Shown here piece after piece: positions 1 to 64,000 of a DNA stretch of 64,000 nt; within the stretch, counting starts at the first letter, position 1, and every line of letters starts with the position of its first letter. The DNA is taken from contig NZ_FTMO01000015.1 in NCBI RefSeq assembly GCF_900156025.1, positions 1 to 64,000 on the forward strand, written 5' to 3'. The notes under the pieces were generated by a model, which made no database searches, was not told the DNA's origin, and saw only the letters and a program-made list of their open reading frames with translations. The position numbers and the translations under genes were made by a program. The stretch comes from Allobosea sp. TND4EK4 (GTDB taxonomy: Bacteria > Pseudomonadota > Alphaproteobacteria > Rhizobiales > Beijerinckiaceae).

Positions 1-95
1 CACCGCAAGCTCGCCGCCTAACATCAACCCCCAGACGAGGCCCGCACTCCGCTAATCTACGCCGCGAGTTGTGCCGAATGTTCTGACGACGAACA
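1..95 (-). mobile_element. Probable insertion-sequence terminus at the window edge
   Basis: On the minus strand the IlvD/Edd-like sequence stops matching its family at base 95 and is replaced by DNA beginning TGTTCGTCGTCAGAACATTC. Read on the plus strand, bases 1-21 end an open frame (HRKLAA, stop), as a transposase C terminus might, followed by about 70 noncoding bases. A TG-starting end next to a broken gene fits an insertion-sequence inverted repeat. No family could be assigned and the other end lies outside the window, so this is inference. Confidence 0.35.
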
Positions 96-1300
96 TGCGT
101 CAGCAGCCGGGGCGTCGCGGCGGAATGCTTGATGAGGGCGCCGCGCGGCGCGAGATTGCCCTTCAGCACCGCCATCGCCCCAACCGGCTTGATCGCGGTG
201 GCGACGGTGCGGATGACGGTCTGCCCGGGCACCTCCTCGGCGGCGGCCACCACGTCGCGCAGCGTACCGCCGGCCACCGTCGGCGCGTCGAGGTCGATCA
301 GGCCCCCGAGTTCGCGCAGCAGTTTCGGCAGGCCTCCGGCATGATGGAAATGCTCCATGTAATGGTCGCCGGACGGCTTCAGGTCGACCAGCACAGGCAC
401 CTCGCGCCCGATCCGGTCGAAGGCGTCGAGATCGATCTTCACGCCGACGCGCTTGGCCATGGCCGTCAGGTGGATCAGGCCGTTGGTCGAGCCGCCGATC
501 GCCTGCATCACGACCTGGGCATTGCGGAAGGACGACTTCGTCATCAGCTGGCTCGGCCGGGGCGCGCCGGAGACGGCGAGTTCGGCGGCCCGCTTGCCGC
601 TCATTTCCGCGAGGCGGACACGCTCGGCGTGGGGCGCGGGTATCGTCGCGCTCATCGGCAGTGAAAGACCCATCGCCTCGGTGATGCAGGCCATGGTCGA
701 TGCCGTGCCCATCACCATGCAGGTGCCCACCGAGGGGGCGAGCCGGCTATTGACCACCTCGATCTCGGCGGCGTCGATCTCGCCGGCACGGTGTGCGCTC
801 CAGAGGCGCCGGCAATCGGTGCAGGCGCCCAGCACCTCCCCCTTGTGATGGCCGACGACCATCGGCCCGACCGGGATCACCACGCTCGGCAGATCGACGC
901 TGGAGGCAGCCATGATCTGGGCCGGCAAGGTCTTGTCGCACCCACCGATGACGATGACCGCATCCATCGGCTGGGCGCGGATCATCTCCTCGGTGTCCAT
1001 TGCCATGAGATTGCGCAGGAACATGGAGGTGGGATGTGCGAAGCTCTCGTGGATCGAGATCGTCGGGAACACCATCGGCATCGCACCCGCCAGCATCACG
1101 CCGCGCTTGGCGGCTTCGATCAGCTGGGGCGCATTGCCGTGGCAGGGATTGTAGTCGCTGTAGGTGTTGGTGATGCCGACGATCGGGCGGTCGAGTGCGT
1201 CGTCCGAATAGCCCATGGCCTTGATGAAGGCTTTCCGCAGGAAAAGCGAAAAGCCGGCGTCGCCATAGCTCGTCAAACCCTTGCGAAGTCCCCTGGTCAT
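95..1300 (-). pseudogene. IlvD/Edd-family sugar-acid (dihydroxyacid) dehydratase, C-terminally truncated
   Basis: The frame opens at 1300 (MTRGLRKGLTSYGDAGFS) and carries family signatures: YNPCHGNAP near residue 50, GGCDKTLPAQIMAAS near residue 120 with an Fe-S ligand cysteine, GACTDCRRLW near 160 and GGSTNGLIHLTAMAKR near 275. These enzymes dehydrate sugar acids such as arabinonate or dihydroxyacids using an Fe-S cluster and Mg2+. Homology runs to SAATPRLLTH at residue 402 and then ends, whereas family members continue for about 170 residues. The frame stays open to the window edge, but the rest is not dehydratase-like. The final third is therefore missing and the product is probably inactive. 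The substrate cannot be told. Confidence 0.75.
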
Positions 1301-1650
1301 TGACCCCTCCCGCACGGTTCCTCGCCGGTACCGGAGACATTCGGCGGCACGGAATGATTGTCAATCATGAGCCTGTATCGCGGAGCGATCAGGCCGGATC
1401 GAGGCAAGGGCCGCTTTTCAGTATCGGCAGCAGGGCCCTTGCCGACACCGGGCACGCGGCTCGCTCGCGCGCCGGGAGTCCGCCGAGGCCGGCTCCGCAG
1501 CGCGCAGCCTTCGATAGGCGACCCATGCCGCGGGCCTGATCGTGAAGCCCGGCAAGGTGAGATGGAAGGAGATCGCGAAGGCGAGCTGGATCGCTGAGCA
1601 TCAGCGGCGCGATGGCACTCCCTCTCCTTGATTCTCTCGGCGCGATATCC
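1301..1650. other. Intergenic region, no gene recognised
   Basis: About 350 bases between the dehydratase start and the end of the PoxB-like gene. Short overlapping open frames exist on both strands, but none has a recognisable domain or convincing ribosome binding site. Confidence 0.5.
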
Positions 1651-3384
1651 TCAGCGCGACAGCAGGTTGGTGGCCGCGAGGTCGAGCACCTCGTCGCCGC
1701 GCCCGCTCATCACGGCCCGCAGCAGCCAGAGGCTGAAGCCCTTGACCTCCTCGACGCCGATGGTCGGTGGCATGGAGAGCTCTTGCGTGGCCGTCACCAC
1801 ATCGAGCAGCGCTGGGCCCTGATGCGCAAGGATGTCTTCCAGTGCGTGGGGGAGTTCGCCCGGGTCCTCGACCCGGATCGCATGCATGCCGAGCGCACGG
1901 GCCATGGCGGCGAAGTCGGGATTCTGCAGATCGACGCCCGTCTCCAGAAAGCCGCCGGCCTTCATCTCCAGCGCGACGAAGCCGAGTACGCCGTTGTTGA
2001 GCACGACCACCTTCACCGGCGTGCGCGTTTGCACCAGCGTCACGAGTTCGCCCATCAGCATGGTCAGGCCGCCATCGCCCGAGAAGGAGATGACCTGGCG
2101 GCCCGGCTGGGCGGCCTGCACGCCCATCGCTTGCGGCAAGGCATTGGCCATCGAGCCATGGGCGAGCGAGCCGACGAGACGTCGCTTGCCGTTCATCCTG
2201 AGGTAGCGCGCCGCCCAGATCGTCGGCGTGCCGACATCGAATGTGAACGCGGCGTCATCGCTGGCCGTCTCGCTGAGGAGCCGCGCCAGATATTGCGGGT
2301 GGATTGGCTTGCGGCCGGGCGTTCCGCGGGCGCGATGGTCGAGCCCCTCGCGCGCCGCGCGATAAGCCCTCAGCGCCGCGTCGAGATGGCTTCGATCCTC
2401 CTTGACGGTGAGGAGCGGCAGCAGCGCCTCCAGCGTCAGGCCGACATCGCCGACGACGCCGAGGTCGAGCTTGCAGCGCCGGCCGAGCTGCTCGGGACGG
2501 ATGTCGACCTGGACGATCTTGGTCTGCGTCGGGAGGAACTGCTTGTAGGGAAAGTCGGTGCCCAGCATCACCAGAAGGTCGCAGGTATGCATCGCCTCAT
2601 AGCCGGAGCTGAAGCCGATGAAGCCGGTCATGCCGACGTCGTAGGGGTTGTCGTACTCCACCCATTCCTTGCCGCCGAGCGCATGGACGATGGGGCTCTT
2701 GAGGGTCTCCGCGAGCTGCATCAGCGGCGCATGCGCGCCGGCGCAGCCGCGTCCGCAGAACAGCGTGATCTGGTCCGCCTCGTTCATCAGGGCGGCGAGG
2801 ATGTCGAGCTCCGCCTTCCTCGGAACGATGGCAGGCAATGGAGGCAACAGGCCGGCCGCGGGGGACGAGGCGTGCTCGGGAGCCGGCCGCAAGGCGACGT
2901 CGCCGGGGATGACGACCACGGCCACGCCGCGCTGGCCGACCGCCGCGCGGATGGCGTTTTCGAGGACATAGGGCAGTTGCCGCGGATCGGAGACCAGCTC
3001 GCAATAGACGCTGCATTCGGCGAAGAGCGATTGCGGATGAGTCTCCTGGAAATAGCCGCCACCAATCTCGGCCGAGGGGATCTGCGCGGCGATCGCCAGC
3101 ACCGGTGTCCGTGTCCGCTGCGCGTCGAACAGGCCGTTGATGAGATGCAGATTGCCCGGCCCGCAGGACCCGGCGCAGACCGCGAGCTTGCCGGTGATCT
3201 GCGACTCGCCCGCCGCCGCGAAGGCCGCGGCTTCCTCGTGGCGGACATGGAACCAGTCGATGCCGCCATGGCGCCGCAGCGCGTCGGTGATTCCGTTCAG
3301 GCTGTCGCCGACCACCCCATAGATCCGCTGCACCCCGGCCGCGGCCAGAACATCGACGATCAGATCGGAAACCTTGCGCGTCAT
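1651..3384 (-). CDS. poxB: Thiamine-diphosphate-dependent pyruvate dehydrogenase (quinone)/pyruvate oxidase-like
   Basis: A 577-residue protein, close to PoxB length. The N-terminal pyrimidine-binding domain has [10 protein letters not shown] and the catalytic-glutamate segment [13 protein letters not shown] middle Rossmann-like domain follows, then a C-terminal diphosphate-binding domain with [13 protein letters not shown] and, about 25 residues later, [10 protein letters not shown] (the GDG-to-NN thiamine motif). The ending [21 protein letters not shown] is common in PoxB/YdaP-type enzymes. The family decarboxylates pyruvate to acetate and CO2 and passes electrons through FAD to quinone at the membrane. 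The ATG at 3384 was chosen over longer upstream extensions because homology begins there ([18 protein letters not shown]). The exact substrate is inferred; other 2-oxoacids are possible. Confidence 0.82.
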
Positions 3385-3668
3385 GACACACCTCGTTGCG
3401 GTTCTCGCAGACCAATAGGCAGGCGAAGCGCCGCCCGACTTGGATGTTCGCGCCGGGATTGACGGTTCTCGCCTCCAGCCGGCCGGAGGAGCGCCCGGCC
3501 GCATTCGCGACGGGCTCGGCACTGCCATCATGCTCCAACCAGCCGCGGGTGCCACCGGGTTCCGCCTTGGCCATCGTTCCCGAAGGCGAGAATCGTCAAG
3601 GGCGCTGCGTTTGGACAAGAGCCAGCGCCGCCGCTGGGCATCATCGGGGCAGCAAGAGGCGGCGAGCG

Positions 3669-3875
3669 ATGGGGATGTCCGACCGGCGCGTTGCATCCAT
3701 GACACGAGGTCCGGCGCAGGCCGAATTTGTGAGGCGGAACCTGTCGCTCGCGATCGGGGCCGAGGTGATGACGGTGGCGGATGGACGTGGTCTGTTGCTC
3801 GCCTGCGGCATGCGGCGGCCCGGCCCCCTTGCCTTCGCCATGGCCGGCCCGACCGATCTCTGGAGGATCTCATGA
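3669..3875 (+). CDS. Possible small upstream ORF coupled to the flavoprotein gene
   Basis: A 68-codon frame starting ATGGGGATGTCC, with the later in-frame ATG also possible. Its stop overlaps the next start in an ATGA arrangement at 3872-3875, as in translationally coupled genes. The product ([15 protein letters not shown] onward) has no recognised domain and no cysteine motif beyond a single Cys. The GC-rich background produces chance frames, so this is kept only for the overlap. The stretch 3385-3668 before it shows no gene. Confidence 0.25.
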
Positions 3876-5515
3876 CGGCTTCGCGCGACCGCACGCACCA
3901 GATCTTTCCGACTTTGACCCCGGCCCAGATCGGGACCGCACGCCGTTTCGCCGATAATGCCGAGACGAGGTTCGCTGCAGGCGACATGCTCTATGAGATC
4001 GGCGCCGTTGATGCCCCTGCGTGGCTCGTCCTCGAGGGGACGATCGAGGTGGTCCGCCGCGACGGGCTGTCCGGTGAGGCGATTGTGACGGTCCATCATC
4101 CGGGTCAGTTCTCGGGCGAGGTGAACCAGCTCGACGGGCGGCCCTGCATCGCTGGCGGCAGGGCGGGGCCTCAGGGCTGCACGGCGGTGCCTCTCGACGC
4201 GGCCCATCTGCGCGCGCTGGTGATCGGCTCCGCTGAGCTCGGCGAGATCATCATGCGGGCGCTGATCCTGCGCCGTGTCGATCTCATTGCCGAAGGTGGG
4301 GCCGGTACCATCCTGATCGGCGAGCCCGGAAGCCGCGAGATCACCGAGCTTCAGGTCTTCCTGAACCGCGCCGGCCTGCCCAATCTCGTGCTCGATATCC
4401 GCGACCATGAGGAAGGCCGTGCCCTCGTCGATCGCATGGGCGTGCTGCCGGAGGAACTGCCGCTGGTCGTCTGCCCGGCCGGGCCGGTTCTGAAGCGCCC
4501 GAATACGCGCGAACTGGCTGCCTGTCTCGGGCTCGTGCCAACGCTCGATCCGGCTCGGCTCTACGACGTCGCGATCGTCGGCGCCGGTCCCGCCGGACTC
4601 GCCGCCGCCGTCTATGCTGCCTCGGAAGGGCTCTCGGTCCTCGTTCTTGACGGCCATGCGACGGGCGGCCAGGCGGGAGCCTCCGCGCGGATCGAGAATT
4701 ATCTCGGTTTTCCGACCGGCATTTCGGGCCAGGCCCTGGCGGGACGAGCCCTCAACCAGGCCTTGAAATTCGGCGCCGAAGTCGCGATTCCGGTTCAGGT
4801 CCAAGGGCTGGAGGCCGGAAGCGGCGGCTTGCGTCTCGCCTGCGCGGACAACCGGCAGGTCCGGGCGCGCGCCGTGGTAATCGCGTCGGGCGCGCACTAC
4901 CGGCGGCCTGATCTTCCCGGTCTGTCCGAGTTCGAGGGCGCAGGCATTTCCTATTGGGCTTCGGCCGTTGAAGCGCGGCTCTGCGCCGGGGAGGATGTGG
5001 CCCTCATCGGCGGCGGCAATTCGGCGGGGCAGGCGATCGTCTATCTCGCCCCGCAGGTGAGGCGGTTGCATGTCGTGGTGCGCCGCCCGCTGGCTGACAC
5101 CATGTCGCGCTATCTGATCGACCGGATCGACGCCCTCTCCAATGTCGAGCTGCATGTCGGCAGCGAGATCGCCAGCCTGGAGGGGGACCGCGCCACGGGC
5201 CTGACCGCGGCAGTGTTTCGGGACCGGCGCGACGGCAGCCTGCATCGCCGCCCGCTGCGGCACATGTTTCTGTTCATCGGTGCCGACCCCAATGCCGGCG
5301 GGGCCGGTGCCGGCGTCGAGAAGGACCCGAAGGGGTTCGTCCTGACGGGGAAGGGCGCCCGGTCGCTGGAAACCAGCCTGCCGGGTGTCTTCGCCATCGG
5401 CGATGTCCGCTCGGGCTCGACGAAGCGCGTCGCGGCGGCTGTCGGCGAAGGCGCCGCCGTGGTCGCCCAGATCCATGCCCTTTTCGCCGAAGCCATACCC
5501 ACGGAGCCGCGCTGA
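3872..5515 (+). CDS. Cyclic-nucleotide-binding domain fused to a thioredoxin-reductase-like flavoprotein
   Basis: 547 residues, with ribosome binding site GGAGG at 3862. Residues about 20-135 look like a cyclic-nucleotide-binding/CRP-type beta-barrel ([24 protein letters not shown]). Residues 145-225 form a small thioredoxin-fold-like linker. Residues 230-547 form the FAD/NADPH module with [48 protein letters not shown] and the closing [22 protein letters not shown]. Where true thioredoxin reductases have the CATC redox pair, this protein has YWASAVEA (361-368), so it probably does not reduce thioredoxin by the usual dithiol route. It overlaps the UBP zinc-finger gene by one base, implying joint function. 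An N-terminal sensor controlling a flavin redox module is the likely design; the ligand and electron acceptor are unknown. Confidence 0.85.
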
Positions 5516-5814
5516 TGCCCTGCATGCACGAACGATCGATCCGCGACGTCACGCCAAGCGCCAGAGGTTGCGAGGAATGCCTGAAGATCGGCAGCCCCTG
5601 GGTCCATCTGCGGCTGTGCCGGAGCTGCGGCCATGTCGGCTGCTGCGACGACTCTCCTCATCGTCATGCGCGGGCGCATTTTCGGGCCACCGGCCACCCG
5701 ATCATCGAGGGCTATGACCCGCCGGAAGGCTGGGGATGGTGCTATGTCGACGAGATCGAGGTCGAACTGCCCGACCAGACGCCGCAGCGCGGGCCCATCC
5801 CGCGATTTGTCTGA
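5515..5814 (+). CDS. UBP-type zinc-finger protein
   Basis: 99 residues whose start overlaps the flavoprotein stop (TGATG), indicating translational coupling. The spacing of C19/C22, C35/C38 (CRSCGH), C43/C44, H51/H55 and H61 matches the UBP (ZnF_UBP) fold known from eukaryotic deubiquitinases. CEECLKIG, HLRLCRSCGHVGCCDDS and HARAHFRATGHPII are the recognisable blocks. Bacteria lack ubiquitin, so the domain presumably binds another C-terminal tail or acts in redox signalling with its partner. The tail ending GPIPRFV has no recognised motif. Confidence 0.8.
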   Translation: MPCMHERSIRDVTPSARGCEECLKIGSPWVHLRLCRSCGHVGCCDDSPHRHARAHFRATGHPIIEGYDPPEGWGWCYVDEIEVELPDQTPQRGPIPRFV

Positions 5815-5962
5815 ACAGCCGATCGGTCGACGAGAGCGTCGCCTGGCCCCGGAGAGCCGTCCGTCCATCACGATGTCGTCTCGCGGACGGGCTGCGCCTC
5901 GCGCCGCCGCCGCCGGGCACAGCCATCGCCATACTTTGGTTTGGGTCGGCTAGAACGCAGGT

Positions 5963-6565
5963 GTGATCGGAGCCAATCTTCGTTCGATTCAAGCACCGGG
6001 CCGCGCCGTGGAGGATGGGTTCAAGGTCGATGCCGACCTCCCAGCCACGGAGAGCATGATGTCCGACACCTCGTCTCTGTCGAATGGTCCTGCGGGCGCA
6101 CCCGCCGGCGAGGTCATCGCCGCACTGCTGGCCGATGCGGGGGCGGCCGTGGCGGTCGACCGCGCGGCCGCCCGCTTCCTGCTGACGCGGGCCATCGCAC
6201 TGCTCGACGATGCGCCGCAGGACAGCCGGCCGGGCGGGCTTGCGGCTTGGCAGATGCGCAGGCTCGAGCGCTTCGTGGAAGCCAATCTCGGCTCCCCCAT
6301 CACGCTGGAGAGCATGGCCGCCACCGCCAGGCTCAGCTCCAGCCATTTCGGCCGCGCTTTCAAGGCGACGGGCGGCGAGACCCCGCACAGCTGGGTCCTG
6401 CGCAAGCGTGTGGAGCGTGCCCGCAAACTGATGCGTGAGAGCACGCTGCCGCTGGCCGAAATTGCGCTCGATTGCGGGCTCTCGGACCAAAGCCATCTCA
6501 ACCGGGTCTTCCGTCGCTACAGTGGCGTGAGCCCGAACGCCTGGCGGCGGATGGCGCGCGCCTGA
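5963..6565 (+). CDS. AraC-family transcriptional regulator
   Basis: The last ~105 residues are a clear AraC/XylS double helix-turn-helix: LERFVEANLGSPITLESMA for the first helices, SSSHFGRAFKATGGETP, then the second motif IALDCGLSDQSHLNRVFRRYSGVSPNAWRR. The preceding ~90 residues show no sensor domain, so this is a short one-domain regulator. The frame opens with GTG at 5963, but an ATGATG at 6056 (MMSDTSSL) preceded by GGAG is an equally good start and would give 169 residues. It converges with the MFS gene downstream. Its target and signal are unknown. Confidence 0.8.
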   Translation: MIGANLRSIQAPGRAVEDGFKVDADLPATESMMSDTSSLSNGPAGAPAGEVIAALLADAGAAVAVDRAAARFLLTRAIALLDDAPQDSRPGGLAAWQMRRLERFVEANLGSPITLESMAATARLSSSHFGRAFKATGGETPHSWVLRKRVERARKLMRESTLPLAEIALDCGLSDQSHLNRVFRRYSGVSPNAWRRMARA

Positions 6566-6658
6566 CGGCCGCCGTCCGGCTGCGCGCGTCCAGGAACGGG
6601 CGCAGCCGCATGGCGCAAACCGGTGTGACCGCCGGTGGTGATGCTGCGGCGCGGGCGA

Positions 6659-7879
6659 TCAGCACTTTGTGATCTCGCCGGATGGAGGCCTTGCACGTCG
6701 CCGGGCGCCCAGGCGGCCGCCGGCCTGGATGGCGACGGCGGCCGCCGCGGCAGCGACACCCAGTGCCACCACGCCCGGCCAGCCGGCCGCCTGCCAGGCA
6801 TAGGTCGCCGTCGCCGAGCCGCCTGCACCGCCGAGGAACATCGAGCCCATCAGGATGGTGTTGAGACGCGCGCGGGCTTCCGGCCTCAGGGAGAAGACGA
6901 GGTGCTGGTTCGAGACCAGAGCCGATTGCATGCCGAAATCGAGCAGGACGACACCCACCACCAGGCCGGTAAGCGAAGTCCACAGGCCGAAGACGAGCCA
7001 GGAGCAGGCGGTCACGATGGCTCCCAGCATCACGACGGGCCCCGCTCCGTGTCTGTCCGCGACACGTCCGGCCAGTGGCGCAGCGAGGATCCCGACCGCG
7101 CCCACGATGCCGAAGAGGCCCGCGATATCCGCGCCGAGGCCGAAGGGCGGCGCCTGCAAGCGGAAGGCCAGGATCGTCCAGAAGGCTGTGAAGGCAGCAA
7201 AGAGCATGGCCTGCGTCAGAGCCGCGAGCCGCAGCGCCGGCAGATCGCGCCAGAGATGCCCCATGGAATGCAGCAGCCGTGCGTAGCCCATGTCGGCATC
7301 GGGCCGGCTGTGCGGCAGAGTCAGCATCATCACGCCGCCGGCGCAGAGCGCCATCGGAACCGCGAGCCAGAACATCTCGCGCCAGCCGCCATGCGTGGCG
7401 ACGAGACCCGCGAGCGTGCGGCTGAGCAGGATGCCGGTCAGGATGCCGGCGAGAATCGTGCCGACCGTGGCGCCGCGCCGTTCGGGAGCGGCAAGATGGG
7501 CAGCAAGCGGCACGATCTGCTGTGCGACCGTCGCCGCCAGGCCCACCAGCAGTGAGGCTGCGACCAGCATTGCTGCGGTCGGTGCGAGCGCTGCGAGAGC
7601 GAGTGCCAGGGCGAGAACGGCGAATTGAACAACGATCAGCCGCCTTCTCTCGACGATGTCGCCCAAGGGCACCAGCAGGAAGAGGCCCGCGGCGTAGCCG
7701 AGCTGCGTCACCGTCGGGATCAGACCCGAGAGCGACCCCGGCAGGTCGTTCTCGATCAGGCCGAGCATGGGCTGGTTATAGTAGATGTTGGCGACGGCGA
7801 CGCCGGCCGCCGACGCCATCGCGAAGGTCAGGGACGCGCCGAGGTCAGGCTTTCGGGCGGTATCCGGATGGAGGGTCAT
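6659..7879 (-). CDS. MFS transporter, drug-efflux-like
   Basis: 406 residues with about 12 hydrophobic segments. The start [20 protein letters not shown] is typical of a DHA1-type MFS branch related to YgaY/YnfM. The loop after helix 2 reads [11 protein letters not shown], a version of the MFS motif A (GxxxDRxGRR), and a second copy [13 protein letters not shown] follows helix 8. The ATG at 7879 was preferred to one at 7909 because GGGAG precedes it and homology begins nearby. Members export small molecules by proton antiport; no substrate can be assigned. It is convergent with the AraC gene, which may or may not control it. Confidence 0.82.
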
Positions 7880-8100
7880 GGCTGCTGCTCCCGCTGCCGG
7901 CGGGCCCATTGCTCGTGCCGGCGCTGGTTATGGATTGCGAGGCTACAGCGCGGACCGGTCCCCTCTGTAGCGCTTGCGGATGCCGTCCCCGCACTCGGGG
8001 ATGAGGTCAGGCCCTGTCCACCGGGCGCGAGCGCGCCGGTGCCAGGAAAATGCGTGGGAGGGCGAAGGCCGCCTTCCCACGCACGGGCGTCTCGGAGATT

Positions 8101-9081
8101 TCAGCCCTTCACGAAGGCCAGCAGATCGGGATTGATCACCTCGGCATGAGTGGTCAGCATGCCGTGCGGGAAGCCCTTGTAGATCTTGAGCGTGCTGTTC
8201 TTCAGCAGCTTGGCCTGAAGCACCGACGCATCGGTATAGGGTACGATCTGGTCGTCATCGCCCTGCATCGCCAGCGTCGGCACGGTGATCGCCTTCAGGT
8301 CCTCGGTCTGGTCGGTCTCGGAGAAGGCCTTGATGCCCTCGTAATGGGCCAGCGCCCCGCCGATCATGCCCTGACGCCACCAGTTCTGGATCACGCCCTG
8401 CGAGACCTTCGCGCCCTCGCGGTTGAAGCCGTAGAAGGGGCCCGAGGCGACATCGAGATAGAACTGCGCGCGGTTGGCGGCGAGCGCCTTGCGGAAACCG
8501 TCGAAGACCTCGATCGGCGTTCCGCCAGGGTTTTTCTCGGTCTTGAGCATCAGCGGAGGCACCGAGCTCACGAGCACCGCCTTGGCGACGCGGCCATGGG
8601 GCTGGCCGAACTTGGCGACATAGCGGGCGACTTCGCCGCCGCCGGTCGAGTGGCCGATATGGACGACGTTCTTGAGGTCGAGATGCTCGACGACGGCAAA
8701 CGCATCGGCCGCGTAGTGATCCATGTCGTTGCCGGTATCGACCTGCGAGGACCGGCCGTGGCCGCGCCGGTCATGGGCGACGACGCGATAGCCGTTCGCG
8801 AGGAAGAACAGCATCTGCGCGTCCCAGTCGTCGGACGACAGCGGCCAGCCGTGATGGAACATGATCGGCTGGGCGTTCTTGGGGCCCCAGTCCTTGAAGA
8901 AGATCTCGACGCCGTCCTTGGTCTTGACGTAACCGCTGCTCATTTTCGTGGCTCCTTTTGCGTTCTGAAGGGGTCGTGAGGGCTGGGCGGATGCCGCCGC
9001 AGGCATCAGGCTCACTGCCGAAACAGCGGCCATGCTGGCGAGAGCGGCTCGCCGGGTGATGATGTGCTGGTCGTTGGACAT
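8101..9081 (-). CDS. Alpha/beta hydrolase of the cofactor-free chloroperoxidase type, with export signal
   Basis: The body resembles non-heme chloroperoxidases and related esterases: [14 protein letters not shown] (oxyanion region), [10 protein letters not shown], nucleophile elbow GHSTGGG with Ser145, acid within GDDDQIVP and catalytic His in FPHGM. These enzymes hydrolyse esters and, with acetate and peroxide, form peracids that can halogenate. Residues 1-33 form a Tat-like signal ([25 protein letters not shown]), suggesting a periplasmic form. An in-frame ATG at 8943 ([11 protein letters not shown]) is preceded by a perfect AAAGGAG eight bases upstream and matches the start of cytoplasmic homologues, so two products are possible. 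It is monocistronic here. Confidence 0.85.
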
Positions 9082-9192
9082 GGCCTTGTCTCCGCGATGG
9101 GTAGCTGACGGAGACAGGCTAGGCGGCGCCGCCGGGGATCGTAATTCTACGCTCGGATCAGCGCCTCATACCAAGGTGTGGGGTGACGCCGC

Positions 9193-9576
9193 TCAATCGC
9201 GGCCGCGGGCCAGCGCCGCGGCCAGATGGCGCGCGATCGTGTCGGGTTCGGCCGGCTTGTCGAGGAAGGCGCAGGCGCCCGCCGCCATGACGCGCTCGCG
9301 CGTGATGGCGGTCGGGAAGGCCGTCATGAAGATCATCGGAAAACGCCGACCGGCCGCGATCAGCGCGGCCTGGAGCTCGTCTCCGGTCATCTCGGGCATC
9401 TGGATGTCCGCGATCATGCAGTCGGGATCATCGGTCTCGCGATCGGCAAGGAACTGTGGAGCCGAACCGTAGCTGCGGGCCTTGTAGCCGAGCGAGCGGA
9501 TCAGGCTGGTAAGAGAGCTGCGAACGCCGTCGTCGTCATCGACGATCGCGACTGTCGGTATGTGTTGCATGTTCAC
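9193..9576 (-). CDS. Single-domain response regulator
   Basis: 127 residues comprising only a CheY-like receiver. Acidic pocket IVDDDDGVRSS, phosphoacceptor Asp57 in CMIADIQMP, a Thr/Ser position in MTAFP and the conserved Lys in DKPAE are all present. There is no output domain, so it probably relays or sinks phosphate from the histidine kinase encoded just upstream on the same strand, or modulates the FixJ-like regulator. About 110 noncoding bases separate it from that regulator. Confidence 0.88.
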   Translation of the reverse strand: MNMQHIPTVAIVDDDDGVRSSLTSLIRSLGYKARSYGSAPQFLADRETDDPDCMIADIQMPEMTGDELQAALIAAGRRFPMIFMTAFPTAITRERVMAAGACAFLDKPAEPDTIARHLAAALARGRD

Positions 9577-9687
9577 GCTTCTTCATGCCGAGGGTCGCAC
9601 GAAAAGGGAGCTCCGGTGCGCGGCCTGGCCTTGTTGTGAAGGAAGCGACGTCACGCGGCTATCATACGCAGGTTTGCTCCCGCCTGA

Positions 9688-10341
9688 TCACGGCTTGGGA
9701 ACGTCCAGTGCCTCTGCCATGCGGACGAGGTCAGCCAGCGTGCGGACACCCATCTTCCGCATGACGTTGCCGCGGTGGATCTTCACCGTGATCTCGCTCA
9801 GGCCAAGCACGCCAGCAACCTGCTTGTTCATCAGCCCGGCCACGACATGCGTCATCACCTCGCGCTCCCTGGTGGTCAGCGTTGCATGAGCGGAGCGCAG
9901 ATCGTCCAGCGCCGCCGTCGCGCCGCGCCGCTGCCGGTCACGCTCGATCGCTGCCGTCACGGCGTCGAGCATCTCCTGGTCGCGGAACGGCTTGGCCAGG
10001 AAATCGACCGCACCCGCCTTCATCGCCCGCACGGTCATGGGGATATCGCCATGGCCGGTCATGAAGACGATCGGCAGCGCGATTCCCTGCCGGGCGAGCT
10101 GGTCCTGGAAATCGAGGCCGCTGATGCCGGGCAGGCGCACGTCGAGGATGATGCAGCCCGGCACGTCGGGCAAGGAGCCCTGCAACAGTTCTGCCGGCGC
10201 GCCGAAGAGGCGCGTCGCCAGCCCCACCGACCGGATCAGGCTGTCGAGGGATTCCCGCACCGCCGGATCGTCGTCCACGATCACGACGAGCGGAGGGCTG
10301 GGAGCGGCCGGGGCCGGCTTGACGGAGGTCTGCCTGATCAT
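9688..10341 (-). CDS. FixJ/NarL-type response regulator
   Basis: 217 residues: receiver 17-135 with [13 protein letters not shown], phosphoacceptor Asp67 ([10 protein letters not shown]), MTGHGDIPM and AKPF, the strings typical of FixJ-group receivers. A LuxR-type helix-turn-helix at about 150-205 follows ([20 protein letters not shown], then [20 protein letters not shown]). Its start overlaps the kinase stop by four bases, so the two are translationally coupled and form a cognate pair. The stimulus and regulon are not visible from the sequence. Confidence 0.9.
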
Positions 10342-12311
10342 TCCGGGGCACCGTGCTGGGGGACGGGGAGGGTCAGGCGGAAGGTCGCCCCGCCGCCCGG
10401 AGGGCTTTCGACCGAGAGCTTTCCGCCGTGAGCTTCAGCGGTGGTGCGACAGATCGCAAGACCCATGCCCATCCCGTCCGGCTTGGTCGTGAAGAAGGGA
10501 TCGAACAGGCGCTCGAGGTTCTGGGGCGAGATGCCCGGTCCGGTGTCCTGCAGCGCGATCTCCACGCAAGCGTCTGACGGCTGGCTGGCGGTGATCGTGA
10601 GCAGGCGCCGGCCATCGTGCTCCGCCATGGCCTGGCCGGCATTGACGATCAGGTTGACCACGACCTGCTGGAGCTGGATTCGGTCGCCAATGACGGGTGG
10701 CAGCTCGGTCGCGACCTCGATGCGCAACTCGACCTCGGCGCGCGCCAGTTCCCGCTGCACCAACTGCGCCGCCTCCTCGATCAGCGCCGCGACATCCAGC
10801 GCGCTCGACCGCGTCGGTGTCTTGGTCAGGAAGGCCCGGATCCGCTTGACGATTTCGCTGGCCCGACGCCCTTCCGAGACGACCCGCCCGATGGCACTGT
10901 CGACCTCCTGCAGGTCCGGCTGGTCGCGGCGCAGCCAGCGCAGCGCCGCCTCGCCATTGGTCACGACCGCCATCAGCGGCTGGTTGACTTCATGGGCGAT
11001 CGAGGCGGTAAGCTCGCCCAATGTCGCGACGCGCGCGGCATGAGCGAGCTCCGCCTGTGCCTGCAGCACCGCATCCTGCGCCTGCCGGCGTTCCGTGATG
11101 TCGACGACGAACACCAGCACATTGCCGTCACCGTCATCGACCGTCGGAAAGGTGATGGCGAAGATAACCGGCACGCGGCGGCCATCTGTCCTGACGATCT
11201 CCGTCTCGCCCTCGTGGAAGCTGTCTCCTCGCGCGAAAGCAGCCAGCGCCGGGCCGAACGTCTGATCGGTCTCGCACAGCACATCGTCGACCGTCTGGTG
11301 AAACTGCGAGGAGCTTCCGGCGCCGATCATCGCGAGAAAGGCAGGATTGACGTCGATGATCTTCGTCAGCCTGCGCATCCGCGCGACTACGTCGGGGTGG
11401 CTTGCCAGATGGCTCGACAGCGATGCTCCGTCCGCAAGATCGATCGTCGCAAGTGCCGCCCGCGCCGCGCTCCAGTCCTCCTGGACGACACCGATCCGGC
11501 TCGCGTCGAACATGCGCCTGTAGCGCCTTTCGCTGTGAACCAGCGCCGCATGGGCGGCTTTGCGCTCGGTGACATCCGTATTCGTCTCGAATACGCCGAC
11601 GACGCGTCCCTGGGCATCGTGCTGCAGGGCCCAGCGGCTTTCCACGGTGATCCACTCACCGGCCTTGGTTCGATGCTCCAGCGTCCCGTCCCAGCGCCCG
11701 GTTTCGTGAAGCACGCGGTCGATCTCGCCGCGCGGCCGCGCGTAGCGCGTCTCCAGCAGGTCGTCGGCGATACGGCCCGTCGCCTCGGCGACAGACCAGC
11801 CATAGGTCTCTTCCGCGGCGCGGTTCCAGAAGGTGATCTGGCCGAGAATGTCACGCACGAAGATCATGTCGTGCGAGAGGTTGAGCAGCCGCGCCTGCGC
11901 CGCGAGCGTCGCGGTCGCCGCCTGGTTCTTGAGCGCCAGCACCGTCGCGATCCCGGTCGCCGCCAGGCTGACCAGCGCCCGCAAGGTCGGTGCGCCGGCC
12001 AGGTGCGGGCCATGTGTATCGACATAAGCCGCAACAGTCAGGGTCAAGCCAGCCGCCGCCGCCGCGAGGATGTCGCCCCGCCGTCCGGTCGCTGCTGCCA
12101 GCAGCACCACCAGCACATAGAGCACGGCGACCGCCCCCTCCAGCGGCGAGAGTATGTCGAACAGGAAGATGCAGAGCGCGAGCAATGCCGCCGCGATGCG
12201 AAAGGCCGTCGTGTTCATCACCGCGGCCGAGAGGCGCGATGGGCTGGCACCGGCGTCGGGAAAGACAGGCCGTGAGGCGCTGTCTCGATCGGCAAAGTGG
12301 CGGGACGACAT
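10338..12311 (-). CDS. PAS-domain sensor histidine kinase, FixL-like
   Basis: 657 residues. Residues 36-128 contain several hydrophobic segments (membrane region). Two PAS/PAC units follow: 140-250 ([22 protein letters not shown], closing [11 protein letters not shown]) and 260-405 (closing VVDITERR). The HisKA domain has the phosphorylated His439 in [13 protein letters not shown]. The HATPase domain has the N box [10 protein letters not shown], then [22 protein letters not shown] and GMGMGLAI. This HisKA subgroup and FixJ-type partner resemble FixL or DctB systems. The first PAS lacks an obvious heme-ligand signature, so oxygen sensing should not be assumed. A later start ([10 protein letters not shown], 12218) is possible because neither start has a strong ribosome binding site. 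Confidence 0.88.
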
Positions 12312-12600
12312 GAGGGGCAGCCGGATCCGGTCGCGACAACTGACAACGGGCTAGCATAGCTCATCCGCCTCGTCCCACGTGATTGGACGCGGATGCCTGG
12401 ATCCGCGTCATCACTTTCGCGAAAGCGGCCGGCATTGAAATCATACAGGTGTTTAGGTCAGGCAGAACGCAGCCTTCGCCGTCGCTCACAAACCTAGGTA
12501 TGAGCCCGACATGCCTTCGTCCGGTTCAGGCGATGGCAGCCGCGACCTAGGGTCGGGACGTCGAGGAGAAAGGCTCCTCGATCCACCCCGGAGAGCCGCC

Positions 12601-13119
12601 ATGACCGAACCCAGCCACAAGCCCATCCGCGACGCTGCGCTGCGGACCCCGACCGATCTGGGGGCGAATGCCACGACCGACATCGCCGCCGCGCTGACCG
12701 GTGTGCTGGCCGACATGTTCGCGCTCTATCTCAAGACCAAGAATTTCCACTGGCACATGTCCGGCCCGCATTTCCGCGACTACCACCTGATGCTCGACGA
12801 GCAGGGCGAGCAGATCTTCGCGACCACCGATGCGCTGGCCGAGCGGGTCCGCAAGGTCGGCGGTACGACGCTGCGCTCGGTTGGCCATATCGGCCGGATC
12901 CAGCGCCTGCTCGACAACGACGCCGACTACGTCACGCCCCAGGACATGCTGGCCGAGCTCGCCGACGACAATCGGAGCCTGACCGGCTTCCTGCGCGCCG
13001 CCCATGGCGTCTGCGAGACCCATAACGACGTCGCCTCGACCAGCCTGATCGAGGTCTGGATCGACGAAGCCGAACGCCGGAGCTGGTTCCTCTATGAGAC
13101 GATCAGGTCGGCGCGTTGA
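12601..13119 (+). CDS. dps: Dps-family ferritin-like DNA-protection protein
   Basis: 172 residues, a usual Dps length. The ferroxidase signature is clear: LKTKNFHWHMSGPHFRDYHLMLDEQGEQI supplies the His and Asp/Glu ligands that sit between subunits of the dodecamer. Start ATG at 12601 follows GGAGAGCC. Dps proteins oxidise Fe(II) with hydrogen peroxide and store iron, protecting DNA. The gene stands alone, divergent from the histidine kinase, with the iron-uptake operon convergent from the other side. Confidence 0.88.
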   Translation: MTEPSHKPIRDAALRTPTDLGANATTDIAAALTGVLADMFALYLKTKNFHWHMSGPHFRDYHLMLDEQGEQIFATTDALAERVRKVGGTTLRSVGHIGRIQRLLDNDADYVTPQDMLAELADDNRSLTGFLRAAHGVCETHNDVASTSLIEVWIDEAERRSWFLYETIRSAR

Positions 13120-13454
13120 ACGAGGGCTGATGGGGATTGCATCACGATCACCGCATGCACGGTCTTCGCGTGCCAACCCAGGCATCGAGGTCGACGACGC
13201 GTTCCCCCTCTCCCGACGCACTGACGTTGACGAGAAGGCCCGCGGCCTTCGCGCTGCCGCAGCCGCCGGGCCTCTGCAGGCTCGAGGGCTGCCGGCGCAG
13301 CTCGATGCCGACAGCGGTCCCAAGCGAGCCCTCGATATGGATCGCGGGTCTCGGGCGACCGCCATCTGCGGTTGCACGAGACCCGCTGTCCTGGAGACGC
13401 CGACGAGTCCTGCGAGATCGGCCTAACGGGTTCAACCGCTCTCGCAGGCGGTAC
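13120..13454. other. Intergenic region, no gene recognised
   Basis: 335 bases between the convergent dps and efeO genes. Open frames on both strands lack domains or ribosome binding sites. No convincing terminator stem was found by eye. Confidence 0.5.
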
Positions 13455-14279
13455 TCAGCCGATGCCGAGCACGCCCTTCAGCTTCGCGAGATCCTCGGCC
13501 AGCGTGGTGACCGTCGCGGCGAGTGCCTTGCGGTCGGCCTCGCTCAGCTTGTCATAGGTCTCGAAGCCGCCGTCCTTCACCTTGTACTTGGCCAGCGTCT
13601 TGTCGACCGTGGCGAAGTTGGCGTCGATCTTGGCGGCCAGGGTCTTGTCGTCCTTCACCAGCAGAGGGCGCAGCAGGTCGACGATGAACTTGGCGCCGTC
13701 GACATTGGCCTGGAAATCCCACAGATCGGTGTGGCTGTAGCGGTCCTCCTCGCCCGAGACCTTGGTCGCCGCGACCTCTTCGATCAAGACGGCCGCGCCG
13801 CCGACCATCTTCTCGGGCGGCACCGTCAGGCCCTTGATACGGCCCTGCAGTTCCGTAACGTCCGCCATCAGCCCGTCGGCGAAGGCAGCGAGCCCGTCCG
13901 TGGAGTTCCTGGCGAAGAGTCCGTACTCGAGGCGGTGGAAGCCGGTGAACTCCGGATCCTGCTCTTTCTTCTCATGAGCATCGGCGCGTGCGTCGATCCT
14001 GCCATCGAGGTCGCTGAACAATTCCGCCACCGGCTCGATCTTCTCGTAGGAGACCCGCGTCGGGGCATAAAGCGCCTTGGCCTTGTCGAGGTTTCCGGCC
14101 TTGACCGCATCGGTGAAGGTTTTCGTGTCCTTCACGAGCGTATCGACGTTCCGTGAGACGTAGAGCTTGTACTCCGACACCGGCGCCACGAGATCGAGCG
14201 GCGAAGCGGCAAGCGCCGGCCCGACCGACGCGATCGCCATCAGGCCGGCACCGGCCAGCCATGCGAAACCTGACTTCAT
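13455..14279 (-). CDS. efeO: EfeO-like periplasmic iron-uptake protein (M75 domain only)
   Basis: 274 residues starting at the ATG at 14279 (AGGAG just upstream), with a signal peptide ending about ALAAS. The rest closely follows the C-terminal M75/imelysin-like domain of E. coli EfeO as I recall it: KTFTDAVKAGNLDKAKALYAPTR, ELFSDLDGRIDAR, EFTGFHRLEYGLF (HxxE metal motif), EEDRYSHTDLWDFQANV and GFETYDKLSEADRKAL. The N-terminal cupredoxin domain of E. coli EfeO is absent and is instead fused to the neighbouring permease. The protein probably passes iron in the periplasm to the FTR1-type permease. It is last in the operon, two bases after efeB. Confidence 0.9.
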   Translation of the reverse strand: MKSGFAWLAGAGLMAIASVGPALAASPLDLVAPVSEYKLYVSRNVDTLVKDTKTFTDAVKAGNLDKAKALYAPTRVSYEKIEPVAELFSDLDGRIDARADAHEKKEQDPEFTGFHRLEYGLFARNSTDGLAAFADGLMADVTELQGRIKGLTVPPEKMVGGAAVLIEEVAATKVSGEEDRYSHTDLWDFQANVDGAKFIVDLLRPLLVKDDKTLAAKIDANFATVDKTLAKYKVKDGGFETYDKLSEADRKALAATVTTLAEDLAKLKGVLGIG

Positions 14280-14280
14280 C

Positions 14281-15660
14281 TCAATCTCCTGTCCTGGATG
14301 CTGGAATCTTGGGCGCGGACATCGCCTTCGCGCCATTCGCCGCCTGTGCGGGCGCCACGTCGCGCGCCGCCTGGATCAACCCCGCGCCGAGATGGCTTGC
14401 GCCATCGGGCACGCCGGGCAAGACGAAGAAATACCCGCCGCCGACGGGCTTGATGTACTCTTCCAGCGGCTCGCCGTTCAGCCGCGTCTGCACCGCGATG
14501 AAGGATCGTTCCAGATCCTGCTGGAAGCAGATGAAGAGCAGGCCCATGTCGAGCTGGCCGGCGCGGGTCACGCCGTTGGAATAGTTGAAGGGCCGGCGCA
14601 GCATGCGGCTTGGCTCGGTGTCGGCGCGGCGGGGATTGGCGAGCCTGATATGCGCGTCGAGCTTCGTCCGCTTTCCGTCGGGATCGTCCGCATAGACGGG
14701 CTCGTCATATTCGCGCAGGCCGCCGAAGGGCGCGCCGCTGTCCTTCCTGCGGCCGATGATCTCTTCCTGCTCGCCCAGCGCCGTGCGATCCCAGCGTTCG
14801 ACGAAATTGCGGATGATGCGCACGACCTGATAGGTGCCGTGGACGGCCCAGCCGGGCTCTCCGGTGCCGGCCCGGACCCACACCAGCCGCTCCATCGCGG
14901 CAGCGTCGGTGCCATCGGGGTTGGCGGTGCCGTCGCGGAAGCCGAGCAGGTTGCGCGCGCTTTCGGGCGGCTCGCTGGGCCGGTCATCGGCAGACGTGGG
15001 CTCGGCAGGCTTGGGCTGGCGCACCGGCACGCTGCCCTCTTGCTTCCAGCGCAGCAGGAGCAGGTCCGGCGTGTTCTTCAAGATGTCTCGCAGCGCGTGG
15101 ATGTTGGTATCGGCGCCGTTCGAGCAGATCTGCAGCAGCAGGTCGCCATGGCAGAGACCGGCGTCGAGCGCGTCGTTGGAGAAGCGCTTCATCCGCTGCA
15201 GATGCTGCGGCTTCAGGCTCGAAAGCCCATAGCGATCGTCGAACAGGGAGGCGCCCAGCGCGACGGTCACGGTCAGATTGTCCGGCGCGATCACCGGGCC
15301 GAGAATGCCGGAATCCGGCGGCGGAAAGGCCGATGGCGCGGTTGGTGCGGGGCCGCCTGCCATCAGGAAAGCGATGCGCTCGGTCAGGATGTGGAAGAGC
15401 CGCTCCAGCTCGTCCAGCGAGGTCGCGACGACATCGAAGGCAGCGACGAGGCCGGTCGCCGGACGCGGGGTGACGATGCCGGGCTGATGCAGGCCGTGGA
15501 AGGGCTGGCTTTGCGCAGCGGCGTCGCTCGTCGGTGCGGCAGCGGGGTTGGAGGCGGGCTCGCCTGCGGCGTGCGCCCAGCCGGCGCTTCCCAGCGCGGC
15601 CGCGCCGCCGGCCAACAACGCGCGGCGCGAAGGCGACAAGGGGGAGTCAGGTTTCCTCAT
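14281..15660 (-). CDS. efeB: EfeB-like DyP-type heme peroxidase, Tat-exported
   Basis: 459 residues. The N terminus has a twin-arginine signal (SRRALLAGGAAALGSAGWAHA). DyP-family hallmarks are the distal GFRDGTANP at 240-248, DAHIRLANPR carrying the candidate proximal heme histidine, and RRPFNYSNG. EfeB uses heme in the periplasm and is needed for ferrous iron uptake through EfeU in E. coli; peroxidase and deferrochelatase roles have both been proposed. The start overlaps the efeU stop by four bases, so the genes are co-translated. A proline/alanine-rich linker (residues 33-55) precedes the domain. Confidence 0.9.
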   Translation of the reverse strand: MRKPDSPLSPSRRALLAGGAAALGSAGWAHAAGEPASNPAAAPTSDAAAQSQPFHGLHQPGIVTPRPATGLVAAFDVVATSLDELERLFHILTERIAFLMAGGPAPTAPSAFPPPDSGILGPVIAPDNLTVTVALGASLFDDRYGLSSLKPQHLQRMKRFSNDALDAGLCHGDLLLQICSNGADTNIHALRDILKNTPDLLLLRWKQEGSVPVRQPKPAEPTSADDRPSEPPESARNLLGFRDGTANPDGTDAAAMERLVWVRAGTGEPGWAVHGTYQVVRIIRNFVERWDRTALGEQEEIIGRRKDSGAPFGGLREYDEPVYADDPDGKRTKLDAHIRLANPRRADTEPSRMLRRPFNYSNGVTRAGQLDMGLLFICFQQDLERSFIAVQTRLNGEPLEEYIKPVGGGYFFVLPGVPDGASHLGAGLIQAARDVAPAQAANGAKAMSAPKIPASRTGD

Positions 15661-17477
15661 GATCTACGGTCCCTATCCGGCAAGGCGAGTGCCTTGCGCA
15701 TCGCCTCGAGATCGCCGGTCATCGCATTCCGTGCCCCGCCCGGCTTCGCATCACGCGGCAGGCCGGCGAGGTCGGTCTTCACCCGCTCCGCGAGTTCGGG
15801 TTCGACGCGTTGCACCAGCGGCAGAAGCAGGCGCGTGACTTCGCTTGCGGCCGCGACATCCTCCGGCGTCACGGTCCCGCCCTCGGCTGGCGACAGGGCC
15901 GCGGCCGCCCCGGCCAGCATCGCATCGGGCAGGACGGTGCGCTGGCCCAGCGCCGTGCGGAAACTCTCCCCGGCCTGCCGGGTCGCGGCGGCCGGGGCGG
16001 CCTCGTCCGCCAGCAGGGACTGCAGGCTATGGAGGCCCGCCGCGAGGTCGGCATCGCCGGCCGTGGCCGGTCGCAACATCCGCAGCAGCGCTTCGGCCTC
16101 GGTGCGGGCCCTGGCCATGGCCGGCGGATCGGCCGAGGCCTGCCCCAGCGCCTCGATCGCTCCAGCCAACGCGGCCGAGCGCTCGCTGAGGAGGGCGCGG
16201 TATTCCGCAGCCGGCCCGATCATGTCCATGAGCGACAAGGCCTGGCGCGGCTGCGCGGCCGAAGCTTCGACGACGAGCCGTCCGCGCGGGGCGCTGAGCA
16301 GCCCGCAGGTGATCGTGTAATCTCCGGGGCGAAGCTGCGTCGTCAGCCGGCGCGACTGGCCCGGCGCGATGTTCTCGCGCTCCTCCAGCACCATGACGCC
16401 GTCGAGGATTTCCCATTCGAGCACGCGCTCGCCGCGGTTGGTGACGACGAAGCTGGCCTGGCCCGCCGGGACGGTCAGCGCCGCCGGCTCGCAACTGCGC
16501 TCGGTGATCGCGATGGCGATGTCGTGAGCCCCGACCACCGCAGGCTGGCGCTTTGAGGCGGCATATATGAAGGCGCCGGCGCCGCCGCAGACCAGGAGCA
16601 AGGTCGCGATGCCGGCGAGCCGTAGCGGCGGCATGCGTCGCCCGGCCGGCGAAGGCGCCACAGCGGCGACCGTCCCCGCCTGTCCGCGTCGCAGGAACAG
16701 GGCAAGCGTCGGGGTCAGGAAAGCGAGATAGGCGACCACCTCGCCCAGCGCGGCCCGCTCCTGATAGCCGAAGAAGCCGGACAGGATCGCACCTGGAACT
16801 CCGTCGGCCGGCAGCACCGTGCCGAGATCGTAGACGGTCTGCTGCAGGTGGTTCCAGAGGCCGGCCTCATGCAGCGAGCGCACCGCGTTGGCCACGAGCC
16901 CGGCCGCGACGAACAGGATCAGAACGCCCGTCCAGCGGAAGAAGACGCGCAAATTGAGCTTCACGCCGAGCGCGTAGATGGCATAGCCGACGCCGGCTGC
17001 GAGAAGAAGCCCGAATGCGGCTCCGAGCGCCGGCTGCCAGCCGCTCCCCTGCTGGGCGATGGCGAGCAGGAAGAAGACCGATTCCAGCCCCTCCCGCACC
17101 ACGGCGAGGAAGGCGAGGCCAACCAGCGCGAGGCCCTGGCGCCCGCCCGAGAGCGCGGCATCGACACCGGCTTGCAGCTCGCCCTTGATCGAGCGGGCGG
17201 CCTTGCGCATCCAGAACACCATCGAGGTCAACATCGCCGCGGCGACCAGCCCGATGACCGCCTCGAACAGCTCCTGACCGCGTTGCGGCAATTCGCCGAT
17301 GACGAGATCGAGCGCCGCTCCGACCGCGAGGCTTGCCGCACAGGCGAGCGCGACGCCAAGCCATAGCGCCGGCAACCAGTCGCGCCGGTTGCTTCTCACC
17401 AGATAGCTCGCGACGATGCCGACGATCAGCGCGGCCTCGATCCCTTCGCGTAGCATGATGAGAAAGGCGATGATCAT
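15657..17477 (-). CDS. efeU: FTR1/EfeU iron permease fused to an EfeO-type cupredoxin domain
   Basis: 606 residues from ATG 17477. The N-terminal ~265 residues are an FTR1/EfeU permease with seven hydrophobic segments and both REXXE motifs, LREGIEAAL near residue 10 and VREGLESVFF near 128. A further membrane segment follows at 285-305. Then comes a periplasmic cupredoxin domain (about 316-405) matching the N-terminal domain of E. coli EfeO: SCEPAALTVPAGQ, LEWEILDGVMVLEERENIAPGQ, DYTITCGLLSAPRGRLVV. A ~195-residue helical tail follows (PAAEYRALLSERSAAL onward), perhaps a degenerate M75-like segment. An ATG at 17501 would add eight residues; 17477 fits the EfeU start MxxxFLIMLREG. It is the first gene of efeU-efeB-efeO. 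Confidence 0.9.
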   Translation of the reverse strand: MIIAFLIMLREGIEAALIVGIVASYLVRSNRRDWLPALWLGVALACAASLAVGAALDLVIGELPQRGQELFEAVIGLVAAAMLTSMVFWMRKAARSIKGELQAGVDAALSGGRQGLALVGLAFLAVVREGLESVFFLLAIAQQGSGWQPALGAAFGLLLAAGVGYAIYALGVKLNLRVFFRWTGVLILFVAAGLVANAVRSLHEAGLWNHLQQTVYDLGTVLPADGVPGAILSGFFGYQERAALGEVVAYLAFLTPTLALFLRRGQAGTVAAVAPSPAGRRMPPLRLAGIATLLLVCGGAGAFIYAASKRQPAVVGAHDIAIAITERSCEPAALTVPAGQASFVVTNRGERVLEWEILDGVMVLEERENIAPGQSRRLTTQLRPGDYTITCGLLSAPRGRLVVEASAAQPRQALSLMDMIGPAAEYRALLSERSAALAGAIEALGQASADPPAMARARTEAEALLRMLRPATAGDADLAAGLHSLQSLLADEAAPAAATRQAGESFRTALGQRTVLPDAMLAGAAAALSPAEGGTVTPEDVAAASEVTRLLLPLVQRVEPELAERVKTDLAGLPRDAKPGGARNAMTGDLEAMRKALALPDRDRRS

Positions 17478-17563
17478 CTCAGGTCGCTCAAGATGTCCCA
17501 TCAAGATCTGCGCGGGAGTCCGGCTATTTAGCGACGGCGATGAAGATAATCACTCAATATCTT

Positions 17564-17578
17564 CTAGAATTATTCCAG
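17564..17578 (-). promoter_or_regulatory. Irr-box (iron control element)-like palindrome upstream of efeU
   Basis: On the minus strand CTGGAATAATTCTAG has the layout of the rhizobial iron control element as I recall it (TTAGAA, YNR, TTCTAA): nine of twelve arm positions and all three spacer positions agree. It lies 87 bases before the efeU start, where a promoter is expected. The region is AT-rich compared with its surroundings. An Irr gene lies in the same window at 42329-42844. Confidence 0.5.
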
Positions 17579-17818
17579 TTCTGAAAATGCGGAAGGGGCC
17601 CATGGCGCAGGTGGTCTGTGAGCCGGTCGACGCGCCCTGAAGCCATCCGGTACGGGTCTTCGACCACGCGCTGCGCCGGCACCGCGTTGGAGGTCGGGCC
17701 TGCTCACCCCTCACCCGGCAGGGTCGGAGGATCATTCCCAGCGGCAGTCCCGTGACGCGGCTTCTCTCGGCAGCTGCAAGGTTGACTGAAGAATAAAACT
17801 GTCGGACGATCCACTCGG

Positions 17819-17845
17819 TGGAACTGTTGTTCCATTTTTTGGAAC
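17819..17845 (+). promoter_or_regulatory. Palindromic operator, probably bound by the adjacent IclR regulator
   Basis: A perfect palindrome TGGAACTGTTGTTCCA (17819-17834) is followed after five T residues by another half-site TGGAAC (17840-17845), ending ten bases before the IclR start codon. GGAAC/GTTCC palindromes are typical IclR-family sites, and the position suits autorepression and control of the downstream operon. Confidence 0.6.
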
Positions 17846-17855
17846 TATCTCGCGC

Positions 17856-18641
17856 ATGTCCATTTTATCGTCGGCTGCCGACGTGCTTCGCTGCTTCTCC
17901 AGCACCCGCCACGATGTGACGGTCACCGATCTGGTCACGCTGCTGGGCATGCCCAAGAGCAATGCGTCTCGCTTGCTGCGTGCGATGCGCGACGAGGGAC
18001 TCCTCGAGACGGTCGGCCAGACCAAGCGCTACCGGCCCTCGCTGCTGCTCAACCAGGTCGGCCAGCTCTATCGCTTCGCTGCCTCCCTGATCGACCGCTC
18101 CGATGCCGTCGTGGGTGTCATCTCGGACCGCATCGGCCATACCGGCTATATCAGCGTCCGGCGCGGCGCCCATGTCATCGGCGTCACCGCCCATCCCGGC
18201 CGGCACGCCCTGCGCGTCGTGACGGCGATCGGCGACCGCTTGCCGGCCTTCGCCTCCAGCACGGGCCGGGCGCTGCTCGCGCGCCTGCCCGACGAGGAGG
18301 TCCGCACGCTCTACCCGGAGGGGCTCTCCGCTCCTTCCGAAACGGCGCCGCAGGATCTCGAGGCGCTGCTCGCCCGGCTCGCGGAGATTCGTGCCAGCGG
18401 CTTCGCCGAATCGCATGATGAAGCGGTGCGCGGCGTGCATGCCATTTCGGTCGCGGTCGGCGATCCGACGACTGGCGACGAGGTCGCGCTCTGCATCACG
18501 ATACCGGCGACGCTGGTCGAGCAGCAGGAGCGGCTCGCCATCATCGCCGCGCTGTCCGAGGGCGCCGCGGAGATCGCAGCGCTGACCGGCGACACTCGCT
18601 TCTTCCCCTTGAATCTCGCATTCGCGGAGACCGCCCCATGA
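17856..18641 (+). CDS. IclR-family transcriptional regulator
   Basis: 261 residues: winged helix-turn-helix at 5-65 (VTVTDLVTLLGMPKSNASRLLRAM) and the IclR effector domain at about 75-250, with SSTGRALLARLPDEEV and the later GVHAISVAVGDPTTGDEVALCI. Its stop overlaps the hydantoinase start (ATGA), so regulator and enzyme are co-translated, and it probably responds to the substrate or product of that operon. The palindrome directly upstream implies autoregulation. Confidence 0.88.
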   Translation: MSILSSAADVLRCFSSTRHDVTVTDLVTLLGMPKSNASRLLRAMRDEGLLETVGQTKRYRPSLLLNQVGQLYRFAASLIDRSDAVVGVISDRIGHTGYISVRRGAHVIGVTAHPGRHALRVVTAIGDRLPAFASSTGRALLARLPDEEVRTLYPEGLSAPSETAPQDLEALLARLAEIRASGFAESHDEAVRGVHAISVAVGDPTTGDEVALCITIPATLVEQQERLAIIAALSEGAAEIAALTGDTRFFPLNLAFAETAP

Positions 18642-21600
18642 GCAATCGCTGGCGCATCGGCTTCGACATCGGTGGCACCTTCACCGATTTCATTCTCTAT
18701 GACGGCGAGCAGCGCTCGGTGCTCCTGCACAAGCGGCTGACCACGCCTCACGACCCGTCCGAGGCGGCGTTGATCGGTCTTGGCGAACTCGTCGGGATGG
18801 CCGGAATCACGCTGGCGGATGTCGGCGACATCGTCCACGGCACGACGCTGGTGACAAACGCCGTGATCGAGCGCAAGGGCGCCAGGCTTGGCCTGATCAC
18901 CACCCAAGGCTTCCGCGACATCCTCGAGATGGGGACCGAGCAGCGCTACGACATCTACGACCTGTTCCTGACCTTCCCTGAGCCGCTGGTTTCGCGGGAT
19001 TTGCGCCTGGAGGTGCCGGAGCGCATCGACCGCGACGGCGTCGTGGTGACGGCGCTCGACGTCGAGGCGGTGCGCAAGGCGGCCCGCGAGCTTGCTGCGG
19101 CCGGCTGCGAGGCGATCGCGATCGGCTTCCTCAACAGCTACCGCAACCCCGCCCACGAGCAGGAGGCAGGCCGGATCGTGCGCGAGGCCTGCCCGGAGCT
19201 CACCGTGTCGCTGTCCAGCGAAGTCGTGGCCGAGATCTGGGAGTACCAGCGCTTCGTCACCACGGCGGCCAATGCCTATGTCCAGCCGTTGATGCGGCGT
19301 TATCTGGAACGGCTGGAGCGCGAGCTCGCCGCGCGCTCCTTCCGCGGCACGCTCAGGCTGATGCATTCCGCAGGCGGACTGGTCTCGCCCGAGACGGCGC
19401 GTACCTTCCCGATCCGCCTGCTGGAGAGCGGCCCGGCCGGCGGCGGCCTCGCGACCGCCCTGTTCGGCGAACTTGCCGGCCACAAGGACGTCATCTCCTT
19501 CGACATGGGCGGCACCACTGCCAAGGCCTGCATGATCGAGGATGGCCGCGCCGAGATTGCGCCGATGCTGGAGGCCGGGCGCGTCAACCGCTTTGCCAAG
19601 GGGTCAGGTCTGCCGATCAAGGCTCCGGTCATCGACATGATCGAAATCGGGGCCGGCGGCGGCTCGATCGCGGCCATCGACGAAGTCGGCCTGCTCAAGG
19701 TCGGCCCGCATTCGGCGGGATCCGATCCCGGTCCGGCCTGCTACGGCATGGGCGGCACGAAGCCGACCGTGACCGACGCCAACCTCGTCCTCGGCTATTA
19801 CGATCCCGGCTTCTTCCTCGGCGGTCGCATGGCCCTCGACCTGGAGGCGGCGCGCAAGGCGGTTGCAAGCGTGGCCGAGCCGCTCGGCCTCTCGGTCGAG
19901 GAAGCGGCCTGGGGCATCCACAAGGTTGTGGTGGAGAGCATGGGCGCGGCCGCCCGTGTGCATCTGGTCGAGAAGGGAAAGGATCCGCGCCGTTACGCCA
20001 TGGTCGGCTTCGGCGGCGCGGGCCCCGCCCACGCCGTCGATGTCGCGCGCGTTCTCGGCGTCGGGCAGGTCATCGTGCCGCCTGCTTCCGGCGCCGCCTC
20101 CGCGCTGGGCTTCCTCGCTGCCCCGCTCTCCTTCGATCTCGTCCGGTCCCTGCCGGTCGAGTTCGTGGCGGGCTTCGATGCCGATGCCGTCAACGCCCTG
20201 CTGAAGAGCCTGGAAGAGGATGGCCGCGGGCATCTGGAGGAAGCCGGTGTTGCCGCCGCCGACGTCACCGTCGAGCGGTCCGCCGATATGAGGCTCGTCG
20301 GACAGATGCACGATATCGCCGTGCCGCTGCCGGCCGGCACCATTGACGCCGCAAGCCTGGAGGCGATACGCGCCGCTTTCGCCAAGGCCTATTCCGCCCG
20401 CTACACCTCGGTCTATGAGGGTGCCCGGCTGGAGGCGATCAATTTCAGGGTCCGCTGCGCCGGCCCGGTGCCGACGCTGTCGTTTGCCGGCGCCGCCGGT
20501 GGCGGCGATGCCGCGGGCAAGGTCAAGGGCACCCGCAAGGCCTGGTTCGAGGGCGGCTGGAGCGAGGCGACGGTCTATGACCGCTATGCGCTGCGCGCCG
20601 GCGACACCGTCGAAGGCCCGGCGATCATCGAGGAGCGCGAGGCCACCACCATCGTGCCGCCGGGAGACCGCGTCTCGATCGACGAGGTCCTGAACCTCGT
20701 GATCCACGTCGCCCAGCCCGATGCGGCCGAGACGATGATCACCGCCGGCATGCCGCTGGCCGAGGCCGCGCGCCGGATCGAGGCCGATCCGATCTCGCTC
20801 GAGATCATGTGGAGCCGGCTCGTCAACGTCGTCGAGGAAATGTGGCTGACCGTCTGCCGCACCGCCTTCTCGCTGGTGATCTCGGAATCGCAGGACTTCG
20901 CCTGCGAGCTGCTCGATCCGGAAGGCGAGACGCTGGCGCATTCGCCCCGCGCGATGCCGGTGTTCAACCTGACGCTGCCGCGCGCGGTCAAGGCGCTGCT
21001 GGAGCGCTACCCGGCCGACACGCTGAAGCCCGGGGATGTGCTCATCACCAATGATCCCTGGCTTTGCGCCGGTCATCTCTTCGACATCGCGATCGTCACC
21101 CCGGTGTTCCAGGGCGCACGGGTGGTGGGCCTGATGGGAACGGTCGGCCATGTCTCCGACATCGGCGGCACCAAGGACAGCCTGCGTGCCCGCGAGATCT
21201 ACGAGGAAGGCTTCCAGATCCCGCCGATGAAGCTCTACGAGGCTGGCCGGATCAACGAGACGCTGGTGCGGCTGCTGGCCGAGAACGTCCGCAATTCTGA
21301 TCAGGTGCTGGGCGACCTGCATTCTTTCGTGGCCGCCAATGCGATCGGCGCCGAGCGGTTGCAATCCTTCCTCGGCGATTACGGCATGCAGGATCTGCGG
21401 GCGCTCGCCCATGTCGTGCAGAGCCGCTCCGAGAAGGCGATGCGCGAGGCGATCCGTGCCCTGCCGGACGGCACCTATCGCGGCACCGTCACCAACAATC
21501 CGCTCGGCACGCCGATGACCTATCCTCTGGCGCTGACTGTCGACGGCGACACCATCCATCTCGACTTCGCCGGTGCGCCGCCGCAGCTGCCTCAGGGTGG

Positions 21601-22477
21601 GCTGAACTGCACGCTGAACTACACGATGGCGCATGCGACCTACCCGCTGAAATGCATGCTGACGCCGAATGTCCGCGGCAATGCCGGCTGCTACCGTGCC
21701 TTCACGATCGATGCGCCCAAGGGCTCGATCCTGAACTGCGACAAGCCGCTGGCGGTCAATCTGCGCACCCGCACCGGCTGGTATCTGGCGCCAAACATCT
21801 TCCGCGCCTTGTCCGAGGCGGCGCCGAAGCAGGTCCAGGCCTTCACCGGCCTGCCCGTGGCGGCGAGCGTCTATGGCCGCGATGCCTCGGGCGCGACCTA
21901 TTCCGACATGCTCTTCACGGGCGGCGGGCAGGGCGGCTCGGCGCATGGCGACGGCAAGTCAGGCCTGCTCTATCCGACCTCGGCGGCCAACACCTCGATC
22001 GAGACCTTCGAGTCCCGTGTGCCGGTTCTGGTCGTGGAGAAGACCTATCTGACCGATTCCGGCGGTGCGGGTCGTCATCGCGGCGGTCTCGGCCAGCGCA
22101 TCCGCCTGCGCAAGCTTGCTTCGGACGGATTGCCGACGCTGGTCTCGCTCTATCCGGAGGGTGTCGACAATCCGATCCCTGGCCTGTTCGGCGGCCATGC
22201 CGGCGCCGGCGCCTCCGGCCGCGTCATCGACGAACAGGGGCGCATCCTCAAGGACGTCGGCACCGGCGAACTCGTCCAGGTCACAAAGCCGCAGGAGATC
22301 GTCGAACTGGTGCTCGCCGGCGGCGCCGGCTTCGGCCCGGCCTCGGAACGCGCTCAGGAGGAGATCGCGCGCGACGTGGCGCTCGGTTTCGTCTCGGCCG
22401 AGGCCGCCAGACAGGAATACGGCATGCGTGGGGCGCAGGCCGGGCAGGACGTCAGAGTGACCGAGGCGGCATCCTGA
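18638..22477 (+). CDS. Fused hydantoinase A/B (5-oxoprolinase-like ATP-dependent lactamase)
   Basis: 1279 residues. The first ~690 are HyuA: FDIGGTFTDFIL and HGTTLVTNAVIERKGAR (ATP-binding), SFDMGGTTAKACMI, DMIEIGAGGGSIAAID, and GFGGAGPAHAVDVAR. After a short linker, residues ~705-1250 are HyuB: EIMWSRLVNVVEEMWLTV, FACELLDPEGETLAHS, ITNDPWLCAGHLFDIAIV and a glycine-rich GGGQGGSAHGDGKSG. The two subunits are separate in many bacteria but fused in 5-oxoprolinases, giving this length. The family opens hydantoin or 5-oxoproline-type lactam rings with ATP. The real substrate is unknown. The gene overlaps iclR by four bases and is followed by a transporter and an AroM protein, so it is probably the catalytic core of an uptake-and-hydrolysis operon. 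Confidence 0.88.
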   Translation: MSNRWRIGFDIGGTFTDFILYDGEQRSVLLHKRLTTPHDPSEAALIGLGELVGMAGITLADVGDIVHGTTLVTNAVIERKGARLGLITTQGFRDILEMGTEQRYDIYDLFLTFPEPLVSRDLRLEVPERIDRDGVVVTALDVEAVRKAARELAAAGCEAIAIGFLNSYRNPAHEQEAGRIVREACPELTVSLSSEVVAEIWEYQRFVTTAANAYVQPLMRRYLERLERELAARSFRGTLRLMHSAGGLVSPETARTFPIRLLESGPAGGGLATALFGELAGHKDVISFDMGGTTAKACMIEDGRAEIAPMLEAGRVNRFAKGSGLPIKAPVIDMIEIGAGGGSIAAIDEVGLLKVGPHSAGSDPGPACYGMGGTKPTVTDANLVLGYYDPGFFLGGRMALDLEAARKAVASVAEPLGLSVEEAAWGIHKVVVESMGAAARVHLVEKGKDPRRYAMVGFGGAGPAHAVDVARVLGVGQVIVPPASGAASALGFLAAPLSFDLVRSLPVEFVAGFDADAVNALLKSLEEDGRGHLEEAGVAAADVTVERSADMRLVGQMHDIAVPLPAGTIDAASLEAIRAAFAKAYSARYTSVYEGARLEAINFRVRCAGPVPTLSFAGAAGGGDAAGKVKGTRKAWFEGGWSEATVYDRYALRAGDTVEGPAIIEEREATTIVPPGDRVSIDEVLNLVIHVAQPDAAETMITAGMPLAEAARRIEADPISLEIMWSRLVNVVEEMWLTVCRTAFSLVISESQDFACELLDPEGETLAHSPRAMPVFNLTLPRAVKALLERYPADTLKPGDVLITNDPWLCAGHLFDIAIVTPVFQGARVVGLMGTVGHVSDIGGTKDSLRAREIYEEGFQIPPMKLYEAGRINETLVRLLAENVRNSDQVLGDLHSFVAANAIGAERLQSFLGDYGMQDLRALAHVVQSRSEKAMREAIRALPDGTYRGTVTNNPLGTPMTYPLALTVDGDTIHLDFAGAPPQLPQGGLNCTLNYTMAHATYPLKCMLTPNVRGNAGCYRAFTIDAPKGSILNCDKPLAVNLRTRTGWYLAPNIFRALSEAAPKQVQAFTGLPVAASVYGRDASGATYSDMLFTGGGQGGSAHGDGKSGLLYPTSAANTSIETFESRVPVLVVEKTYLTDSGGAGRHRGGLGQRIRLRKLASDGLPTLVSLYPEGVDNPIPGLFGGHAGAGASGRVIDEQGRILKDVGTGELVQVTKPQEIVELVLAGGAGFGPASERAQEEIARDVALGFVSAEAARQEYGMRGAQAGQDVRVTEAAS

Positions 22478-22530
22478 TTGCGAGATCACGGTCGGCAACG
22501 GCCCGAAAAGGGCCATGAGGGGGTAAGAGC

Positions 22531-24204
22531 ATGACACATCACCATGACGGGGCGCCGAAGCGGCACCCCAGCCTGTTCGAGCCGGCGACGCTTCTGCTGA
22601 TCGCCGTGCTCTGCGTCTTCGGCGCCATCATCGGCATGCAGCTTCTGGTGTCGCTCGGCATCACGGCGAACACCTCGCTGATCGGCGCCTTGGCGGCGAT
22701 GGCGCTGGCGCGCATCCCGCTGGCCATGTTCGCGCGCTATCGCTCGATCCATGTGCAGAACCTGGCCCAGAGCGCGATCTCGTCGGCCACCTTCGGCGCC
22801 GCCAACAGTCTGCTGCTGCCGGTGGGCATTCCGTGGCTGCTCGGCCGCCCGGACCTCGTCCTTCCCATGCTGGCGGGCGCCTTCTTCGCCATGCTGCTTG
22901 ACGCCTATCTGCTCTATCGCATGTTCGATTCCCGTGTCTTCCCGGCCACCGGGGCCTGGCCTCCGGGCGTGGCAGCCGCAGAGGCGATCAAGGCTGGCGA
23001 CGAGGGCGGTCGCAAGGCCGCGCTGATGGGCGTCGGCTTCGCCACGGGCGTCGCCGCCTCCTTCGTCAAGATCCCGCTCGCCTGGATCGGCTTCGCTGGG
23101 TCGACGGCCTTGACCGGCATCCCGATGTCGGCCTTCGGCGTTGCTTTCATCGGCAATATCTGGGCGCTCGGCATGTTCGGGATCGGCCTGCTTCTGCGCG
23201 GCTATTCCGGCCAGATCTTTGGCGGGCCGATGTTCGCGAGCATCATCCCGAAGGGCGACCTGATGGCCGCCTACATTCCCCACGGCTTCATGATCGGCGC
23301 GGGTCTCGTCGCCTTGATCCAGGTCGGGCTGCTGCTGTTCCGCCGCAACGAGGCGCAGCGCCAGGCCGATGCCAGTGCCGGCGTCTCGGACAAGGAGGTG
23401 CGCCGCGCGCTCGGCCTCGGCACGATCGGCTATCTCGTCATCGCGGTCTTCATCGCCATTGTCGGCGGGCTGACGAGCGAGATGTCGATGGGCATGCTCC
23501 TGCTCTTCGTGCTCTACGCCGCTTTCGCGGCCTATGTGCACGAGCTGATCGTCGGCCTCGCCGCGATGCATTCGGGCTGGTTTCCGGCCTTCGCGGTCGC
23601 GCTGATCACCCTGATCATCGGCATGCTGATCGGCTTCCCGATGCCGGCGCTGGCGCTGCTCGTCGGCTTCTCTGCCGCGACGGGACCGGCCTTCGCCGAT
23701 ATGGGCTACGACCTCAAGGCGGGCTATCTGCTGCGTGGCAACGGGGTCGATCCTGCCTTCGAGCGCGACGGCCGCCGCCAGCAGCTCTTCGCCGCAATGT
23801 TCGCCTTCGTCGTCGCCGGCCTCGTCGTGCTGCTGTCCTACCAGTCATACTTCGACCAGAACCTCATCGCCCCCGTCGACAAGGTCTACGCCGCGACGAT
23901 CAAGGCCGGCGTCGCGCCCGGCGTCGCCTGGCAGCTCTTCCTCTGGGCGATCCCCGGCGCGGTCCTGCAATTCATCGGCGGGCCCAGGCGCCAGATCGGC
24001 GTGCTCTTTGCCACCGGCCTGCTGATCAGTTTCCCGATGGCGGGCTGGGCGGTGCTGGCCGGCATCCTTTGCCGCCTGATCTGGGAAAAGTTGCGTGGTG
24101 CGGGGGGCGAGGGGGACATGGAGGTGTTCGCCGCCGGCATCATCGCCGGCGACGCGATCTTCTCCTTCTTCGACAGCGTTTCGAAGAACGTCTTCAAGCG
24201 CTGA
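22531..24204 (+). CDS. OPT-family (oligopeptide/metal-chelate) transporter
   Basis: 557 residues with roughly 14 hydrophobic segments and no signal peptide, consistent with the OPT superfamily. Recognisable blocks are NLAQSAISSATFGAANSLLLP near residue 75 and the C-terminal GDAIFSFFDSVSK. The His-rich N terminus (MTHHHDG) may be incidental. GAGGGGGT-like spacing and GAGGGGG before the ATG give a strong ribosome binding site. OPT proteins are proton symporters for small peptides or metal chelates. Position after hyuAB suggests import of a cyclic dipeptide-like or pyroglutamyl substrate; this is inferred from context only. Confidence 0.85.
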   Translation: MTHHHDGAPKRHPSLFEPATLLLIAVLCVFGAIIGMQLLVSLGITANTSLIGALAAMALARIPLAMFARYRSIHVQNLAQSAISSATFGAANSLLLPVGIPWLLGRPDLVLPMLAGAFFAMLLDAYLLYRMFDSRVFPATGAWPPGVAAAEAIKAGDEGGRKAALMGVGFATGVAASFVKIPLAWIGFAGSTALTGIPMSAFGVAFIGNIWALGMFGIGLLLRGYSGQIFGGPMFASIIPKGDLMAAYIPHGFMIGAGLVALIQVGLLLFRRNEAQRQADASAGVSDKEVRRALGLGTIGYLVIAVFIAIVGGLTSEMSMGMLLLFVLYAAFAAYVHELIVGLAAMHSGWFPAFAVALITLIIGMLIGFPMPALALLVGFSAATGPAFADMGYDLKAGYLLRGNGVDPAFERDGRRQQLFAAMFAFVVAGLVVLLSYQSYFDQNLIAPVDKVYAATIKAGVAPGVAWQLFLWAIPGAVLQFIGGPRRQIGVLFATGLLISFPMAGWAVLAGILCRLIWEKLRGAGGEGDMEVFAAGIIAGDAIFSFFDSVSKNVFKR

Positions 24205-24264
24205 GCAGAAGCCGGGTCGCGCTGCGCGGCGAGGCCCGGCGTCCTTTCGGAAAGGCAATTGCAG

Positions 24265-24936
24265 ATGCGCCGCCTCGGCACACTCACGATCGGACAGGCG
24301 CCGCGGCCGGATATCGTGCCGATCCTCGACGCGCTTCTGGACAACGGCATCAAACGCATTCACGCGGGCGTTCTCGACGGGCTGACGCGAGCCGAGATCG
24401 AGAACCGCTTCGCACCGCAACCGGACCAGCCGCGGCTGGTCACCCGTTTGCTCGACGGCTCGTCCGTGATCCTTGATCGCGCGCGGACGGAAGTCGCTGC
24501 GCAGGGCAAGCTGGAGGCCCTGGAAGCGCAGGGCTGCACCACCATCCTGCTGCTCTGCACCGGCCATTTCGAGCGACTCGCCACTGTCAAGGCGCGCCTG
24601 CTCGAGCCGGACCGCTTCCTGCCGGCCTCCGTCGCGGCGCTCACCCGCGGCGCGACACTCGGCATCATCGTACCGATCGTCGAGCAGATCGACAGCGAGG
24701 CTGTCAAATGGGCGGGGCTCGATCCTGCACCGCTTTACGCGGCTGCCTCGCCCTACCAGGACGGCCTCGGCGCCGTGACCGAAGCGGCGTTCGACCTGCG
24801 GCAGCGGGGCGCGGATATTCTGTTGATGGACTGCATGGGCTTCGTCGAGCGCCACCGCGCAGCCGCAGGCGCCGCGGGCGTGCCGACGATCCTCTCGAAC
24901 AGCCTGATGGCCAAGCTCGTGTCGGAAATGCTCTAG
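24265..24936 (+). CDS. AroM-family protein (possible racemase-like enzyme)
   Basis: 223 residues starting at ATG 24265 (a TTG at 24259 is less likely). AroM signatures are the start LGTLTIGQAPRPDIVPIL and TILLLCTGHFERL. E. coli AroM has no firmly established function. Two cysteines, Cys98 (LLCTGHF) and Cys190 (LLMDCMGF), sit where Asp/Glu/hydantoin racemases keep their catalytic pair, so a racemase or lyase role acting with the hydantoinase is plausible. That is inference. It is last in the iclR-hyuAB-opt-aroM group, 60 bases after the transporter. Confidence 0.8.
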   Translation: MRRLGTLTIGQAPRPDIVPILDALLDNGIKRIHAGVLDGLTRAEIENRFAPQPDQPRLVTRLLDGSSVILDRARTEVAAQGKLEALEAQGCTTILLLCTGHFERLATVKARLLEPDRFLPASVAALTRGATLGIIVPIVEQIDSEAVKWAGLDPAPLYAAASPYQDGLGAVTEAAFDLRQRGADILLMDCMGFVERHRAAAGAAGVPTILSNSLMAKLVSEML

Positions 24937-25002
24937 CCCAGATGACACCGAACTGCCCGGCAGTCGAATGCGGACGAGGCGCTGCGAATCCGCACCGCGC
25001 CA

Positions 25003-25410
25003 TCAGCACTGCCCGGGCGCACCGGCCAGAAGCAGGTGCCAATCCGCCCCGAATTCGGTGTGCAGCGCGCAGATCGCGTCGGGGCCGATGCCGCAGCAGC
25101 CGCCGATGATGCGGGCGCCGCGGCGCCGCCAGTCCCGCCCGAAGTCGCGATAGCGCTGCGGCCCGATATCCTCCCGCAGATCGCTCAGCCCCTCATTGGC
25201 CGCGGCCTCCCCGGTCTTTTCCGGAAAGGCGTTGGCATAGATGCCGATCGGGAGCCCCGCCTCGCCGAGCACGGAGCGGGCGACGTCGATGGCCGGGCCC
25301 ATGACCTCCGGCTGGCTGCAGTTGAAGAGCACGGCGGCGGCACCGGCCTTGCGCACCGCGGCGATGGCCTCCGCCACGCTTTCGCCGGAGCGCAAGGCCG
25401 GTGCCGCCAA
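25003..25410 (-). pseudogene. Homocysteine S-methyltransferase, C-terminal fragment
   Basis: About 135 residues matching the C-terminal part of the homocysteine S-methyltransferase family (usually ~300 residues): LRSGESVAEAIAAVRKAGAAAVLFNCSQPEVM and the zinc-binding GGCCGIGPD. The first ~165 residues are missing. The frame runs back only to a stop at 25444 through unrelated sequence, with no ATG. The loss falls where the chemoreceptor locus begins, so an insertion or deletion there destroyed the gene. Confidence 0.75.
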
Positions 25411-25466
25411 TCGGGGCAGGTCACTGCCTCGGTTGCCCCGGTATCAAAGAATTCCGTGCGATGACA

Positions 25467-26954
25467 TTAACCGACCAGCTGAACCGCGACGCGATGTGTG
25501 GATCCGATCGCCGTGTCGACCCGGGCTGCGAGCACCGCGATCTTGCGGATACTGTCAGGTATCGCGCCGACAGAGTTTGCGGCGCGTTCCATGTTGCCAT
25601 TGAGCATGTCGGCCACGCTCGTCTGACCATGCATCGCCTCCACCGTATCGGCTATCTGGGCGTGCATGGTTTCGACCGCGCCATGGATGCGCTGAAGCGC
25701 GCCGGTGACCTCGGTCGTGATCGATTGAACAGCGCCGATCTCTTCGGTGATTTGGCGGGCCGCCCTGGCTGCCCCGTCCGCGAGAACCTTGACCTCTTGC
25801 GCCACCACAGCGAAACCGCGTCCGGCGTCGCCTGCGCGGGCAGCCTCGATCGTCGCATTGAGGGCAAGCAGATTGATCCGGCCCGCAATGTCTTGGATCA
25901 GGCCGAGCGTCCCGATCATCGCCCCGAGCTCGCATGAAAGCTTGCGAGTGCATCCGGAAGCGTCCGAGACCTGGCCGAACGCATCCTCCGAGGCGCGTTG
26001 CGACTGATGGATTCCGGCTGTCAGGGAATGGGCCAGAGCCGTGATCTCCGCCGTTGCCGTCACCATCGAACGCACCTCCTGCGAGGCTTCGGCGGCTGAA
26101 CGAGAAACGCTTTCGGTTTGATCCAGCGTCTGGCTCATCGCCTGTTTGACCTCACTCAGGTTCTCGTGAATGAGGCCCTTCAGCCGGTCCAGAAGATCGA
26201 ATCTCTCGGTGATATCGGTCGCGAACTTCATCACCATGTAGGGCCGCCCCGATGCATCGAAGATCGGGTTGTACGTTGCCTGGATCCAAAGGGGGCGGGC
26301 GTCTCGGCCGAGCCGCCGATAGCATCCCGTGTGAAACTCCCCGCGGCGCAAAACACTCCAGAATTCAGCATACGCTGCACTGGCCGCCTCATCAGTCGGC
26401 ACGAAGATGGAGTGATGACGTCCGACAATGTCCGCGAGATCGTATCCTAGGGCGTTCAACATATTGACGTTCGCATCAAGGATCTTGCCGTCAAGGTCGA
26501 AGGAAATCGTCGCCTGGCTCTTATCGATTGCGGCCACAAGCGCCGCCGTCTTGGCAGCTTCATGTGCCTGGATCGTGACATCGGTCGCGAACTTGATGAT
26601 CTTGTACAGTCGGCCCCGCCGGTTGAAAACGGGAGCGTAGGAAGCTTCGATCCAGATTTCGCTGCCGTCTCGGCGCTGTCGGCAAAATCGACCCGTATGG
26701 AATGATCCGCCTCGCAACCGATTCCAGAACTCCGCGTAGTCTGGGCGCACTGCGGCAGACGTCGGCAAGAACATGCGATGCTGCTTGCCGATAATTTCCG
26801 CCTGAGAATAACCCAGCATGCTTGCGAAACGTTCGTTCGCGAAAAGACAGATTCCGGTAAGATCGAACTCTGCGACGGCCTGAACGCGATTGAGCGCTGC
26901 AAGCCTTTCGCCAGCGAGGAATAATTCGAGTAATTTTCTCAGGGGCATGATCAT
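25467..26954 (-). CDS. Soluble methyl-accepting chemotaxis protein with two PAS domains
   Basis: 495 residues and no transmembrane segment, so a cytoplasmic receptor. PAS/PAC 1 (20-130) and PAS/PAC 2 (140-255) share the patterns [13 protein letters not shown] / [13 protein letters not shown] and end [10 protein letters not shown] / [10 protein letters not shown], as in the Aer-like receptors of many alphaproteobacteria. The signalling hairpin includes [40 protein letters not shown], the conserved tip. There is no CheB/CheR-binding pentapeptide at the C terminus. Redox or small-molecule sensing through PAS is likely. Base composition is less GC-rich than flanking genes, suggesting transfer. 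The start is ATG 26954 or the ATG two codons later. Confidence 0.88.
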
Positions 26955-27129
26955 TAAACGACGGTACCCGGATTAAAGCATTGTCAGCCATGGAATACTG
27001 AACCATATTGTTAGGGTAATTAAGCAGAGAATCAGGATTAATTCAGTAGTTAAGCCCGCACCAAATTGAGAATTGCAAGTTGAAGATTATCACGGTGTCT
27101 TGAATAAAGCGGGTTTTATGATATAATTA

Positions 27130-27510
27130 TCTCGGAGCTTCGGCGCTTTGTTCGGCCATGGCGGAATTTCGGTGGGTCATACTGCCGATGTGGCGACGAC
27201 CCGGGCGACCTCGTCGGTACATGTGCCTGCTCCTGCGATGCGCTGGAAATATCTTGAAGTGCAGCAGCGACACTGGTTGCCGAGCCGACGATCCCCGAAA
27301 GAGCAGAACCGGTGTCATTGACCAGCCGAACCCCGGTGGCGACCTGTTCGGTTGCTGTCGTCCTCGAGGGCTTGCCCGAGCCGAAGTCTGGACCACAATG
27401 AGCGACAGTCCGGGGAGCTGGCATGCTCCCGATCGACAAATATTGAATGGTGGAGACCCGAAACGCCGTCAGGCGAATAGCCAATTATATCAAGAAATAT
27501 CGCATTTCTT
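27130..27510 (-). pseudogene. Decayed PAS-chemoreceptor gene
   Basis: Three pieces of a chemoreceptor lie in three minus-strand frames. A PAS piece (27506-27375, FLDIIGYSPDGVSGLHHSIFVD) is followed by the post-hairpin tail (27358-27227, EQVATGVRLVNDTG and VAAALQDISSASQEQ) and a last piece (27189-27133, IGSMTHRNSAMAEQSAEAP). The signalling tip between PAS and tail is missing, so at least two frameshifts plus an internal deletion have inactivated it. It is a relative of the intact receptor downstream but not a simple duplicate, because the intact gene lacks this tail. Confidence 0.7.
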
Positions 27511-28063
27511 TCAGTAACGCTTCCACGAAATATCGATTTAATCATGCGATTAGCTCGTGATATCGCGGTCGGTGTACGCGAGGTGCGAGATTGGAGAAAA
27601 TGAGTATTCATTCATAGCTCTCGCTATCGTCGGTTTATATTCTCCAAAAATTCAGCTGTTTGAATGAACGAAATCTAAATCGGTGCCGCCAGCTTTCCTT
27701 CTGTACGCCATCTGACAGAGATCAGGCGTTGCTCCTGACGAGGTCGCTCGGCCCGTGGCGCTGCCCAGAAGCATCACGCAGGGCGTCGGGCATCCCGTAG
27801 GCATCGGCAGTGAAAGGGGAGCACAGACCGGACGGTCCAGCACGGCGATCATGCCGCGCGTGGATCTGATCAGGGGGCAGGGCCGCTGGAGCCTGGCCCG
27901 CGCGCGAAGGGCCAACTGCACCTTCACCTAAGATAGTATGAACCCTGCTTGGTAGAGAAGGGGCGCGACATCGCAAGAGCCAAGGTATCAAACCGCAGTG
28001 CTAAAGCGGATACCATGCGACTCGTTATCATTGCTTAACTCTTTGACGCGAATCGCGAAAAAG
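27511..28063. other. AT-richer intergenic DNA, no gene recognised
   Basis: About 550 bases with lower GC than the rest of the window. Minus-strand open frames around 27652-27991 have no recognisable domain or start signal. The stretch looks like decayed acquired DNA between the chemoreceptor remnant and the island boundary. The 175 bases at 26955-27129 are similar. Confidence 0.45.
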
Positions 28064-28090
28064 AGTGGTGCCCAGGAGATGGCTCGAACC
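28064..28090 (-). repeat. Displaced 3' end of tRNA-Leu: left attachment site of the island
   Basis: Bases 28064-28079 (AGTGGTGCCCAGGAGA) are identical to 38408-38423, which include the CCA end and acceptor/T-stem of tRNA-Leu(CAG). Across 27 bases (to 28090) 25 match, in the same orientation. The rest of a tRNA is absent and the T-stem would not pair, so this is not a functional gene. Such a copy is expected at the distal end of an element integrated into a tRNA 3' end. Confidence 0.7.
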
Positions 28091-28145
28091 CAACGGGATT
28101 GCTGCAGAGCTCTGAAAATCAGGGACAATTCCCACTCGCCTTAGA

Positions 28146-28334
28146 TCAACGAGTGGTAGCTTTGAATGAGTGACGAGCGAACCAAGTGTAGTCCGAGCAT
28201 CCCGGCTTCGGAAGCCCTATTGAGCGATGAGGCGGCGGCAGGAGCCGTAACGCCAGCTCATGCAGCGTGATGTCCCGTCGCTCCGCGATCAGTCCGCCGA
28301 GGAAGGCTTCGTGCGCATCAAGGTTCGAGCCGCG
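28146..28334 (-). mobile_element. IS630-family transposase remnant
   Basis: The minus-strand translation GSNLDAHEAFLGGLIAERRDITLHELALRLL resembles the N-terminal region of the IS630-type transposases common in Hyphomicrobiales. Sequence then degenerates (PPPHRSIGLPKPGC) where the helix-turn-helix linker should be, and the DDE catalytic part is missing. It lies just inside the island end. The rest of 28091-28617 shows no other gene. Confidence 0.55.
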
Positions 28335-28617
28335 TGGGGGAGAGCTGCCAATGCGATATTCTCGGGACGCCCGCATTCGGGCGGCGCAGTCAGACGATCG
28401 GCCCGGAGCTTCGAGAAGCGTATGCAGATCACGGATGATGTGCGGCGTGGCCTGACAATGCCGTCCAGGCGATCGTCGACGACGAGACATGGGACGCAAA
28501 GGCCTCTCGCAGCCGCGACACTGGAATGTCCGCGCCGTCATCGCGCTGGCGATGTCCGCCGGCTTGCCAAGCCTGCGCCAGACGGAGCTGCTTCCACGGG
28601 CTGGGAGATTCGACCGT

Positions 28618-29784
28618 TTATGGGTGCTCCAGCTCCCGCGCGGCGCGTACCAAGGCGAGAAACCGATAAATTCCATGCACGAATTTCCCGTAGGGCATCG
28701 TGACGAACAGGGCGAAGACGACACCGAGATGCAATGCGAGCAGCAGGCCCATGGCCGGTGTGGCCCGCAGGACGAGCAAGGCGAGCCCGGTGATGCTGGT
28801 CAGCAGCAGCATGAGCAGGAAGGCGACATCCATGCCGAACGGCGTGCCTTCGCTCAGGTCCGGATCGCGGCGCCACTTGTCATGCAAGAGGCCGATCGGC
28901 CCGATTACCAGCCCGATCCCGCCCAGCGTGCCGAGGACGACCGGGAGATCGTACCAGGGATAGGGAGCCTGCATCCCCAGCAGATAATGATAGAGCGTCG
29001 CCATCGATGTCGACGCGAAGCAGAGCATGAATCCATAGAAGGTCAGATGGTGATAGCTGCGTCGGCGATTGCTCGCCCGCTCACTGTCGTTCATGCAGCC
29101 CGCGCCGCCTCCGCCGAGATGACGCAGCCGGCCGGCATCCTTGATCGCCTGCCATACCGAACCGGTGTCGCGCAGCGCGCCATCCGGCTCGCCGATGTCT
29201 CGCCAGAAGGCTCTGACGCCCATGCCGATGGCGAGGATCGCAAACAGCGCCGCGGCGCCGAAGATCAAGACCATCGTGTTGTGCGGCATGAGCTTGTAAA
29301 AGGCGCCAGGGCCGGTATGCGTCCCGAATAGAACGCCCGGATCGGTCCAGGCGACGAAACCCGCGATGAAGATCGCGACGGCCACCGCGAGTGCGATCGC
29401 TATGAACAGCCCATTGCGCGCGAAGACGCCCGCGAACGCCCTTGGCCAGACGTATTGCGCATAGGATTCGGTGCGGACCTGCGCCAGCGCCGCCGGCACA
29501 TGCACGCTGAACTCGTGCGGAGGCGAGAACTGGCAATCGTAATAGCAGGCTCCGCAGTTGTGGCAGAGATTTGCAAGGTAGTTCAGGTCGCCGTCGGAGA
29601 ATGATCGCCGCATCTCCATGGCGGGGAAGACCGCGCACAGGCCCTCGCAATAACGGCAGGAATTACAGACGGTCATCAGCCGGTCCGCTTCGGCCAGCGC
29701 GGGCGTGGCGTGCTGCGCGCTGGACCCGGCTGTTCCAGCCGGCCCCGAACCCACCGTATCGCGAAGGAAGGCGAGTTCGTTCAT
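28618..29784 (-). CDS. tcuB: TcuB-like Fe-S membrane protein (tricarballylate utilization)
   Basis: 388 residues. The N-terminal part binds two Fe-S clusters: C40, C43, C46, C50 (CNSCRYCEGLCAVFP) and C74, C77, C80, C84 (CHNCGACYYDCQFSPP). The C-terminal two thirds contain about six membrane segments with histidines (SYHHLTFYGFM, LYHYLLG, LHDKWRRD) that may ligate heme. In Salmonella, TcuB reoxidises the flavin of TcuA and passes electrons to the quinone pool. Its start overlaps the TcuA stop by four bases. It is the last gene of the six-gene operon. Confidence 0.85.
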   Translation of the reverse strand: MNELAFLRDTVGSGPAGTAGSSAQHATPALAEADRLMTVCNSCRYCEGLCAVFPAMEMRRSFSDGDLNYLANLCHNCGACYYDCQFSPPHEFSVHVPAALAQVRTESYAQYVWPRAFAGVFARNGLFIAIALAVAVAIFIAGFVAWTDPGVLFGTHTGPGAFYKLMPHNTMVLIFGAAALFAILAIGMGVRAFWRDIGEPDGALRDTGSVWQAIKDAGRLRHLGGGGAGCMNDSERASNRRRSYHHLTFYGFMLCFASTSMATLYHYLLGMQAPYPWYDLPVVLGTLGGIGLVIGPIGLLHDKWRRDPDLSEGTPFGMDVAFLLMLLLTSITGLALLVLRATPAMGLLLALHLGVVFALFVTMPYGKFVHGIYRFLALVRAARELEHP

Positions 29785-31178
29785 GATAGCGCACTCCTCG
29801 CGGCCTCGCGGCCTGCAATTCGCCCGAACACGGCGCCGATCGTCATGCCTATTCCAGCCGCATAGCCTTCGCCCAGCACATTGCCGGCCATAATTTCGCC
29901 TGCGGCGAACATGTTCGCAGAGCCCCGCCCATCGTTCATCGTCATCCGAGCGTCCTTGTCCACGCGCACGCCCAGATAGGTGAAGGTGATGCCGGGCCTG
30001 ACCGGGTAGGCGTAGAACGGCGCCTCGACGAGCGGCCGCGCCCAGTGACTTTTGGGTGGCGATAAACCCTCCGTGGAGCAGTCGTCGAGGATCTTGTCGT
30101 CGAAGGTTCCGGGCCGGCAGGCCGCATTGAAAGCCGCTACCGTCTCTTCCAGAGCAGATGAATCGAGTTCGAGCTTACCAGCCAATTCGGCGATGGTGGG
30201 GGCGCTGATCGGCGGGTACAGCGACGGCATGAACAGTTTCAGAGACGAAGCATCGAATATGATGAAGGCGATCTGGTCTGGCTGCGCCGCCACGAGGCGG
30301 CCCCAGATCGCATAGCGCTTGGGCCAGATATCCTCGCCTTCGTCGTAGAACCGTTCGGCCTTGCGATTGACGACGATACCGAAGACGACGCAGTCGAGGC
30401 GGGTGATGATGCCGCCATCGTATTTCGGTGCGCGCGCGTCGATCGCGACAGCGTGGCACTGAGTCGGATCGCCGACTTCCCGGACATCATTGTCGAGCAA
30501 CAGCCTGAGCACGGTGCCGCGATTGTTGCGCGTGCCCCGGATAAGGAAGTTGTCCGCCGCTTCTCCCCAGTAGCGCTTGAGCCATTCGATGTTCGACTCG
30601 AAGCCGCCCGCCGCCGCGACGAGCGCGCGAGCGGGGAGTCTTTCTGCGCCGACCGTGACGGAGTGGAAGTGCCCACCCTCGATCTCGATGTCGGTGACCT
30701 CCGACTCATAGCGAATCTCAACGCCAAGATCTTCGGCAGTCTGGTAAAGCGCGTTCAGCATCGCGCGCCCGCCGCCCAGGAAGAAAGAGTTGGTGCGGCC
30801 GAGCGACAAGGTGCCGCCAAGCGAAGGCTGCCACCGGACGCCTTGCTCCTCGATCCAGCCCAGCATGGACTTGGATTCATGGATCATGAAGCGCGCCAGT
30901 GCCTCGTCCGTCTGTCCCTTGGTGACGCGCAACAGATCGTCGAAGAACTCGCTTTCGCTATACGGCCCGGACAGGCTTGCCGTCGCCGCGTCATGGGCAC
31001 AGCGCATGTTGCGGGTGTGGCGCGTATTGCCACCGCGCCAGAAAGCGTCTGCCGCCTCGAGGACCAGGACACTGGCGCCTTCGTTCCTGGCCGAGATGGC
31101 GGCGCAGAGCGCAGCGTTGCCTCCCCCGATAACGATGACGTCGTATTCGGGTTTCATCGACGGCGTAGGCGCAGTCAT
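29781..31178 (-). CDS. tcuA: TcuA-like FAD-dependent dehydrogenase (tricarballylate dehydrogenase family)
   Basis: 465 residues from ATG 31178. The dinucleotide-binding start YDVIVIGGGNAALCAA and AFWRGGNTRHTRNMR are typical of the TcuA branch of the fumarate-reductase/succinate-dehydrogenase flavoprotein superfamily. A C-terminal GRGSANMFAAGEIMAGNVLGEGYAAG closes the FAD domain. TcuA oxidises tricarballylate to cis-aconitate in the cytoplasm. Here the substrate may differ, since the neighbours add an aldehyde dehydrogenase and a hydroxyacid dehydrogenase. It follows iclR by five bases and overlaps tcuB by four. Confidence 0.82.
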   Translation of the reverse strand: MTAPTPSMKPEYDVIVIGGGNAALCAAISARNEGASVLVLEAADAFWRGGNTRHTRNMRCAHDAATASLSGPYSESEFFDDLLRVTKGQTDEALARFMIHESKSMLGWIEEQGVRWQPSLGGTLSLGRTNSFFLGGGRAMLNALYQTAEDLGVEIRYESEVTDIEIEGGHFHSVTVGAERLPARALVAAAGGFESNIEWLKRYWGEAADNFLIRGTRNNRGTVLRLLLDNDVREVGDPTQCHAVAIDARAPKYDGGIITRLDCVVFGIVVNRKAERFYDEGEDIWPKRYAIWGRLVAAQPDQIAFIIFDASSLKLFMPSLYPPISAPTIAELAGKLELDSSALEETVAAFNAACRPGTFDDKILDDCSTEGLSPPKSHWARPLVEAPFYAYPVRPGITFTYLGVRVDKDARMTMNDGRGSANMFAAGEIMAGNVLGEGYAAGIGMTIGAVFGRIAGREAARSALS

Positions 31179-31183
31179 GTTTC

Positions 31184-31888
31184 TCAACCGCTTTTGGTGT
31201 TTGATCGGATGCAACCCAGAGCCACGCTGAGCTGTGCCGTCGCAGCGAGGAGCAGCTCCTGCATGCGCGCAACGGCCTCATCTGTGAAACGTTCGTCCGG
31301 GCCGGACAGCGAAACGGCGCCAATGAGGCCAGTAGGCCCGAACACCGGGGCCGCCAGCCCGGCGCAACTGGGGTCGCGCTCGCCCCGTGACAGCGCCACC
31401 GGGGCGAGGTCTCCCTTGGGTGTGCCGTAGGACCGGATAATCCGGCCTGCAGCGCCCTTATCGAGCGGAAGCACTGCTCCGGCCTCGACACGGTCGAGCG
31501 TCGAATGATTGGAATTCACGCGGAACAGGCAAAGGCGCTCGGACTTGCCATGCCGGATGTGAAAGGAGGCGCTCTCGGTGCCCTTGGCAACGAGGTCCTG
31601 CAACACAGGCACAACATGCTGGCGCAGCGGGCTTTGCCGTTCATAGGCCAGTCCCAACCGGAGGGCCGAACCGCCCAACACGTAATGTCCGTCCGGCAGA
31701 CGCGTGAGGTAACCGGCACCTTCGAGCGAGGCGCAAAGGCGAAGGATAGTACTCTTGTAAAAACCGGTGTCGCGAGCGAGATCGGCCAGAGAGCTGGGTT
31801 CCGGGCGATGGGCCAGCGCACCGAGAATCTGGAAGGCGCGGTCCACCGCCGCGACTCCCTCCTGCTTTCCTGCCGCGTTGTCGGTCAT
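31184..31888 (-). CDS. IclR-family transcriptional regulator of the island operon
   Basis: 234 residues: helix-turn-helix at 12-65 (VDRAFQILGAL, SSLADLARDTGFYKSTILRLCASLE) and the effector domain with LPLDKGAAGRIIRSYG and GLAAPVFGPTGLIGAVSLSG. It lies inside the operon, overlapping the upstream dehydrogenase gene by four bases, so its level tracks that of the enzymes. Likely targets are the palindromes in the divergent promoter region at 35504-35605. The frame could extend to 32290, but homology and overlap support 31888. Confidence 0.86.
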   Translation of the reverse strand: MTDNAAGKQEGVAAVDRAFQILGALAHRPEPSSLADLARDTGFYKSTILRLCASLEGAGYLTRLPDGHYVLGGSALRLGLAYERQSPLRQHVVPVLQDLVAKGTESASFHIRHGKSERLCLFRVNSNHSTLDRVEAGAVLPLDKGAAGRIIRSYGTPKGDLAPVALSRGERDPSCAGLAAPVFGPTGLIGAVSLSGPDERFTDEAVARMQELLLAATAQLSVALGCIRSNTKSG

Positions 31889-32775
31889 GGCGTGGTGTTC
31901 TCCGGGTCGAGGACGCAGCTGACGACCGGCCAGTAGAGATCGCCAAAGCCAGCCTCGGAGGCCCGCTTTAGCAGCGCGTCCGCGTTCTTGGCACCCGGCA
32001 TCTCCAGTCCCAGTTCGGCCCCGAGCGCGAGCGCGTAAGACAGGTCCTTGCGCGCATAGTCCGTCGAGAAGGCGCGCTCCGGAAACTGCCGCGGCAGCAC
32101 CGCCTTCATCCCGTGATTCCTGAGAGCGAAGCTGTCCGCCGAGCCCTTCGTCAGGGTCTCGAACAGCACCCGGTCGCTGAGCCCGGACCGGCGCGCCACG
32201 GCGATTGCCTCCGAGAGGGCCACGACCGTCTCGACCAGCACCATGTTGTTCATGATCTTGACGATCTGCCCGCAGCCCACCGGCCCGCAATGGGTCACGT
32301 CGCTGGCGATGGAATCGAGGAGGGGGCGCAGCGTCGCAAAGTCGGCCTCGTCCGCGCCGACCATGATGCTCAGCGTACCATCCTCGGCCGCCTGCCGGGT
32401 TCGGGCGATGGGGGCGTCCGCATAGCGCGCGCCGAGCGTCGCGAAGCGGCGAGCCAGATCACGCGTCAAGTCGACCGGGGAGGTGCCGAGATCGACCACC
32501 AGCGTACCGGGGCGAGTGCTTTGCAACAGGCCATCGGGACCGTCGCAAACCGCCTCGACGTGCCGGCCTGACGGAAGGGCCATGAAGATGACGTCGCAAC
32601 CGGCGATCGCCGCGAGATTGGCGGCCGTCTTGATGCCATGATCAGCCAAACGCGCCAGCGGCTCGGGACTGCGATCGTATGCGAGAACGCCCAGCCCCGA
32701 CTTCAGAGCGAGATTGCGGCACATCGGCTCGCCCATCACGCCGAGTCCGATGAAACCGATGGTCTGCGTGCTCAC
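31885..32775 (-). CDS. NAD(P)-dependent beta-hydroxyacid dehydrogenase (3-hydroxyisobutyrate dehydrogenase family)
   Basis: 296 residues. Nucleotide-binding loop GFIGLGVMGEPMCRNL at the N terminus, substrate-binding DLGTSPVDLTRDLARR with YADAPIARTRQAAEDGTLSIMVGA, and catalytic lysine in GQIVKIMNNMVLVE. Such enzymes interconvert beta-hydroxyacids and semialdehydes. The substrate-loop sequence PIARTRQAAEDG departs from the usual APVSGG form, so substrate preference may be unusual. Paired with the aldehyde dehydrogenase (four-base overlap), it could supply or consume a semialdehyde. Confidence 0.86.
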   Translation of the reverse strand: MSTQTIGFIGLGVMGEPMCRNLALKSGLGVLAYDRSPEPLARLADHGIKTAANLAAIAGCDVIFMALPSGRHVEAVCDGPDGLLQSTRPGTLVVDLGTSPVDLTRDLARRFATLGARYADAPIARTRQAAEDGTLSIMVGADEADFATLRPLLDSIASDVTHCGPVGCGQIVKIMNNMVLVETVVALSEAIAVARRSGLSDRVLFETLTKGSADSFALRNHGMKAVLPRQFPERAFSTDYARKDLSYALALGAELGLEMPGAKNADALLKRASEAGFGDLYWPVVSCVLDPENTTP

Positions 32776-34220
32776 AGCCGTACCCCTCCGAGATAGATGC
32801 TCTTGATCTGCTGGTAGAGGCGCATGCCTCCGACGCCCTTCTCGCGGCCGATGCCGCTGTCCTTGTAGCCGCCGAAAGGGGTCGCGATGCTGAGCTGCTT
32901 ATAGGTATTGATCCACACCGTGCCGGCCTCGAGCCGCCGTGCGACGCGCAGCGCGCGCGTCACGTCCAGCGACCAGATTCCCGCGGCGAGCCCGTATGCC
33001 GTTCCGTTCGCCTGGGCGACCAGATCCTCCTCGTCGTCGAAGGCGAGAATGCACAGGACAGGCCCGAATATCTCTTCGCGGCAAGCATGAGCGCTTGGAT
33101 CGAGGCCGCCGATCAGGGTCGGCATGTAGAATGCTCCCTTCGCCAGGCCCGCATCGGAGGGCCTGCCGCCGCCAGCAAGAATCTCACCACCTTCGGCGCG
33201 CGCCGAATGCACAAAGCGCTCGACGTGTTCGCGATGCCGAAAACTCGCCAGGGGCCCCATTTTGCTGCCCGGATCGAGTGGCATGCCGACTGCGATCGCT
33301 TCGGCGCGGGCGCGCATCAACTCGATCATCCGCTGAAGCACCGGTCGCTGGACGAACAACCTCGATCCCGCAACGCAGGACTGGCCGGATCCCTCGAAAA
33401 TCCCGTCTTGCACCGCAGCGGCGGCCCTTTCGAGGTCAGCGTCCTCGAATATGATATGCGGCGACTTGCCCCCCAGTTCGAGGGCCACCGGGATCAGCCG
33501 CTCGGCGGCGATTTTTGCGATCGAGCGTCCTGTCTCCGTGCCGCCGGTGAATGACACCATCCGCACGTCGGGATGGCTTACGAGCGGGATGCCAGTCTCG
33601 ACGCCGGTGCCGGTCAGCACATTGAGAATGCCGGCCGGCAGACCGGCGGCGAGCGCGATCTCCGCGACTGCAAGCGCCCCAGAGGGAGTAACCTCCGAGG
33701 GTTTGACGATGACGGCGTTGCCGCCGGCTAGTGCAGGCGCGATCTTCTGCGCTTCCATCGTCAGCGGCGAATTCCATGGCGTGATCGCCGCCACGACGCC
33801 AATCGGCTCGTAGCTCGTCATGGAAAGGTAGTCGCCGCGAGACGGTGTCACCTCGGCGCCAGCCGTCTCGCAGACGGCCGCATAGTAGCGGAACGTGGCG
33901 GCGGCGCTGGCCACCTGCGCTCTGCACTCAGCCAGGACCTTGCCGTTCTCGCGCAGCTGGATCATCGCCAGATCCTCGGAGCGGGCGACGATGCCGTCGG
34001 CGATCGCCCCGAGGATCCTGGCCCGCTCAGGGGGACGCAAGCCGCACCATTGCGAGCGCGCCAAGGCTTCTTTCGCGATCGCGACGCAATGTGCGACATC
34101 GCCGGCGCCGGCGGCGGCGAGCTCGTAATTCGTCTCGCCGGTCGCGGGGTTCACGGAGGCAAAAGGCTGGCCCGATCCTTGGACGCGCTCTCCGCCGACA
34201 AAGAAGCCTGTTCTGGACAT
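32772..34220 (-). CDS. NAD(P)-dependent aldehyde dehydrogenase
   Basis: 482 residues, normal for the superfamily. Catalytic residues are Asn150 (TPWNSPL), Glu248 (LELGGKSPHIIF) and Cys282 (GSGQSCVAGSRL); the cofactor motif FTGGTETGRSIA and late EEIFGPVL are present. The chosen ATG at 34220 gives a start typical of the family, although the frame continues upstream. It oxidises an aldehyde or semialdehyde to the acid in the cytoplasm. It lies five bases after the binding-protein gene. Substrate unknown. Confidence 0.88.
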   Translation of the reverse strand: MSRTGFFVGGERVQGSGQPFASVNPATGETNYELAAAGAGDVAHCVAIAKEALARSQWCGLRPPERARILGAIADGIVARSEDLAMIQLRENGKVLAECRAQVASAAATFRYYAAVCETAGAEVTPSRGDYLSMTSYEPIGVVAAITPWNSPLTMEAQKIAPALAGGNAVIVKPSEVTPSGALAVAEIALAAGLPAGILNVLTGTGVETGIPLVSHPDVRMVSFTGGTETGRSIAKIAAERLIPVALELGGKSPHIIFEDADLERAAAAVQDGIFEGSGQSCVAGSRLFVQRPVLQRMIELMRARAEAIAVGMPLDPGSKMGPLASFRHREHVERFVHSARAEGGEILAGGGRPSDAGLAKGAFYMPTLIGGLDPSAHACREEIFGPVLCILAFDDEEDLVAQANGTAYGLAAGIWSLDVTRALRVARRLEAGTVWINTYKQLSIATPFGGYKDSGIGREKGVGGMRLYQQIKSIYLGGVRL

Positions 34221-34225
34221 CGATA

Positions 34226-35440
34226 TCACTTCTTTACGAGGGGGCATTCGCTTTCGGCCAGGGGACGGAAGGCCTGCGCGCCGGGCACGACTTTCGCGAC
34301 GCTGTAGTAGTCGAACGGCTTCTTCGACGCCGAGGGCGACTTCACCTTCACCAGATACATGTCGTGCAGGACGCGTCCGTCCGGACGGATCGCGACGTTG
34401 CGATTGTACATGTCGTTCACCGGCATCTGGCGCATCTTGGCAGCCACGATCTTCGGATCTGTGGTGCCGGCAGACTTGATGGCTTCCAGATAGTGCCGCA
34501 CGCCGCTGTAAGTGCCCGCGTGGATCATCGTCGGCGGAACCTTGCCGCCGCTCATCGCCATGAAGCGCTTGAACCAACTGCGCGTCTCGTCGGTCGAATC
34601 CCAGTAGAAGGACGTGGTCACCTCCAGCCCCTGCGCGGCCTGCAGGCCGAGCGCGTGGACGTCAGTGATGAAGACGAGCAAGCCGGCCAGCTTTTGGCCG
34701 CCGGCAACGATGCCGAACTCGTCAGCCTGTTTTGCGATGGTCTGGAGATCCTTGCCGGACGTTGCAAGTCCGACGACATCCGCGCGAGACGACTGCGCCT
34801 GGAGCAGAAAAGACGCGTAGTCGTTGGTGCCCAGCGGATGGGCGACGGAGCCGACGACCTTGCCGCCGGCGGCCGTGATGAAGGCCGTCGCGTCGCGCTG
34901 GAGGGCGTGTCCGAAAGCATAGTCTGCCGAGACGAAGAACCAGCTCTTTCCGCCTGCTTCGGTGATCGCCTGGCTGGTGATCTTGGCCAGGGCATAGGTG
35001 TCGTAGTTGAAATGGAAGCTTTGCGGTGAGCAGGATTTGCCGGTGAACTCGGACGCGCCGGGGCCGGTCACGACGAAGATTTTGCTCTTGTCATTCACGA
35101 CATTGAGGATGGCGAGACCGGCAGAAGACGCTGCACCGTCCGCGATCAGGTCGACGCCGTCCTGGTCGATCCAGCGCCTGGCGATGGTCGACGCCACGTC
35201 GGGCTTGTTCTGGTGATCGGCCGCAACGATTTCGATGCGCTTTCCGAGCAGGCTGTTGCCAAAATCCTCGGCCGCCAGCTTGGCCGCGGCCACCGAGCCG
35301 AGACCGCCATTATCGGCAAAAACGCCCGATTGATCGTTGAGCACACCGATGCGGATCACGTCATCCTTGGCGAGCGCCGCGATAGGCAGGGATACAGCCG
35401 CGGCCAGGGCAATTGTGCTGGCGAGTTTCATGAGAGCCAT
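34226..35440 (-). CDS. Branched-chain-amino-acid-type ABC transporter substrate-binding protein
   Basis: 404 residues with a cleavable signal peptide (MKLASTIALAAAVSLPIAALA). The mature part shows the type-I periplasmic binding fold of the LivK-like family: VIRIGVLNDQSGVFADNGGLGSVAAAKLAAEDFG, then RIEIVAADHQNKPDVA. AGGAGGAGG before the start is a strong ribosome binding site. It heads the six-gene operon, but no permease or ATPase genes are nearby, so it must borrow a transporter encoded elsewhere or act as a sensor. In related operons such proteins often bind aromatic or organic acids. Confidence 0.87.
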   Translation of the reverse strand: MALMKLASTIALAAAVSLPIAALAKDDVIRIGVLNDQSGVFADNGGLGSVAAAKLAAEDFGNSLLGKRIEIVAADHQNKPDVASTIARRWIDQDGVDLIADGAASSAGLAILNVVNDKSKIFVVTGPGASEFTGKSCSPQSFHFNYDTYALAKITSQAITEAGGKSWFFVSADYAFGHALQRDATAFITAAGGKVVGSVAHPLGTNDYASFLLQAQSSRADVVGLATSGKDLQTIAKQADEFGIVAGGQKLAGLLVFITDVHALGLQAAQGLEVTTSFYWDSTDETRSWFKRFMAMSGGKVPPTMIHAGTYSGVRHYLEAIKSAGTTDPKIVAAKMRQMPVNDMYNRNVAIRPDGRVLHDMYLVKVKSPSASKKPFDYYSVAKVVPGAQAFRPLAESECPLVKK

Positions 35441-35503
35441 ATGCGTTCCTCCTCCTGATGTGCCCGATGTGACGACAGTCCACGGGCTACTGTTTTGTCT
35501 GAC

Positions 35504-35605
35504 AGAACGACAATTCTATTAGCAGGAATTTTCGTAAGCAGGTGTATCGCTCTGTGCAAGCAAAATCTCACGCATAAATGTTCTGCACAGCAGAACTATT
35601 GTTCT
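35504..35605. promoter_or_regulatory. Operator cluster in the divergent promoter of the island
   Basis: Between the divergent binding-protein and TTT-receptor genes lie AGAACGACAATTCT (35504-35517), the palindrome TTCTGCACAGCAGAA (35581-35595) and an overlapping AGAACTATTGTTCT (35592-35605). GAAC/GTTC arms with a four-base spacer resemble the palindrome before the first IclR gene (17819). The region is AT-rich for this genome. The island IclR is the natural candidate to bind here and control both transcription units. Confidence 0.5.
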
Positions 35606-35711
35606 CTTGAAAAGAATTTCGTTTTGGGCCTAGATGACGCGGATCGGGAGCGTCCATGCGCTCTTGCAATCAGGGGCCACTGAAGAGCCCGACCGGAGGA
35701 AGGCGTCTCAA

Positions 35712-36689
35712 ATGAAGATCGACAATTCGCGTCGTCATATGCTGATGGGCGCTGCGGCCTTTGTTGCGGCCGGTTCGGTGCCCGCTATGGGGCAGGGCTA
35801 TCCGTCACGCGTGATCAAGTTGGTCTGCCCGTTTCCCGCGGGCAGCGCGACGGACACGCAGGCCCGCTTCCTGGCGGAGCAGATCGGCAAGGTTCTGCCG
35901 CAGAAGATCATCGTCGAGAACCGGCCGGGTGCAAGCGGCAACTTGGCGGCGAGCAGCGTCGCGCGCTCTGATCCGGATGGATACACCTTGCTGTTGGCGA
36001 CCAATTCCAGTCACGCCGCCAATCAGCATCTGTTCAAGTCCTTGCCGTTCGACCCGGTCAAGGACTTCGCGCCCATCGCGCGCCTGACGCGCAACCCTCT
36101 CGTTCTCGTCGTCTCGGAAGCTTCGCCGGCGAAGACGGTTGAGGACTTGCTCGCATTGGCAAAGGCGCAGCCAGAGAAGTTGAGCTACGGAACCGGAAAC
36201 ACCGGTAGCTTGGCGGCGGCCCAGCTTCTCATGACACTGGCTCAGGTGAAGATGACGCGCGTTCCATATCAGGGGACGCCACAGGCGATCACCGACGTGC
36301 TCGGAGGGCGCATCGACGTGATCATCACGGATGTCGCCGTCGTCCGCGAATTCGTCCAGACGGGCAAGCTCAGGGCGCTCGGCGTTACGACAGCCCAGCG
36401 CCTGGTCACAATGCCGGGCGTTCCCACCATCGCGGAGGCGGGCATAGCAGGCTATGATTTCGCGGCGTGGAGCGGGCTGTACGGGCCGGCGGGACTGGAC
36501 GCATCCACTGTTCAGATACTCAACCGTGTCTTCCTCGATGCCATGAAGGGGCCCGAAGCGGACCGCTTCTTCGGCTTGGTCGGACTTGAGCGCAATCCCG
36601 GCAACCCGGCGGAGCTCGCCGCCTACCAAGCTCAGCAGTCGGAGCTTTGGGGCCGCATCATCGTCCAGACAGGTATCGAGAAAGTCTGA
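35712..36689 (+). CDS. TTT-family (Bug) tricarboxylate receptor
   Basis: 325 residues; signal peptide through VPAMGQG, then the Bug fold. Hallmarks are YPSRVIKLVCPFPAGSATD, VENRPGASGNLAA, DPDGYTLLLATNS, FDPVKDFAPIA, VPYQGTPQAITDVLGGRID and GRLRALGVTT-like GKLRALGVTT. These proteins bind organic acids for TctAB permeases or regulators. The start at 35712 follows GGAGGAAGG. No tctA or tctB gene is in the window, so it is an orphan receptor. It is transcribed divergently from the operon and followed by the hydrolase after 18 bases. Confidence 0.88.
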   Translation: MKIDNSRRHMLMGAAAFVAAGSVPAMGQGYPSRVIKLVCPFPAGSATDTQARFLAEQIGKVLPQKIIVENRPGASGNLAASSVARSDPDGYTLLLATNSSHAANQHLFKSLPFDPVKDFAPIARLTRNPLVLVVSEASPAKTVEDLLALAKAQPEKLSYGTGNTGSLAAAQLLMTLAQVKMTRVPYQGTPQAITDVLGGRIDVIITDVAVVREFVQTGKLRALGVTTAQRLVTMPGVPTIAEAGIAGYDFAAWSGLYGPAGLDASTVQILNRVFLDAMKGPEADRFFGLVGLERNPGNPAELAAYQAQQSELWGRIIVQTGIEKV

Positions 36690-36707
36690 TCTACGGGGTG
36701 GGCCGAC

Positions 36708-37505
36708 ATGACGGCGTCTGAACACTACGAAGTCTTTGCGCTGCGATATGCCCGTATGCCGCAGCGCAGAGCGCACGACAATTTCATGCACCGCGACGTC
36801 CATGACGGCCCGATGCCAATGGACTTCTTCATCTGGATCGTACGAAACGCGCACCGGGTCATATTAATCGATACCGGGTTTGGAGCTCGGGCGTCGGCCA
36901 GCAGAGGGCGTCCGCTCGATATCGATCCCGTCGATGCACTGGAGCGCATCGGCATTCCGGCGGAGGGCGTATCCGATATCGTGCTCACGCACCTTCACTA
37001 TGATCACGCCGGAAATCTCGACCGGTTTCCCAATGCGACCGTCCATGTTCAGGATGCGGAAATGGCCTTCGCGACAGGGCGATGCATGTGCCATTCCGTG
37101 ATGCGCTATCCTTACGATGTCGATGATGTCGTGACCTGCGTGCGCCGCGTTCATGCGGGGCGGGTTTGTTTCCACGACGGGGACGCCGAGATTTTTCCGG
37201 GTGTTTCCGTCCACCTCTTGCCCGGTCACAGCAAGGGGCTCCAGGCGGTGAAGGTCGCGACAGCCCGCGGCCCGGTTCTGCTGGCCTCCGACGCCAGCCA
37301 TTACTATGCAAATTTTGAGCGCAGTTCACCCTTCGTGATCACGATCGATGTCGCCGCCACCCTGGAAAGCTATGCCCGGATGCGCCAGTTGGTGGAGAGT
37401 GACGAGCACATCATACCTGGCCACGATCCTTTGGTCGGCGAGCGCTACCCATCACGCGTCGTGAATGGAGTCACGTTGATCGAGCTTCATGTTGCGCCAG
37501 ATTAG
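36708..37505 (+). CDS. Metallo-beta-lactamase-fold hydrolase (N-acyl homoserine lactonase-like group)
   Basis: 265 residues. The zinc-binding motif HLHYDH at 95-100 (TDIVLTHLHYDHAGN-like context), a distal His in LLPGHSKGLQAVK, Asp in LLASDASHYY and final His in IPGHDP give the full two-metal set. Length and the N-terminal YARMPQRRAHDNF resemble the lactonase-like branch. It could hydrolyse a lactone or thioester of the island's substrate, which is a guess from context. Co-transcribed with the TTT receptor. Confidence 0.83.
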   Translation: MTASEHYEVFALRYARMPQRRAHDNFMHRDVHDGPMPMDFFIWIVRNAHRVILIDTGFGARASASRGRPLDIDPVDALERIGIPAEGVSDIVLTHLHYDHAGNLDRFPNATVHVQDAEMAFATGRCMCHSVMRYPYDVDDVVTCVRRVHAGRVCFHDGDAEIFPGVSVHLLPGHSKGLQAVKVATARGPVLLASDASHYYANFERSSPFVITIDVAATLESYARMRQLVESDEHIIPGHDPLVGERYPSRVVNGVTLIELHVAPD

Positions 37506-37737
37506 GTCGCCACGTCTGCATTGAGCGGCCGAAGCCCGAGGCCGGTACCTACCGCAGTGTTCTGGCAGCGATTCTGCCGGCGGCAAGCGGCTGACCCAGG
37601 CGGCTGACGCATCTGCGGCCGCGCGGGTAGGCAGGGTGGTCAATGTCGCCTCGTTGCCAGGCAAACGCAGGCACAACGGCAATGTCGCCTACCAGAATGA
37701 GCAAGTTCTCCATGGTGGCGCTTTCGCATGCGGTGCT

Positions 37738-38311
37738 GTCAACGGCGATGGCCTTCCAATCGGGGAACCGCGCGGCACCGGGATCCGGACTGTAGTCGCC
37801 GTGGGCTCTCCGCCGCAGCCTTACTGATGCCTGGTGGAGAGCAAAGGCCACCTGAGGAAGGAGACGCTCCCATGTATCGGCATCGACCCTGAGGCCGTGG
37901 CGACCCAGCAGGCCGTCCACATCTTCGCCGACAGCCTGTTCGAGTTTTGCGAGACCATTCCAAGTGTTTGTCGGCGGCCTCCAGCGCGTCCTCTAGCGAG
38001 TCCTGCGACCCTTCCCCGCCCTCCGGTTCGCCGGGGTCCGCTCCATACGGCGTGATAGCGTCCCGATATGCCTCGCCTGCGAGGGCAGCGACTTGTTCAG
38101 TCGTGAGACGCCGGGTGCCCGCCCGGAGCGAGGCCCAATTCGATGCGATCTGGGCTGCAATTTTCGCGTGCGCCTTCCGGGCCTCTGCGGCGTCCTTGGT
38201 GCGGAGCGATTTCAGGAGTTCGGTCTTCCCAATGACCTCGCGGAGGTCCGTGGGAACCGCCTTCCGAAACCAGTAGACGCCAGTCTTGGGATGCTTGAAC
38301 GGCCGCGCCAT
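37738..38311 (-). pseudogene. Tyrosine-type site-specific integrase, frameshifted and truncated
   Basis: The N-terminal domain of a phage/island integrase is clear from ATG 38311: MARPFKHPKTGVYWFRKAVP, LLKSLRTKDAAEARKAHA and EQVAALAGEAYRDAITPYG. Around 37940 the frame breaks. The next segment (DVDGLLGRHGLRVDADTWERLLPQV, LHQASVRLRRRAHGDYSPDP) is in another minus-strand frame down to about 37738. The catalytic C-terminal domain with the Arg-His-Arg-Tyr residues is missing. It lies about 100 bases from the tRNA 3' end, the standard place for an integrase. No gene is seen at 37506-37737. Confidence 0.8.
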
Positions 38312-38407
38312 CGATAGGACCATATGGATCACCCGATTGTATCACTCGGGTGTCCGCAAGCCGCTGATTTTCGCTAAGTTCTTGAGGTTGGTAGTCCTCA
38401 AAGAAAA

Positions 38408-38434
38408 GTGGTGCCCAGGAGAGGACTCGAACCT
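38408..38434 (-). repeat. Right attachment site: 3' end of tRNA-Leu
   Basis: This segment contains the acceptor and T-arm end of the tRNA-Leu gene and is repeated at 28064-28090 with 25 of 27 bases identical. The first 16 bases are an exact match and probably include the crossover site. Confidence 0.7.
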
Positions 38435-38495
38435 CCACGCCCTTGCAGGCGCCAGCACCTGAAGCTGGTGCGTCTACCAATTCCGCCACCTGGGC
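38410..38495 (-). tRNA. tRNA-Leu (anticodon CAG)
   Basis: The minus strand reads GCCCAGGTGGCGGAATTGGT at the 5' end and ends with CCTGGGCACCA; the seven-base acceptor stem pairs fully and the CCA is encoded. The anticodon arm is CCAGC, loop TTCAGGT, GCTGG, giving anticodon CAG at loop positions 3-5. A long variable arm (class II, as for Leu) precedes the T-arm GGAGG-TTCGAGT-CCTCT. It is the integration target of the adjacent island, and its 3' end is reconstituted by the element. Confidence 0.95.
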
Positions 38496-38887
38496 AACGG
38501 CGGTTCGTTTACGGGGGGGGCGGCACGCTGTCAACGGGGGGCTGCAGGAATTGTTGCGATGGCGTGACGGTTTTGCTGGAGGCCTTCCGGCGCAACGCGG
38601 AAAACCGGCTCGATCATGCGAAAAGCGGCCAAAGCGCTTGCGCTCGCCGGCTGGTCGCGAGGCAAAATCGGCCAGCGAAGCGCGAAGGCGAACGGCCATG
38701 AGGCGACCTCAAGCGGTCACCGTTCTCGCAGGGATTCCCGCATTCGCAGCAGAGACTCCAACGGGCGACGAGAGTCGGCCGGCGCGGCTGAACCTGCGCC
38801 AATCGTGCTGCGTCGCCGCAAAAGCCGTTCCCCTTTCAGCCGACATGATCTAGGAGGGCGGAACGGTTCTAAACGGAGCGCTCCCCG
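38496..38887. other. Intergenic region, no gene recognised
   Basis: About 390 bases between the tRNA and the NDUFA9-like gene. Plus-strand frames here have no domain. The tRNA promoter presumably lies at its left end; GGAGGGCGG near 38861 is followed by the next gene. Confidence 0.5.
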
Positions 38888-39892
38888 ATGGCCACCCAAG
38901 CCCCGGCTCAGCAACTCGTCACGGTCTTCGGCGGTTCGGGATTCGTCGGCCGCCACGTCGTTCGTGCGCTGGTCAAGCGCGGCTATCGCGTGCGCGTCGC
39001 GGTGCGCCGGCCTGATCTGGCCGGGTTCCTGCAGCCACTGGGCATGGTCGGCCAGATCCACGCCGTCCAGGCCAATCTGCGCTATCCGGCTTCCGTCGCG
39101 GCCGCGGTCCGCGGCGCGGATGCGGTGATCAACCTCGTCGGCATCATGAACGAGCGCGGGCGCCAGAGCTTCTCGGCCGTGCAGGCCAATGGCGCACGCG
39201 CCGTCGCGCAGGCCTGCGCCGCCGCTGGCATCACCCGGTTCGTGCAGATGTCGGCCCTCGGATCCGATGCCGCGTCACGCTCGGTCTATGCGCGCACCAA
39301 GGCGGAAGGCGAGGCGGCCGTGCGCCAGCTCGTGCCATCCGCGGTGATCCTGCGCCCCTCGGTGATGTTCGGTCCCGACGACGATTTCTTCAACCGTTTC
39401 GCCTCGATGGCGCGGATGATGCCGGTGCTGCCGCTGATCGATGGCGGCGAGACGAAGTTCCAGCCGGTCTTCGTCGGCGATGTGGCCGAGGCGGTCGCCC
39501 GTGCGGTCGACGGCGCCGTTGCGGCGGGCGTCGTCTATGAGCTCGGCGGGCCGGAGGTGCTCAGCCTGCGCCGGATCGTCGAGGAGATCTGCAAGGTGAC
39601 GGGCCGCAAGCGCCTGATCCTGCCGCTGCCGTCGCCGGTCGCGGGCGCCTTGGCCCGCGTGCTCGAGGTCGTCGATTTCCTGACGCTCGGCCTGCTGCCC
39701 AACGAACTGAAGCTCACGCGCGACCAGGTCGTGCTGCTGGGGCAGGACAATATCGTGTCCGATGCCGCCCGGAGGGAGGGGCGCGATCTGCCGGGCCTCG
39801 GCATCGCTCCGGTCTCCGCCGAGGTCGAGATCCCGTCCTATCTCTGGCGCTTCCGCAAGACCGGACAGTTCGACGCGGCGCGCGCAAGCTGA
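38888..39892 (+). CDS. NDUFA9-like NAD(P)-binding atypical short-chain dehydrogenase
   Basis: 334 residues with an extended-SDR Rossmann motif VTVFGGSGFVGRHVVRALVKRGY at the N terminus, VINLVGIMNERG, SVYARTKAEGEAAVRQ (YxxxK-like) and VILRPSVMFGPDD. This is the pattern of complex-I NDUFA9-family proteins and related NAD(P)-binding epimerase-like proteins that are widespread in alphaproteobacteria. Its role in bacteria is uncertain; cofactor binding with ubiquinone or lipid metabolism has been suggested by homology. It is followed 19 bases later by a HAD phosphatase gene. Confidence 0.85.
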   Translation: MATQAPAQQLVTVFGGSGFVGRHVVRALVKRGYRVRVAVRRPDLAGFLQPLGMVGQIHAVQANLRYPASVAAAVRGADAVINLVGIMNERGRQSFSAVQANGARAVAQACAAAGITRFVQMSALGSDAASRSVYARTKAEGEAAVRQLVPSAVILRPSVMFGPDDDFFNRFASMARMMPVLPLIDGGETKFQPVFVGDVAEAVARAVDGAVAAGVVYELGGPEVLSLRRIVEEICKVTGRKRLILPLPSPVAGALARVLEVVDFLTLGLLPNELKLTRDQVVLLGQDNIVSDAARREGRDLPGLGIAPVSAEVEIPSYLWRFRKTGQFDAARAS

Positions 39893-39911
39893 CGCGGCGG
39901 TACCGAGGGTA

Positions 39912-40580
39912 ATGCCCGTCGACCTCGTCATCTATGACTGCGACGGAACGCTGATCGACACCGAGACGGTCTATGCCGAGGTGACCCTCGCCATGTGCCA
40001 CGAGGTCGGGCTGACCAGCTGGACGGTCGAGGACTATTGGAGCAACCTCGTCGGCATCCCGCTCGCCGACGGCTTCAAGATCATCGAGAAGGCACTCGGG
40101 CGGCCTCTGCCTGCCGATTTCGAGGAGAAGGCCGAGGCCGGCGTTGCCGCCCGTCTCGCCGGGGAGGCCCGCGCTCTGCCCGGAGTCCGACAGGCTGTCA
40201 GCCGAATATCCGCAGCACGCTGCGTCGCCTCCTCGACCACGCTGGAGCCGCTCAGGCACAATCTGACGCTCGCGGGCCTGATCGACCTGTTCGATCCGCA
40301 CGTCTTCTCGGCTTCGCAGGTCCCGCGCGGCAAGCCCGAGCCGGATGTCTTCCTTTTCGCGGCGGCGCAGATGGGGGTCGTGCCGGAGCGCTGTCTGGTG
40401 CTGGAGGATTCGGTGCCCGGGGTGTTGGCGGCGCGGGCCGCCGGCATGCGCGTCGCGGGCTTCGTCGGAGCCGCGCACGACAAGGCCGGCATGCGGCAGC
40501 ACCTGACGGGGGCAGGGGCTGCCATCGTTCTCGATGGCTATGAGGAGTGGCCACGCACGGTCGCGGCCCTCGGGGCCTGA
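39912..40580 (+). CDS. HAD-superfamily phosphatase
   Basis: 222 residues. Motif I DCDGTLIDTE supplies the nucleophile Asp and general acid; motif II is the SSTTLEPLR region; motif III lysine lies in PRGKPEPDVFLFAA; motif IV is VLEDSVPGVLAARAAG. The alpha-helical cap between motifs I and II marks subclass I, the beta-phosphoglucomutase/phosphoglycolate-phosphatase-like group. The substrate is a small phosphate ester, not identifiable. Confidence 0.88.
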   Translation: MPVDLVIYDCDGTLIDTETVYAEVTLAMCHEVGLTSWTVEDYWSNLVGIPLADGFKIIEKALGRPLPADFEEKAEAGVAARLAGEARALPGVRQAVSRISAARCVASSTTLEPLRHNLTLAGLIDLFDPHVFSASQVPRGKPEPDVFLFAAAQMGVVPERCLVLEDSVPGVLAARAAGMRVAGFVGAAHDKAGMRQHLTGAGAAIVLDGYEEWPRTVAALGA

Positions 40581-40611
40581 GGCGCGGGTACGCGCCGGCG
40601 TGCCCTTCGTT

Positions 40612-41607
40612 TCAGAGCATGCTCGGCAGCACGCGGTCCGGCGGCTTGTGGCCATCCATGAAGGTCTTGATGTTGACGATGACCTTCTCGCCCATATCGG
40701 CGCGGCCCTCATGCGTGGCCGATCCCATATGCGGCAGCACCACGACCTTGTGCTGACGGGCGAGCTTCAGCAGACGCGGATTGATCGCGGGCTCCTGCTC
40801 GAACACGTCGAGCCCGGCTCCGCCCAATTCGCCGGCTTCCAGCATGCGGGCCAGCGCCGTCTCGTCCACCACCTCGCCGCGCGCCGTGTTCACCAGGATG
40901 GCGTCGGGCTTCATCAGCTTGAGGCGCCGCGCCGAGAGCAGGTGATAGGTTGCCGGGGTATGCGGGCAGTTGACCGAGACGATGTCCATCCGCGCCAGCA
41001 TCTGGTCGAGCGAATCCCAGTAGGTCGCGTCGAGCTTCTCCTCGATGCGGGGATCGACCCGGCGGCGGTTATGGTAGTGGATCGAGAGGCCGAAGGCGGC
41101 GGCGCGGCGCGCCAGTGCCTGGCCGATGCGGCCCATGCCGACGATCCCGAGCCGCTTGCCGGTGATCCGCCGGCCGAGCATCCAGGTCGGGGACCAGCCG
41201 GCCCATTCATCGTCCGGGATGACATGGGCGCCCTCGGCGATGCGGCGCGCGACCGCGAGGATGAGCGCGATCGTCATGTCGGCGGTATCGTCCGTCAGCA
41301 CGCCGGGGGTGTTGGTCACGGTGATGCCGCGCTGGACGGCGCTCGCGACGTCGATGTTGTCGACGCCATTGCCGAAATTGGCGATGAGCCGGAGCTGGTC
41401 GCCGGCCTGGGCGATGATGCTCGCATCGATGCGGTCGGTCACGGTCGGAACCAGAACGTCCGCGGTCTTCACCGCCTCGACCAGTGCAGCCTGGGACATC
41501 GGCTTGTCGTCGAGATTGAGTTGCGCATCGAAGAGTTCCCGCATGCGGGTCTCGACAACGGCCGGCAGCTTGCGCGTCACCACGACCAGCGGCTTCTTCT
41601 TCGACAT
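40612..41607 (-). CDS. D-2-hydroxyacid dehydrogenase (glyoxylate/hydroxypyruvate reductase type)
   Basis: 331 residues from ATG 41607, where GGAGG just upstream lies inside a longer possible frame from 41622. The NAD(P) loop is LGIVGMGRIGQALARRA. Catalytic Arg is in VNTARGEVVDE, Glu in DVFEQEP and His in LPHMGSATHEGR. Such enzymes reduce glyoxylate or hydroxypyruvate, or oxidise D-hydroxyacids. It is convergent with the HAD gene and apparently monocistronic. Confidence 0.88.
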   Translation of the reverse strand: MSKKKPLVVVTRKLPAVVETRMRELFDAQLNLDDKPMSQAALVEAVKTADVLVPTVTDRIDASIIAQAGDQLRLIANFGNGVDNIDVASAVQRGITVTNTPGVLTDDTADMTIALILAVARRIAEGAHVIPDDEWAGWSPTWMLGRRITGKRLGIVGMGRIGQALARRAAAFGLSIHYHNRRRVDPRIEEKLDATYWDSLDQMLARMDIVSVNCPHTPATYHLLSARRLKLMKPDAILVNTARGEVVDETALARMLEAGELGGAGLDVFEQEPAINPRLLKLARQHKVVVLPHMGSATHEGRADMGEKVIVNIKTFMDGHKPPDRVLPSML

Positions 41608-41779
41608 GACGCCTCCCTCCATCGCTGCCCTGACCGGTCCCGCCTCAACCCGCCATTAACCCTGGCGGGGCAGGAATGAGCGACCGTCACGCTTGGCCTT
41701 TTTTGTCTATGCGGCGGCGCAGCGGAAGACAACTTGACCCTTCGCCTGAGACGGCGCGGCCGATACGGAGAGCGGCGGA

Positions 41780-42310
41780 ATGCTGAAATTGCCGATGCGT
41801 GGCCTTGTCGGGGCAGCGCTTTTCAGTGCCGTCGCGGTTTCGGGCGCCAGCGCGCAGGACATGCAGGCCGGCTCCGTCACGGGCCTGCCGGTGCCGCGCT
41901 ATGTCAGCCTCAAGACCGACCGAGTGAACCTGCGCGAAGGCCCGTCCAAGGAGCATCGCACGCGCTGGGTCTATCAGCGCGCCGGGCTGCCGGTGGAGAT
42001 CACCGCCGAGTTCGAGACCTGGCGGCGTGTGCGTGATTCGGACGGCGCGGAGGGCTGGGTGCTGCACAGCCTGCTCTCGGGCAAGCGCACCGCGCTGGTC
42101 GCCCCCTGGGCGAAGAACAAGACCGAAATCCTGCCGCTGCGCAGCGCGGCCTCGGCCGATTCGGCGATCGTCGCCGAGTTGCAGCCCGGCGTCGTCACCA
42201 GCGTCGCCTCCTGCGAGAAGGCTTGGTGCCGCGTCAGCGTGCGCAATGTCAGCGGCTACATGCCGCAGGAAAAGCTCTGGGGGGTCTATCCCAACGAGAA
42301 GGTCGACTGA
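41780..42310 (+). CDS. Secreted bacterial SH3-like domain protein
   Basis: 176 residues with a signal peptide (GAALFSAVAVSGASAQD). Two SH3-like units follow: about 40-100 (YVSLKTDRVNLREGPSKEHRTRWVY, GWVLHSLL) and 110-170 (ILPLRSAASADSAIVAELQPG, WCRVSV, GYMPQEKLWGV). Bacterial SH3 domains often bind cell-wall peptides. It ends 18 bases before the end of irr, which is on the other strand. Confidence 0.85.
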   Translation: MLKLPMRGLVGAALFSAVAVSGASAQDMQAGSVTGLPVPRYVSLKTDRVNLREGPSKEHRTRWVYQRAGLPVEITAEFETWRRVRDSDGAEGWVLHSLLSGKRTALVAPWAKNKTEILPLRSAASADSAIVAELQPGVVTSVASCEKAWCRVSVRNVSGYMPQEKLWGVYPNEKVD

Positions 42311-42328
42311 ACGACGGCCGGCCGCGCT

Positions 42329-42844
42329 TCAGCCTTCGACCTTGCGCAGCCGCACGACCACGTCGACATGGGCGATCTCATAGCCCTCGGGCGGCGTCGG
42401 CAGCGTCGCGACGTCGATGTCCCGGGCCGGGATGTCGATCACCCGGTTCTCATCCTCGATCACGAAATGATGGTGTTCGTGGCTGGCCGTGTCGAAGTAG
42501 GTCTTGCTGCCGTCGATCGCGAGTTCCCGCAGGAGCCCGGCATCCGTGAACTGGCGCAGCGTGTTGTAGATCGTCGCCAGCGAGACCGGGATGCGTTCGC
42601 GCATCGCCTCATCGAACAGCATCTCGGCGCTGACATGCCGATCGCCCTTGGCGAAGAGCACCCAGCCGAGCGAAACGCGCTGCCGCGTCGGCCGCAGGCC
42701 CACGCGCCGCAGCTTCTGGCGGACGTCGTTGAAGGGGCAGCCCTGGCGCAGGACCGGCCCCGATCCTTCCACCTCTGTGGCCGGACCGCCCGTCTCGTGC
42801 TCTTTCCGCGAGAGTCGGCCCGCGGCCCGCGTGTTTGGAACCAT
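42329..42844 (-). CDS. irr: Irr-type iron/heme response regulator (Fur family)
   Basis: 171 residues of the Fur superfamily. Winged-helix DNA-binding region RVGLRPTRQRVSLGWVLF through SLATIYNTLRQFTDAGLL. Metal/heme region H122-EHHH-F (SHEHHHFVIEDENRVIDI). A Cys36-Pro37 heme-regulatory-like motif appears as GCPFND, comparable to the GCPW motif of Bradyrhizobium Irr. Irr represses or activates iron genes when heme is low and is degraded when heme rises. The ATG at 42844 lies within a palindrome, so the start is uncertain. Divergent from fabA. Confidence 0.9.
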   Translation of the reverse strand: MVPNTRAAGRLSRKEHETGGPATEVEGSGPVLRQGCPFNDVRQKLRRVGLRPTRQRVSLGWVLFAKGDRHVSAEMLFDEAMRERIPVSLATIYNTLRQFTDAGLLRELAIDGSKTYFDTASHEHHHFVIEDENRVIDIPARDIDVATLPTPPEGYEIAHVDVVVRLRKVEG

Positions 42845-42849
42845 TCCAG
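42835..42849. promoter_or_regulatory. Irr-box-like palindrome at the irr start
   Basis: TTGGAACCATTCCAG has GGAA/TTCC arms around a CCA spacer and fits the iron control element (TTAGAA, YNR, TTCTAA) at nine of twelve arm positions. It resembles the site upstream of efeU (CTGGAATAATTCTAG). It overlaps the annotated irr start codon, suggesting autoregulation and perhaps a downstream true start. Confidence 0.4.
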
Positions 42850-43014
42850 ATATTTAGGCTGTGAGTTGCGCCGCTGCAAGCGGATCGCTTCGTGCCGCTT
42901 CGGTGCGCTCGCATGTGCGTGAGATGACGCGGACCCTTTCGTTCCCGGCGGCCGCTGTGTTAGGCACGCGCAAAGCGGCCGGGCGAAGCGGCCGCGTCAG
43001 GTCACGGAGTGGGA

Positions 43015-43527
43015 ATGCAGCGCCAGTCGTCTTTCAGCTACGAGGAGATCCTCGCCTGCGGTCGCGGGGAACTGTTCGGGCCGGGCAATGCGCAACTGCC
43101 CCTGCCGCCGATGCTGATGTTCGATCGCATCACTGAGATCGCGGAAGAGGGCGGTGAACACGGCAAGGGCCTGGTGCGCGCCGAATTCGACATCAAGCCG
43201 GACCTCTGGTTTTTCGATTGCCACTTCAAGGGCGATCCGGTGATGCCGGGTTGCCTGGGCCTCGATGCGCTCTGGCAGCTTACGGGCTTCTTCCTCGGGT
43301 GGCTCGGCCTGCCGGGCCGTGGCCGTGCGCTCGGCGTCGGCGAGGTCAAGTTCGCCGACCAGGTGCTGCCGAGCGTCAAGCGCGTCGTCTACGGCGTCGA
43401 TTTCAAGCGCGTCTTCAAGTCGAAGCTCGTCCTCGGCATCGCCGATGGCTGGCTGGAAGCGGACGGCAAGCGCATCTACACCGTCAGCGACATGCGCGTC
43501 GGCCTGTTCAAGCCCGAAACCGCCTGA
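43015..43527 (+). CDS. fabA: 3-hydroxydecanoyl-ACP dehydratase/isomerase FabA
   Basis: 170 residues. The active-site block [23 protein letters not shown] places His70 and Asp84 exactly as in E. coli FabA. It dehydrates 3-hydroxydecanoyl-ACP and isomerises trans-2- to cis-3-decenoyl-ACP, the branch point to unsaturated fatty acids. ATG 43015 follows CGGAG; a GTG at 43009 is in frame but less likely. It heads fabA-fabB-fabI. Confidence 0.95.
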
Positions 43528-43667
43528 ACGAGGCGGCCTGAACAAGGGCCGCCTGAGGAAAAATCGGCGCTTCGCCTTGCGCGCCCGGCGCGTGCGGTCC
43601 ATTTGCGCGCTATGATCCGGGTGCGGCGTTGCCGCGCCGCCTTGTCCAAAGCTGGAGTGAAGCCACC

Positions 43668-44894
43668 ATGAGGCGCGTCGTCGTCACCGGGATGGGCATC
43701 GTCTCGTCCATCGGCAACAACACGCAGGAGGTGCTGTCCTCGCTGCGCGAAGCGAAATCCGGCATCCGCTTCATGCCCGAGTTCGAGGAGCACGGCTTCC
43801 GCAGCCGCATCGGCGGCGTGCCGACGCTCGATCCCGCGACCGTGCTCGATCGCCGCGCCATGCGCTTCCATGGCGGCGGTTCGGCCTGGAACCAGGTCGC
43901 GATGGAAGAGGCGATCAAGGATGCCGGCCTCGAGGAGACCGAGATCAGCCATGAGCGCACGGGCATCATCATGGGCTCCGGCGGCCCGTCCACCCGCGCG
44001 CTGATCGACGCCTACGACAAGGCGCGCGAGAGCGGCTCCTCCAAGAAGGTCGGCCCCTTCGCGGTGCCCAAGGGCATGTCGTCGACCGCGTCGGCGACGC
44101 TCGCGACCTGGTTCAAGATCAAGGGCGTGAACTATTCGATCTCCTCCGCCTGCGCGACGTCCAACCACTGCATCGGCAATGCCTACGAGCTGATCCAGTG
44201 GGGCAAGCAGGATATGATCTTCGCCGGCGGCTGCGAGGAACTCGACTGGACGCTGTCGGTGCTGTTCGACGCGATGGGCGCGATGTCGTCGGACTTCAAC
44301 GAACGCCCGGCCTTCGCCTCGCGAGCCTATGACGCCGCCCGCGACGGCTTCGTCATCGCCGGCGGCGCCGGCGTCGTGGTGCTGGAGGAACTGGAGCACG
44401 CCAAGGCCCGCGGCGCCAAGATCTATGGCGAGATCGTCGGCTATGGCGCGACCTCGGACGGCTACGACATGGTCGCCCCCTCGGGCGAGGGCGCCGTGCG
44501 CTGCATGAAGATGGCGCTGGAAGGCGTCAACGCGAAGGTCGATTACATCAATCCGCACGGCACCTCGACCCCGGTCGGCGACGCGAAGGAGATCGAGGCC
44601 ATCCGCGAGGTCTTCGGCGCCGGCGACAAGAGTCCGCCGATCTCGGCGACCAAGTCGCTGACGGGCCATTCGCTCGGCGCCACCGGCGTGCAGGAGGCGA
44701 TCTACTCGCTGCTGATGCTCAACAACGACTTCATCTGCGAGAGCGCCCATATCGAGAACCTCGACCCGGCCTTCGCGGACATTCCGATCGTGCGCAAGCG
44801 AATCGACAATGCGGGGCTGGGCTGCGTGCTCTCCAACTCCTTCGGCTTCGGCGGCACCAACGCCACCATCGTGATGAAGCGCCTGGAAGCGTGA
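43668..44894 (+). CDS. fabB: 3-oxoacyl-ACP synthase I FabB
   Basis: 408 residues of the thiolase fold. Nucleophile Cys162 in [12 protein letters not shown], His in [11 protein letters not shown] and TGHSLGATG, and [13 protein letters not shown] at the C terminus. It elongates cis-3-decenoyl-ACP made by FabA, keeping the double bond. It lies 140 bases after fabA and eight bases before fabI. Confidence 0.95.
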
Positions 44895-44902
44895 GGGGCG
44901 CC

Positions 44903-45736
44903 ATGCTGCCGCTGATGCAGAACAAGCGCGGCCTCGTCATGGGGGTCGCCAACCAGAACTCGATCGCCTGGGGCATCGCCCGGACCCTGCACGCGCATGG
45001 AGCCGAGCTTGCCTTCACCTATCAGGGCGAGGCGCTGGGCAAGCGGGTGAAGCCTCTGGCCGACAGCATCGGCTCCAGGCTCGTCATCCCCTGCGATGTC
45101 GAGGACATCGCTTCCGTGGATTCGGCCTTCGCCGCGATCGACGAAGCCTGGGGCGGCGATCCCGCGCTCAACACGCTGGACTTCATCGTCCATGCCATCG
45201 GCTTCTCCGACAAGAACGAGCTCAAGGGGCTCTATGCCGATACCAGCCGCGAAAATTTCTCGCGGACCATGGTGATCTCCTGCTTCTCCTTCACGGAGGC
45301 GGCAAAGCGCGCCGCAGCCCGCATGCCCAATGGCGGCAGCATGCTGACGCTGACCTATGGCGGTTCGATGCGCATCATGCCGAACTACAACGTCATGGGC
45401 GTGGCCAAGGCGGCGCTGGAGGCGAGCGTGCGCTATCTCGCCGGCGACTACGGCCCGCGCGGCATCCGCGTCAACGCGCTCTCGCCCGGCCCCGTCCGGA
45501 CGCTGGCCGGCGCCGGCATCTCGGATGCGCGCGCCATGCTCTCCTGGCAGCGCGCGCACTCGCCTTTGCGCAAATCGGTGACGCTCGACGAAATCGGCGG
45601 CTCGGCGCTCTACTACCTCTCCGACCTGTCGGGCGGCGTCACGGGCGACATCCACCATGTCGATGCCGGCTACCACATCACCTCGATGCCGGTTCTCGAC
45701 AGCCTGCGGGCGGCCGACACCGGAAACGGCGAGTAG
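44903..45736 (+). CDS. fabI: Enoyl-ACP reductase (NADH) FabI
   Basis: 277 residues. Short-chain-dehydrogenase fold with the FabI-specific start KRGLVMGVANQNSIAWGIA, CDVEDIASVD, and catalytic Tyr-X6-Lys in PNYNVMGVAKAALEASVRY. The ATG at 44903 follows GAGGGG; a GTG at 44891 overlapping the fabB stop is the alternative. It carries out the last step of each elongation cycle and is the target of triclosan-type inhibitors. Confidence 0.94.
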   Translation: MLPLMQNKRGLVMGVANQNSIAWGIARTLHAHGAELAFTYQGEALGKRVKPLADSIGSRLVIPCDVEDIASVDSAFAAIDEAWGGDPALNTLDFIVHAIGFSDKNELKGLYADTSRENFSRTMVISCFSFTEAAKRAAARMPNGGSMLTLTYGGSMRIMPNYNVMGVAKAALEASVRYLAGDYGPRGIRVNALSPGPVRTLAGAGISDARAMLSWQRAHSPLRKSVTLDEIGGSALYYLSDLSGGVTGDIHHVDAGYHITSMPVLDSLRAADTGNGE

Positions 45737-45797
45737 ACGAACTCTCTGGAACCCGGCGATCGCGCCGCCGTTCTTTCCGACGAGAAGGAGAAGGCGC

Positions 45798-46043
45798 ATG
45801 AGCAAGGTCAGATACGAGGTGGTCGAGCACGATGGCGGCTGGGCCTACAAGGTCGGCGACGTCCTCTCGGAAACCTACCCCTCGCACGAGGTGGCCCTCA
45901 AGGCGGCGACGGATGCTGCCGCCCGCCAGACGGTGGCCGGCAGCACGGACGGCATCGTCTACCAGGACAACCAGGGCCAGTGGCACGAGGAGCTCGCGGA
46001 CGGCCATGACCGCCCGTCGACCGAGGTGGTCGACAAGCCCTGA
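45798..46043 (+). CDS. Small DUF2188-like protein
   Basis: 81 residues, start after AAGGAGAAGG. The pattern YEVVEHDGGWAYKVGDVLSETYPSHEVALKAATDAA resembles DUF2188 proteins, small beta-alpha domains of unknown role. Acidic tail DGHDRPSTEVVDKP. It follows fabI by 61 bases on the same strand but has no obvious connection to fatty acid synthesis. Confidence 0.7.
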   Translation: MSKVRYEVVEHDGGWAYKVGDVLSETYPSHEVALKAATDAAARQTVAGSTDGIVYQDNQGQWHEELADGHDRPSTEVVDKP

Positions 46044-46060
46044 TCCACTTGAGGCTCTCG

Positions 46061-46402
46061 TCAGCGGGCCGTGAAGAAGGTCAGCAGCACCTTGTTCTTC
46101 TCGCCGAGCAGGCACAGGAAGCGGCGCGGCTTGTCCGAGCGGTCGGTGCGCAGATAGGCCTCGGACATCACGATGCGTGTCACCGGGATGGTTTCGATCT
46201 TGGATTCCGAAACCGCCACGGTCGCGCCATCCTCGTCGATGTAGATATCCTTGATGTCGGGGTCCTGGGCGGACAGCGTCTCGAGCGCCGCCTTCTTGCA
46301 GGTTGCGATCTCGGGCGTCGCCGGCTTGCTCGGCGCGATTTCCTGAGCGATCGCGGGTCCCGCGACGAGAAAACCGGCGGCGATGATGGAGCAGAGTTTC
46401 AT
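46061..46402 (-). CDS. Small secreted hypothetical protein
   Basis: 113 residues beginning with a signal peptide (KLCSIIAAGFLVAGPAIAQE). The mature part has two cysteines (ATCKKAAL, RRFLCLLGEKN) that could form a disulphide and an acidic stretch DPDIKDIYIDEDGATV. No domain recognised. The start at 46402 was chosen over an upstream frame extension because the signal peptide begins there. Confidence 0.65.
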   Translation of the reverse strand: MKLCSIIAAGFLVAGPAIAQEIAPSKPATPEIATCKKAALETLSAQDPDIKDIYIDEDGATVAVSESKIETIPVTRIVMSEAYLRTDRSDKPRRFLCLLGEKNKVLLTFFTAR

Positions 46403-46473
46403 GCAAAGGTACTCACAGGAGGGGTGAGCCCTGAACGCGCGAGCATGGCGAGGGTTCGCCAGCGCATATGAAA

Positions 46474-46499
46474 ACCCGGCGCGGGCGAACGCGCCGGGT
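46474..46499 (-). terminator. Intrinsic terminator after argG
   Basis: A perfect ten-base-pair stem (ACCCGGCGCG / CGCGCCGGGT) around a six-base loop. On the minus strand it is followed by TTTT and lies 35 bases past the argG stop. Confidence 0.8.
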
Positions 46500-46534
46500 C
46501 GATGATGTTGCAAAGCCCTCGACGCTTGCGCGCG

Positions 46535-47767
46535 TCAGAGACCCAGCTTCTTCTTGCGCTGGCCGAGCGTGCGCAGGCGCAGCGCGTTGAGCTTGATGAA
46601 GCCCGCCGCGTCGCGGTGGTCGTAGGCCACGGCGCCTTCCTCGAAGGTGACGAGGTCCTGGTCGTAGAGCGAATAGTCGCTCGACCGGCCGATGACATGG
46701 ACGCCGCCCTTGTAGAGCTTGAGGCGGACATCGCCGGTGACGAATTCCTGGCTCTTGTCGATCAGTGCCTGCAGCATCTCGCGCTCCGGCGAGAACCAGA
46801 AACCATTATAGATCAGCTCCGCATATTGCGGCATGATCTGGTCCTTGAGATGCGCCGCGCCGCGGTCGAGCGTGATCGACTCGATGGCGCGATGAGCGGC
46901 GTGCAGGATCGTGCCGCCGGGCGTCTCGTACATGCCGCGGCTCTTCATGCCGACGAAGCGGTTCTCGACGAGGTCGAGGCGGCCGATGCCGTTGTCGCGG
47001 CCGAGATCGTTGAGCTTGGCGAGCAGCGTCGCGGGCGAGAGCTTCACGCCGTCGATCGCGGTCGCGTCGCCCTTCTCGAAGGAAACCGTGATGATCGTCG
47101 GCTTGTCAGGCGCGTCTTCCGGCGAGATCGTGCGCGAATAGACGTAATCAGGCACCTCGACCGCCGGATCCTCCAGCACCTTGCCCTCGGACGAGGCGTG
47201 CAGGAGATTGGCGTCGACCGAGAACGGCGCTTCGCCCCGCTTGTCCTTGGCGATCGGAATCTGGTGCTGCTCGGCGAAGGCGAGGAGCTGCTCGCGCGAG
47301 CGCAGGTCCCATTCGCGCCAGGGCGCGATCACGACGACGTCCGGCTTGAGCGCATAGGCGGTCAACTCGAAGCGGACCTGGTCGTTGCCCTTGCCGGTTG
47401 CGCCGTGGGAGACGGCGTCGGCGCCGGTCTTCTCGGCGATCTCGATCAGCTTCTTGGCGATCAGCGGACGCGCGATCGAGGTGCCGAGCAGATAGACGCC
47501 CTCATAGGCGGCATTCGCGCGGAACATCGGGAAGACGTAGTCGCGCACGAATTCCTCGCGCAGATCCTCGATATAGATGTTCTCTGGCTTGATGCCGAGC
47601 AGCAGCGCCTTGTCGCGCGCCGGCCCCAGCTCCTCGCCCTGGCCGAGATCGGCGGTGAACGTCACCACCTCGCATCGATAGGTGGTCTGCAGCCATTTGA
47701 GGATGATCGAGGTGTCGAGACCGCCGGAATAGGCGAGGACGACCTTTTTCACGCTGCTGTCAGCCAT
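46535..47767 (-). CDS. argG: Argininosuccinate synthase
   Basis: 410 residues. ATP-pyrophosphatase loop [17 protein letters not shown] at the N terminus, then [15 protein letters not shown] (citrulline/aspartate binding) and [16 protein letters not shown] near the C terminus. It joins citrulline and aspartate using ATP, the penultimate step of arginine synthesis. Monocistronic, with its own terminator downstream. Confidence 0.96.
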
Positions 47768-48012
47768 CTGTCTTCATTTCCTGCTGGCGGCCGGCCGGGC
47801 CGCGTTTCGGACAAGATGGCGCACTATCGCAGGGACAGGGGCGACGCAATCGGAACATTCTGATCGGCTTCGCGTCTCACCGTGATGGGTAGGTCAGGCT
47901 CGTTCGATCTCAGCCCTACTTTAGTGTGTTCACGGCATGCTTGCCGCCGGGCGTCCGCAGGCTCAAGCTCGCGATGCCCGACATGAATTCTGACGACTTG
48001 CTCGGAGGCTGA

Positions 48013-48621
48013 ATGCCGAATCGTCCCGTCCTGGACTTCTGGTATGAGTTTGCGTCGCCCTATTCCTTCCTCAGCGCCATGAGAATCGAAGCCTTGGCCG
48101 AGGAGGCCGATGTCTCGCTGCGCTGGCGGCCTTTCCTCCTGGGGCCGATCTTCGCGGCCCAGGGGATGACGACCTCGCCCTTCGTCCTGTATCCGAGCAA
48201 GGGTCGTTATCTGTGGCGGGATACAGGCCGGCGGGCTCGCCGGCAGGGCATCACGATGATGAAGCCCGAGAATTTTCCGCAGAACTCGCTGGCCGCCGCA
48301 CGGCTTGCACTCGCGGGGCGCGACGAAGGCTGGACGCCGGCCTTTTCGAAAGCGCTGTTCCGCGCCCAGTTCTGCGAGGGCCGCAACATCGCCGACGAGC
48401 CGGTGCTGAGCAGTGCGCTGAAGCTGGCGGGCGCCGAGCCCAACACCGCGATTCCTCTGGCGCGCAGCGAAGACATCAAGGGCCGTCTCAAGGCGGAGAT
48501 CGAATATGCCAAGTCGATCGGCATCTTCGGTGCCCCTTTCTTCGTGACCGAGGACAACGAGCCTTTCTGGGGCGATGATCGGCTCGAGGAAGCGCTCGAT
48601 TGGGCCCGGAACGGGCGCTGA
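48013..48621 (+). CDS. 2-hydroxychromene-2-carboxylate isomerase-like protein (DsbA/kappa-GST fold)
   Basis: 202 residues. The N-terminal FWYEFASPYSFLSAMRIEAL has a Ser where thioredoxins have the active-site Cys, as in 2-hydroxychromene-2-carboxylate isomerases and kappa glutathione transferases. IFGAPFFVTEDNEPFWGDDRLEE is the family C-terminal block, with the cis-Pro segment GAPFF. The isomerase works in naphthalene breakdown with glutathione, but no aromatic pathway is nearby, so the physiological role is open. Confidence 0.85.
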   Translation: MPNRPVLDFWYEFASPYSFLSAMRIEALAEEADVSLRWRPFLLGPIFAAQGMTTSPFVLYPSKGRYLWRDTGRRARRQGITMMKPENFPQNSLAAARLALAGRDEGWTPAFSKALFRAQFCEGRNIADEPVLSSALKLAGAEPNTAIPLARSEDIKGRLKAEIEYAKSIGIFGAPFFVTEDNEPFWGDDRLEEALDWARNGR

Positions 48622-48625
48622 CGCG

Positions 48626-49534
48626 ATGGCGATGACGCGTCGGGCGGCCCTCGCTGCCGCGGCGGGCTCGCTGCTGATCCCGGGGCTGGCAAGGGCACGG
48701 CCCGTTCTGCCCGGTGCCGAGCCGCGTTATGACCCTCGCGAGCTGAGCGAGGTGCCGAACGCGGCCGCGATCGGCCGGCGCTACTGGGTGCCGGGCCTCG
48801 AGGATGGTTACGTCCCGCAGGGGCTGACCGTCTTTCGCGACGAGATTCTGGTCGCGGCCTATCGCAGCGAAACATCCGATCAGGACAGCGGGCTCTCCCG
48901 CGTCTTCCGGCTTTCCCTGACCGACGGGGCGCTGCGCGGCAGCTTTGCCCTGCCTGCGACCTACGGCCATCCGGGGGGCCTCGCCGCCGCGGGGGACGTC
49001 CTTTTCGTCGCCAATTCCGGCCGCCTGCTGGCGCTGGATCTCGTTCGCTCCTGCGCGGGCGGCGAATGTGCCCCGCTCGGCGAGCGCCTCGTCGACAAGG
49101 GAATGGGGCCGTCCTTCCTGGCCGCATCGGACGGAATGCTCTGGTTCGGCGCCTATCGGCGCAAGGGCGAGGCGGCGCTCTACCGCGTGCCGCAGCGTCG
49201 CATCCTGGGCGAGGACAAGGAGACGATCTCGCCCGCCGATGCGACGGCGAGCTTCCCGCTGCCGCTCTTCGTGCAGGGCGCGACCTTCGACCGTCGCGGC
49301 CGGCCCTGGATATCGCAGAGCTCCGGCAACAGGCCGGCCTTTCTCTCCTGCCTCGATCCGAGCACCGGGGCGATCCTGGCCCGCTATCCGGCTCCCGGCG
49401 GCATCGAGGATCTGGGTTGCGCCGCCGACGGCAAGCTCTGGGCGGCAAGCGAGGCGGGCAGCCGGCGCTGGAGCCGCTGGGCTACCTTCTATCCGCTGGT
49501 CTTCGAGATCGACCCCGACAAGCTCGTCGCCTGA
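48626..49534 (+). CDS. Secreted beta-propeller-like hypothetical protein
   Basis: 302 residues, starting four bases after the previous stop. A Tat-like signal (MTRRAALAAAAGSLLIPGLARA) suggests export. The mature part shows repeated blade-like segments such as EDGYVPQGLTVFRDEILVAAYRS, GHPGGLAAAGDVLFVANSGRLLALDL and GIEDLGCAADGKLWAASEAG, as in SMP-30/gluconolactonase or NHL-like propellers. No catalytic site is identifiable. Confidence 0.7.
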   Translation: MAMTRRAALAAAAGSLLIPGLARARPVLPGAEPRYDPRELSEVPNAAAIGRRYWVPGLEDGYVPQGLTVFRDEILVAAYRSETSDQDSGLSRVFRLSLTDGALRGSFALPATYGHPGGLAAAGDVLFVANSGRLLALDLVRSCAGGECAPLGERLVDKGMGPSFLAASDGMLWFGAYRRKGEAALYRVPQRRILGEDKETISPADATASFPLPLFVQGATFDRRGRPWISQSSGNRPAFLSCLDPSTGAILARYPAPGGIEDLGCAADGKLWAASEAGSRRWSRWATFYPLVFEIDPDKLVA

Positions 49535-49905
49535 CTGGAGCCTGCGCTCCTGCCGAGCGGGGCCGAACCCTCCGGCCGCATCGCCAGGACGAAGCCGAGG
49601 AGGGTGCTCGCGCCGTTGCTCTTCCTCGGGGAAGTCTTGCTCTCGGCGCCGGCTTGCACTACATCGCCCCTGTCCGAAGGGCCGTGATCGATCATGAGCC
49701 GGGGGCGGCCACGAGGCCGGCTCCCGTTTCGCGTTTGAGCCGGGCCCGAGGATGCGGATCGAACCATCGGCCTGGCGCCGAAGGCTCTCGCGAGCCTCAT
49801 GCCTCCCCGGAGGAGGCGCCGATGGGCCCGGTCCGCCGTGCAGCACGAACCCAAGGCGCCATGCCGGACATCCGCGGGATACGCGGCCGGCTTCCAGGAG
49901 AATAC
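49535..49905. other. rpsA leader region with a possible hairpin
   Basis: 370 bases before rpsA. An imperfect hairpin GAGCCGG / CCGGCTC (49696-49723) followed by CCGTTTCG could end the upstream transcript. Open frames continuing into rpsA have no S1-like sequence. No clear promoter was identified by eye. Confidence 0.4.
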
Positions 49906-51609
49906 ATGTCCGCAGTTGAAAGCTACAACGCAGGCCGCGAGGATTTCGCCGCGCTGCTGGAAGAATCCTTCACCAAGAACGAAGCCCTCGAAGGTTCCGT
50001 CATCAAGGGCAAGGTCGTTGCCATTGAGAAGGATATGGCGATCATCGACGTCGGTCTGAAGACCGAAGGTCGCGTCGCCCTCAAGGAATTCACCGGCCCC
50101 GGCCGGGAGCAGGAAATCAACGTCGGCGACGAGGTCGAGGTCTATCTCGACCGGATCGAGAACGCGCTCGGCGAAGCCGTCATCAGCCGTGACAAGGCCC
50201 GCCGCGAAGAGAGCTGGGTCAAGCTCGAGAAGGCCTTCGAGGCCCGCGAGAAGGTCACCGGCATGATCTTCAACACCGTCAAGGGCGGCTACACCGTCGA
50301 TCTCGACGGCGCCGTGGCCTTCCTGCCGCGTTCGCAGGTCGACATCCGCCCGATCCGCGACGTCGGCCCGCTGATGGGCCAGCCGCAGCCCTTCGAGATC
50401 CTCAAGATGGATCGCCGCCGCGGCAACATCGTCGTGTCGCGCCGCACCGTCCTCGAAGAGACCCGCGCCGAGGCTCGTTCCGAGCTGGTCGCCTCGCTCG
50501 AAGAGGGCCAGGTCATCGACGGCGTCGTCAAGAACATCACCGAATACGGTGCGTTCGTTGACCTCGGCGGCATCGACGGCCTGCTGCACGTCACCGACAT
50601 GGCCTGGCGCCGCGTCAACCATCCGTCCGAGGTCGTGACCATCGGCCAGACGGTCAAGGTCAAGATCATCAAGATCAACCAGGACACGCACCGCATCTCG
50701 CTCGGCATCAAGCAGCTGCTGGCCGATCCGTGGGACGGCATCGCCGAGCGCTATCCGGTCGGCACCCGCCTCAAGGGCCGCGTGACCAACATCACGGACT
50801 ACGGCGCGTTCGTCGAAGTGGAGCCGGGCATCGAAGGCCTGATCCACGTCTCCGAGATGTCCTGGACCAAGAAGAACGTCCACCCCGGCAAGATCGTCTC
50901 GACCTCTCAGGAAGTCGACGTCGCGATCCTCGAGGTCGATCCGGTCAAGCGCCGCATCTCGCTCGGCCTCAAGCAGACCCTGCGCAACCCGTGGGAAGTC
51001 TTCGCCGAGCAGCATCCGGCCGGTTCGACGGTCGAGGGCGAGGTCAAGAACAAGACCGAGTTCGGTCTGTTCCTGGGCCTGGAAGGCGACATCGACGGCA
51101 TGATCCATCTCTCGGATCTCGACTGGAACCGTCCGGGCGAGCAGGTCATCGAGGAGTACAAGAAGGGCGACGTCCTTCAGGCGGTCGTTCTCGACGTCGA
51201 CGTCGAGAAGGAGCGCATCTCGCTCGGCCTCAAGCAGCTCGGCGGCGATCCCTTCGTGGATGCCGGCGAGTTCAAGAAGGGCCAGATCGTCACCTGTGAG
51301 GTGGTCGAGGTGAAGGAGTCGGGTCTCGACGTGAAGATCGCCGACACCGACATGATGACCTTCATCAAGCGCGCCGAGCTGGCCCGCGATCGCTCCGAGC
51401 AGCGCCCTGAGCGCTTCGCGGCCGGCGAGCGCATCGACGCCCGCGTCGTGCTCTTCGACAAGAAGGCCCGCAAGATCCAGGTCTCGGTCAAGGCCCTGGA
51501 GATGGCGGAAGAGAAGGAGGCGATGGCCCAGTACGGCTCCGCCGATTCCGGCGCCTCGCTCGGCGACATCCTGGGCGCTGCGCTCAAGAAGGCCACCGAC
51601 AAGAAGTGA
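49906..51609 (+). CDS. rpsA: 30S ribosomal protein S1
   Basis: 567 residues with six S1 (OB-fold) repeats. Typical repeat strings are [70 protein letters not shown] and [24 protein letters not shown]; the last repeats are more divergent, as usual. AGGAG lies eight bases before ATG 49906. It brings mRNA to the 30S subunit. In many proteobacteria cmk precedes rpsA; here it does not. Confidence 0.96.
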
Positions 51610-51644
51610 TCATTCGGCCGCTGCGGCGGCCGGATATCTCGATC

Positions 51645-51675
51645 AGCCCGCGCGGAGAGATCCGCGCGGGCTTTT
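51645..51675 (+). terminator. Intrinsic terminator after rpsA
   Basis: A perfect 12-base-pair stem (AGCCCGCGCGGA / TCCGCGCGGGCT) with a GAGA tetraloop followed by TTTT, 36 bases past the rpsA stop. Confidence 0.9.
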
Positions 51676-51707
51676 GTTTCGGCTCCCGGCGCGGTCACAC
51701 CCTCGCC

Positions 51708-51816
51708 GTCATCCCGGGCGCAGCGAGGCGGAGCCGGGATCCATTCCTGAACCTCTCCGTATGGGCTCCGGAATGGATCCCGGATCGGCGCGGCTTCGCC
51801 GCCTGTCGGGGATGAC
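51708..51816. repeat. Palindromic intergenic repeat element (REP-like)
   Basis: A ~109-base unit begins GTCATCCCGGGC and ends GGGGATGAC, its reverse complement. Inside, CCGGGATCCATTCC (51734-51747) pairs with GGAATGGATCCCGG (51770-51783). The nested palindrome can fold into a long hairpin and has the form of repetitive intergenic elements frequent in Bosea and other Hyphomicrobiales. Only one copy is present in this window. Confidence 0.65.
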
Positions 51817-51846
51817 AGCCTATGCCTGACGAAAAGAGAGACCAGC

Positions 51847-53136
51847 ATGACCACCGCGGCGATAGGCATTGATTTTGGCACCACCAACAGCGTGGTCGCC
51901 CTGGCAGGCATCGATGGTTCGGTGACGACGCGCTCCTTCGCGACCCGGCAGGGTGCGGTCGATGCCTATCGCTCGGCGCTGATGTTCTGGCGCGAGGGCC
52001 GCCCACCCGAGAGCTTCGTCACCCATGTCAGCGGTCCCGACGCGCTTGACATGGCGCTCGGTATGACGAGCGAGCATCGCTTCCTGCAGTCGCTGAAGAC
52101 CCATCTCTCCAGCCGCGCCTTCCAGGAGACACGTCTGTTCGGCAAGCTCTTCAAGCTCGAGGACCTGATCGGCGTCTTCCTGACCGACCTCTCCAAAGAC
52201 CTCGACGGTGCCGGAGCGCTGCCCCTGCTTTCAGGTCGGCCCGTCGTCTTCGCCGGCGAGCGGCCGGACGAGGAGCTGGCGGTCGGCCGGCTGCGCGCGT
52301 CCTATGGCAAGGCCGGCATGGCCCAGGTCGATTTCGCCTATGAGCCGCTCGGCGCCGCCTACTGGTATGCGCGTGACCTGAAGACGCCGCAGACCATGCT
52401 GGTCGCCGATTTCGGCGGCGGTACCAGCGACTTTTCGGTGATGCGCTTCGAGCCTGGCCAGCGCGGCCGGCTGGAGGCCATCCCGCTGTCCCATGCCGGT
52501 GTCGGCGTTGCCGGCGATACCTTCGACTACCGCATCATCGAGCATGCGGTTTCGCCAGCGCTGGGCAAGGGCACCGAATACCGCTCCTTCGGCAAGCTCC
52601 TGCCCGTCCCGGCGCATTACCACGCGGCCTTCGCGCAATGGCACAAGCTCTCCCTGATGAAAAGCCGCGAGACCATGGCCGAGCTCAATGCCCTCATCCG
52701 CGACGCGGTCGAGCCTGCCAAGCTGGAAGACCTGCTCACCGTGATCGAATACGATCTCGGATACGAGCTTTACCGGGCGGTCTCCGCAGCCAAGATCGCG
52801 CTCTCCGGGCAGGATGAAGCCACGCTCAGCTTCAGGCAGACGGGCGTCGCGATCGAGAGGCGCATCCGGCGCGCGGAGTTCGACCGGTGGATCGCCGAGG
52901 ATGTCGGCGCGATCGAGACGGCGCTGGATCGGGCGCTGGCCGAAGCGGGCGTCGCGCCCGGCGGCATCGAGGCGGTGTTCATGACGGGCGGCACCTCATA
53001 CGTGCCGGCCGTCCGCAGCCTGTTCGAGCGCCGCTTCGGCGCTGGGCGGCTGCATATCGGCGACGCCTTCCGCTCGGTCGCCAGCGGGCTGGCGCTGCTC
53101 GCGCTCGATCGGGCGCGAGCCGCTGCCATGGCCTGA
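51847..53136 (+). CDS. Hsp70-family protein (YegD-like), lacking a substrate-binding domain
   Basis: 429 residues. Actin/Hsp70 ATPase motifs: AIGIDFGTTNSVVALAG (phosphate 1), LVADFGGGTSDFSVMRF (phosphate 2) and FMTGGTSYVPAVRSLFERRFG (adenosine). There is no DnaK C-terminal beta-sandwich and lid, as in YegD proteins, whose function is poorly known. Monocistronic; preceded by the palindromic repeat. Confidence 0.88.
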   Translation: MTTAAIGIDFGTTNSVVALAGIDGSVTTRSFATRQGAVDAYRSALMFWREGRPPESFVTHVSGPDALDMALGMTSEHRFLQSLKTHLSSRAFQETRLFGKLFKLEDLIGVFLTDLSKDLDGAGALPLLSGRPVVFAGERPDEELAVGRLRASYGKAGMAQVDFAYEPLGAAYWYARDLKTPQTMLVADFGGGTSDFSVMRFEPGQRGRLEAIPLSHAGVGVAGDTFDYRIIEHAVSPALGKGTEYRSFGKLLPVPAHYHAAFAQWHKLSLMKSRETMAELNALIRDAVEPAKLEDLLTVIEYDLGYELYRAVSAAKIALSGQDEATLSFRQTGVAIERRIRRAEFDRWIAEDVGAIETALDRALAEAGVAPGGIEAVFMTGGTSYVPAVRSLFERRFGAGRLHIGDAFRSVASGLALLALDRARAAAMA

Positions 53137-53161
53137 CGGCCGCCGTCTCACGTGCCGGCTA

Positions 53162-53530
53162 TCAGCTCGTCGCGCGACGGAACTCGATGCCGCACTTCTT
53201 CTGTACCGAAACCTGCTCGATCGCTTCCATCTCGCCCTTGAGGCGTGCGAGTTCGGCGCCGGTCGCACCATCGCCCTTGATGAAGAACGCGGCCGGCCAG
53301 AAGATGACGATCGCCACTCCGGTGGCGACGGCATCGCCCGTTGCCTTCGAGTCCTGAGTGCCGCTCAGGGCGATTGCCCGCGACGAAACGCGTGTCGCTT
53401 CGACGCGCAGCTGTTCGCAACTATACGGCCCGTAGGTGAGCGGTGAGACATAGGCGGCGGCGATGTTCTCCGCGCGCGACGCACAGCCGGCGGCGAACAG
53501 AGCCGCCAGCAAAATCAGTTTCTTCGTCAT
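53162..53530 (-). CDS. Putative small lipoprotein
   Basis: 122 residues; ATG 53530. The signal LILLAALFAAGC ends in a lipobox-like AAGC with Cys16 as the lipid anchor. A hydrophobic stretch AVATGVAIVIFWPAAFFIKGDG lies in the middle. Two later cysteines (YSCEQL, KKCGIEF) may bond. Similar proteins are widespread in alphaproteobacteria with no assigned role. Confidence 0.65.
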   Translation of the reverse strand: MTKKLILLAALFAAGCASRAENIAAAYVSPLTYGPYSCEQLRVEATRVSSRAIALSGTQDSKATGDAVATGVAIVIFWPAAFFIKGDGATGAELARLKGEMEAIEQVSVQKKCGIEFRRATS

Positions 53531-53699
53531 CGATGAAGGCCCCCTTTGACCCAGGGGAACTTCTGTCGCGGCGGTTTCGGGCTGACAAGGGCCAAGTGTC
53601 GCAATCCCCGGTTGTTTCACGATGGCGCGAAGAGCGTTGCCTTGCCCGCCCGGCGGGACGGGGCTACATCACGGGCCCGCAGCCGCCTGGAGCCTCCCC

Positions 53700-54671
53700 A
53701 TGCCGACCGATGCCGACCTGCTCGCCGATCGCCGCAGCCTGCGCCGCAAGCTGACGCTCTGGCGCGTGCTGGCGACTCTGGGCGTGGTCGTCGCGGCGGT
53801 GATCGGGGGCCTGGCCTGGCGCGGTGACGTCAATTTCGGCACCTCCGGCCCGCATATCGCGCGCATCACCATTTCCGGCTTCATTTCCGGAGACCGCCGC
53901 ACCCTCGACCTGATCAAGTCGGTCGAGGAGAGCAAGTCGGTCTCCGCCGTGGTGCTCAATGTCAGCAGTCCCGGCGGCACCACCTCGGGCGCAGAGGCCC
54001 TGCACATCGCCCTGCGCGAGCTTGCGGCCAAGAAGCCGATGGTGACGGTGGTCGGCGGCCTCGCGGCGTCCGGCGGCTATATCGCCGCGATGAGCACCGA
54101 TCATATCGTCGCCCGCGAGACGTCGCTCGTCGGCTCCATCGGCGTCCTCTTCCAGTTCCCGAATGTCGGCCAGCTTCTCAACACCGTCGGCGTCAAGGTC
54201 GAGGAGGTGAAGTCGAGCCCGCTGAAGGCTGCGCCAAACGGCTTCGAGCCGACATCGCCTGAGGCGCGCGCCGCCCTGCAGAGCGTCGTCGATGACAATT
54301 TCCGCTGGTTCAAGCAGATGGTGCACGACCGGCGTCGCCTCGACGATGCGCAGGTCGACAAGGCGGCGGATGGGCGCGTCTATTCCGGCCGGCAGTCGCT
54401 TGCGCTGAAGCTGATCGACGAGCTCGGCGGCGAGCGCGAGGGCATCGCCTGGCTGGAGAAGGAGAAGGGCGTCGCCAAGGAGCTGAAGGTTCGCGACTGG
54501 CGCCCCAAGAGCGGCTCTTCCGGCTTCAGCCTCTGGAGCCTCGCTGAAGTCTCCGCCCGCGTCGCCGGCTTGGAGGGGCTCGCGGCCTCGATCGCGCGGG
54601 CCGCCGAGCAGCCGGTCGGCTTGCGGCTTGACGAGCCTCTGGCGCTCTGGCAGCCTGCGGCTGAAAAGTGA
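53700..54671 (+). CDS. sppA: Signal peptide peptidase SppA (short type)
   Basis: 323 residues with one N-terminal membrane anchor (about 20-40). The serine-lysine catalytic pair is visible: Ser124 in [13 protein letters not shown] and Lys176 in [13 protein letters not shown], with LNVSSPGGT before. This is the ~320-residue SppA type with one protease domain rather than the 67-kDa duplicated form. It clears signal peptides in the membrane. It precedes ihfB by 28 bases. Confidence 0.92.
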
Positions 54672-54699
54672 TTTTGATACAAATGGTTATGATCCAGCG

Positions 54700-54984
54700 A
54701 TGATTAAATCTGAACTCGTTCAGCGGATCGCCGACCGCAACACCCATCTTTATCAGCGCGACATCGAGAACATCGTTTCGGCGATCCTCGACGAGATCGT
54801 GAAGGCGCTGGCCCGCGGCGACCGGGTCGAGCTGCGTGGCTTCGGAGCCTTTTCCCGCAAGGCGCGTTCGGCGCGTATCGGGCGCAACCCGCGCACCGGT
54901 GATGCGGTCGAGGTCGAGGAGAAGTTCGTACCCGTCTTCAAGACGGGCAAGGAGCTGCGCCTGCGCCTCAACGGAAAGGCCTGA
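54700..54984 (+). CDS. ihfB: Integration host factor subunit beta
   Basis: 94 residues of the HU/IHF family: [24 protein letters not shown], then the DNA-bending arm [29 protein letters not shown] with the intercalating Pro in RNPRTG. It binds DNA with IhfA and bends it. The ribosome binding site is weak. lapA follows after 56 bases, an arrangement frequent in the Hyphomicrobiales. Confidence 0.95.
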
Positions 54985-55040
54985 GCCGGGCCAGGAAAGC
55001 GGCGCAGCGCTGTGAGGCGCGCGCCGTCACGGAGACTGCC

Positions 55041-55379
55041 ATGAAAGCCTTCTTCAAGGCGTTGATATTGGTGCCGATCGCGCTCGTGATCGTGTTGTTT
55101 TCGGTCGCCAATCGGGGCTCGGTCCGCATTTCGCTGGACCCCTTCAGCCGCGACATGCCGACCCTGTCCTATGACGTGCCGCTCTTCGTGATCGTTCTGG
55201 CGGCGGTTTTCCTCGGCGTGATCGTCGGGGGCATCGCCTCCTGGTTCGCGCAAGGCAAGCACCGCAAGGCTGCCCGGCGTAACCGGCGCGAGGTGGAGGC
55301 ACTCCGCAGCGAGACGCAGGCCCTGCGCTCGGCCGTACCGGATTCCGCCCTGCCGGCCCTGACCAGCGGCCGCAACTGA
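55041..55379 (+). CDS. lapA: LapA-domain (DUF1049) membrane protein
   Basis: 112 residues with two membrane segments, KALILVPIALVIVLFSVAN and PLFVIVLAAVFLGVIVGGIAS, then a basic, coiled-coil-prone cytoplasmic tail (KHRKAARRNRREVEALRSE). In E. coli LapA acts with LapB in control of LPS synthesis. The stop overlaps the next start by one base (TGATG). Confidence 0.85.
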   Translation: MKAFFKALILVPIALVIVLFSVANRGSVRISLDPFSRDMPTLSYDVPLFVIVLAAVFLGVIVGGIASWFAQGKHRKAARRNRREVEALRSETQALRSAVPDSALPALTSGRN

Positions 55380-56332
55380 TGCGCCTGTTCGATATCGCCG
55401 CGCTCGATGCGGCACTGAGCTATCCGGCGCTGATCGACATTCTCGACGACGCCTTCCGGAGCGATGTTATCGCGCCCAAGCGCGCGCAGTACAGCATCGA
55501 GCGCCCGGGCGAGGAGCCGGCCGTGCTGCTGACCATGCCGGCCTGGAGCGCGCCGGATGCCGAAAAGCCCTATATCGGGACCAAGATCCTCTCGGTCTTC
55601 TTCGGCAACGGCAAGCGCAACCTGCCGGGCGTGCTGGGCGCCTATCTGCTGATGGACGGCGCCACGGGCCAGCCGCTCGCGGTGATGGACGGCAACCGCC
55701 TGACGCTCTGGCGCACTGCCGCGGCTTCGGCCCTGGCGTCCCGCTACATGTCAAATCCCGAGGCCAGCCACATGCTGATGGTCGGGGCGGGTTCCCTCGC
55801 CCCGTTCGTCATCAAGGCGCATCGCGCCGTGCGCCCGCTGACGACCATCGCCGTCTGGGCGCGCCGGCCCGAGGCGGCCGAGGCCGTCGTGGCCGAACTG
55901 GCGAAGGAAGGCATCGAGGCCTACGCCACGACGGATCTCGAAGGCGAGGCCAGGACCGCGGACATCATCTCCTGTGCCACCAACGCCACCGAGCCGCTGA
56001 TCCACGGCCACTGGCTCAAGCGCGAGGCCCATCTCGACCTCATCGGCGGCTTCACCATGCAGATGCGCGAGGCAGACGCGGATGCCCTGCACCGCGCCCG
56101 GGTCATCGTCGATTCGGTGAAGGCGATTGAGGAGGGTGGCGACGTCGCCATCGCCATTGCCGAAGGCAGCTATACCGCCGATCAGGTGGCGGGCTCTCTC
56201 GCCGATCTCTGTCATGGCCGGGTTGCCGGCAGGCCGGAAGGCGGCGGCATCACCCTGTTCAAGTCGGTCGGCGTGGCGCTGGAGGATCTGGCCGCCGCCG
56301 TCGCCGCGTGGGAGCACGGCGCCGGCGGCTAA
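55379..56332 (+). CDS. Ornithine cyclodeaminase/mu-crystallin family protein
   Basis: 317 residues. RAQYSIERPGEEPAVLLTMPAWS and KILSVFFGNGKRNLPGVLGAYLLMD are substrate-domain blocks; MDGNRLTLWRTAAASALASRY is the family signature; MLMVGAGSLAPFVIKAH binds NAD. Members include ornithine cyclodeaminase and ketimine or opine-type reductases; which reaction this one performs is not clear. Coupled to lapA by a one-base overlap, probably only by position. Confidence 0.85.
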   Translation: MRLFDIAALDAALSYPALIDILDDAFRSDVIAPKRAQYSIERPGEEPAVLLTMPAWSAPDAEKPYIGTKILSVFFGNGKRNLPGVLGAYLLMDGATGQPLAVMDGNRLTLWRTAAASALASRYMSNPEASHMLMVGAGSLAPFVIKAHRAVRPLTTIAVWARRPEAAEAVVAELAKEGIEAYATTDLEGEARTADIISCATNATEPLIHGHWLKREAHLDLIGGFTMQMREADADALHRARVIVDSVKAIEEGGDVAIAIAEGSYTADQVAGSLADLCHGRVAGRPEGGGITLFKSVGVALEDLAAAVAAWEHGAGG

Positions 56333-56344
56333 CCCTTCGCTCGA

Positions 56345-56521
56345 TCAGACGCGGGGAGCGACCCCGCCGCCGAGCGCGCCGAGCAGCCACAGGATCAGAA
56401 GCACCACCAGCACAAGGCCGACGGCGCCGCCGAGGCCGGCCGTGCCGTAGCTGCGATGCCCGTAATAGCCGCCGCCACCGAGCAGCAGGATGACGAGCAG
56501 CACGATGACGAGCGTGGACAT
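56345..56521 (-). CDS. DUF3309-type tiny membrane protein
   Basis: 58 residues: TLVIVLLVILLLGGGGYYGH, a glycine-rich turn, then VGLVLVVLLILWLLGALGGG. The two helices with GGGGYYG between are characteristic of the DUF3309 family in rhizobia and relatives. Function unknown; stress-associated roles are only suspected. Confidence 0.85.
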   Translation of the reverse strand: MSTLVIVLLVILLLGGGGYYGHRSYGTAGLGGAVGLVLVVLLILWLLGALGGGVAPRV

Positions 56522-56595
56522 GGTGTTTTCCTCCTGCGTTGCGCCGGCTGGCGCATTCGCAAGGGACAACACCGCGAGAGAAGCCGCGGTTCCGC

Positions 56596-57576
56596 CTACT
56601 CGGCCTTGATCCCAGCCTCCTGGATCAGATCACCCCATTTCTTCAGTTCCGCTTGCAGGAACTTGCCGAGCTCTTCCGGTGTCCAGCCGCCGGGCCCGGC
56701 TGCCAGCGCATCCATCTTCGCGCGCATCGTTGGATCGGCGAGGCCGGCCTTGGTGTCCTGATAGACCTTCTGGACGATGGCCTGCGGGGTCTTGGCCGGC
56801 GCGAACAGCGCGAACCAGGAGGAGACGTCGAAGCCGGGGATCGTCTCGGCGATCGGGGGGTAATCCGGCGCGGTCGGCGCCCGCTTCAGGGTCGAGACAC
56901 CGAGCGGGCGGATCGTGCCGGCCTTGGCGTGGGGCAGGGCGGAGGTGATGTTGTCGAAGATCAGGTCGACGCGTCCGCCCATCAGGTCCTGGATCGCCTG
57001 GGCCGAGCCGCGATAGGGGACATGCACCATCTTGGCGCCGGTCAGCTTCTGGAAGAGCTCGCCGGCCAGGTGCAGCGAGGTGCCGACGCCGGAGGAGGCG
57101 TAGGTCAGCTTGCCGGGATTGGCCTTGGCGTAGGCGACCAGCTCGGCGACGCTCTTCACCGGCAGGTCGTTGCGGACGACGAGCAGGTTCGGCACCAGCG
57201 CGACCATGGTGATCGGCGCCAGATCCTTGACCGGGTCGTAGTTCACCTTGGCGTAGAGATAACGGTTGGTGGCGAGCCCGACCGAGGCGATCAGCAGCGT
57301 GTCGCCGGTGGGCGCGGCCTTCGCCACGGCCTCGATGCCGATATTGCTGCCGGCGCCGGGCCGATTCTCGACGATCAGGCCGCTGCCCCATGTCTGGCCC
57401 AGCTTGTCGGCGACAAGCCGGCCAAGCACGTCGGTGGCGCCGCCGGCGGTGAAGGGAACCACCAGCTTGACCTGTCGCCCCTGCGGCCAGTTCTCCTGGG
57501 CGCGGGCGGTCCCTCCGGCCAGCAGTGAGGCTCCGGCGCCTGCGAGCAGGGCGCGGCGGTCGATCGGTCCGAGCAT
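56596..57576 (-). CDS. TTT-family (Bug) tricarboxylate receptor
   Basis: 326 residues with a Tat-like signal (DRRALLAGAGASLLAGGTARAQE). Bug-family strings are QVKLVVPFTAGGATDVLGR, IVENRPGAGSNIG, YDPVKDLAPITMV, VPYRGSAQAIQDLMGGRVDLIFDN and TIRPLGVSTLKR. Another orphan: no TctA/TctB genes are adjacent. Unrelated in position to the island receptor at 35712. Confidence 0.9.
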   Translation of the reverse strand: MLGPIDRRALLAGAGASLLAGGTARAQENWPQGRQVKLVVPFTAGGATDVLGRLVADKLGQTWGSGLIVENRPGAGSNIGIEAVAKAAPTGDTLLIASVGLATNRYLYAKVNYDPVKDLAPITMVALVPNLLVVRNDLPVKSVAELVAYAKANPGKLTYASSGVGTSLHLAGELFQKLTGAKMVHVPYRGSAQAIQDLMGGRVDLIFDNITSALPHAKAGTIRPLGVSTLKRAPTAPDYPPIAETIPGFDVSSWFALFAPAKTPQAIVQKVYQDTKAGLADPTMRAKMDALAAGPGGWTPEELGKFLQAELKKWGDLIQEAGIKAE

Positions 57577-57695
57577 GAGCTTCCCTCCAACACCGGCCTG
57601 CCGGCCGGCTCTTTGTCACAGGCTGCAATTCGCCGCCACGCTTGTCCAGAGGGGACCGCTTGACCCGCTTCGATTGCTCCACCGATGCTCCGGCC

Positions 57696-58637
57696 ATGAC
57701 ATCTCCTGCCCGAATCACCGCCTGCCTCGCTGTGCTGGCCGCAGCGCTGCCACTGGCCGCCCGAGCCCAGTCGACGGCGGAGCAAGAGGCGAAGTCCCGC
57801 GCTGCCAACATCGCCGCATGGCCCGATGCAGCCCGTTCGCTCTTCGGCCAGAAGACGACGCCGGCCGCGACGTCGGCGCCGCGTGCCATCGGCTCCTATG
57901 CGCGAGGCTGCCTCGCCGGCGGCGAAGCTCTGCCGACAGAAGGGCCGAGCTGGCAGGTCATGCGGCTGAATCGCCACCGCAACTGGGGCCATCCTATCCT
58001 GGTCGACTATCTCGAAAAACTCGCCCGCGACGTGCCGCGCATCACCGGCTGGAACGGCCTGCTGGTCGGCGACATGTCGCAACCGCGCGGCGGGCCGATG
58101 CTGACCGGCCACGCCTCGCACCAGATCGGGCTCGATGCCGATGTCTGGTTGACGCCGATGCCACGCGGCGGCCTCAGCCGCGAGCAGCGCGAGAACGTCC
58201 CGGCGGTGAACATGGCACGCTCCGACTGGCGCGACGTCGATCCGCGCCATTGGACGCCGTCCCATGTCAGGCTGCTGCGCGCCGTTTCGGCCGATCCGAA
58301 GGTGGAGCGCATCTTCGTCAACCCGGCGATCAAGGTCGCGCTCTGCCGCGAGCCGGGCGACCGGAGCTGGCTGGAGAAGGTGCGGCCGATCTGGGGCCAC
58401 AACTACCATTTCCACATCAGGCTCGCCTGTCCGGCCGGCATGGCAAGCTGCCAGGGGCAGGAGCCGCCGAATTTCGGCGATGGCTGCGGCGCCGAGCTGA
58501 CCGGCTGGGTCGAGCGCCAGCACGAGGCGATCTTCAACCCGCCCAAGCCCAGGCCCGGACCGAAACCCAAGCCGAAGCCCCCGATGGGGCTCGACGCGCT
58601 GCCGCCCGAATGCCGCCAGGTGCTGGCCGCGCCGTGA
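57696..58637 (+). CDS. mepA: Penicillin-insensitive murein endopeptidase MepA
   Basis: 313 residues; signal peptide through AARAQS. LAS/MepA zinc motifs are present: LTGHASHQIGLDADVW (metal His and Asp) and GHNYHFHIRLAC (metal His). Eight cysteine-type positions such as CLAGGEAL, ALCREPG and DGCGAEL resemble disulphides of MepA. It cuts D-alanyl-diaminopimelate crosslinks in the periplasm. A proline-lysine-rich segment (NPPKPRPGPKPKPKPP) precedes the end. The frame extends to 57642, but the signal peptide starts at 57696. Confidence 0.9.
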   Translation: MTSPARITACLAVLAAALPLAARAQSTAEQEAKSRAANIAAWPDAARSLFGQKTTPAATSAPRAIGSYARGCLAGGEALPTEGPSWQVMRLNRHRNWGHPILVDYLEKLARDVPRITGWNGLLVGDMSQPRGGPMLTGHASHQIGLDADVWLTPMPRGGLSREQRENVPAVNMARSDWRDVDPRHWTPSHVRLLRAVSADPKVERIFVNPAIKVALCREPGDRSWLEKVRPIWGHNYHFHIRLACPAGMASCQGQEPPNFGDGCGAELTGWVERQHEAIFNPPKPRPGPKPKPKPPMGLDALPPECRQVLAAP

Positions 58638-58649
58638 GGCTCCGTGCGG

Positions 58650-59783
58650 CTACCGGCGCGGCCTCGTGCGCGCCGAGCTGTAGGCGAAGGGGTCGCGCTC
58701 GGGCGTGATCATCGGCTGCGCCTCCTCCGAGCCCTGCTGGTCGACGACACCGCCGGTCGCACCGTCGCCCAGCACGTTCTCCTCCGTGGGCTCCACCGCG
58801 CCGGGCAAGGCGAGGGGACCACGCTGTTCGCTCGGCAGGGGCTGCGGCTGGTAGCGCCGCGGCTGCTGGCCGTGCTGCGCGTCGTATTCCTCCAGGAAGC
58901 GCTGTTGCGCGTCGAGCGTGTTGGAGCGTCCGTAACTGGCGACGGGATAGCCGCCCTGCACCGCGCCCGGCGGCCGCAGCCCGTCGCTCGGATGGCGCAG
59001 CATCGGCCCGCCCGCATAGGCATTGGCCGATGGCGCGGCCTGCCGTGGCGTCAGCTGGGCCGAATTGACCCGCGCCGGGTCCGGCGGCGGCAGGTTGTAG
59101 TTCGGCGTGTACTTGATGATCGGCTTGCAGACATGCCGGCCCTTGGAGTGGCGGGCGAGATCGATATGCAGGTGGTCGTAATGCATCGGGTCGGCGCCCG
59201 GGCCGAGCACCGTGCCGAAATAGGTGCAGGCGCCGACGAACACCTCGCGCAGGAAGTTCTGCTCCTCCGGCGAGCCGCGCCAGCCCTCCTTCACCGTGAC
59301 GACGCGCCCGTCGCTCAGGCGGAAGGAGAACACGTCGACGGCATTGCCATAGGCATGCTCGGAGGTCGCGGTCGTATAGGTACCGTTGTTCATCGTCCGG
59401 CAGGAATAGGAGCCGGCGCGGATCTCGACGACCTGGGCACCGAGCACGTTCATTGCGGCAGGCTGCACCACCTCCGCGAACCACTGGTCGGTGGTCGCGA
59501 CGACGGGACAGGCGAGAAGGGCGGGGCTGGTCAGGCCGACACTGCCGTTCTGAAGGCCCGTGACCTTCAGCGGCTGCTGCATGCCGCAGACCCCGGGCCC
59601 GTCGATCGGCCTGCCGCGCAGGCTGACATAGTTCGAGAGCGGCACCTGGCCGGAAGCCATGCACTGCGCTTCCGCCTGGTCGCGCCAGGGCGCGCGCTGC
59701 GGCTTCTGGAACTTGCCGCAGCCGGCGAGGCTGGCCGCGCCGGCCAGTCCGAGGGCAAGAAGAGCGAGATGTGAGCGTCGCAT
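58650..59783 (-). CDS. Extensin-family (DUF882/LAS-like) lipoprotein
   Basis: 377 residues with a lipoprotein signal ending LAGAASLAGC (Cys22). The extensin-like C-terminal domain spans about 40-235: CGMQQPLKVTGLQNG, QPAAMNVLGAQVVEIRAGSYSCR, SEHAYGNAVDVFSFRLSDG and DHLHIDLARHSKGRH. SEHAYGNAVD and DHLHID look like the zinc site of D,D-peptidases. The last ~140 residues are Pro/Gln/Arg-rich and low complexity. It lies end to end with mepA, another wall hydrolase. Confidence 0.85.
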   Translation of the reverse strand: MRRSHLALLALGLAGAASLAGCGKFQKPQRAPWRDQAEAQCMASGQVPLSNYVSLRGRPIDGPGVCGMQQPLKVTGLQNGSVGLTSPALLACPVVATTDQWFAEVVQPAAMNVLGAQVVEIRAGSYSCRTMNNGTYTTATSEHAYGNAVDVFSFRLSDGRVVTVKEGWRGSPEEQNFLREVFVGACTYFGTVLGPGADPMHYDHLHIDLARHSKGRHVCKPIIKYTPNYNLPPPDPARVNSAQLTPRQAAPSANAYAGGPMLRHPSDGLRPPGAVQGGYPVASYGRSNTLDAQQRFLEEYDAQHGQQPRRYQPQPLPSEQRGPLALPGAVEPTEENVLGDGATGGVVDQQGSEEAQPMITPERDPFAYSSARTRPRR

Positions 59784-60241
59784 GACCCTTCAAATGCGAA
59801 GGGTCTGGTGAACGGTTTCTCAACCGGGTGCGCCCTGGCGGTCACAGCCTGATTAACTTCGCCGGGGTGGTGAACACGGTCTTAAATCAGCTTTGGAACT
59901 GCTTAATGCCCGCCTTGCCGGATACCACCGAAACTGACCCCATCCATGATAAAACTGTCGATAATTCATCTGATGCAAATCTTGATCGCTGCTGGATTTG
60001 GGCGTCGCATAGAAAAACGGAGAAGAAGAGATATGGTCTCGAATGGAACGGTTCTGCCAAGCGCCGGATGAGCTTGCGCGATCAGGGGCTTGAAGGGCGG
60101 TGTGCCGAAGCTGAATCAATGAATTAAGGCTTCATTAGGCGTGTTTTAGCCTTCGCCCTCCCTTCGCCACGTTTCAGCCCCCTTGCGGCCTGCGCTGGTT
60201 CTGCTAGCTTGGTGACAGGTCAATGACATCAGGAGGGTGTG
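59784..60241. other. Long intergenic region, less GC-rich
   Basis: About 460 bases with lower GC than neighbours, including 59957-60130. Open frames here have no recognised domain. GTGTTTTAGCC-like and TTGTGAC-free sequence gives no convincing promoter; the region may carry the promoters of the extensin gene and of the small ORF at 60242. Confidence 0.4.
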
Positions 60242-60325
60242 ATGAGTGTCACGCTACGTCTCGACCGATGGCTCATGGGCGCGGCCTTCGTGTTCATGAT
60301 TGCGATCGTGCTGGGAGCGTTCTGA
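60242..60325 (+). CDS. 27-residue single-pass membrane peptide
   Basis: ATG 60242 follows a strong AGGAGGGTG ribosome binding site. It encodes a basic-amphipathic start (SVTLRLDRWLM) and one hydrophobic helix (GAAFVFMIAIVLGAF, stop). A strong terminator follows 48 bases later, so it looks like a complete small transcription unit. I do not recognise a family. Confidence 0.55.
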   Translation: MSVTLRLDRWLMGAAFVFMIAIVLGAF

Positions 60326-60372
60326 CGAAGCGTCAGTCTCGAGAGTCGCTGAGGCCACAAGAGCCTTGAGAA

Positions 60373-60401
60373 GAGCGCCGCCGGATGTTGTCCGGCGGCG
60401 C
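60373..60401 (+). terminator. Intrinsic terminator after the 27-residue ORF
   Basis: A perfect 12-base-pair stem (AGCGCCGCCGGA / TCCGGCGGCGCT) around TGTTG, followed by TTCGTTT. Confidence 0.85.
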
Positions 60402-60585
60402 TTTCGTTTGCAGCATCGGCCCGCTCCGAGCGTCAGGGCGGTCATCCGGCTTTGGCCGCGAACGATTATGTACTCTTTCGAAATAGTAAGTATTTCAGAT
60501 CGTTAGCTGTGGCTGGCCTTGCGGGCGAGGCGCGCCTGCACCATATTCCAGCCGTTCGAGCCCGAAGGGGGCTCCGGGAGGAACA

Positions 60586-61545
60586 ATGTCTCTCATTTCG
60601 ATCGCTCGTCGCGGACGCGCCCTTGCCCTGGTCGCCGGCGCCCTGATGATCCTGCCCCTCGCTGCCGAAGCCCGGCCGGGCGGAGGCAAGAGCATGGGAA
60701 GCCGTGGAAGCTTCTCGCGGCAGGCGCCGCCGCCGACCGCGACGACCCCCGGCGGTGGCCAGCAATTCCAGCGCAGTGCGCCGTCCATGGCTGCTCCGGC
60801 CGCCGGTGCGGCCGCTCAGGCCGCCCGCCCGTCCTTTGCCCGCAATCTGATGATGGGCATCGGCGCAGGCCTGCTCGGCGCGGGCCTGTTCGGCCTGCTT
60901 TCGGGCGCGGGCTTCGGTGGCCTGTCCGGGTTCATCGGCCTGCTCTTCCAGGCAGCGCTGATCGCAGGCGTGATCTGGCTGGCACTGCGCTTCTTCCGTC
61001 GCCGGTCCGAGCCGCAGCTCGCCAGTGCCGGCGCGCCGCTGCCGCGTGACGGCTATCGGCCGGAGCCGGCCGACGCCAGCGCGCGCATGGGCATGATGGG
61101 TGCGGCCGGCGCCGCCACTGCAGCGGCCCAGACCCAGCCGATCGAGCTCCAGAGCGCGGATTTCAACGCCTTCGAACGCCTGCTCGGCGAGGTCAACGCC
61201 GCCTATTCGAACGAGGACGAGCCCGGCCTGCGCCAGCGCGTCACGCCGGAGATGTTCGGCTATTTCGACGAGGACCTGACGGCGAATGTGCGCCGCGGCG
61301 TCGTCGATCGGGTCTCCGACGTCAAGCTCCTTCAGGGCGACCTCTCCCAGGCCTGGCACGAGAACGGCAGCGATTTTGCCACCGTCGCGATGCGCTTCAG
61401 CCTGATCAACGCGATGTATGACCGCAAGACCGGCCAGATCGTCGAGGGCGACCCGAACAAGACGCAGGAGGTTCAGGAATACTGGACCTTCCAGCGCGCT
61501 CCCCGCGGCGACTGGAAGCTGTCGGCGATCCAGCAGGCCGCTTGA
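60586..61545 (+). CDS. Tim44-domain membrane protein
   Basis: 319 residues, AGGAGG-like site GGGAGGAAC before ATG. An N-terminal hydrophobic signal ([18 protein letters not shown]) is followed by a Ser/Gly/Pro-rich linker and two glycine-rich membrane segments ([40 protein letters not shown]). The C-terminal ~130 residues form the Tim44/NTF2-like domain: [51 protein letters not shown]. In bacteria such proteins are related to mitochondrial Tim44 and MRPL45, with no established role. Confidence 0.87.
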
Positions 61546-61567
61546 TCCCTGCGAGCGACACAATGAG

Positions 61568-61592
61568 ACGGCCGGGGCAACCCGGCCGTTTT
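61568..61592 (+). terminator. Intrinsic terminator after the Tim44 gene
   Basis: A nine-base-pair stem (ACGGCCGGG / CCCGGCCGT) with a GCAA tetraloop and TTTT, 22 bases past the stop. Confidence 0.85.
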
Positions 61593-61681
61593 CGTTTACG
61601 GGTTTCGGGTGTTGCAGCGGCCGAAAACGGGACTATAGCGAAAGCGATCTGCCGATTGCCCAGCCGCTGCCGGAGCCTTCC

Positions 61682-62497
61682 ATGAGTGACATGCGTCTCG
61701 TCGTCGTCGGTGCCGCCGGGCGCATGGGCCGCATGCTGATCAAGGCGATCCTACAGGCTGAGGGGTGCCGGCTGGCCGCGGCGGTCGAAAGGTCCGGCTC
61801 CGCCGCGCTCGGCACGGATGCCGGCATCCTCGCCGGGCTTCCCGCGCTCGGCCTGCCCGTGACCGGGGATGCCCCGGCCGCCTTCGCCCAGGCCGATGGC
61901 GTGCTGGACTTCACCTCGCCGGAGGCAACCATCGCCTTCGCAGGCCTTGCCGCCGAAGCCGGCATTCTGCACGTCGTTGGCACGACCGGCCTCGAGCCCG
62001 CCCATCTGGCGAAGCTGGCCGAGGCTGCGAAGCGCACGCCCATCGTCCGCTCAGGCAATATGAGCCTCGGCGTCAACCTGCTGGCGGCGCTGGTGCGCAA
62101 GGTCGCGGCGACGCTCGGCACCGACTGGGACATTGAGATCCTCGAGATGCACCACCGCATGAAGGTCGATGCCCCCTCCGGCACAGCCGTGATGCTGGGT
62201 GAGGCAGCTGCCGAAGGGCGGGAGGTCGAGCTGGCCCAAAAGCGCGTCGCGGTGCGGGACGGGATCACCGGTGCGCGCGAGCCGGGCACGATCGGTTTCT
62301 CCGCCCTGCGCGGCGGCACCGTCACCGGCGACCACAAGGTGATCTTCGCCGGCGCCGGCGAAAGACTGGAACTTGCCCATGTCGCGGAGGACCGCAGCCT
62401 CTTCGCGCAAGGGGCGCTGAAGGCTGCGCTGTGGGGCCGCGGCAAGCCGGCCGGGCTTTATTCCATGGCCGACGTGCTCGGCGTCGAGACGCTCTGA
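61682..62497 (+). CDS. dapB: 4-hydroxy-tetrahydrodipicolinate reductase
   Basis: 271 residues. NAD(P) loop [19 protein letters not shown], substrate region [12 protein letters not shown] and [12 protein letters not shown], then the catalytic [19 protein letters not shown] (His and Lys). [21 protein letters not shown] and [11 protein letters not shown] close it. It makes tetrahydrodipicolinate for lysine and diaminopimelate. alkB follows after six bases. Confidence 0.96.
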
Positions 62498-62503
62498 ATC
62501 GCG

Positions 62504-63121
62504 ATGCGCATCGCCGTCGCGCCAGGGGTGGTTCATTGGCCAGGCCGTCTCTCGGCCGAGGAGCAGGGCGCGTTGCTGGCTGAGCTGCGCGCCGTCGTGC
62601 GGCAGGCGCCCTTCTTCCAGCCGCGCATGCCGAAGACCGGCAAGCCCTTTTCCGTCCGTATGACCAATTGCGGCCCGCTGGGCTGGGTCTCCGACGAGCG
62701 CGGCTACCGCTACCAGCCGCTGCATCCCGAGACCGGCGAGCCTTGGCCGCTGATGCCGGCGCCGCTTCTGACGCTCTGGAATGAGCTTGCGGATTATCCG
62801 CAGCCGCCGGAAGCCTGCCTCGTCAACCACTACGCCTCGGGCGCCAAGATGGGACTGCATCAGGATCGCGACGAGCAGGCGTTCGACGCGCCGGTGCTGT
62901 CGGTCTCGCTCGGCGACGCCGCGCTGTTCCGGATCGGCGGCACGACACGCGGCGGAAAGACGATTTCTCTGAAGCTCGCCTCCGGAGACGTGCTGATCTT
63001 CGGCGGGGAGGCGCGGCTGGCCTATCACGGCATCGACCGCGTGCTGTCCGGTTCCTCGACGCTGCTGCCGGAGGGCGGGCGGATCAACCTGACGCTGCGC
63101 CGGGTGACCAAGCCGGATTGA
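62504..63121 (+). CDS. alkB: AlkB-family DNA/RNA dealkylation dioxygenase
   Basis: 205 residues. The 2-oxoglutarate/Fe(II) site is His119-Gln-Asp121 (GLHQDRDE) with His175 (LAYHGIDR), and the oxoglutarate Arg lies in GRINLTLRRV. NHYASGAKMGLHQD and MTNCGPLGWVSDERGYRYQP are AlkB-type. It oxidatively removes methyl groups from N1-methyladenine and N3-methylcytosine. It lies six bases after dapB, an apparent two-gene unit. Confidence 0.93.
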   Translation: MRIAVAPGVVHWPGRLSAEEQGALLAELRAVVRQAPFFQPRMPKTGKPFSVRMTNCGPLGWVSDERGYRYQPLHPETGEPWPLMPAPLLTLWNELADYPQPPEACLVNHYASGAKMGLHQDRDEQAFDAPVLSVSLGDAALFRIGGTTRGGKTISLKLASGDVLIFGGEARLAYHGIDRVLSGSSTLLPEGGRINLTLRRVTKPD

Positions 63122-63122
63122 G

Positions 63123-63740
63123 CTAGTCGCCCTTGCCCGGCAGGCGCGGAAACGACCAGCCGAACAGCAGCGAGCCGGCACGCAGACCGAAACCGGCCGC
63201 GATGCCGCCCAGCATCACCGCAAGGCCCGGAAGGCCGAGCCCGGCCAGGAGCGCTGCGGTGGTCGCACCTGCGGCTGCGGCGGTGACGTAGAAATCCCGG
63301 CTCCACAGCACCATCGGCCTGTCGCCGGCCAGCACGTCGCGGATCACGCCGCCGAAGGTGGCGGTCATCGCGCCGAGCGCGACGGCCGAGATCACCGGCA
63401 CACCGGCATCGAGCCCGCGCAGCGTGCCCACGACGGCAAAGAGCGAAAGCCCGGCGGCATCGGCCCAGATCAGCAGCTTGCGCCCGCTCCAGCCTTCCAG
63501 CACGCCCGGCCTGAGATAGGCGAGCGCCCAGGCGCAAAGCGCGACCATCGTGCAGATGATGACGTCGGACGGCTCGCGCACCCACAGCGCGCTATGGCCG
63601 AGCACCAATTCCCGCAGCGTGCCGCCGCCCACCCCGGTGACCGTGGCAAGGAGGATGAAGCCGAGCGGATCCATGCCCTTGCGGGCCGCGACGAGGGCAC
63701 CGGTCAGCGCGAAGATGGCGACGCCGGCACCCTCGAACAT
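63123..63740 (-). CDS. UPF0126/TRIC-domain membrane protein
   Basis: 205 residues with two repeats of three membrane helices. Repeat one has GAGVAIFALTGALVAARKGMDPLGFILLATVTGVGGGTLREL, repeat two WADAAGLSLFAVVGTLRGL and GAMTATFGGVIRDVLAG. The GVGGGTLRD-like kink motif in both repeats is typical of TRIC cation-channel relatives. Transported substrate uncertain; glycine and potassium have been proposed for relatives. Start ATG 63740 is where homology begins. Confidence 0.88.
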   Translation of the reverse strand: MFEGAGVAIFALTGALVAARKGMDPLGFILLATVTGVGGGTLRELVLGHSALWVREPSDVIICTMVALCAWALAYLRPGVLEGWSGRKLLIWADAAGLSLFAVVGTLRGLDAGVPVISAVALGAMTATFGGVIRDVLAGDRPMVLWSRDFYVTAAAAGATTAALLAGLGLPGLAVMLGGIAAGFGLRAGSLLFGWSFPRLPGKGD

Positions 63741-63744
63741 GGTT

Positions 63745-64000
63745 TCAGTGGCTCGTCGGCCCGTTGCCGTCCTCGGGGGCAGGCGCATCCGCAGGTTTGG
63801 GTGCCCCGGCCGAGACGCCGACGAGGGCGGGGCGCAGCACGCGCTCGCCGATCTTGTAGCCGGACTGCACGACCTTCGAGACCATGCCCTTCGCAACGGT
63901 CGGGTCGGGCGCCTCGAACATCGCCTGATGCAGATTGGGGTCGAACTTCTCGCCTTGCGGATCGATCTTGCGCACGCCGTGACGCTCCAGCGTCTTCAGC
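63745..64000 (-). CDS. grpE: Nucleotide exchange factor GrpE, C-terminal part
   Basis: The last ~85 codons; the N-terminal part lies beyond the window edge. [32 protein letters not shown] and [21 protein letters not shown] form the beta-wing domain that contacts DnaK's ATPase lobe. It ends in a Pro/Ala-rich tail. GrpE releases ADP from DnaK. The stop lies four bases from the TRIC gene start. Confidence 0.93.

Follow-up and report, generated by a model that had tools for sequence, protein, structure and literature searches.

Two decayed integrative elements, one with tricarballylate catabolic genes, very probably stacked at the tRNA-Leu(CAG) gene of Allobosea sp. TND4EK4

The window analysed, the first 64,000 nucleotides of contig NZ_FTMO01000015.1 of the soil bacterium Allobosea sp. 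TND4EK4, contains a single tRNA gene detected by ARAGORN, an intact tRNA-Leu(CAG) (38409..38495, minus strand) that is the target of integration, and the right flank of this gene (38.8-67.9 kb of the contig) is collinear with the genomes of relatives G005 and G018. An att copy within the 3' end of the tRNA gene (38407..38433, plus strand) is repeated in the same orientation 10.3 kb away (28064..28090, plus strand) with 25 of 27 bases identical, including an exact 16-base core (AGTGGTGCCCAGGAGA, at 28064-28079 and 38407-38422); the two mismatches of the displaced copy fall outside this core. With the 27-mer at 38408-38434 as the query against both strands of the whole window, position 28065 scored 24/27 and the runner-up 17/27. 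The repeat put forward in the original prediction is real, and its far copy was placed correctly at 28064-28090, but the copy at the tRNA had been set at 38408-38434, one base off the correct register. The DNA enclosed by the two copies is referred to here as element A.

Element A encodes, on the minus strand, an ABC-type periplasmic receptor (34226..35440, PF13458), an aldehyde dehydrogenase (32772..34220, PF00171), an oxidoreductase of the 3-hydroxyisobutyrate dehydrogenase family (31885..32775, PF03446 and PF14833), an IclR-family regulator (31184..31888, PF09339 and PF01614, with the ATG overlapping the upstream stop chosen as its start), the FAD-dependent tricarballylate dehydrogenase TcuA (29781..31178) and the 4Fe-4S membrane protein of tricarballylate utilisation TcuB (28618..29784), and, on the plus strand, a TctC-type tricarboxylate receptor (35634..36689, PF03401) and a lactonase-like hydrolase of the metallo-beta-lactamase fold (36708..37505, PF00753). 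Because the genes from 35440 to 28618 overlap or stand five bases apart, they are likely to form a single operon. Two proteins of a tcu operon are present: TcuA exceeds the cut-offs of two NCBIfam equivalog models (NF006130, 705 bits against 369; TIGR02485, 588 bits against 372.55), and TcuB exceeds that of TIGR02484 (465.8 bits against 246.6) while falling below that of NF011607 (471 bits against 524). TcuA is described as converting tricarballylate to cis-aconitate in work that PMC10468695 cites, and the cargo may serve in the use of tricarballylate and of hydroxyacids.

The other cargo proteins pass no NCBIfam cut-off: the 3-hydroxyisobutyrate-dehydrogenase-like protein lies below those of all 10 models that it matches, the aldehyde dehydrogenase below those of the best 25 of its 43 matched models, and the lactonase-like hydrolase, whose top PDB match is 8x78 followed by AiiA-type lactonases, below those of all six. 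Gamma-butyrolactone pathways of the blcABC type consist of a lactonase, a dehydrogenase, an aldehyde dehydrogenase and an IclR regulator. Assignment of the cargo to such a pathway is at most conceivable: the AttM-type and succinate-semialdehyde models, among those listed, were not passed. The cargo had also been thought to form a self-contained metabolic unit; it is catabolic and includes two solute receptors, but 'self-contained' is too strong, because no permease or ATPase, TctA/TctB or TcuC transporter gene was found among the island ORFs scanned.

Beside the tRNA gene lies the remnant of a DUF6538-type integrase (integrase A; 37756..38323, minus strand, Pfam PF20172), the broken integrase of the original prediction. 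In tblastn it aligns with residues 8-107 (63% identical) and 125-188 (55% identical) of an intact 516-residue homolog in G036, a genome of the same genus, where the gene starts about 64 bases from tRNA-Leu(CAG) and the protein combines DUF6538 with a Phage_integrase match of 26.8 bits, just under the curated cut-off of 27.1. The two segments of the remnant lie in two reading frames, which indicates a frameshift, and the N-terminal third alone is retained; the catalytic part was not found in the window, where further tblastn matches were weak (E of 0.8 or worse) and lay elsewhere. Element A thus appears to be decayed rather than active. Of the marks of a genomic island it shows a far boundary that directly repeats the 3' end of the tRNA gene, an integrase remnant beside the tRNA and, as described below, relatives in which its two outer flanks meet; it lacks a functional integrase. 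No relaxase or conjugation family was recognized among 10 ORFs scanned, nine of them inside element A (small ORFs were outside the scan), and among these ORFs element A resembles a cis-mobilizable element (CIME) in having lost both integration and transfer genes.

The distal end of element A has a counterpart in another genome. A search of 67 genomes with 28064-28600 as the query yielded a match in G065 to 28066-28181, core included (75% identity over 116 bases, E=3e-15), of which 28080..28181 (plus strand) constitutes the arm, and the matching stretch in G065 likewise adjoins a displaced att copy, with a different arm on its left. The pairing of left and right arms thus varies independently, the pattern to be expected where stacked elements meet. 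None of the other genomes searched yielded element A with this cargo.

Parts of the cargo do occur elsewhere. Among 80 tcuA loci in other genomes, and at thresholds of 45-50% identity over 120 residues, 10 have the gene order solute receptor, hydroxyisobutyrate-type dehydrogenase, IclR regulator, tcuA and tcuB, and 67 have tcuA and tcuB alone as the genes detected; some of the 80 loci are cut by contig ends. In G141, from another genus of the family, the order of receptor, aldehyde dehydrogenase, hydroxyacid dehydrogenase, IclR regulator and tcuA is identical as far as the contig reaches; G106 has the first four of these genes and no adjoining tcuA. The hydroxyacid dehydrogenase is matched at E 1e-80 in seven of 397 genomes of the family, and tcuA at E 1e-120 in six of 67 genomes of the genus, both counts including the present genome; the other five tcuA genes of the genus are situated away from tRNA-Leu(CAG). 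The segment 32772-35440 matches all 67 genomes, but the matches of the relatives lie elsewhere and are at most 76% identical among the matches listed (69% for the best-scoring one), so they look like paralogs. In the left flanks (1 to 46 kb) of 62 relatives there is no DNA match to the cargo region of at least 150 bases (E 1e-15).

The same gene order in other genera, at loci examined with integrase queries alone, fits the view that the cargo arrived by ordinary recombination and that the repeat is an unrelated relic, and the original prediction had named relatives with such an order, no integrase and no empty-site strains as counting against an island. The cargo does exist outside the island, but here an att-type end encloses it on either side, and just inside one of them the stretch 28080-28181 resembles the distal arm that adjoins a displaced att copy elsewhere, which makes ordinary recombination very improbable and leaves the island standing. 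A recent plasmid source of the cargo was considered separately, and no sign of one was seen: of 72,556 plasmid records searched with the island by megablast, 59 matched, none with a place covering 80%, and the best 20 of the 59 cover 3-13% of the island, all over the tcuA part (annotated as tcuA in 18 of the 20), while tblastn of TcuA matched 492 plasmid records, the best at 83% identity.

Immediately to the left of 28064 lies the start of a second integrase gene. The first 34 codons of integrase B (27930..28031, minus strand) are 82% identical in tblastn to the integrase of G032 (E=1e-11), an intact protein of 616 residues whose gene starts about 34 bases from tRNA-Leu(CAG). The gap between the stub and the displaced att copy is 33 bases, matching the 33-34 bases that separate intact B-type integrases from the tRNA in G001, G032 and G050. 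The two integrases are of distinct kinds, those of the G036 and G032 kinds being approximately 30% identical to each other. Because the start of integrase B adjoins it, 28064 is read, from sequence comparison, as the joint between element A on its right and, on its left, an element B that would be older and is almost erased.

The integrase-side arm of element B (27895..28063, minus strand) abuts the tRNA directly in relatives that lack element A. When 27881-28065 was joined by script to the tRNA and aligned to 62 relatives, comprising those of 66 whose left flank could be used (G006, G046 and G048 had no usable tRNA match, and G043 had 200 bases at a contig edge), the virtual join aligned across the junction in 14, for example over 260 bases at 89% identity in G032. 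At the tRNA, eight of the 14 have an integrase match that covers over 80% of the query (G001, G009, G011, G031, G032, G050, G051 and G055), five have a partial integrase (G019, G024, G026, G038 and G064), and one has no integrase match (G039). An empty site joining 28063 to 38408 had been anticipated; the direct junction exists, but the DNA so joined is of the element B type and the site is not truly empty.

A single element, with 28064 as the displaced original end of the tRNA and ordinary chromosome to its left, is compatible with the repeat, the integrase remnant and the direct junction of the 14 relatives. It does not explain why the N-terminus of an integrase is encoded to the left of 28064 and occurs nearly or fully full-length at the tRNA in eight of the junction relatives, nor why similar arms were found beside displaced att copies away from the tRNA (19 copies from 13 relatives, a selection from the full set, were inspected). 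Since both observations mark the DNA left of 28064 as an element end and not ancestral chromosome, the single-layer reading is highly improbable. The original prediction is supported in placing at tRNA-Leu(CAG) an integrative element with catabolic cargo and a dead integrase, limited by 28064 and 38408; to the left of that boundary, though, stands the integrase-side end of another element, not simply displaced chromosome.

The locus is thus very probably composed of two decayed elements stacked at tRNA-Leu(CAG), A followed leftward by B, of which B would have arrived first and A later with its cargo. Element B would have entered the 3' end of the tRNA gene and decayed until, next to the att core, 34 integrase codons remained. 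Element A, whose integrase is of another kind within that broad family, would then have entered the same 3' end, rebuilding the tRNA from the att half that it carried itself, displacing the end of B by 10.3 kb and bringing in the catabolic gene set for tricarballylate and hydroxyacids. Subsequent loss of the catalytic part of integrase A may have fixed the cargo in place.

Arrival of A and B in one integration, as a ready-stacked composite, would also produce this arrangement: tandem transfer has been observed, according to the account of such elements in PMC5704250, and no direct dating separates the two events here. B-type arms, however, stand at the tRNA without A in the 14 junction relatives, and G036, G061, G025 and G049 have relatives of integrase A at tRNA-Leu(CAG) with no B-arm match listed beyond the att core. 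Each type therefore occurs alone at this tRNA, and a composite is improbable. Under the preferred reading of two successive integrations, what began as a guess from a single sequence is now a tested case of an island with two layers, not one, and sites of this kind illustrate the capture of metabolic genes followed by their fixation through integrase loss.

At the outer end of the stack, element B shows no far (left) att copy within the window. From 1-kb G+C windows and an ORF scan, a low-G+C stretch (25467..28063; G+C of 0.54-0.57 in windows centred on 26.5-28.0 kb), which includes a chemotaxis-receptor gene (25467-26954), may be the remainder of element B. Further left, the block 17819-24935 is syntenic with G005 and G018, but in those genomes it lies 59-69 kb beyond the other side of the tRNA, and by this comparison the left flank of the window is rearranged relative to both. 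A 20-kb stretch of G018 approximately 42-62 kb to the left of its tRNA (L063) has only scattered matches in the present genome, the best of them 71% over 1.8 kb. Another contig of the same genome (C16) contains a third att-like copy (21424-21449), with no tRNA within 1.5 kb by ARAGORN; C16 has no match of at least 200 bases (E 1e-20) to the stretches around the tRNA in G018, G005 and G017, and none of at least 250 bases (E 1e-15) to the left flanks of the relatives.

Across the genus, tRNA-Leu(CAG) is a hotspot for integration. Five integrase queries, with matches accepted up to 3 kb from the tRNA (three flanks fell short of that length), revealed an integrase or fragment in 32 of 62 relatives: 21 cover over 80% of the query, and the other 11 are partial, six of them spanning only 24-65 residues (G018, G024, G025, G026, G049 and G056). 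The remaining 30 match none of the five queries and may hold integrases of other kinds, and control segments 3-6 kb away gave an integrase in 0 of 54. A third kind of integrase, represented by G058, carries an Arm-DNA-binding domain but gives no match to DUF6538, so that elements with integrases of at least three types (a pair of DUF6538 lineages plus the Arm-DNA-binding one) arrive, stack and decay at this tRNA. A search of 67 genomes with a 26-base att pattern, allowing up to three mismatches, found more than one match in 15 of 66 relatives, and the pattern read backwards as a control gave no matches in the 67; the copy at 28064, with five mismatches to the pattern when counted by eye, is missed by it. 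Where the tRNA and the extra att copies share a contig, those of G014, G015, G020 and G050 keep the same orientation and lie 69-278 kb from the tRNA, beyond its 3' end, and those of G042 have that side and orientation too. G001 is an exception, with a second copy 2.2 Mb from the tRNA for which stacking does not account.

A literature search, in which Bosea papers were judged by title, found no description of a Bosea tRNA island or of this tRNA-Leu site. Of the recombinases relevant to comparable islands in other bacteria, those of the Ccr group are of the serine type. The tandem ssrA islands of Dehalococcoides, which carry vinyl chloride reductase operons, are, as outlined in PMC3146451, similar to the present locus in their tandem arrangement, in being bounded by the 3' end of an RNA gene and direct repeats, in their metabolic cargo, and in having an integration module beside the RNA gene, although some islands there are without the module. 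They differ in that the target is a tmRNA gene and the integrase is compared with Ccr recombinases (PMC3146451), whereas here the target is a tRNA-Leu gene and the integrase is of the DUF6538 type with a weak Phage_integrase match. Decay and stacking (accretion) of such elements is a published process, and the CIME and ICESt1-related elements, as presented in PMC5704250, share with the present ones att flanks, loss of the integrase and stacking at a tRNA 3' end; unlike a CIME in that account, the elements here have no intact neighbor to mobilise them and no transfer genes among the ORFs scanned, and their att sites are predicted. In the Salmonella tcuABC operon, as described in PMC10468695, the TcuA dehydrogenase adjoins the TcuB electron-transfer protein as it does here, but the present cluster has no TcuC among the ORFs scanned, has an IclR-type regulator, and includes additional dehydrogenases, receptors and a lactonase-like hydrolase.

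A minor observation concerns the 45 bases behind the tRNA. Their raw folding energy (mean -12.35, n=62) does not differ from that of segments 200-900 bases away (-12.31, n=496). When corrected for composition by mononucleotide shuffles, the fold behind the tRNA has a mean z of -2.13 (n=62, 52% below -2) versus -0.06 in control segments (n=186, 6% below -2). Mean z is -2.05 for trailers with an integrase nearby (n=32) and -2.38 for those without (n=32, the two trailers of the window included), and other tRNAs, three only, gave -4.1, -0.8 and 0.6, with no sign that tRNA-Leu(CAG) is special. It is conceivable, though doubtful, that each incoming element supplies, along with the tRNA 3' end, its own hairpin immediately behind that end, which then serves the tRNA transcript as trailer or terminator, and that the integrase stub is kept for the sake of the host tRNA; if so, the trailer hairpin would explain both the folding of unrelated arms and the survival of integrase N-terminal stubs.

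Two short stretches, one on each side of the joint at 28064, recur elsewhere. The first, of about 200 bases (27141-27346), is conserved in many relatives, where its counterpart lies about 16-18 kb to the right of the tRNA-Leu(CAG) gene, inverted in the cases checked on a single contig (G014, G050 and G009), and the second (28239-28334) occurs again on another contig of the same genome (C37) and in several relatives, at 72-87% identity.

Synteny with relatives is also kept in the block 17819-24935, but this block is found to the left of the tRNA gene in the window, whereas its counterpart in relatives G005 and G018 lies 59-69 kb to the right; this placement reflects either a rearrangement or an assembly join. 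An ORF at 25003-25410, presumably a cut homocysteine methyltransferase from its resemblance, adjoins the low-G+C chemotaxis-receptor gene; inserted DNA may have one of its borders here, at about 25.4 kb.

Sequences resembling the att site (the tRNA 3' end) also occur away from the tRNA. The third such att-like copy in this genome (contig C16, 21424-21449 = fetched stretch L005, 1499-1524) has no tRNA within 1.5 kb according to ARAGORN, and the distal arm that follows it is similar to arms in G014, G051 and G055. Relative G001 has a second att-like copy 2.2 Mb from its tRNA (contig C1, 4178796-4178821), which is not accounted for by stacking, the successive integration of elements end to end at one tRNA 3' end.

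The trailer behind the tRNA (38364-38408) is hairpin-forming, and hairpin-forming trailers recur in relatives with unrelated sequences. To the left of the same tRNA in relative G047 (fetched stretch L054), further ORFs have a catabolic look, including one whose start is similar to hydroxyacid dehydrogenase (both judged by eye).
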